Shown here: positions 1 through 22,782 of the stretch, piece after piece
Layout: each line of letters starts with the position of its first letter
Numbering within the stretch: position 1 is the stretch's first letter
The notes under the pieces: generated by a model
What the model saw: only the letters and a program-made list of their open reading frames with translations
What the model was told of the DNA's origin: nothing
Databases searched by the model: none
Source of the DNA: a virus
Direction: 5' to 3' (one strand)
DNA: 22,782 nucleotides
IMG/VR virus record: IMGVR_UViG_3300021226_000167
Location: 1 to 22,782 of that record
Translations under genes and position numbers: made by a program

Positions 1-100
1 TATGTGGTAGGTTTCGTGTTTGTCGTTTTTTTTTTGCAAGCAGAAGACGGCATACGAGATGCCTAAGTGACTGGAGTTCAGACGTGTGCTCTTCCGATCT
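1..100. other. Sequencing adapter contamination (Illumina P7 + index)
   Basis: Bases 37-60 are the Illumina P7 flow-cell sequence, 61-66 (GCCTAA) are the reverse complement of TruSeq index 3 (TTAGGC), and 67-100 are the TruSeq multiplexing primer ending in CTTCCGATCT. Bases 26-35 are a run of T, as expected when a read runs past the adapter into the poly-A-like artefact and is then reverse complemented. Bases 1-25 are unplaceable low-quality-type sequence. None of this belongs to the genome; an open frame that starts in it (86-343, plus) should be ignored. Confidence 0.98.
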
Positions 101-109
101 GTAACAGAG

Positions 110-171
110 TTATCCACAAAGTTATCCACAGGCGGCGCCGATTTTTCACAGAATGTCAAGCCGACACGCCG
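110..171. repeat. DnaA-box cluster 1 with GGCGCC palindrome and CCGACACGCCG box
   Basis: Two perfect TTATCCACA boxes lie at 110-118 and 122-130, 12 bp apart in the same orientation. They are followed by GGCGGCGCCG (131-140), a T-run, and TGTCAAGCCGACACGCCG ending at 171. Bases 122-171 match 1593-1643 almost throughout, differing only in the 6-7 nt after the T-run. The cluster lies just past the end of the leftward unit 599-215. TTATCCACA is the classical DnaA box; whether host DnaA binds here is inference. Confidence 0.8.
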
Positions 172-196
172 ACAACTGAGAAAAAACTTTGGGGAA

Positions 197-210
197 GATC
201 CGCCAGGGTA
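197..210. repeat. 14-bp repeat GATCCGCCAGGGTA, copy 1
   Basis: GATCCGCCAGGGTA occurs here and again, exactly, at 913-926. Both copies sit immediately downstream of the stop codon of the last gene of a leftward unit (5 nt and about 13 nt away). On the minus strand the first copy lies in the loop of a short GGGGA...TCCCC stem. It may belong to a transcript 3' end signal; that role is inferred from position only. Confidence 0.6.
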
Positions 211-214
211 TCCC

Positions 215-346
215 CTAGCGATTACGCTTACCGTAGTAACTAGCGATAATCGCCATAGCGAGAATCCCAAGTGCTACGAATCCGACAAGCGAGAATCCGA
301 TAAGGCTAGCAGTCTGCTGAACCTGTTCCAAGTGTTGAGGTGACAT
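215..346 (-). CDS. Small single-pass membrane protein, unknown function
   Basis: This is a 43-residue protein and the last gene of the leftward unit 599-215. The chosen ATG (346-344) has an AAAGGA Shine-Dalgarno sequence at good distance. The longer in-frame extension to 448 would run through the upstream gene's end and the intercistronic promoter, so it is rejected. Residues about 13-38 form one hydrophobic helix (GFSLVGFVALGILAMAII), followed by a basic tail YYGKRNR, so the tail is probably cytoplasmic. No family is recognised. Small phage membrane peptides of this type can act on host envelope or membrane proteins, but nothing here shows a specific target. Confidence 0.7.
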   Translation of the reverse strand: MSPQHLEQVQQTASLIGFSLVGFVALGILAMAIIASYYGKRNR

Positions 347-371
347 AAGTTGTCCTTTCGTTAGTAGTTTG

Positions 372-393
372 ATTTTAGCACAGGGTACTGACA
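372..393 (-). promoter_or_regulatory. 22-bp intercistronic promoter element (gene 599 to gene 346)
   Basis: On the minus strand this reads TGTCAGTACCC followed by TGTGCTAAAAT, that is, an extended -10 (TGC TAAAAT) directly behind the conserved TGTCAGTACCC block. It is one of seven related 22-24 bp elements in the leftward module. It starts five nt after the stop of the upstream gene. The leader that follows carries the AACGAAAGGA ribosome site shared with the genes at 1079 and 1242. Confidence 0.65.
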
Positions 394-398
394 AGACT

Positions 399-599
399 CT
401 AGAGAGTCTCAATCTTGTTACCAAGTGAGACATAGGCAGTCTTTCCACCTACGAAGGTGACGAAGGCAGTATCGCCATTCAGTCCCTTTACAGACTCAAT
501 CACACCTGTGTAGTGAAACACAGGACCGAAGGGGTAAGGCTTGTTGCTAAACGCAACACGCTTTCCAACAAGGGCTTTTACTTTCTGAGTGAAGGTCAT
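399..599 (-). CDS. Small basic protein, SH3-like appearance, unknown function
   Basis: This 66-residue protein is the first gene of the leftward unit under the head promoter at 675-720. Its ATG is preceded by AAAGGAAG at a suitable distance. The sequence is rich in Val, Gly and aromatic residues with alternating strands (KVKALVGKRVAFSNK, then HYTGVIESVKGLNGD, then TAFVTFVGGKTAYVSL), which suggests a small five-strand beta barrel such as an SH3 or KOW fold. That fold is inferred from the pattern only. No catalytic motif is visible. A gene in this position, with its own strong promoter, is likely expressed early. Confidence 0.75.
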   Translation of the reverse strand: MTFTQKVKALVGKRVAFSNKPYPFGPVFHYTGVIESVKGLNGDTAFVTFVGGKTAYVSLGNKIETL

Positions 600-674
600 G
601 AGACACTTCCTTTCTTTTTAGTGAGAGTCTTATTTGCTCTTTCGAGGCTCATACTCTCTATTGGTTTATATGTC

Positions 675-720
675 TATCTAATCACAGATTTATTTATTTG
701 TCAAGCCGACACGCCGATAA
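675..720 (-). promoter_or_regulatory. Head promoter of unit 599-215 with CGGCGTGTCGG box
   Basis: Read on the minus strand, TTATCGGCGTGTCGG is followed immediately by C and a perfect TTGACA, then CTGTGATTAGATA. The distance from the end of CGGCGTGTCGG to the -10 (TTAGAT, with TGA in front) is 24 bp, the same as in the other two head promoters (1485-1530 and 2259-2305). TTGACA lies one base beyond the box, so this is the only one of the three with a consensus -35. The box is probably a binding site for an activator or repressor; that is inference. Confidence 0.7.
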
Positions 721-773
721 GTCGAAAAAAACTTTTCACTTTTTTCTGTGTGGCTTTCTGTGTTCATGTCTTC

Positions 774-795
774 ATGGTAACAGTACCCACTGACA
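774..795 (-). promoter_or_regulatory. Additional 22-bp promoter-like element upstream of unit 599-215
   Basis: The minus strand reads TGTCAGTGGGTACTG and then TTACCAT, matching the 22-bp intercistronic element in length and order (TGTCAGT block, then TGT TACCAT as extended -10). No convincing gene follows directly. A 25-codon frame at 767-690 has no ribosome site and runs through the head promoter. The element may be a second, upstream promoter for the unit or a relic of a lost gene. Apart from this, the stretch 600-938 holds only the head promoter at 675-720, a DnaA-box cluster at 853-905 and a 14-bp repeat at 913-926. Confidence 0.45.
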
Positions 796-852
796 TTCGA
801 GCCTATTTTTTCCCACCTATTGGAAGATTTTTGTAACGGAATTATAACGAAG

Positions 853-905
853 TTATCCACAAAGTTATCCACAGGGGGCGCCGCCCTGTGTATAAGTTAT
901 CCACA
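853..905. repeat. DnaA-box cluster 2 (four boxes in 53 bp) with inverted pair
   Basis: TTATCCACA occurs at 853-861, 865-873 and 897-905, and TTATACACA on the minus strand at 887-895. The second and third boxes extend into a 12-bp inverted repeat (TTATCCACAGGG / CCCTGTGTATAA) around a GGCGCCG core, which can form a hairpin. The cluster lies just past the last gene of the leftward unit 1479-939. It is the densest of the three clusters and the best candidate for a DnaA-dependent or DnaA-titrating site. Confidence 0.82.
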
Positions 906-912
906 AGTAGTC

Positions 913-926
913 GATCCGCCAGGGTA
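913..926. repeat. 14-bp repeat GATCCGCCAGGGTA, copy 2
   Basis: This is an exact second copy of the repeat at 197-210, again immediately downstream of the last gene of a leftward unit (stop at 941-939). It overlaps a minus-strand TGTCACTACCC block (922-932) that resembles the front half of the intercistronic promoter element but lacks its -10. Confidence 0.6.
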
Positions 927-938
927 GTGACAGAGAGC

Positions 939-1079
939 CTAAGCCCTCACATCAGCCTCAGCAATTACTAGCCATGGCTCACCAAGAGCATCGCTACAGT
1001 GAGAGCACACGAAGAATGAGTAAGCACCGTCACTCACTTCTAGTGTTGCGATACGGTAGTCACAAAGTTCACATTCCAT
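939..1079 (-). CDS. Small zinc-finger-like protein (two CxxC pairs)
   Basis: This 46-residue protein is the last gene of the leftward unit 1479-939. The ATG at 1079 follows GAAAGGAAAACTAAA. The longer frame to 1181 runs through the previous gene and promoter, so it is not used. Cysteines form CxxC at residues 3-6 (CELC) and CxxC near residue 24 (CSHC), a spacing suitable for binding one zinc ion as a minimal zinc ribbon. The remainder is acidic (EADVRA end). Two neighbouring genes (1242 and 1479) also encode tiny cysteine-containing proteins. Zinc binding is inferred from the cysteine pattern; the target is unknown. Confidence 0.72.
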   Translation of the reverse strand: MECELCDYRIATLEVSDGAYSFFVCSHCSDALGEPWLVIAEADVRA

Positions 1080-1103
1080 TTTAGTTTTCCTTTCGTTAGT
1101 TTG

Positions 1104-1125
1104 AGTGTAGCAGGGGGTACTGACA
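1104..1125 (-). promoter_or_regulatory. 22-bp intercistronic promoter element (gene 1242 to gene 1079)
   Basis: The minus strand reads TGTCAGTACCCCC followed by TGCTACACT (extended -10). It begins at the base after the stop codon of the upstream gene and is followed by a roughly 24-nt leader with AACGAAAGGA. It differs from the element at 1943-1964 at only one position (C for A in the TGn triplet). Confidence 0.68.
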
Positions 1126-1242
1126 TTAGTCAGTGTAGCGTGGTTGAGACTCTCCACATGACTGACAGATAAGCACATCACCAGACACGGCTAGGTACTC
1201 TTCATCACCAGAGCACATGCACACATCGATTACAATTTCCAT
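1126..1242 (-). CDS. 38-residue cysteine-rich acidic protein
   Basis: The frame starts ATGGAAATTGTAATC at 1242, behind ACGAAAGGAAAACTA, and ends TAA at 1128-1126. The protein begins MEIVIDVCMCSGDEEYLAV and contains C8, C10 and a C-terminal CQSCGE motif (CxxC), so it could be a minimal zinc knuckle. It sits second in the unit 1479-939 and is flanked on both sides by 22-bp promoter elements, which supports it as real despite its size. The leader is nearly identical to those of the genes at 1079 and 346. No family is recognised. Confidence 0.65.
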   Translation of the reverse strand: MEIVIDVCMCSGDEEYLAVSGDVLICQSCGESQPRYTD

Positions 1243-1262
1243 TAGTTTTCCTTTCGTTATTT

Positions 1263-1286
1263 ACAGTATGACACTAGCCACTGACA
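1263..1286 (-). promoter_or_regulatory. Intercistronic promoter element, divergent copy
   Basis: The minus strand reads TGTCAGTGGCTAG and then TGTCATACTGT. The TGTCAGT block is kept but the CCC run and the -10 differ from the other copies, and the element is 24 nt long. It lies five nt after the stop of the gene at 1479-1291 and before the 1242 gene. Confidence 0.5.
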
Positions 1287-1290
1287 CTGA

Positions 1291-1479
1291 CTAGCGACCC
1301 TCTAGCAGGTCAGAGTCAACCCACATTGAGTCACGGTTAGACTCGATACCGTGACCAAGAGCAAACCCAATTTCACAAATCATCGAGTAACCCTGCTTGA
1401 TATCTTCAGGGGTAGCCTCGACCATGTTGTCGCAAAGAGCACACTGAACCATTACGTTTTCGTTGTTGTTGTTTTCCAT
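1291..1479 (-). CDS. Small acidic protein with CxxC motif, unknown function
   Basis: This is the first gene of the leftward unit 1479-939. Three in-frame starts are possible (1491, 1479, 1452). The -10 region at 1485-1490 lies only a few bases before the ATG at 1479, so that start would be leaderless. The ATG at 1452 would leave a leader resembling those of neighbouring genes but without a clear ribosome site. I use 1479 (62 residues). The protein has an Asn-rich start, a CALC motif, one more Cys (MICE), and an acidic end (DSDLLEGR). The residues after the second Cys (GFALGHGIESNRDSMW) look globular. No family is recognised. Confidence 0.62.
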   Translation of the reverse strand: MENNNNENVMVQCALCDNMVEATPEDIKQGYSMICEIGFALGHGIESNRDSMWVDSDLLEGR

Positions 1480-1484
1480 ATCTA

Positions 1485-1530
1485 TATACAATCACAGGGG
1501 TACGACATTTACAATGCGACACGCCGATAA
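1485..1530 (-). promoter_or_regulatory. Head promoter of unit 1479-939 with CGGCGTGTCG box
   Basis: On the minus strand TTATCGGCGTGTCG (last base of the box changed to C) is followed at the same 24-bp spacing by TGTGATTGTATATAG. A TGTCGTACCCC block like that of the intercistronic elements lies between them. The -10 (TTGTAT or the overlapping TATATA) ends within 5-10 bases of the ATG at 1479, which would make this transcript leaderless or nearly so. Confidence 0.66.
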
Positions 1531-1582
1531 ACACAAAACTTTTTCTGGGGAATTTTTGGACCATCTTATAAGACCTATATGG

Positions 1583-1643
1583 TGTGTATAAGTTATCCAC
1601 AGGCGGCGCCGATTTTTTTGGGATTTGTCAAGCCGACACGCCG
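1583..1643. repeat. DnaA-box cluster 3 with GGCGCC palindrome and CCGACACGCCG box
   Basis: A minus-strand TTATACACA (1583-1591) and a plus-strand TTATCCACA (1593-1601) form an inverted pair. GGCGGCGCCG, seven T residues, and TTGTCAAGCCGACACGCCG ending at 1643 follow. Bases 1593-1643 repeat 122-171. The cluster touches the stop codon of the last gene of the leftward unit 2220-1644. The palindrome followed by T residues could also act as a weak plus-strand terminator. Confidence 0.78.
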
Positions 1644-1748
1644 TTAGGCGTTCATTTTCTTTTTGGTCAGAGCAAGCAATTCTTCGAATTCCAATTCGGT
1701 CATGTACTCACCCTTGGCAATGTTCATGAGTTCTGCATAGCGTGACAT
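1644..1748 (-). CDS. 34-residue charged protein, unknown function
   Basis: The frame runs from ATG at 1748 to TAA at 1646-1644 and encodes a peptide beginning MSRYAELMNIAKGEYMTELE and ending KKKMNA. It is probably helical: acidic in the middle (TELEFEELLAL) and basic at the end. An in-frame ATG four codons upstream overlaps the GGATAAC leader. The downstream ATG is preferred because it aligns with the starts of the genes at 1913 and 2042 behind the same AACAAAGAATGGATAACAAA-type leader. It is the last gene of the unit 2220-1644. A tiny helical protein of this sort could bind a host protein, but nothing identifies a target. Confidence 0.62.
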   Translation of the reverse strand: MSRYAELMNIAKGEYMTELEFEELLALTKKKMNA

Positions 1749-1777
1749 TTTGTTATCCATTCTTTGTTTGTAGTTTG

Positions 1778-1799
1778 ATTCTATCGGGGGGTAGTGACA
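1778..1799 (-). promoter_or_regulatory. 22-bp intercistronic promoter element (gene 1913 to gene 1748)
   Basis: The minus strand reads TGTCACTACCCCCC and then CGATAGAAT, with CGA in place of the usual TGn before the -10 (TAGAAT). It lies four nt after the stop of the upstream gene. The leader AACAAAGAATGGATAAC is the same as that of the gene at 1913. Confidence 0.6.
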
Positions 1800-1802
1800 G
1801 GG

Positions 1803-1913
1803 CTACTTGCTAACCTTAGCCCACTCAGCATCTACCCTAGCCCAAAACTGTTCGCCAGTCTCTCCCTCTACAGGGTACTGAGCCAGTTCCGTTACGATAT
1901 CCATGTATTCCAT
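1803..1913 (-). CDS. 36-residue acidic protein, unknown function
   Basis: ATG at 1913 to TAG at 1805-1803 encodes a peptide starting MEYMDIVTELAQYPVEGETG and continuing EQFWARVDAEWAKVSK. The two tryptophans and the heptad-like spacing suggest an amphipathic C-terminal helix. The start is fixed by its leader (GGATAACAAA before ATG), shared with the gene at 1748, and by the 22-bp promoter element 30 nt upstream. It is third in the unit 2220-1644. No family is recognised. Confidence 0.64.
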   Translation of the reverse strand: MEYMDIVTELAQYPVEGETGEQFWARVDAEWAKVSK

Positions 1914-1942
1914 TTTGTTATCCATTCTTTGTTGTTGTTATG

Positions 1943-1964
1943 AGTGTATCAGGGGGTACTGACA
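1943..1964 (-). promoter_or_regulatory. 22-bp intercistronic promoter element (gene 2042 to gene 1913)
   Basis: This is the cleanest copy. The minus strand reads TGTCAGTACCCCC followed by TGATACACT (TGA plus TACACT as extended -10). It begins three nt past the stop codon of the upstream gene and precedes a leader of about 29 nt. Confidence 0.7.
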
Positions 1965-1967
1965 GTG

Positions 1968-2042
1968 CTAGCCAGCCAAGTGCCATACGATTACGAACAC
2001 TAGGGAGAATACCCCTGTGAAGAATGATACATATGCGAGCAT
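1968..2042 (-). CDS. 24-residue single-pass membrane peptide
   Basis: ATG at 2042 to TAG at 1970-1968 encodes a peptide starting MLAYVSFFTGVFSLVFVIV and ending WHLAG, almost entirely one hydrophobic helix with an aromatic belt. The ATG is preceded by AATAGGAAATAAAAA, a good ribosome site. It is second in the unit 2220-1644. A peptide of this size and composition should insert in the host membrane. It could be a small toxin-like or signalling peptide, but nothing in the sequence decides this. Its own promoter element and leader support it as real. Confidence 0.62.
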   Translation of the reverse strand: MLAYVSFFTGVFSLVFVIVWHLAG

Positions 2043-2073
2043 TTTTTATTTCCTATTCTTTGTTGTTAGTTAG

Positions 2074-2095
2074 AGTGTATCAGTAGTGACCGACA
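2074..2095 (-). promoter_or_regulatory. 22-bp intercistronic promoter element (gene 2220 to gene 2042)
   Basis: The minus strand reads TGTCGGTCACTAC followed by TGATACACT. The TGTC start and the extended -10 are kept while the CCC run is lost. It lies five nt past the stop codon of the gene at 2220-2101. Confidence 0.6.
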
Positions 2096-2100
2096 GTGCG

Positions 2101-2220
2101 TTACGGAATGCCAGTGATAAGGTGAGCGATTGCTTGCCACAGTGACTTGTGTCCAACAGTGGTACTGCTCTGTCCAACACGAACGATGTAGTAGCCTTGT
2201 GACTTTTTGATTCCGAACAT
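2101..2220 (-). CDS. 39-residue basic protein, unknown function
   Basis: ATG at 2220 follows AAAAGGAAAAGAAA, a strong ribosome site, and the frame ends TAA at 2103-2101. The protein begins MFGIKKSQGYYIVRVGQSST and continues TVGHKSLWQAIAHLITGIP. It could form a beta hairpin with a single amphipathic helix. It is the first gene of the unit 2220-1644, directly under the head promoter at 2259-2305, so it is likely to be the most strongly expressed of the four. No family is recognised. Confidence 0.66.
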   Translation of the reverse strand: MFGIKKSQGYYIVRVGQSSTTVGHKSLWQAIAHLITGIP

Positions 2221-2258
2221 TTTCTTTTCCTTTTCTTTAGTGTTTCTCTCTATGTATA

Positions 2259-2305
2259 TATCTAATCACAGAGCACCGACATTAGGAATCCGACACGCCG
2301 ATAAG
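2259..2305 (-). promoter_or_regulatory. Head promoter of unit 2220-1644 with CGGCGTGTCGG box
   Basis: On the minus strand CTTATCGGCGTGTCGG is followed 24 bp later by the -10 TTAGAT inside CTGTGATTAGATA. That 13-base string is identical in the head promoter at 675-720. A TGTCGGTGCT block resembling the intercistronic elements lies between them. The interval from here to 2456 is AT-rich and contains nothing else I can support except the promoter of the next plus-strand gene. Confidence 0.7.
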
Positions 2306-2456
2306 TAGAAAAAAAAGAAAAAGAATTTTTTGGGACAGGGTAGGCACTAGTGTGCGGTCTAATTTGTTTGTATATCCGCTATAAAGTGTGTATCGTACAT
2401 AAACAACCAAAATACAGAAAATTATAAATTTGAAATCTGAATAAAATCTGAAATTA

Positions 2457-2465
2457 TGATATACT
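2457..2465 (+). promoter_or_regulatory. Extended -10 promoter TGATATACT, leaderless for the endonuclease gene
   Basis: TGA plus TATACT (2460-2465) is followed by exactly six bases and then the ATG at 2472, so transcription would start at or next to the ATG. There is no Shine-Dalgarno sequence. No convincing -35 hexamer lies 16-18 bp upstream, as expected for an extended -10 promoter. Confidence 0.62.
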
Positions 2466-2471
2466 AACAAT

Positions 2472-2996
2472 ATGAAGCAATGCACAAAATGTCTAGAAAT
2501 AAAAATATATTCAGATTTTCACAAAAAGAAGCAAACTGCAGATGGCTATGCGTATCAGTGTAGGCAATGTGTTCGTGAATATGATATGAAAGAGCATGAC
2601 TCAAAAAGAGTGTTTCCAATAAAAGTCCAGGGTACAAAAATTCATTGTCGTAACTGCGATAAGTATCTTGACGAATCAATGTTTGGAAAAGCAAAAACAT
2701 ACTGCTCTGATTGTACAAAGTTTATTGGTCACTCTAAAAATATTACAAAGAAGAGTATGTCAGTAGATACATATATCGATTTGCTAAAAAGTCAAAACAA
2801 TGTTTGCAAAATTTGCGGTATGTCTGATAACAAAAGACTGTCCATTGATCACGATCATTCATGTTGTGATGGAGCATTCTCATGTGGAAAATGCATTAGA
2901 GGCCTTTTATGTTCAAGATGTAATAGGACACTAGGGATGGTCAATGATAATGTTGATTTACTAAGTAAAATGATCAAATACTTAAAACAATCCTGA
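2472..2996 (+). CDS. Recombination endonuclease VII-like HNH nuclease with two extra zinc ribbons
   Basis: This 174-residue protein carries the endonuclease VII core in its C-terminal third: zinc ligands C112/C115 and C147/C150, the catalytic DHDH at 126-129, and RCN at 149-151 with N151 as the conserved Asn. The T4 enzyme of this family cuts branched DNA such as Holliday junctions during packaging, but many phage homologues are free-standing homing-type endonucleases. The N-terminal half contains two CxxC...CxxC zinc ribbons (C4/C7 with C30/C33, and C59/C62 with C78/C81), probably for DNA binding. The gene lies alone on the plus strand between two leftward gene groups, under its own leaderless promoter. 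It could serve the phage or be a mobile passenger. Confidence 0.88.
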   Translation: MKQCTKCLEIKIYSDFHKKKQTADGYAYQCRQCVREYDMKEHDSKRVFPIKVQGTKIHCRNCDKYLDESMFGKAKTYCSDCTKFIGHSKNITKKSMSVDTYIDLLKSQNNVCKICGMSDNKRLSIDHDHSCCDGAFSCGKCIRGLLCSRCNRTLGMVNDNVDLLSKMIKYLKQS

Positions 2997-3062
2997 TAGA
3001 TAAACAATCAAAGCAAAGATACCTATAATACCTATTAGTCCAGAGAAAATATCTCCTAGCAT
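2982..3062 (-). CDS. 26-residue single-pass membrane peptide
   Basis: ATG at 3062 has a perfect AAGGAG ribosome site six nt upstream and the frame ends TAA at 2984-2982. The peptide begins MLGDIFSGLIGIIGIFALIV and ends YLSGLF, one hydrophobic helix. Its last codons overlap, convergently, the 3' end of the endonuclease gene by 15 bp. It is the last of a leftward group with the genes at 3246 and 3517. Function unknown; the strong ribosome site is the main evidence. Confidence 0.6.
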   Translation of the reverse strand: MLGDIFSGLIGIIGIFALIVYLSGLF

Positions 3063-3072
3063 TTTGATCTCC

Positions 3073-3246
3073 TTATAAAAAATTTAAATATTCAGAAAGA
3101 TTCTCTTTGGTCTCTATTCTAAAATTATAAAGACACATCGCAATAATTCCAGGGTATGTCCCACAGTATTCTGCAATCTCTCTGATATCCATATCCTTAT
3201 AGGCATTCTTTAGCCACATACGATTCATATAATCTGTTTTTACCAT
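3073..3246 (-). CDS. Small HTH-like protein, possible DNA-binding regulator
   Basis: The ATG at 3246 is preceded by AAGGAGTTATT, a near-perfect ribosome site. The longer frame to 3342 would overlap the upstream gene and is not used. The 57-residue protein has a segment DMDIREIAEYCGTYPGIIAM (residues about 18-38) resembling a helix-turn-helix: a helix ending in EIAEYCGT, a turn, and a recognition helix PGIIAMCLYNF. The start is basic (MVKTDYMNRMWLKNAYKD). A short hairpin (3280-3294, AGCAAC/GTTGCT) precedes the ribosome site. A small repressor or regulator role is likely but unproven. Confidence 0.68.
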   Translation of the reverse strand: MVKTDYMNRMWLKNAYKDMDIREIAEYCGTYPGIIAMCLYNFRIETKENLSEYLNFL

Positions 3247-3307
3247 AATAACTCCTTGGTCTAATTTGGACGGTATATAAGCAACGAAGTTGCTCCTGAA
3301 AGGGATA

Positions 3308-3517
3308 TTACCATTTATGTACAGGACACTTAGCCTGTTCAAGAGATGTCTTAAGCTTCATAAAACATCCACATTTGGAGCAACGCTTTGAACCCTTTAA
3401 AAAGAATGGACATTCAGCACATATAGCCAATCTTGATTCCATAAGTTCTTTTGTACTTCGGGGCATACTAGGATCAAACAAATCCCAAATACTTACATCG
3501 TCTCCAACTTTACTCAT
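3308..3517 (-). CDS. Small zinc-ribbon protein of a phage-widespread type
   Basis: The 69-residue protein carries a CAECPFF...CSKCGCFMKLK...CPVHKW pattern. Five cysteines fall in two CxxC pairs plus CGC, and a CP near the C-terminus suggests one bound zinc ion. I recognise this arrangement as a small protein found in many tailed phages, but no function is established to my knowledge. The start is set by an extended -10 (3524-3532) exactly six nt before the ATG, giving a leaderless transcript. The ATGA overlap with the 3717-3514 frame could also couple translation. Confidence 0.78.
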   Translation of the reverse strand: MSKVGDDVSIWDLFDPSMPRSTKELMESRLAICAECPFFLKGSKRCSKCGCFMKLKTSLEQAKCPVHKW

Positions 3518-3717
3518 GTATCTATTATATCAAAAGAAAATCCCCTAGCTACGAATTGGAATGTATTACAATATCCATAGTTAGGGGAAATTCTGCTGGT
3601 TTCAGTGAACCAACTTTGCTGGTTTCCGATTTGGTACACCTGCTTGGCATACTTGACTGGGGTCATATAAATAATAGCACAATATTCTTGTTTAGTCAAT
3701 ATCAACACATATCCCAT
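3514..3717 (-). CDS. Possible 67-residue protein, unknown
   Basis: The frame starts MGYVLILTKQEYCAIIYMTP and ends DIIDT with a TGA that overlaps the next gene's ATG (ATGA), typical of coupled genes. The middle has tyrosine- and glutamine-rich residues (KYAKQVYQIGNQQSWF). Against it: there is no ribosome site, no clear promoter, and the leftward terminator-like hairpin lies within its last third. It may be a real leaderless gene or an old one. The interval 3718-3851 upstream holds a perfect CTACATGTAG palindrome (3789-3798) but no other gene. Confidence 0.4.
   Translation of the reverse strand: MGYVLILTKQEYCAIIYMTPVKYAKQVYQIGNQQSWFTETSRISPNYGYCNTFQFVARGFSFDIIDT
3524..3532 (-). promoter_or_regulatory. 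Extended -10 promoter TGATATAAT, leaderless for the zinc-ribbon gene
   Basis: On the minus strand TGA TATAAT is followed by six bases (AGATAC) and the ATG. It overlaps the T-run of the hairpin at 3541-3588, so a terminator and a promoter are fused back to back. Confidence 0.68.
3532..3588 (-). terminator. Rho-independent terminator-like hairpin, leftward
   Basis: TCCCCTAGCTA (3541-3551) pairs with TAGTTAGGGGA (3578-3588), 10 of 11 positions, around a 26-nt loop. On the minus strand the stem is followed by TTTTCTTTT. It lies inside the 3' end of the 3717-3514 frame and ends right at the next promoter. The long loop makes it a moderate rather than strong terminator. Confidence 0.5.
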
Positions 3718-3851
3718 TTTGGGTGTGGTGTTTGGAATCTCTATTTCACCGCCGAATTTTCCGCCGCGTTTTAAGAGCGATTAATTAACTACATGTAGTA
3801 TTCAGGGTATGGGAGGAACACAACATATACTAGTTTATTTAAAACACAATA

Positions 3852-3857
3852 TATAAT
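3852..3857 (+). promoter_or_regulatory. -10 box TATAAT close to the DUF2746-like gene
   Basis: TATAAT is followed by eight bases and then the ATG at 3866, leaving at most one or two bases of leader. No ribosome site is present in between. Confidence 0.55.
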
Positions 3858-3865
3858 TGATTGTT

Positions 3866-4177
3866 ATGACAATTCAAGAATGGCAGACTCTAATAGGTTT
3901 AATACTAGGGATATCAGCAGTAGCTGGAGTGTTGTTTGCAATTCTAAGATTCTATATAAAAACTTTTGCAAAAGAACAGTTTGATGAAATCAGACATGAG
4001 CTAAAGCCTAATGGTGGATCATCAATAAAGGATCAGGTAACAAGGCTCGAAGAGAAACAAAAACAAATAGCTGAACGTCAACATGAAGACGATGTAAAGT
4101 TTGAACAACGACTTGATAAGCTAGAGAATAAGATAGATGATGTATTTAGAATAATACTTGAAAAGCTATCGAAATAG
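3866..4177 (+). CDS. DUF2746-like membrane protein with coiled coil (holin-associated type)
   Basis: This 103-residue protein has one transmembrane helix near residues 9-30 (IGLILGISAVAGVLFAILRF), a segment IRHELKPNGGSSIKDQ around residues 43-58 that I associate with the DUF2746 family of actinophages, and a charged coiled-coil tail (RLEEKQKQIAERQ to the end). Members are often placed near lysis genes, though their role is not settled. The ATG at 3866 is preferred to the TTG at 3857 because the TATAAT ends at 3857. It stands alone between the small leftward genes and the late control region. Confidence 0.68.
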   Translation: MTIQEWQTLIGLILGISAVAGVLFAILRFYIKTFAKEQFDEIRHELKPNGGSSIKDQVTRLEEKQKQIAERQHEDDVKFEQRLDKLENKIDDVFRIILEKLSK

Positions 4178-4193
4178 ATATACTATTCCCCCA

Positions 4194-4216
4194 AATCCTA
4201 CGGATTGTTTTTCTTT
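4194..4216 (+). terminator. Possible terminator after the DUF2746-like gene
   Basis: AATCC-TAC-GGATT is a short 5-bp stem with a three-base loop, followed by GTTTTTCTTT. It lies 17 nt after the stop codon. The short stem makes it a weak candidate. Confidence 0.5.
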
Positions 4217-4297
4217 ATTTGAGAGGCTATCTCTAAGCGAGAGTTTTCTTAGTATCTATTATCTTTATATACAGTAGCACACTGTCAAGCACTATTT

Positions 4298-4341
4298 GAT
4301 AACGAAATGATAACAATGTTATAACGATTTGATAACAATTA
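4298..4341 (+). repeat. Four 11-bp iterons (GATAAC-type), helically phased
   Basis: Consecutive 11-bp units read GATAACGAAAT, GATAACAATGT, TATAACGATTT and GATAACAATTA. The 11-bp period places each copy on the same face of the helix. Two GTTAT copies in reverse orientation follow at about 4368-4382, next to a -10 box. The array lies at the head of the rightward late genes and is a good candidate for a regulator-binding array. Confidence 0.7.
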
Positions 4342-4376
4342 CTATTTACCTATTTTCGTTACCTAATTGTTATATA

Positions 4377-4385
4377 TGTTATACT
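4377..4385 (+). promoter_or_regulatory. Extended -10 TGTTATACT in front of the stem-loop
   Basis: TGT TATACT (-10 at 4380-4385) is placed so that transcription would start at about 4391-4392, the first base of the stem-loop at 4392-4439. The iterons lie directly upstream. Confidence 0.55.
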
Positions 4386-4391
4386 ATTTAT

Positions 4392-4439
4392 GGCTGGCAT
4401 TCGAGCGTCTCTCATACCCACTATTTTCGAGTGCCAGCC
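4392..4439 (+). ncRNA. Large stem-loop, possible structured 5' RNA or small RNA
   Basis: GGCTGGCATTCG (4392-4403) pairs with CGAGTGCCAGCC (4428-4439) over 12 positions with one G-U pair, around a 24-nt loop. A weak TTATTAG run follows. With the -10 at 4380-4385 the RNA would begin at the foot of the stem. An 18-codon frame (ATG at 4390) also spans it, so a leader peptide is an alternative. The structure is seen; expression is inferred. Confidence 0.5.
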
Positions 4440-4451
4440 TTATTAGTAGTG

Positions 4452-4457
4452 TATAAT
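4452..4457 (+). promoter_or_regulatory. -10 box TATAAT of the late region
   Basis: TATAATTATATTA is followed by CTATGAC. The same string, with one change, precedes the protease gene (19460-19480). There are nine bases between the box and the ATG at 4467. Confidence 0.6.
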
Positions 4458-4466
4458 TATATTACT

Positions 4467-4844
4467 ATGACTACTACTGCTGATATTTTTGGTGCAAATC
4501 CATACAGCATGAAATGGACTGTCGTTAGAGGCGACACATCTGTGCTTCGTGTAGAATTTTTAGAAAATGACGAAGTTACAGAATATGATACATCAGGCTG
4601 GGAATATGCTTCATACGCATATGATTTTAAAGGTGATGTATTAGACGAACTTGAGACTTCTTCAGGAGAAGGCTATGTTGAAATCACTGCTCCTGCTGAT
4701 ACCACAAAATTCTGGGGAACAGGATATAAAGCAGTAGTAGCAGAATTAGCTTTCGATCTCCAGGTAACTATTGACAATACCGTTTGGACACCTGTCATTG
4801 GTACTATTACTGTTATCGGAGACGTTACAGGAGGAAGTTTATAA
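4467..4844 (+). CDS. BppU-like virion protein
   Basis: This 125-residue protein begins MTTTADIFGANPYS. The longer frame to 4329 would run through the stem-loop and promoter and is not used. The segment WTVVRGDTSVLRVEF (residues about 17-31) matches WTVVRGDSAAFRVYV in the protein at 7812-8222. This is the N-terminal beta-sandwich pattern seen in BppU-like baseplate/tail attachment proteins, which I recognise only by resemblance. It ends TAA overlapping the next ATG (TAATG), so it is coupled to the collagen-like gene. It is the first gene of the fibre run. Confidence 0.68.
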   Translation: MTTTADIFGANPYSMKWTVVRGDTSVLRVEFLENDEVTEYDTSGWEYASYAYDFKGDVLDELETSSGEGYVEITAPADTTKFWGTGYKAVVAELAFDLQVTIDNTVWTPVIGTITVIGDVTGGSL

Positions 4845-5560
4845 TGCCAACAATTAAGATTGTTCCATTCCCTGGATCAGCTGGACAAACAGGACCAGCA
4901 GGACCAACAGGAAGTCAAGGATCTGCAGGACCAGCAGGAGAAGATGCACTTTGGTCATTTACTGGTGCTTACAATAACTCAGCCACATATGCCATTGGTG
5001 ATGTTGTTACATACAATGGCTCTACTTGGTATCGTGATGCAACTGGTACTGTTGGACAGGTTCCATCAGACAGTTCTACAGTTTGGGAACTAGTTGCTGC
5101 AAGTGGAGAAGGTGTTCCAGCAGGAGGTGCTTCAGGTTATTACCTTGGCAAAAACTCTGCAACCAACTATGATGTTACGTGGATTGATCCATCAGTTATT
5201 GAAATTAAAAAGGTATCTGAAACCTTTACAACAATAAATGCTCCAACAGGAGTTGTAACACACAACTGTTCTCTTGGACATATTTTCAATCACACAAATT
5301 TATCTGCAAACTTTACTGCAAACCTTACAAACCTAGCACTTGACGCTGGTTCAGCAACAACAGTTACACTTATCCTAAATCAAGGATCAACTGCAAGAAT
5401 TCCAAGTGCTGTACAAATTGCTGGGGCTGCTCAGACAATTAACTGGCAGGGAGGTAGTGTCCCACCTGGAAATGCTAACAAGAAGGACATTGTTAGTTTT
5501 AGTATTTTGAATAATGGAGGAGTGTACACTGTCTTCGGTCAGCTTGTATCATTTGGATAA
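4844..5560 (+). CDS. Collagen-like tail/fibre protein
   Basis: This 238-residue protein starts at the TAATG overlap behind a strong AGGAGGAAG ribosome site. After a short beta lead, residues 11-34 are eight Gly-X-Y triplets (GSAGQTGPAGPTGSQGSAG and on), a collagen triple helix often used by phage fibres for trimerisation. A carbohydrate-binding-type segment follows (WSFTGAYNNSATYAIGDVV, then YNGSTWYRD), similar to small chitin-binding modules. The C-terminal half is a beta-rich domain. Likely a trimeric receptor-binding or virion surface protein. It ends TAATG into the LamG gene. Confidence 0.8.
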   Translation: MPTIKIVPFPGSAGQTGPAGPTGSQGSAGPAGEDALWSFTGAYNNSATYAIGDVVTYNGSTWYRDATGTVGQVPSDSSTVWELVAASGEGVPAGGASGYYLGKNSATNYDVTWIDPSVIEIKKVSETFTTINAPTGVVTHNCSLGHIFNHTNLSANFTANLTNLALDAGSATTVTLILNQGSTARIPSAVQIAGAAQTINWQGGSVPPGNANKKDIVSFSILNNGGVYTVFGQLVSFG

Positions 5561-6312
5561 TGCTTAGTTCATTTACAGGATCATTTCAGGCAGGTAAGAG
5601 GTCTGGCACAGTAGAGCCTTTTACTGCAAATATTGTTCAATCTGGACTCTTTTCTCACTATGAGTCAAGCTATCCAGATTCATACCCTGGAACTGGTACG
5701 TCCTGGTATGACCTAAAAAATAACGCAAGCCCAGCACTACTTCAAAACGGTACTGACTATAGTCTTGTAAATAACGGTGTATTCGTTCTTGACGGTGTTG
5801 ACGATTATATTACCATTCCAGATACTACAACTATTCGTGGAGCAATTAATACAGCATTTACTGTACAGGTTTGGATGAATATTCAGTCATTCAATGATAA
5901 GGATAGAGTGCTAGAAAAGATGGCTTTTAATTCTGGATATTCTTTGCAACTTCGTAATGAAGGTCAGCTAGGTCTTGAAATGAAGGGATCGATAAGTAAT
6001 AATTATGTTACATCGCTTTCTACAATTCCTCTAAACACTTGGGTATTAGTTTCTTCAGTTATTGCATTTAATGGTAGAAGCACTACGCCAAGCAAGGTAT
6101 ATGTAAATGGTGTGCAATACATTTATCTAGAAAACAATGAAACTAGCACATCTACTGCTGGTAGCCCACTAAAGGTTAACTCTGGTCAAAATCCAGGTAC
6201 TCGTGAACCAATCTCTAAAATTGGTGCAGTATACATTTATAACAGAGCACTAACCATTGCTGAAGTACAAGAAAACTTTGATGCTACGAAGGGAAGATTT
6301 GGTGTAGCTTAG
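5560..6312 (+). CDS. LamG/concanavalin A-like lectin domain protein
   Basis: This 250-residue protein holds a laminin-G type jelly roll: FVLDGVDDYITIPDT at the first strand, FTVQVWMNI, then NTWVLVSSVIAF, VYVNG and the closing IGAVYIYNRALTIAEVQ. This is the usual set of LamG_3 landmarks, and such domains bind glycans on the virion surface. The start is coupled to the previous stop by TAATG. An extended -10 promoter sits after its stop codon. Confidence 0.83.
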   Translation: MLSSFTGSFQAGKRSGTVEPFTANIVQSGLFSHYESSYPDSYPGTGTSWYDLKNNASPALLQNGTDYSLVNNGVFVLDGVDDYITIPDTTTIRGAINTAFTVQVWMNIQSFNDKDRVLEKMAFNSGYSLQLRNEGQLGLEMKGSISNNYVTSLSTIPLNTWVLVSSVIAFNGRSTTPSKVYVNGVQYIYLENNETSTSTAGSPLKVNSGQNPGTREPISKIGAVYIYNRALTIAEVQENFDATKGRFGVA

Positions 6313-6316
6313 GCTA

Positions 6317-6325
6317 TGATATAAT
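6317..6325 (+). promoter_or_regulatory. Extended -10 promoter TGATATAAT
   Basis: TGA TATAAT lies 15 bases before the ATG at 6341. A GGTGAT ribosome site in the short leader serves the next gene. Confidence 0.65.
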
Positions 6326-6340
6326 CTAATTGGTGATAAA

Positions 6341-6916
6341 ATGCCTCAGACACATACCCCTACAGTAGCAACAGGAACACCTTCTGCTACATATGTTGCA
6401 ACTATTCCAGCACTTGCTGACGACGCAAACATTGTAACTGCATTTGAGGATTATCACGATAGCGTAAGTTGGTATATTAAAGATGCTATTAAAAAGAGTG
6501 ATACAGCATTACAGACAGTTGGTGGAGCATTAACAGTATCTGGTGCAGCAACTATTACTGGAGCATTGGTTGCTTCATCAACAATAAATGTTACTGGTGC
6601 TGCAACATTTAGTGCAAACGTTACAGTTCCACTTTTAACTGCATCAACTGGTATTGTTGGTGACATAAAAGCACCAGATGGAACATCAACTGTTTTAGAT
6701 AATGGTACAACTGGTGGAACTATTTCTCTTTCTGGATCAACTATAACTGCTTCAAATGCAACATTTTATGGAACATCTGCAGCTGCAAGAAGCTCTATTC
6801 TTTATAAAGCAACAGGTGCTGATTATACAACTATTGATGGCGTAAGAAGAATTTTTGTCGGAGCAACACAGCCAACAGGTCCAACTCTGCAGGCTGGCGA
6901 CATCTGGATGTGGTAA
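6341..6916 (+). CDS. Tail-fibre-type virion protein, small
   Basis: This 191-residue protein has low-complexity Thr/Ala/Gly-rich beta repeats (TVSGAATITGALVASSTIN, VTGAATFSANV) typical of phage fibre shafts. The N-terminus (TPSATYVATIPALADDANIV) may be an attachment segment. The end, RRIFVGATQPTGPTLQAGDI plus WMW, is a common closing segment in phage structural proteins. It ends TAATGA three bases before the next ATG. A fibre or fibre-accessory protein is the best call. Confidence 0.7.
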   Translation: MPQTHTPTVATGTPSATYVATIPALADDANIVTAFEDYHDSVSWYIKDAIKKSDTALQTVGGALTVSGAATITGALVASSTINVTGAATFSANVTVPLLTASTGIVGDIKAPDGTSTVLDNGTTGGTISLSGSTITASNATFYGTSAAARSSILYKATGADYTTIDGVRRIFVGATQPTGPTLQAGDIWMW

Positions 6917-6919
6917 TGA

Positions 6920-7789
6920 ATGGCATATTCAATTACTCTTCCTGGTGGTGCAACTGGAACAAATGGTCCAGTTCTTGGTGTAAACAGTAGTTCTTTTTAT
7001 ACTGATCAATACAATGTAGGATTTCCAAATTCAGCAGCTGGCGTTAGAAAAAATCTAGATGGCAACTATATTGTAAAAATTAATTCTATTAGTCCAGATA
7101 GGCTTACAGGAAATCCAGATACTGCTATTTGGTATAGTCCTGCAGGTGCAAACTTCCGTGCTGGTGAAACAATAACATCTGCTACAGACCCACAAACACT
7201 AGTCCAATTAAGAATTTTTTATAATGGCACTCAGCCAACCTGGTACAGAAATAATGATGGACTTGGAAGATGTACTGATAATAATATTAGTACAGGAGCT
7301 GTTGTTTACACATACCCTGGATCAATTGCTGGAACATGGTCATGGTATACTGTTCCATCTGCACCACCGACAATTTCTACATCTGTAAATGGTACAAGCG
7401 TAACAGTTACAAGAAGTAATTCTGCAAGCGATGGCGGTAGCACAATTACAGATTATAGAGTTCAAAGAAGAGAATCTTCAAATGGCACAACTTGGGGTAC
7501 TTGGACAACAGCTGTTAGTATGGCTACAACATATACATTCTCAGGACTAACGCCAGCAAAGTATTATCAGTTTAGAATTTATGCAGTAAATGCAGCAGGC
7601 AATTCCACTGCAACAACATCAACTACAGTGTTTATTGCAGCAATTACTAAGTATAATGGGACAACATTTGCTCTTTTATCAAAATTAAAAAAGCATAATG
7701 GAACATCTTGGACAAACATAACAACTGCAAAAAGATATAATGGTACGAGTTGGGAAATAATTGATATATCTAGTATTCCGAATACGTAA
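6920..7789 (+). CDS. FN3-domain virion protein with C-terminal NGT-W repeats
   Basis: This 289-residue protein has a beta-rich N-terminal half, then a fibronectin type III domain (about residues 147-240, with PSAPPTISTS at its start, YRVQRRES, and YQFRIYAVNAAGNS). After that come three copies of a K-(Y/H)-NGT-(S/T)-(W/F) motif. FN3 domains in phage tail proteins are thought to aid weak surface adhesion. The start lies three nt after the previous stop without a ribosome site, so it is probably coupled. Confidence 0.8.
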   Translation: MAYSITLPGGATGTNGPVLGVNSSSFYTDQYNVGFPNSAAGVRKNLDGNYIVKINSISPDRLTGNPDTAIWYSPAGANFRAGETITSATDPQTLVQLRIFYNGTQPTWYRNNDGLGRCTDNNISTGAVVYTYPGSIAGTWSWYTVPSAPPTISTSVNGTSVTVTRSNSASDGGSTITDYRVQRRESSNGTTWGTWTTAVSMATTYTFSGLTPAKYYQFRIYAVNAAGNSTATTSTTVFIAAITKYNGTTFALLSKLKKHNGTSWTNITTAKRYNGTSWEIIDISSIPNT

Positions 7790-7796
7790 CTAGATA

Positions 7797-7805
7797 TGAT
7801 ATAAT
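7797..7805 (+). promoter_or_regulatory. Extended -10 promoter TGATATAAT, leaderless
   Basis: TGA TATAAT is followed by six bases (CTTATT) and the ATG at 7812. There is no ribosome site. Confidence 0.7.
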
Positions 7806-7811
7806 CTTATT

Positions 7812-8222
7812 ATGGCAACTACAAGAAGCTCTGGGTATTCTATTGGCAATACCCCACCATTCATCACATGGACAGTTGTACGTGGAGACTCTGCAGCATT
7901 TCGTGTTTATGTAACCGATGATGCAAAAGTCCCACTAAATATTGACAACTGGACAATTGATATGGAGATCAAGAGACCAACAGTTGCACAAACGACTCCA
8001 GAAATTACAGATGCTGCAACACTAATTGTAACTCTTACACCAGAAGCTACAGCTGCAGACGGAGATGGAGAGTTTACAGTAAACCTTGCACCAGAAGAAT
8101 CAGTACTTCTTGAGACTGGTGATATTTTTGACATTGAGCTTTCAGATGCTACACGAGTATGGACAGTTGCTCAGGGTAGCATGATTATTCTAGAGGATGT
8201 TACTAACTCAGTGGTGTCATAA
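7812..8222 (+). CDS. BppU-like virion protein, paralogue of 4467-4844
   Basis: This 136-residue protein shares WTVVRGD and the following strand pattern with the protein at 4467, then continues with an Ig-like beta sandwich (NIDNWTIDMEIKRP, FTVNLAPEESVLLETGDI, FDIELSD). The acidic loop regions are long. It probably attaches fibres or caps the baseplate, judging by family resemblance only. It ends in a TAATG overlap with the next gene and is first in a subgroup under its own leaderless promoter. Confidence 0.66.
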   Translation: MATTRSSGYSIGNTPPFITWTVVRGDSAAFRVYVTDDAKVPLNIDNWTIDMEIKRPTVAQTTPEITDAATLIVTLTPEATAADGDGEFTVNLAPEESVLLETGDIFDIELSDATRVWTVAQGSMIILEDVTNSVVS

Positions 8223-8533
8223 TGGCTACCGTAACAATCATAGATGCCAATTCTGGGGTAGCTAGCAGAACAAAATCTGTAGACTATCCAAAGGCATCGT
8301 TTGACAATTTACAGTCAACTACAAAGGTTACTGATATTATTGTCAATAAAAAAGTTATTGGTGCAGTAGATTACTCAATATTTGATCTTGCAGACTTATC
8401 ACCAATACCAGCTGTTGAAAACATTGGAACATATAGAATCAGATTTTCTAATATTGGTATAGTCGGATATCCAGCAGGGTACGCTGCACCAATCGGTATA
8501 GCCATTATTGGATATAATAATCTAATCTTATAA
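8222..8533 (+). CDS. Unknown small virion-region protein
   Basis: This 103-residue protein starts MATVTIIDANSGVAS behind a TAATG overlap. It is beta-rich (KVTDIIVNKKVIGAVDYS, TYRIRFSNIGIVGYPAGY) and hydrophobic at the end (IGIAIIGYNNLIL). I do not recognise a family. Its place between two fibre-type genes suggests a structural role. Confidence 0.6.
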   Translation: MATVTIIDANSGVASRTKSVDYPKASFDNLQSTTKVTDIIVNKKVIGAVDYSIFDLADLSPIPAVENIGTYRIRFSNIGIVGYPAGYAAPIGIAIIGYNNLIL

Positions 8534-8535
8534 TC

Positions 8536-8544
8536 TGATATACT
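8536..8544 (+). promoter_or_regulatory. Extended -10 promoter TGATATACT, leaderless
   Basis: TGA TATACT is followed by six bases (TTTATT) and the ATG at 8551. The box starts three nt after the previous stop. Confidence 0.68.
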
Positions 8545-8550
8545 TTTATT

Positions 8551-8997
8551 ATGGCTAGAATTGATATCAATACGCTAAAATCAAAGTTTGAAACAGGAGA
8601 TATTCCTACTGGTGCAGACTATGTTGACTTAATTGATACCCTGATTAGACAAGCCACAGATATTGGCTCATTTGGAAATAATGAGCATACAGTCAATGGA
8701 ATTGAGTCAGAAACTATTATCGATAGTTTTTCTGCTTCTGAATGGAGAATGGTTAAGTACCTTGTCTCAATTTCAAAGACTACAAATGGAGATAATAAGT
8801 TCTATGCTACAGAACTTACCATACTTTGCGACGGAACAAATGTTAGCGTATCTGAGTATGGAATGATAGACAACGATGGGGATATTGGAACCGTTAGTGT
8901 CTCTAAGGTTTCGGGTAACGTTAGATTAGTAGTTACTCCAAACCTACTAGTAAGGCCAGTCACTGTACGATTTGCTCGTATGGGACTTAAGGCATAA
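8551..8997 (+). CDS. Virion protein with shared C-terminal beta domain
   Basis: This 148-residue protein has an N-terminal helix pair (INTLKSKFETGDIPTGADYV, then DLIDTLI) of the kind common at fibre starts. Its C-terminal beta domain runs from DSFSASEWRMVKYLVSISK through TELTILCDGTNVSVSEYG to the end. The pattern S-x-KYLV...TE(L/V)L...DG...(S/T)EY repeats in the last 90 residues of the large fibre at 9012-10286, so the two share a domain. A fibre tip or decoration protein is likely. Confidence 0.66.
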   Translation: MARIDINTLKSKFETGDIPTGADYVDLIDTLIRQATDIGSFGNNEHTVNGIESETIIDSFSASEWRMVKYLVSISKTTNGDNKFYATELTILCDGTNVSVSEYGMIDNDGDIGTVSVSKVSGNVRLVVTPNLLVRPVTVRFARMGLKA

Positions 8998-9011
8998 TAC
9001 AGGAGATAAAA

Positions 9012-10286
9012 ATGGCAACCGTAAATAAAGACTTTAGAGTCAAAAATGGACTTGTTGTAGAAGGTACAACAGGTACTATCAATGGTTCCAACATTCTTAC
9101 AGAAGCATCTACTGAGTTTCTTCAAGATACCGTTGGAGCAATGGTCAGCACAAATACTGAATCTGGTATTAGTGTAACTTATGACGACACGAATGGAAAG
9201 CTTGACTTTAATGTCAACGACCCAACAATTACACTAACTGGTGAAGTAACTGGTTCTGCAACAATGACAGATCTAGGCAACGTTAGTATCTCAACAACAA
9301 TTGCAGCAAACTCTGTTGCTCTTGGCACAGACACTACAGGTGACTATGTTGCAAGTGTTTCTGCAGGTACAGGAATTTCAGTTTCTGGTACTGGAGAAGG
9401 TGCAGCAGTTACAGTAACAAACTCTGGTGTAACAGCAATTGCTGGAACAACTAACGAGATTGAAGTTTCTGCAGGTACTGGTTCTGTAACAGTTGGTCTT
9501 CCAAATAACGTAACAATTGGTGGTACACTAACAGTTACTGGTGATCTTACAGTTAATGGTACAACTACAACTCTTAATACAGATACCCTCGCAGTTGAGG
9601 ATAACATTATTGTTCTTAACTCAAATGTAAGTGGTACACCATCACTTGATGCAGGTATTGAGGTTGAGCGTGGTACATACACAAATGCTAAACTTTACTG
9701 GAATGAAACAGCAAATGCTTGGTATGTTTCAACACCTGGAGATAGTAATGGTGCAGCTACAGATGCTGCAATTACAACTGGTGGTAGTATCCAGATGTTT
9801 ACTAATATTACAGATGGAACAAATACAGCAACACCAGATTCAAGTACTGACACTTTGACATTTGCTGCAGGTACTGGTCTAACAGCCACTGTAAACAGTA
9901 CATCAGATACTGTAACATTCTCATTAGATGCAGCTGCAACAGCCTCAGTGCTCTCCGTAACGCTTCCTGACGCACTATTAGGTAGTGCAACTGCAACATC
10001 TTCTGGAACAAGTGTAACTCTTGATACATTCTCAACAGCTACATATTCTTCTGCAAAGTATCTTGTACAAGCAAAGAACGGTTCTGGAGATATTGAGGTT
10101 ACAGAGGTGCTAGTTACCGTTGATGGTAGTGGAAATGTTTACATTACAGAATATGCAAATGTTTTTTCAAATGCATCACTTGCAGAATTTACTGCAACAT
10201 GGTCAAGTAATACACTAACCTTTACTGCTAACTCAACAACAAGTGGTATTGTATTCAAGGTAAGCAAGACTTACATCGAAGCATAA
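9012..10286 (+). CDS. Tail fibre protein
   Basis: This 424-residue protein has an AGGAGA ribosome site six bases before the ATG. The N-terminus MATVNKDFRVKNGLVVEG is shared with the next gene. The middle carries repeat motifs typical of phage fibres (GGTLTVTGDLTVNGTTTTLN, then LAVEDNIIVLNS) and a segment DAGIEVERGT... KLYWNE...W that I recognise from fibres of marine and other phages. The last 90 residues form the beta domain shared with 8551-8997. Likely a trimeric side or tail fibre that contacts the host. Confidence 0.8.
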   Translation: MATVNKDFRVKNGLVVEGTTGTINGSNILTEASTEFLQDTVGAMVSTNTESGISVTYDDTNGKLDFNVNDPTITLTGEVTGSATMTDLGNVSISTTIAANSVALGTDTTGDYVASVSAGTGISVSGTGEGAAVTVTNSGVTAIAGTTNEIEVSAGTGSVTVGLPNNVTIGGTLTVTGDLTVNGTTTTLNTDTLAVEDNIIVLNSNVSGTPSLDAGIEVERGTYTNAKLYWNETANAWYVSTPGDSNGAATDAAITTGGSIQMFTNITDGTNTATPDSSTDTLTFAAGTGLTATVNSTSDTVTFSLDAAATASVLSVTLPDALLGSATATSSGTSVTLDTFSTATYSSAKYLVQAKNGSGDIEVTEVLVTVDGSGNVYITEYANVFSNASLAEFTATWSSNTLTFTANSTTSGIVFKVSKTYIEA

Positions 10287-10312
10287 TTAGTTAGTCGTCA
10301 AGCATTATTGTC

Positions 10313-10321
10313 TGGTATAAT
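10313..10321 (+). promoter_or_regulatory. Extended -10 promoter TGGTATAAT
   Basis: TGG TATAAT lies 18 bases before the TTG start at 10340. An AAGGTGATGATG run in the leader can serve as the ribosome site. Confidence 0.62.
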
Positions 10322-10339
10322 TTACTAAGGTGATGATGT

Positions 10340-12247
10340 TTGGCAACTAATAATAAAAACTTCAGGGTCAAGAATGGCTTAGACGTTAATGGTGAAATAA
10401 CTGCGTCTGCTATTGGTGGAGACGAGGGTGGTCAACTCAATCTTGAGAAGCCAGCAACAAATACAACATTGTCTGGAAATGTCTCTATAGATGTTTATCA
10501 AAATAGACTTCGTATTTTTGATGCTGGAGGCACAAATCGTGGTGCATATATCGATCTATCTACTGCAGCTACTGGTGTAGGAAGTAATCTTCTTGCTGGT
10601 GGTGGAGGCATTACAGATATCGTTCAAGACACAACTCCACAATTAGGTGGTGATCTTGATGCACAAGGTTATGACATTACAAACCTTAATTCTCTAACAC
10701 TTGACACTACGCCAACTTCCCCTGGAACATCTGCAGGAACAATTTATTGGGATGATGGCGACGGTATTGCAAAAGCAATTCTAAATGCAAACGTAACAAT
10801 TGGACTTGGACAAGAGTCAGTTATCACTGTAAAAAATGCTACTGGTTCTAGTATTACTAAAGGTACTGTTGTTTATATTAATGGTGCTCAGGGTCAAATG
10901 CCTACCGTTGCATTGGCTGACGCTGATACAGAAGCCACATCAAGCAAGACATTTGGTTTTGCAGCAGAATCTATTGCAGATGGTGCAGAAGGATTTCTTG
11001 TAACAGAAGGTGTGCTTCGTGGAGTAAATACTGGTGGCTTTACTGAAGGTGGAGCAATCTGGCTTTCTTCTACTGCAGGACAATACACTCAAACAATTCC
11101 AGCTGAACCAGCACACGCTGTTTTCTTGGGGTATGCAGTAAAAGCACATGCATCAGCTGGTGAAGTTATAGTTAAAATTCAAAATGGCTATGAACTAACA
11201 GAGCTACATGGCGTAACTATTGATAATGGCTCGGTAGCAGACAATGAAGTCTTAGCTTATGACACGGCTTCTAGTTTATGGATCAATCAAACAGCTGCAG
11301 AAGCAGGACTTGCAGCAACTGGTCACACACACTCTCTTACAGATGTTACAGATGTAACGGCATCTGCAGCAGAACTTAACATTCTTGACGGTGCAACACT
11401 TTCAACAACTGAGCTTAATTATGTAGATGGTGTAACGTCAGCAATTCAGACACAAATAAATGGTAAAGCAAATACATCACATACACACTCACTTGCAGAT
11501 GTAACAAATGTAACTGCTAGTGCTGCAGAACTAAACATTTTAGATGGTGCAACACTAAGTACTACAGAGCTTAACTATGTTGATGGAGTTACCTCAGCAA
11601 TTCAGACACAGATTAATGGTAAAGCAAATACATCACATGTTCATAGTGGTGCAGATATAACATCTGGAACAGTTGGTATTGCATATGGTGGTACTGGTGT
11701 TACCACTGGTGCAGGTATAACTCCAATTATTCCAACAAGTGCTACAACAGGATCTGTGAGTGCAACAGGAACAGTTACATTTACTGGACAATCAAGTATT
11801 AGTGTAAATGGTGCTTTTACATCTTCCTATACTCGCTATCGTATCTTTGTTGACTTTACTACAACAAATATGGGTGCATCAAATACTACATGGGTACTAA
11901 GAGCTAGTGGAACAAATAACACAACTTCTAATTATAGCTATAATGGATATCGTTTTATTGACTGGGCTGCAGCTCAACTAAATGCTTCTGCTGGAGCTAA
12001 CTGGTTGTTTATTGACTCAAATGCTCAAACTGGAACATCTTATCTACAGGGGTATATTGATATTATGTATCCACAACAAACAAGTAGAACTTATATGAAT
12101 ATAACATCAAATCTTTATGGTGCTGCTGGATTTGATGGCTCTACATATCTTGCAGGAATGTTTAATGGAACTACATCTTTTGATGGATTTACCATTACAT
12201 TTTCTGCCTCTTCTACTGGAACTATAAAGATTTATGGGTATAATTAA
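10340..12247 (+). CDS. Large tail fibre protein with tandem 52-residue repeats
   Basis: This 635-residue protein uses a TTG start. The N-terminus ATNNKNFRVKNGLDVNG aligns with that of the fibre at 9012 (MATVNKDFRVKNGL), which fixes the start; the two ATGs nearby are out of frame. Residues 329-432 are two tandem 52-residue repeats (HTHSLTDVTDVTASAAELN and on), with a third partial copy starting HVHSGAD. The Gly/Thr-rich segment after it leads into a jelly-roll-like C-terminal domain with many aromatic residues (residues about 480-635), probably the receptor-binding tip. A host-recognition fibre is likely. Confidence 0.8.
   Translation: MATNNKNFRVKNGLDVNGEITASAIGGDEGGQLNLEKPATNTTLSGNVSIDVYQNRLRIFDAGGTNRGAYIDLSTAATGVGSNLLAGGGGITDIVQDTTPQLGGDLDAQGYDITNLNSLTLDTTPTSPGTSAGTIYWDDGDGIAKAILNANVTIGLGQESVITVKNATGSSITKGTVVYINGAQGQMPTVALADADTEATSSKTFGFAAESIADGAEGFLVTEGVLRGVNTGGFTEGGAIWLSSTAGQYTQTIPAEPAHAVFLGYAVKAHASAGEVIVKIQNGYELTELHGVTIDNGSVADNEVLAYDTASSLWINQTAAEAGLAATGHTHSLTDVTDVTASAAELNILDGATLSTTELNYVDGVTSAIQTQINGKANTSHTHSLADVTNVTASAAELNILDGATLSTTELNYVDGVTSAIQTQINGKANTSHVHSGADITSGTVGIAYGGTGVTTGAGITPIIPTSATTGSVSATGTVTFTGQSSISVNGAFTSSYTRYRIFVDFTTTNMGASNTTWVLRASGTNNTTSNYSYNGYRFIDWAAAQLNASAGANWLFIDSNAQTGTSYLQGYIDIMYPQQTSRTYMNITSNLYGAAGFDGSTYLAGMFNGTTSFDGFTITFSASSTGTIKIYGYN
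11324..11635 (+). repeat. Tandem 156-bp repeat inside the large fibre gene
   Basis: Two copies (11324-11479 and 11480-11635) encode 52 residues each. The last 38 residues are identical in protein but differ in 14 codons, all synonymous, including a TCA to AGT serine change. See the findings for what this implies. Confidence 0.85.
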
Positions 12248-12250
12248 TAT

Positions 12251-12445
12251 ATGAGTGAATTAACAGATGAAGAAATTGCAGCCATGCCATCAATGACTGA
12301 TGCTGACTGGGAAGCAACAAGAAAAGAACAAGAAGAGTTTAATAAAAAAATACAGGCTCAAATAAATGCAAAGCAGTCTGCATTAGATAAGCTTGCCAAT
12401 CTAGGTCTTACAATAGAAGAAGCAAAAGCTGTTGTAGGAATTTAA
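12251..12445 (+). CDS. Small charged helical protein, possible fibre-assembly type
   Basis: This 64-residue protein starts MSELTDEEIAAMPSMTDADW, three nt after the fibre stop, with no ribosome site, so it is probably coupled. It is acidic at the start with a basic, helical middle (KKIQAQINAKQSALDKLANL), and ends GLTIEEAKAVVGI. That last segment resembles the C-terminal helix found in several phage fibre-linked small proteins. Assembly or chaperone function is a guess. Confidence 0.6.
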   Translation: MSELTDEEIAAMPSMTDADWEATRKEQEEFNKKIQAQINAKQSALDKLANLGLTIEEAKAVVGI

Positions 12446-12472
12446 AGACTTTACTTTTTACAATAATTAGTC

Positions 12473-12478
12473 TATAAT
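12473..12478 (+). promoter_or_regulatory. -10 box TATAAT of the lysis cassette
   Basis: TATAAT is followed by eight bases (AGATAACT) and the ATG at 12487, nearly leaderless. No ribosome site lies between. Confidence 0.6.
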
Positions 12479-12486
12479 AGATAACT

Positions 12487-13080
12487 ATGTTGTCTTTTAT
12501 TTTTGTAAATGCTCTTATTGTTATTAATGCATTCACCCCTGTACCGCAAGTTTGTGGAACTTTTACACACCTGCATTATGATAATTATCAAGAGTCACTT
12601 GAAAACGCACAGACAGTAACTGCAACAGATGTAGTTATAGATGCAAGTAGAGGTCTTGGAATTTATATTCCTAAATTCATTTGGCCTGTTAGCAATGGAA
12701 GAATGGGTGAAGGTTTTGGTGTACCTCGTCCAGAAACTAATAGTGTACACATGGGCGTTGATCTTTTTCCAGGTGAGGGTACTCCAATCCTTGCTGCTAC
12801 AGATGGTGTAGTAGTAAAAGTAGAAGAAGGTACAGGCTCATACGGCTATATGGTCGAAATCTATGATGGTTATGAGTATTCAACACTCTATGCACATATG
12901 ATTGCTGGCTCATTTGCAGATTATGGAATTTCTGTGGGTACGGCAGTAAAGCAGGGTCAAGTAATTGGTCTTGTTGGTAATACAGGAAGATCAACTGGAG
13001 CACATCTACACTTTGAAATCAAAGACTTTGACACTAAGGTTGATCCAATGCCAGTTATGCAAAAGTATGCTATTGGCTAA
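12487..13080 (+). CDS. M23 family peptidase with N-terminal hydrophobic segment
   Basis: This 197-residue peptidase has zinc ligands H88 and D92 (HMGVD), catalytic H137 (LYAHM) and H173/H175 (GAHLHFEI), so the M23 endopeptidase active site is complete. Such enzymes cut peptide crosslinks in peptidoglycan. The first 16 residues (MLSFIFVNALIVINAF) form a short hydrophobic signal or anchor, unlike the next gene's product, so it may be exported or membrane-tethered. It lies right before the second M23 gene and the holin, so lysis or tail-linked wall cutting are both possible. Confidence 0.85.
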   Translation: MLSFIFVNALIVINAFTPVPQVCGTFTHLHYDNYQESLENAQTVTATDVVIDASRGLGIYIPKFIWPVSNGRMGEGFGVPRPETNSVHMGVDLFPGEGTPILAATDGVVVKVEEGTGSYGYMVEIYDGYEYSTLYAHMIAGSFADYGISVGTAVKQGQVIGLVGNTGRSTGAHLHFEIKDFDTKVDPMPVMQKYAIG

Positions 13081-13083
13081 ACA

Positions 13084-13092
13084 TGCTATAAT
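13084..13092 (+). promoter_or_regulatory. Extended -10 promoter TGCTATAAT
   Basis: TGC TATAAT lies four nt after the previous stop. The leader contains GGGAG nine nt before the ATG at 13116. Confidence 0.65.
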
Positions 13093-13115
13093 TAGTAAAA
13101 AGGGAGAGTGATTAT

Positions 13116-14183
13116 ATGGGAATGCCAAATCCATTCGCAGGCTATCGTATTAGTGACGATTGGGCTGCACACAGAGCCAGAGGCTCTCTTGGTGGAATTG
13201 ACTGGGCAACACCAGTCGGAACACCAATTCATTCACCAGTACCAGGAACAGTTACATATGAAGCTGGAAATGGTAGTGGTGGATACATTATTACACTTGC
13301 GTTAAAAGACAGTCCAGGATACAAAATGCAGTTTTTGCACTGTTCTGCATTTAATGGTGGAAATAGATCTGTAAATGCAGGAGAACTTTTAGGATATACA
13401 GGTGGTGCAGCAGGTGCTCCTGGAGCAGGTAGTTCAACAGGACCACACGTACATGTACACATGGTTGATCCAAATGGAGTAAGGGAAGATCCACTACCTT
13501 GGTTTGCTCAGTCAGCACCAGCAGCATCAGCAGGATATTCTGTAGCAGAAATTCAGAAGCTGCTAGCAGCTAGAGGATTTTACTCTGGTCCAATTGATGG
13601 TCAGCTAAGTACTGAAACCTGGAAGGGTATCCAAAGTGTTTGTGGAATGTCAGGATTCTATGACCTTAGATTCCTAGACGGTATTCCAGGAAAGAACACA
13701 TATACTGGTATGCAGATGTATGCAGCAAAGAATGATAACTATCGTTCACCAATCAATGGAACTATCAATGATGCTGTATGGAATGGCTTTACACAGTCAC
13801 TTCGTGAAGATGCACCAGTTGTAACAGTTAAGCCACCAGTTGTAGCACCAAAGCCACCAGCTACTGGTTTGACACCAGCACAGCAAAAAAGATTAGAAAG
13901 ACTAACAACTCTTAAGAAGCAGGCAGAATCAAAGCTTAAAGAGGAAAAGTCTAAGCTATCAATTCTTATTAAAACTCAGAAGAGTATTGAGAGCAGTCTT
14001 GTAAAACTAACTGATGTCTTTAATAAAGCAAAAGCAGCACTAGACAAAGCAACAGCAGATGTCGTAAAAGCAAAAAATGACAAAGTTGATGCAGACAAAG
14101 GTGTTGTAGCACTACAGGGTACTATTGCAGGTCTTGAAAAAGATGTTGCTAAGTACACACAACAAATCAATAAGATCAAATAA
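13116..14183 (+). CDS. M23 endolysin with peptidoglycan-binding repeats and coiled coil
   Basis: This 355-residue protein has an M23 domain (H19 and D29 in HRARGSLGGID, H75 in FLHCS, H111/H113 in GPHVHVHM). It is followed by two related segments that look like peptidoglycan-binding modules (IQKLLAARGFYSGPIDGQLS and the MQMYAAKNDNYRSPINGTIN stretch). The C-terminal 100 residues are a Lys/Glu-rich coiled coil. This is the probable endolysin, released by the holin next door. The stop codon lies in TAAGGAG, which provides the holin's ribosome site. Confidence 0.85.
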   Translation: MGMPNPFAGYRISDDWAAHRARGSLGGIDWATPVGTPIHSPVPGTVTYEAGNGSGGYIITLALKDSPGYKMQFLHCSAFNGGNRSVNAGELLGYTGGAAGAPGAGSSTGPHVHVHMVDPNGVREDPLPWFAQSAPAASAGYSVAEIQKLLAARGFYSGPIDGQLSTETWKGIQSVCGMSGFYDLRFLDGIPGKNTYTGMQMYAAKNDNYRSPINGTINDAVWNGFTQSLREDAPVVTVKPPVVAPKPPATGLTPAQQKRLERLTTLKKQAESKLKEEKSKLSILIKTQKSIESSLVKLTDVFNKAKAALDKATADVVKAKNDKVDADKGVVALQGTIAGLEKDVAKYTQQINKIK

Positions 14184-14191
14184 GGAGAGAA

Positions 14192-14410
14192 ATGACTATT
14201 TTCACACGAGCCTTTTGGCACTACGCAGGAGAGCGAGCAATTAAAACTTTTGCTCAGTCTCTTATCGGTGGTCTAACCGCTACTGGAGTAATGGGTATCC
14301 TTGACGTTGCATGGATTGCAGTTCTATCATCTGCAGCTCTAGCAACAGTCGTATCTGTTCTAACCAGTGTAGTTGCAGTTAAGCCAGCGACACCAGAACC
14401 ACTAGCATAA
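14192..14410 (+). CDS. r1t-like holin
   Basis: This 72-residue protein starts behind AAGGAGAGAA. It has the r1t-type pattern: a charged start with FWHYAGERAIKTFAQSLI, a transmembrane helix near residues 20-42, and a second near 41-62 (WIAVLSSAALATVVSVLTSV) before a Pro-rich tail. Holins of this type form membrane lesions that release the endolysin. It follows the endolysin directly and closes the lysis cassette. Confidence 0.85.
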   Translation: MTIFTRAFWHYAGERAIKTFAQSLIGGLTATGVMGILDVAWIAVLSSAALATVVSVLTSVVAVKPATPEPLA

Positions 14411-14428
14411 TTAATATGCTATAAGATC

Positions 14429-14460
14429 TACCCTCAGAGAAATCTGGGGGTATTTCTTTT
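14429..14460 (+). terminator. Strong rho-independent terminator after the lysis cassette
   Basis: TACCCTCAGA (14429-14438) and TCTGGGGGTA (14443-14452) form a 10-bp stem with one G-U pair and a GAAA tetraloop, followed by TTTCTTTT. It separates the fibre/lysis transcripts from the next gene. A weak extended -10 (TGCTATAAG, 14417-14425) just before it is probably chance. Confidence 0.85.
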
Positions 14461-14468
14461 GGCTACTA

Positions 14469-14477
14469 TGCTAAAAT
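14469..14477 (+). promoter_or_regulatory. Extended -10 promoter TGCTAAAAT
   Basis: TGC TAAAAT lies nine nt after the terminator and 15 bases before the ATG at 14493. AGGAG (14483-14487) follows as ribosome site, so this gene has a clear leader. Confidence 0.65.
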
Positions 14478-14492
14478 GTATTAGGAGAAACA

Positions 14493-17414
14493 ATGACAAC
14501 TAATATATATGCAAACAAGGTCTATAAAGAAGGACCATCTGCCCTTTGGACACTTGACGACGATTTGTCTGCAACTCCAGTGTCACTACCAGCATCTATA
14601 AATCTATCTGGTCTTTATGGAATAGAAGCAGACTTATATGGATTTGATTCTGGTTCTGGATACTATATTTCTACAACAAACTCTGCATCAAATGTGCTAG
14701 CTTTCAATGACGCAATACCTCTAGTATTTGGTGCTCCAAACTCTACCACAATTTATTCTGGCGACGGTACGCCAGCACTCATTGTTCCAGGTAAAGGCTT
14801 TATGCATGACTATGGAAAGAATAAAAATGTAACAGTTGAGTTCTGGACTAAGATCATATCTAATGAGAGTACTTCTGAAAAAAGAATTTTTGGACCAATT
14901 AACTCAACTGATGGCTTATATGTTAGTGGACCATTTCTAACACTAAAAGTAGCAGATAGCGTTGGATCACACTATGTTGGTCAATGGGGTAGACCAATGC
15001 TCATAAACATTTGCTATACAGATGAAAAGGTATCACTAATGGTTAACGGTGCTCCAGTTCTATTACTTGAATTTGACATTGATTACACAAACTTTAGCAG
15101 TTTGCCAGAAGACAACTGGCTAGGGTTTTATGCATATGACTCAGTCCCAGTTATAAATCTAGACTGTATTGCAATCTATCCATATAATGTTTCTAGTAGA
15201 CAAGCAAAGCTACACTTTGTTTTTGGTCAAGCAACTGAAGAACCAGAATCTAAAAATACAGAGATTTCAGATCTTCCTGTAATTATTGACTATCAAATGT
15301 CAAAAACTGCTGGTAACCATAACTATCCAGATCACAGTGTTTGGTCAGACGGATATATGAGAAACCTATCTATTAATAATAGGCATCTATGTGCTCCAAA
15401 CATCGAAAGACCAGAAATATCCTTTGATTCAGAAACCATTTTTCAGTCAGACTGGAGATATGCAAACAAAATTAATAATGAGATTTTAGATCCATCACAG
15501 CAACATGTATTCTTTAGACTAAAGCCAGAAAATTATGATGAAGAAGCTTCTGGTGGAACACAGCTACTTGGTACATATTGGACAGAAGATGCTCACATAT
15601 TTGTAGAAGGATTTAAGATTGGTTCTAGAAGAGCAGATGCAGTATATCTCACTGGAATCGCAGACAGGTTTATCGATGATCAAACAGAAAGAATACTGGA
15701 TATAGTTGATAGTCTTGACAATAGATTTAGTGTTGTTATCGAGTACCCAGCTTCTGGTGGACTTTCTGCAAACATTAAATATTACTTTAATGGCACATCA
15801 CTAAAAACTGTTGCAGTCACAGAGTCTGATATATTTTCTATTGGTATAAATGTTACACAACTTTTAGATACAACAACAAATGAAGAACTAGAAGAGTTTT
15901 TCTCTAATGCAGAAGATCTTAGTGTATTTTTTGGTGGTAGCTACGATTATTCATCTACATTCTCTGGAAGAGTATATTCATTTGGATTCTTATCTCAATT
16001 AGACATAGCTGCAGTAGAAGAGCTAGAGGCAATCACAAGTGGAAATTCTATGTTTACAAGCGGTCTACTTGACGTTGACATTCTATCGCTTGAAAACTTT
16101 ATTGCTGGATTTACAGCGAAGGCAACAATTACGTTTGATGTATATGATATAGATGTTTCATCAGTTGGATATTGGTCAGACATTATTCCACTAAAGGTTT
16201 TATCAAAAGACGTTGACAATGATTACATCGTTGACTATCTTCAACTAAATATAGATTTTCCAGAATTTTCTAATACGGCAAACTCTGTAATAAGATCATA
16301 TGTAAGTTTTATAGATATCGATACTGGACAGACAATGTCAACTAACTTAACAGATGTTGCAATTCCAGCAAACGGAGTAATTTCTACTTCTTCATGGGCT
16401 ACCCAAAGGTATGAGTTTGTAGATGGAAACATCGTAATAGTTCCACCAGCAGGCTCTATCGACTCAGAGCTTTCATTAAAAATTGAATTTGAAGTACAGA
16501 ATAAGGATATGTTCAGAAATCCTATAAAGGTTAGAAGACTTGAAATTGCATCACATGCATTTTCAGATACACAGGAAATTGGAACTAAATCTGGTAAAGA
16601 TATTTTTCCTACTGGCTCAAACTGTTTTGTCAGACTTTACAAGGGTAGCAATCCATACTTTTACCTATCACAAGATTCAGGAATCAAATTAATTGATTTA
16701 TCTAATACATACAATGGAACATCACATATAAAGTCATACTTAAATGAAAGCTTTTCAACGTCGTACTATATCAGTGCGATACAGTTTGCATTCCTCTCTG
16801 ATTTCTCATTTGCAAACGGTACTGAGTATAACTTATCGAGAATTGTTATGCCAGGAAATATAAACTATGACATTACAATAACTGGTCTTTCTAATGGCAG
16901 AGGTCAAATAGCAATTGATGACGTATCTCCAAATGAAGCAACAATTCTTATTAATGGTAAAGATACAGATATTGTAAGACCAAACGAATGGAACGTTGTA
17001 ACTATTGGTTTTATTATTCCACTAAATTTTGGAAACTCAGATCCATTAATCGAGACATCTATTAGATTTACAGGCAACTTCTCATATAATAATTTATCTG
17101 TATATCAGATTGCAGAACAAAAACTGTCACAGCAAACAATATACTACCCATGGAACACCTATGATAATGAAAAAATCTGGGAAGATGTTGACGGCATAGG
17201 AGCATTATCTGATATACCTTGGTCAGAGATCGCTATTGAAGCTCTAGTCTTTGGCGGTAATATCGCACTTGACCCACAAAAGATTTATTTAGATTATATC
17301 GGTAGCTTAAGAATATCAAATACTATTGGCGGAAAGAGTCTTGGTCTCACAAGTACTAAGTGGGCATCATATACTGGTTATAAAGAGTTCAGATCAACAT
17401 ACATACCGCTATAA
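14493..17414 (+). CDS. Large minor tail-type protein with LamG-like N-terminus
   Basis: This 973-residue protein opens with a LamG-like jelly roll (residues about 90-240: NVTVEFWTKI, KRIFGPI, GLYVSGPFLTLKVAD, VSLMVNGAPVLLLEFDI). The next 700 residues are beta-rich, with aromatic and acidic segments and no membrane helix. Length, domain type and place between lysis and head genes are typical of actinophage minor tail or baseplate proteins; I infer this from the pattern and know of no solved structure. It has its own promoter and ribosome site behind the terminator. Confidence 0.75.
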   Translation: MTTNIYANKVYKEGPSALWTLDDDLSATPVSLPASINLSGLYGIEADLYGFDSGSGYYISTTNSASNVLAFNDAIPLVFGAPNSTTIYSGDGTPALIVPGKGFMHDYGKNKNVTVEFWTKIISNESTSEKRIFGPINSTDGLYVSGPFLTLKVADSVGSHYVGQWGRPMLINICYTDEKVSLMVNGAPVLLLEFDIDYTNFSSLPEDNWLGFYAYDSVPVINLDCIAIYPYNVSSRQAKLHFVFGQATEEPESKNTEISDLPVIIDYQMSKTAGNHNYPDHSVWSDGYMRNLSINNRHLCAPNIERPEISFDSETIFQSDWRYANKINNEILDPSQQHVFFRLKPENYDEEASGGTQLLGTYWTEDAHIFVEGFKIGSRRADAVYLTGIADRFIDDQTERILDIVDSLDNRFSVVIEYPASGGLSANIKYYFNGTSLKTVAVTESDIFSIGINVTQLLDTTTNEELEEFFSNAEDLSVFFGGSYDYSSTFSGRVYSFGFLSQLDIAAVEELEAITSGNSMFTSGLLDVDILSLENFIAGFTAKATITFDVYDIDVSSVGYWSDIIPLKVLSKDVDNDYIVDYLQLNIDFPEFSNTANSVIRSYVSFIDIDTGQTMSTNLTDVAIPANGVISTSSWATQRYEFVDGNIVIVPPAGSIDSELSLKIEFEVQNKDMFRNPIKVRRLEIASHAFSDTQEIGTKSGKDIFPTGSNCFVRLYKGSNPYFYLSQDSGIKLIDLSNTYNGTSHIKSYLNESFSTSYYISAIQFAFLSDFSFANGTEYNLSRIVMPGNINYDITITGLSNGRGQIAIDDVSPNEATILINGKDTDIVRPNEWNVVTIGFIIPLNFGNSDPLIETSIRFTGNFSYNNLSVYQIAEQKLSQQTIYYPWNTYDNEKIWEDVDGIGALSDIPWSEIAIEALVFGGNIALDPQKIYLDYIGSLRISNTIGGKSLGLTSTKWASYTGYKEFRSTYIPL

Positions 17415-17416
17415 TA

Positions 17417-17425
17417 TGGTATACT
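17417..17425 (+). promoter_or_regulatory. Extended -10 promoter TGGTATACT, leaderless
   Basis: TGG TATACT is followed by seven bases and the ATG at 17433. It starts three nt after the stop codon of the tail gene. Confidence 0.62.
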
Positions 17426-17432
17426 TGTGGTT

Positions 17433-17816
17433 ATGAAGGATGAAGAAGTAGACCCAATAGAGCAAGCCCTTAGTAAGGCTAAACTGCAAGTTATTGAAGA
17501 AGATTACTCAGATTTTGGAACATATATTTGGGTAAAAGAAAATGGTAAAGCGTTTACCGATGGAGACGGTAACGTACTATCAATTGAGTCAATGAAGAAT
17601 GATCACGAACGTGTGAAAAAGCTACAAGATGCTGCAGCCTATTATGGAGAGCCAAATGGAAAGCCAGTATTCTACCCAAATACTCGTCAAATTTCAGAAG
17701 AAACACACTCTGAACAAGTTGACAGAATGAAACAGGGTCTTATCCCTAACATGAATGATCTAGGTGCAGTTATTGCTGCTAAGAAGACCCTAGATCTTTA
17801 TGGGGACGAGGGGTAA
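17433..17816 (+). CDS. Unknown acidic protein before the portal
   Basis: This 127-residue protein uses the ATG at 17433 because the -10 ends at 17425; a GTG at 17427 is in frame but too close. It has a helical, acidic start (MKDEEVDPIEQALSKAKLQV) and a mixed middle (TYIWVKENGKAFTDGDGNVL). The stop overlaps the portal ATG (TAATG). No family is recognised. Its place suggests a head-related or terminase-linked role, without direct evidence. Confidence 0.6.
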   Translation: MKDEEVDPIEQALSKAKLQVIEEDYSDFGTYIWVKENGKAFTDGDGNVLSIESMKNDHERVKKLQDAAAYYGEPNGKPVFYPNTRQISEETHSEQVDRMKQGLIPNMNDLGAVIAAKKTLDLYGDEG

Positions 17817-19405
17817 TGTCAGAAATAATTAGAGTAAAAACTGATAAGCTTCAAGACTCAGATAATGAGTTTAAAGCCCTTGACCCATTCTCCAAGAACT
17901 GGCAAGACATTAAGTTATACAAGGGGCTAGATAATAACTTTAAGCGTCGTGCAACTAGAATGTCCAAAGTTGATGCTACACCAGCTTATCTAGATAGTGC
18001 AATGGCTGTTACTGCTGGTCAAAATGGTGCTAAGTCTAAAGAGATTAATCCTGGAACAGTTTATGTAAATGGCTATAGTCTATTTGATGTAATTACTCCA
18101 CCATGGAATCTTTATGAACTTGCAAACTACTATGACACATCATTTGCAAACCACGCAGCTATTGATGCAAAGGTAGAAAATATTGTAGGACTTGGATATG
18201 ACTTCCATGTGTCAGACAGAACAATGCTCAAGCTAGAGCAATCAATGACTGATGTTCAAAGAGATAACGCACGTAAGCGTATTGAACGTGCAAAGATAGA
18301 GCTACGTGATTGGATTGAGTCACTCAATGATGATGATTCTTTTACTCACACACTAATGAAGGCTTACACAGATTATGAAGCAACAGGTAATGGCTATCTA
18401 GAAATTGGTAGAACTATTACTGGAGAGATTGGCTATATTGGACATATTCCTGCAACCACAATGCGTTGTCGTCGTTTAAAGGATGGCTATGTTCAGATTA
18501 TTGGTAATAAGGTTGTGTACTTTAGAAATTTCGGGGCAAAGAATCCAAACCCAATCACAGAAGATCCTCGTCCAAATGAAATTATTCACCTAAAGCAATA
18601 CTCCCCACTGAACACATACTATGGTATTCCAGACATTATGTCTGCAATCAGTGCTCTACATGGAGATCAACTATCCTCACAATATAACATTGACTACTTT
18701 GCTAACAAGGCTGTGCCACGCTATGTTATTACAACAAAGGGTGTACAGCTATCTGATGAATCAGAAGACAAGATGTTCAAGTTCTTGCAGACAAACCTGA
18801 AGGGGCAGTCACACAGAACACTCTATATTCCTCTACCAGGAGATACAGAATATAACAAGGTAGAGTTTAAAATGGAGCCAATTGAGACAGGTGCTCAAGA
18901 AGCCTCTTTCCGTGAATATAGTAAGCAGAACAGGGATCAAATTCTAATCGCACACCAGGTTCCACTTTCAAAACTTGGCGGTAGCGATGCATCAAACATT
19001 GCAGCTGCATTAGCACAAGACCGTACATTTAAAGAGCAGGTAGCTCGACCACAGCAACGTAACATTGAAAAGCAACTAAACAAGATCATTCGTGAGAAAA
19101 CAGATGTTCTTGAGCTAAAGTTTAATGAGCTTACACTTACAGATGAAATTGCACAGTCACAGATTCTTGAGCGTTACGTTAAGACACAGGTAATGACACC
19201 AAATGAAGCTAGACAAAAGCTTGGCTTGCCACAACGCGAAGACGGTGACGAACCATTCCAAATGACACCAAGACAGGCTACAGATATGCGAGCTAACACT
19301 GCACAAAACAGACAGCGTGATGCAGAGCGTACAAATAATAACTCAGACAGCACATCAACCATATCTGGTAGAAATGCCCAAGGAGAAGGTCAGTCTTCTC
19401 AATAA
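17816..19405 (+). CDS. Portal protein
   Basis: This 529-residue protein is of a length usual for siphophage portals. It has the portal order: a helical start, then PPWNLYELANYYDTSFANHA, a stem-region pattern (ATGNGYLEIGRTITGEIGYI), the portal landmark IIHLKQYSPLNTYYGIPDIM, and the following helices to about residue 420. The tail is Gln/Asn/Ser-rich and probably disordered. It forms the ring at the head vertex through which DNA enters. The start is coupled to the previous stop (TAATG). Confidence 0.9.
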   Translation: MSEIIRVKTDKLQDSDNEFKALDPFSKNWQDIKLYKGLDNNFKRRATRMSKVDATPAYLDSAMAVTAGQNGAKSKEINPGTVYVNGYSLFDVITPPWNLYELANYYDTSFANHAAIDAKVENIVGLGYDFHVSDRTMLKLEQSMTDVQRDNARKRIERAKIELRDWIESLNDDDSFTHTLMKAYTDYEATGNGYLEIGRTITGEIGYIGHIPATTMRCRRLKDGYVQIIGNKVVYFRNFGAKNPNPITEDPRPNEIIHLKQYSPLNTYYGIPDIMSAISALHGDQLSSQYNIDYFANKAVPRYVITTKGVQLSDESEDKMFKFLQTNLKGQSHRTLYIPLPGDTEYNKVEFKMEPIETGAQEASFREYSKQNRDQILIAHQVPLSKLGGSDASNIAAALAQDRTFKEQVARPQQRNIEKQLNKIIREKTDVLELKFNELTLTDEIAQSQILERYVKTQVMTPNEARQKLGLPQREDGDEPFQMTPRQATDMRANTAQNRQRDAERTNNNSDSTSTISGRNAQGEGQSSQ

Positions 19406-19407
19406 TA

Positions 19408-19465
19408 TGTTATAATTGGAAGACCGTTATAATATTGTAATATTTCTTAAAATGCAGTATATAAT
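19408..19465 (+). promoter_or_regulatory. Multiple TATAAT boxes upstream of the protease gene
   Basis: TGTTATAAT (19408-19416), CGTTATAAT (-10 at 19428-19433) and TATAAT (19460-19465) lie in a 69-nt gap. The last is nine bases before the ATG at 19475 and matches the string at 4452-4470 except one base. Three stacked promoters would suit the high output needed for head proteins. Confidence 0.58.
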
Positions 19466-19474
19466 TATATTAGT

Positions 19475-20725
19475 ATGACTATTCAAAAAGCCCACTGGAA
19501 TACTGAAGGCGATAACGTTCGCCTCTCAATGCCGTTCTCAAAAGTAGATAAAGAGAGACGTATAGTCTCTGGTTTTGCTACTTTAGACAATGTTGACAAG
19601 CAGTCTGACATTGTTACATCAGAAGCATCATATAAGGCATTCTCAAAATTCCGTGGTAACATTCGTGAAATGCACCAACCACTAGCTGTTGGCAAGATGA
19701 TTTCATTTAAGGAAGACAAGTACTTTGATCCAGAGACAAAGAAATTCTACAATGGCGTATATGTTTCTGCATATGTCTCAAAGGGTGCTCAAGACACTTG
19801 GGAAAAAGTTTTGGATGGAACACTTTCTGGTTTCTCTATTGGCGGTAAAATGAACAAGTGGGATGATGGCTACGACGAAAATATGGATAGCAAGATTCGT
19901 ATTATTAAAGATTATGATTTAGTTGAGCTTTCTCTTGTTGATACCCCTGCAAACCAGCTAGCAAACATTCTATCAATCGAAAAGGTTGATGGCATTGATG
20001 TTGTTAAGGGTGTTGGCGTTGATGCTGAAATCGAAAATGTTTTCTGGGATGAAGAAAACGGTATCGTAATGGTTTCTGAAAAAGAAGAAGAGCTTAGCCC
20101 AACTACTGGTGTACCAATGAAGAACATTGGCTTTGTAGAAAAGCTAGATTCTGACAAGGTAGACATGATAAAGTTCTTAGTTGATAGTGCTAAAGGCATT
20201 GATACAATTAAGATAACAAAGGAGGTAAGTCCTATGACTGACGAAACAACAACAGTCACAGAAGCAACAGAAGAAGTCGTTGCTGATGTAGAGGTCGCTC
20301 CAGAGGTTGAAACTGTTGAAGAAGCTGTAGAAGAGGCTGTTGAAGAGGCTACTGAAGAGGTAGACGAAAAGGCAGACTCTGTTGAGGTTACAGAAGACTC
20401 ACTAGTGAAGTCAGAGGAAGTTCTTGTTGATGCAGTTGCAGATATTAAGAATAGCCTCACATCGGCCTTTAGCGAACTCGCTGATACTGTAAAGTCTCTA
20501 TATGAGCACGTATCAGAACTAACTAAGTCACTCGATTCTGTGAAAGCAGAAGTTGCAGACGCAAAGGGTGAGTTTAATGAATTTGGAAAGAGAGTAGATG
20601 CTGTTGAAGCAGATACAGCTTTCCGCAAATCTGGCGATCTAGGCGAGATCGTTCAGGATATTCAACCAGAAAAGGTTGAAAAATCCCTATGGGGCGGACG
20701 TTTCCTCAAAACTGCCGATCTATAA
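19475..20725 (+). CDS. Head maturation protease, XkdF-like, fused to scaffold region
   Basis: This 416-residue protein has a protease domain at residues about 15-175. H67 (REMH) and S121 (LSGFSIGG) are the likely catalytic pair, followed by the conserved ELSLVDTPAN stretch. Residues about 254-330 are highly acidic (EE-rich repeats), and residues 330-410 form a coiled coil typical of a scaffold. The enzyme cleaves scaffold and capsid during head maturation. An internal start (20234) could give a separate scaffold. The stop lies 29 nt before the capsid ATG. Confidence 0.87.
   Translation: MTIQKAHWNTEGDNVRLSMPFSKVDKERRIVSGFATLDNVDKQSDIVTSEASYKAFSKFRGNIREMHQPLAVGKMISFKEDKYFDPETKKFYNGVYVSAYVSKGAQDTWEKVLDGTLSGFSIGGKMNKWDDGYDENMDSKIRIIKDYDLVELSLVDTPANQLANILSIEKVDGIDVVKGVGVDAEIENVFWDEENGIVMVSEKEEELSPTTGVPMKNIGFVEKLDSDKVDMIKFLVDSAKGIDTIKITKEVSPMTDETTTVTEATEEVVADVEVAPEVETVEEAVEEAVEEATEEVDEKADSVEVTEDSLVKSEEVLVDAVADIKNSLTSAFSELADTVKSLYEHVSELTKSLDSVKAEVADAKGEFNEFGKRVDAVEADTAFRKSGDLGEIVQDIQPEKVEKSLWGGRFLKTADL
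20234..20725 (+). CDS. Nested scaffold protein (internal in-frame start in the protease gene)
   Basis: Inside the protease frame, AAAGGAGGT (20218-20226) lies seven nt before an in-frame ATG (20234), the best internal ribosome site I see within any gene here. Initiation would give a 163-residue acidic, coiled-coil protein starting MTDETTTVTEATEEVVADVE, without the protease domain. Lambda C/Nu3 shows the same nested design. The ribosome site and frame are seen; use of the start is inferred. Confidence 0.72.
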   Translation: MTDETTTVTEATEEVVADVEVAPEVETVEEAVEEAVEEATEEVDEKADSVEVTEDSLVKSEEVLVDAVADIKNSLTSAFSELADTVKSLYEHVSELTKSLDSVKAEVADAKGEFNEFGKRVDAVEADTAFRKSGDLGEIVQDIQPEKVEKSLWGGRFLKTADL

Positions 20726-20754
20726 ATACAAAAAATCACTTAGGAGGTGACAAT

Positions 20755-21849
20755 ATGTCGGAAGAAATTATTAAAAACTATCCAGGTGCTGGTGCTAACG
20801 AAGTTAACGGAGAAGGTGCTTTTGCATCTGGTGGAATTGGTGGTGTAAGCAACCCTGGTGCAGACACACTTGGCAACATACCAACAGCTAACTTTGGTGT
20901 TACAACTGGTTCTAACGCCGTCAACCCTTCGGGCGATGCAGGCAGTGGAATCCTACGTCCAGAGCAGGCTCGTCAATTTATCGAGTATGTTTGGGACGGA
21001 ACAGTTCTCGCTAAAGATGGTCGTAGAGTTACAATGCGAGCCAACACAATGGAGCTTGAAAAGATCAATGTTGGTGAGCGTGTTATTCGTGCTGCTAACC
21101 AAGCTGATGCCACATATACAAATGCAGGTGCTACATTCGCAAAGATTGAGCTTACTACAAAGAAGCTACGTCTAGACTGGGAGGTCTCTGCAGAAGCACT
21201 CGAAGACAACATCGAAGGTGCTGCTCTAGAAGATCACCTAGTGCGTCTTATGACAAACGCATTTGCTAACGACCTTGAGGACCTTGCCATTAATGGTACA
21301 GGTACAGGAGGCAACAACTTCCTTAACATTATGGAAGGTTTTGTCCGCAAGGTTCGCTTTGGTGGAGATGCTCACGAGTACTCAGCAACAGTTACATCTG
21401 GTGCTTGGACTCCAGAGGTTCTTCAGGGTGTTATTTCAGCACTACCACGCAAGTACCGTGCTCTAAAGAACGGACTAAAGTTCTACGCAAGCACAGACAC
21501 CTTTGCTGACATCGTCAAGCAAAATGGTACTGCAGCAAACAACATTTGGACAGAGCAATACCGCAATGCATACCTTGCAGGTACTGACCAGATTCTAGGA
21601 GAGGCTCGTACTACTCGCGTACTAGGAGTTCCAGTAATGGAAGTTCCTTACTACCCAGACAACTACATCGATCTCACCTTCCCATCAAACCGTATCTGGG
21701 GCTTCCAGCGCGATATCACAGTAAACCGTGAATACGTTGCGAAGAAAGACACAATCGAGTACACAGTATTCGTTCGTTTCGGTATCCAGTTCGAAGAGGA
21801 AGATGCAATCGCATGGGTTGACAGCGATAGTTCAGATTCATCCTCATAG
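20755..21849 (+). CDS. Major capsid protein, HK97 fold type
   Basis: The ATG at 20755 has AGGAGG seven nt upstream. The longer frame to 20689 overlaps the protease gene and is not used. The 364-residue protein has an N-terminal Gly/Asn-rich arm (likely cleaved or flexible), an E-loop area (RVTMRANTMELEKINVGERV), a spine helix region (EALEDNIEGAALEDHLVRLM), and a C-terminal P- and A-domain pattern (TTRVLGVPVMEVPYYPDNYI, RFGIQFEEEDAIAW). The codons end in C more often than in neighbouring genes, as in highly expressed genes. It forms the icosahedral shell. A strong terminator follows. Confidence 0.88.
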   Translation: MSEEIIKNYPGAGANEVNGEGAFASGGIGGVSNPGADTLGNIPTANFGVTTGSNAVNPSGDAGSGILRPEQARQFIEYVWDGTVLAKDGRRVTMRANTMELEKINVGERVIRAANQADATYTNAGATFAKIELTTKKLRLDWEVSAEALEDNIEGAALEDHLVRLMTNAFANDLEDLAINGTGTGGNNFLNIMEGFVRKVRFGGDAHEYSATVTSGAWTPEVLQGVISALPRKYRALKNGLKFYASTDTFADIVKQNGTAANNIWTEQYRNAYLAGTDQILGEARTTRVLGVPVMEVPYYPDNYIDLTFPSNRIWGFQRDITVNREYVAKKDTIEYTVFVRFGIQFEEEDAIAWVDSDSSDSSS

Positions 21850-21864
21850 CATAAGCTATACATT

Positions 21865-21904
21865 AGAGGGGGCAGGGGTTTCGACTCCTGCCCTCTTTAT
21901 TTAT
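21865..21904 (+). terminator. Strong rho-independent terminator after the capsid gene
   Basis: AGAGGG...CAGGGGT pairs with ACTCCTG...CCCTCT around a TTCG tetraloop, with two bulged G residues and one G-U pair, followed by TTTATTTAT. It limits the capsid transcript from running into the connector genes. Confidence 0.82.
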
Positions 21905-21905
21905 C

Positions 21906-21914
21906 TGATATAAT
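21906..21914 (+). promoter_or_regulatory. Extended -10 promoter TGATATAAT
   Basis: TGA TATAAT directly follows the terminator's T-run. AGGAGG (21922-21927) is the ribosome site for the ATG at 21936. Confidence 0.68.
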
Positions 21915-21935
21915 TATTGTCAGGAGGTTTTCTTA

Positions 21936-22382
21936 ATGTCAACAGAAACAGAAAATATCGCTACAGTTCAAGACGGAGAAGTACTAATTACTTCAGAACA
22001 AATTGAATCGTTTACAGAATCACTAACAAGCGTTAAAGATAAAATCAAAGGTATGCCAGAAACAGATGATGAAAATGTAATTGGATCATCAAGAACAACA
22101 GCTAAAGGCGGAAAAAAGAAGGCAGCAATTGGACCAGTAAACAATGGAGCTATTGGTACAACTAAAATAGAAGATAAGAAAAAGACAAACCAAGAGTCAG
22201 AGCCAAGAATTAAGGCAGACATGGTAGCAGTCTTTTCAACAAAAAATGTATTGTGGCAGGGTGTTGGATCAATTTCCAAAGGCTACAATATTTTTAGCAA
22301 GTCAGAAGCTGATAAGTGGCTTACTCGTGGACATGTTAGACTTGCTACGCCAGAAGAAGTGGCTGAGGAGTATGCATTATAA
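21936..22382 (+). CDS. Head-to-tail connector-region protein, unknown family
   Basis: This 148-residue protein has an acidic, probably flexible start, a Lys-rich middle (RTTAKGGKKKAAIGPVNNGA), and a folded C-terminal segment of about 50 residues (VAVFSTKNVLWQGVGSISKG, YNIFSKSEADKWLTRGHVR). The C-terminal segment looks like a compact domain found beside phage capsid genes. I recall similar sequences in other phages but cannot name a family. The stop overlaps the next ATG (TAATG). Confidence 0.66.
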   Translation: MSTETENIATVQDGEVLITSEQIESFTESLTSVKDKIKGMPETDDENVIGSSRTTAKGGKKKAAIGPVNNGAIGTTKIEDKKKTNQESEPRIKADMVAVFSTKNVLWQGVGSISKGYNIFSKSEADKWLTRGHVRLATPEEVAEEYAL

Positions 22383-22782
22383 TGGAAATCTTAAGGTTAG
22401 TTCCATATCAGAATATAGAGGTTGAATTTACAATTCCAGCAAGTTACGCTACTAATGAAGCATTTGTAGCTACAATTACTGATTTGGCAGACCTTTCGAC
22501 TACAACACAAACTGTCACAGATAACGCAGGGTATGTATGGACAATAACACTATCCGCAAAGTATGATACAGACTATCGCATAGTTATTACAGATGCTTCT
22601 GGAGATATCATACATGACGATACATATGAAGTACGTAGACCATATGTAAACCCAAATACACTTAGAACAACAGCAACCGAGATCGAGACTGCTACATCAA
22701 ATGAGGAAATCGCAAGAACAATTATTGACTCAGCAATACAGCAAAGATTATACTACAAAAAGACAACAATAGAGACAACAGG
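22382..22782 (+). CDS. Partial head-to-tail connector-type protein
   Basis: The frame begins at the TAATG overlap (MEILRLVPYQNIEVEFTIPA) and runs open to the window edge, at least 133 codons. It has a beta-sandwich start (VWTITLSAKYDTDYRIVITD), then a helical segment (TEIETATSNEEIARTIIDSA) resembling the start of phage head-tail adaptor proteins. The true length is unknown because the window ends within it. Confidence 0.62.
   Translation, partial: MEILRLVPYQNIEVEFTIPASYATNEAFVATITDLADLSTTTQTVTDNAGYVWTITLSAKYDTDYRIVITDASGDIIHDDTYEVRRPYVNPNTLRTTATEIETATSNEEIARTIIDSAIQQRLYYKKTTIETT

Follow-up and report, generated by a model that had tools for sequence, protein, structure and literature searches.

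Candidate host DnaA-binding modules in the early region of a large freshwater actinophage and a separate box dyad in cultured Streptomyces phages

INTRODUCTION

Bacterial oriC carries a basal unwinding system composed of DnaA boxes, a short GC-rich spacer, and DnaA-trios (PMC8287927). E. coli contains 307 TTWTNCACA sites, and extra copies of its datA locus titrate DnaA (PMC5835720). Iteron plasmid and P1-type origins are mobile replicons that combine host DnaA boxes with other short repeats (PMC5043065). Among large Streptomyces phages, those of cluster BE1 have terminal repeats of approximately 11 kb (PMC5764925), and MiniFlayer and MulchRoom are helper-dependent satellites that lack key replication genes (PMC10690885). 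No statement on where these large actinophages start replication was found in the open-access literature. Here, we describe clusters of DnaA boxes in IMG/VR record IMGVR_UViG_3300021226_000167, of which the stretch analyzed (22,782 bases; the window) is a fragment of a large actinophage, and compare them with the corresponding regions of its relatives.

RESULTS AND DISCUSSION

The window and its phage

The record begins with bases that are not phage DNA and need to be trimmed.

Positions 1 to 100, unstranded: sequencing artifact, a poly-T run and Illumina P7/TruSeq adapter read-through with index GCCTAA (adapter at 37 to 100)

Close DNA matches to these 100 bases are solely adapter-contaminated phage records. 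Because the contig end is adapter, the first box cluster (positions 110 to 130) may be truncated leftward. The right-hand part of the window is a structural region, with genes for tail proteins, an endolysin-like peptidase, a portal, and a head maturation protease. IMG/VR contains 320 confirmed relatives of the head protease, whose matches among named phages are mostly Streptomyces phages of the Stanwilliamsviridae, such as the Samistivirus Bmoc, with which the window phage shares 46%, 42%, and 41% identity in the portal, protease, and capsid, respectively. Streptomyces phages account for 127 of the 139 tblastn records. Judged by its homologous portal, protease, and capsid genes, the phage is related to the Stanwilliamsviridae (Streptomyces cluster BE).

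The host is probably an actinobacterium, as suggested by a WhiB gene and by the phage family. A search for the host with the phage WhiB gave one match, in a contig labeled as a Chitinophagaceae MAG (L261, 3001 to 3279), which is probably a mis-binned phage contig carrying a phage-type WhiB gene. The relative G002 carries a phage tmRNA (L221, 13378 to 13709) with the predicted tag ADKSSYALAA, and a degenerate pattern of this tag had no match among the GTDB genome contigs scanned.

DnaA boxes in the window

An earlier note, made from the sequence of this DNA, had pointed to eight TTAT(C/A)CACA boxes in three clusters next to a GGCGCC palindrome, and these observations hold. Exact matches to TTATMCACA lie at 110+, 122+, 853+, 865+, 887-, 897+, 1583-, and 1593+, and the other 21 kb of the window contains none. 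Dinucleotide shuffles held 0.84 such boxes on average and 4 at most, with 0 of 100 shuffles reaching 8. One-mismatch boxes show no excess over chance in the window, so only near-consensus boxes are informative. The modules and the gene between the first two are as follows.

Positions 110 to 130, plus strand: DnaA-box cluster 1, a direct pair of boxes with a 12-bp spacing, aligning with the modules of relatives
Positions 134 to 139, unstranded: GGCGCC palindrome of module 1
Positions 154 to 171, minus strand: TGTCAAGCCGACACGCCG element, conserved, to the right of GGCGCC in module 1
Positions 399 to 599, minus strand: small leftward early gene (66 amino acids) that belongs to no known family and lies between the first two modules
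Positions 853 to 905, unstranded: DnaA-box cluster 2, four boxes (+, +, -, +) with spacings of 12, 22, and 10 bp, around GGCGCC
Positions 877 to 882, unstranded: GGCGCC palindrome of module 2
Positions 1583 to 1601, unstranded: DnaA-box cluster 3, two abutting divergent boxes whose starts are 10 bp apart
Positions 1605 to 1610, unstranded: GGCGCC palindrome of module 3
Positions 1626 to 1643, minus strand: TGTCAAGCCGACACGCCG element, conserved, to the right of GGCGCC in module 3

In all three modules, GGCGCC follows the last box of the forward run after a gap of 3 bp. Cluster 2 holds the four boxes that had been claimed for it; the 12-bp inverted pair also claimed there has its arms, TTATCCACAGGG and CCCTGTGTATAA, in place around GGCGCCG, complementary at 11 of the 12 positions. 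The abutting divergent pair TGTGTATAAgTTATCCACA is present twice, at 887 to 905 and 1583 to 1601. The clusters had further been placed one after each early unit; they lie between leftward small-gene units and belong to a larger GGCGCC module family, whose last three members are those in the window.

Other short repeats were also observed. CGACACGCCG (minus strand, CGGCGTGTCG) occurs at 162 to 171, 707 to 716, 1517 to 1526, 1634 to 1643, and 2291 to 2300; this element is limited to the early region and is also found in the distant relative G003, with CGGCGTGTCG counts of 5 in the window, 9 in G001, 8 in G002, and 7 in G003 (reversed control, 0). A GATAAC/TAACGA repeat group lies at 4288 to 4380, just upstream of the structural operon, and has counterparts in G001 and G005. 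ATAACG-type 6-mers were considered as an iteron array and rejected, as they show no clear concentration at the clusters.

Module architecture in relatives

In G001 (39,102 bp), the closest long contig, a left small gene and the head protease are both present, each at approximately 95% protein identity, so the left region of the window belongs to the phage and a chimeric contig is ruled out. The 66-amino-acid gene is 95% identical in G001 and 74% identical in G002. Cluster 2 is orthologous to G001 7797 to 7849, and cluster 3 is identical at G001 9031 to 9049. An origin of the boxes by chance or in assembly, to which the adapter sequence at the contig end might have pointed, is of negligible probability: the boxes are enriched, the same modules stand in the independent contigs G001 and G002, and reversed-pattern controls gave zero, and the relatives already refute it.

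Thirteen box-bearing modules of the window, G001, and G002 align to AGTTATCCACAGG(C/G)GGCGCCG, and most continue with TTGTCAA-CCGACACGCCG after the palindrome. The proximal box is perfect in 12 of the 13, and the second box takes one of three registers, approximately 10, 12, or 21 bp from the proximal box. G001 has six box-bearing modules over 3 kb, and G002 has five, a count that includes one module with a single near-consensus proximal box at 31048. All 15 GGCGCC sites of G001 lie within 188 to 9053 (L219) and all 17 of G002 (92,156 bp) within 19,828 to 32,591 (L221 to L222), approximately one per early gene junction and nowhere else in either genome. DnaA boxes occupy only the junctions closest to the structural region; distal junctions often carry a GTAAC-N6-GTTAC-type repeat in the slot instead. 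Among the genomes checked, this palindrome-linked, per-junction ladder is found in the window, G001, and G002 only.

Such an arrangement could also serve transcriptional control, in which host DnaA between early units would act as a repressor, activator, or roadblock and the units close to the late operon would sense the DnaA level. The boxes fill the junction slot between successive leftward units, and the alternative repeat in distal slots is what a regulator-binding slot would predict. However, the boxes overlap no recognizable promoters, and sigma-70-like and terminator-like sites in the early region are no more frequent than in shuffles, and we consider this explanation rather improbable, while giving it more weight than the other alternatives below. 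A role of GGCGCC as an RNA terminator hairpin is not supported for the window, whose modules fold no better than shuffles (z of 1.02, -0.36, and 0.30). Some G001 junctions fold modestly better than shuffles (z of about -1.7), and GGCGCC stands just after minus-strand stop codons at several junctions of that contig. An Rfam search gave no matches.

Box clusters are present in G001, G002, G003, G005 to G009, G011, G012, and G014, and those of the window type lie approximately 17 to 34 kb upstream of the head protease where gene order is readable. No cluster was found in five long relatives, whose records may be fragments.

Box spacing and the protein that reads the sites

The distinct adjacent spacings of boxes between 9 and 60 bp, 44 in number, all fall at 10 to 13, 20 to 24, 33 to 34, 39, or 43 bp, with a best period of 10.5 bp (R = 0.77), consistent with helical phasing; the set comprises 96 family loci that are related to each other, so the nominal P value overstates their independence. 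Tandem pairs of the form TTATNCACA-N0-4-TTATNCACA number 13 in 14 relatives (reversed control, 0). In IMG/VR, at least 120 stretches contain the tandem pattern GTTATCCACA-N0-6-GTTATCCACAGG (reversed pattern, 0), and 50 of the 120 listed have two or more ORF matches to this phage family at an E value of <1e-8, many of them weak. By this pattern, DnaA-box pairs are found beyond this phage group, and uncultured phages may widely make use of host DnaA sites.

The sites might instead be read by another protein, such as a phage regulator, their likeness to DnaA boxes being coincidental. In the window, G001, and G002, the proximal box always precedes the same GC palindrome, and the true site may thus be longer. 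In contrast, where GGCGCC is lacking (G003, G005, G006, G008, and the Streptomyces phages), the sole common part is the DnaA consensus, and the variants there follow TT(A/G)TNCACA; a coincidental likeness appears quite improbable.

The relatives encode helicase, primase, SSB, DnaE polymerase, and RecA, and Bac_DnaA_C (PF08299) is absent from the ten records searched, in which no phage DnaA is detectable. Because the boxes vary as DnaA boxes do and the replisome comes without DnaA, host DnaA very likely binds the modules, with the box judged here by the general DnaA consensus. That the phage DNA carries host-type DnaA sites is well supported by sequence comparison, through consensus, phasing, recurrence, and the conserved dyad described below. 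In this respect the earlier reading, that the boxes may form an origin or titrate host DnaA, is partly supported.

Locus B and the cultured Streptomyces phages

Several relatives have a second type of box cluster in AT-rich DNA, locus B, which lies outside the window and is listed here with the dyad of a cultured phage.

G005, 6024 to 6084: locus B, also in the terminal-repeat copy
G006, 10596 to 10669: locus B
G008, 310 to 351: locus B
G002, 19306 to 19337: locus B
Samisti12, L256, 591 to 656 (dyad at about 122.9 to 123.1 kb of the phage): unannotated dyad, with the corresponding gap in L251 to L258 and L264 to L267

The two ends of G005 form an exact direct repeat of 8,517 bp (1 to 8517 and 116024 to 124540), which may be a long terminal repeat like those of the Streptomyces BE phages or an assembly overlap. 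Locus B is AT-rich in G002, G006, and Bmoc, and only 2 to 24% of random 600-bp stretches are as unstable as it is in the relatives. DnaA-trios were sought by eye, and TAGTAG follows one box at locus B in a noncanonical orientation. A gene for a DUF932 protein lies a few kilobases from locus B in both Bmoc (gp2; L248, 1286 to 2308) and G005 (L226, 1498 to 2499), and the two proteins are approximately 55% identical.

In an unbiased scan of Bmoc, the best box window is at 121,605, where convergent genes leave a noncoding gap of 1.2 kb immediately ahead of the right terminal repeat. Cultured Streptomyces phages have the dyad TTATCCACA-N13-15-TGTGGATAA close to their terminal repeat, as an island of conserved noncoding sequence. 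Eight further Samistivirus-type records carry TTATCCACA in the homologous gap, with an inverted box 22 to 24 bp on and boxes in register, and several of them have a third box another 13 bp on. In Karimacvirus records such as MindFlayer, Sollertia, and LukeCage, only approximately 37 bp of the query aligns, which is the inverted box pair. The equivalent gap of Coruscant lacks an exact box. The dyad is not named in the annotations shown, and no description of it was found in the open-access literature. Its position between convergent genes, not at a promoter, speaks against transcriptional control.

These phages also bear on the possibility that the boxes are a decoy, which would sequester host DnaA as phage copies build up and so halt initiation on the host chromosome. 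The 8 to 11 strong boxes within 1.5 to 3 kb are compatible with such a sponge, and E. coli DnaA is titrated by extra datA copies (PMC5835720). However, the Streptomyces phages have only about 2 to 6 boxes, the number of sites in E. coli alone means that many phage copies would be needed, and a sponge requires neither strict helical spacing nor dyads; we regard titration as unlikely.

A possible part in phage replication

An origin reading is plausible, and the evidence that bears on it is mixed. Near-consensus boxes are clustered and helically phased, but the window modules have no adjoining AT-rich unwinding region (65 to 97% of random 600-bp stretches are as unstable), which transcriptional control would accommodate. 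GC skew had been proposed in the earlier note as a check for an origin. In five of six relatives, the whole-genome skew minimum does fall within a few kilobases of the clusters (the G008 profile is noisy), yet third-codon-position skew shows no strand-composition switch, so the total-skew signal reflects gene direction, and skew was dropped as origin evidence. The satellites MiniFlayer and MulchRoom contain no box cluster, which argues mildly against an origin. No Rep-like match to a plasmid-type initiator was found among the window proteins scanned.

Helical phasing, dyads, and the AT-rich surroundings of locus B suit an initiator complex, and for this reason we favor a part of the modules in the initiation of phage replication, with locus B as the melting site; this is the most likely role, held tentatively at somewhat short of an even chance. 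After DNA entry, we infer, host DnaA would oligomerize on the modules as well as on the AT-rich dyad close to the terminal repeat, would open the DNA, and would help to seat the phage helicase. The window modules would then be auxiliary DnaA-loading sites, and locus B of the relatives, which is the better origin candidate, would be the site that melts. The early-junction slot would suit transcriptional control just as well, and the box count would agree with titration.

More broadly, and with greater reserve, it is possible that a large group of lytic actinophages, although equipped with a replisome, rely on host DnaA to start replication, which would couple phage replication to the host initiation cycle, the oriC-like sites being the dyad near the terminal repeat and the box-palindrome ladder of the freshwater phages. 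With the conserved, unannotated dyad of cultured Streptomyces phages, the start of their replication can be sought by a simple bench experiment, and the freshwater relatives, through their modules, would reveal how host DnaA is integrated into the early region of a phage.

Comparison with known systems

The ingredients of these loci are known and their arrangement is new, no description having been found in the open-access literature; the modules form a conserved and under-described set of probable DnaA-binding sites. They resemble bacterial oriC and its basal unwinding system (PMC8287927) in their near-consensus, phased boxes and in the GC-rich stretch directly after the last box of the window modules, but these lack an adjoining AT-rich unwinding region and convincing DnaA-trios, and the phage modules are scattered over 1.5 to 3 kb between small genes. 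Host DnaA boxes and other short repeats on a mobile replicon recall the iteron plasmid and P1-type origins (PMC5043065), whereas the phage repeats are per-junction intergenic elements rather than a single iteron array, and no plasmid-type Rep was identified. Like E. coli datA, a titration and ATP-hydrolysis locus (PMC5835720), the phage has consensus boxes that are clustered away from any proven origin and could take up a large amount of DnaA, but these boxes are phage-borne and distributed among several intergenic modules that include a GGCGCC palindrome. A further counterpart is in the Stanwilliamsviridae, whose head and replisome genes are homologous, and in which the noncoding gap before the right terminal repeat of Samisti12, NootNoot, Karimac, and MindFlayer holds a conserved box dyad, often with phased extra boxes. 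Unlike the window modules, that gap is a single locus without GGCGCC, and it resembles locus B of the freshwater relatives.
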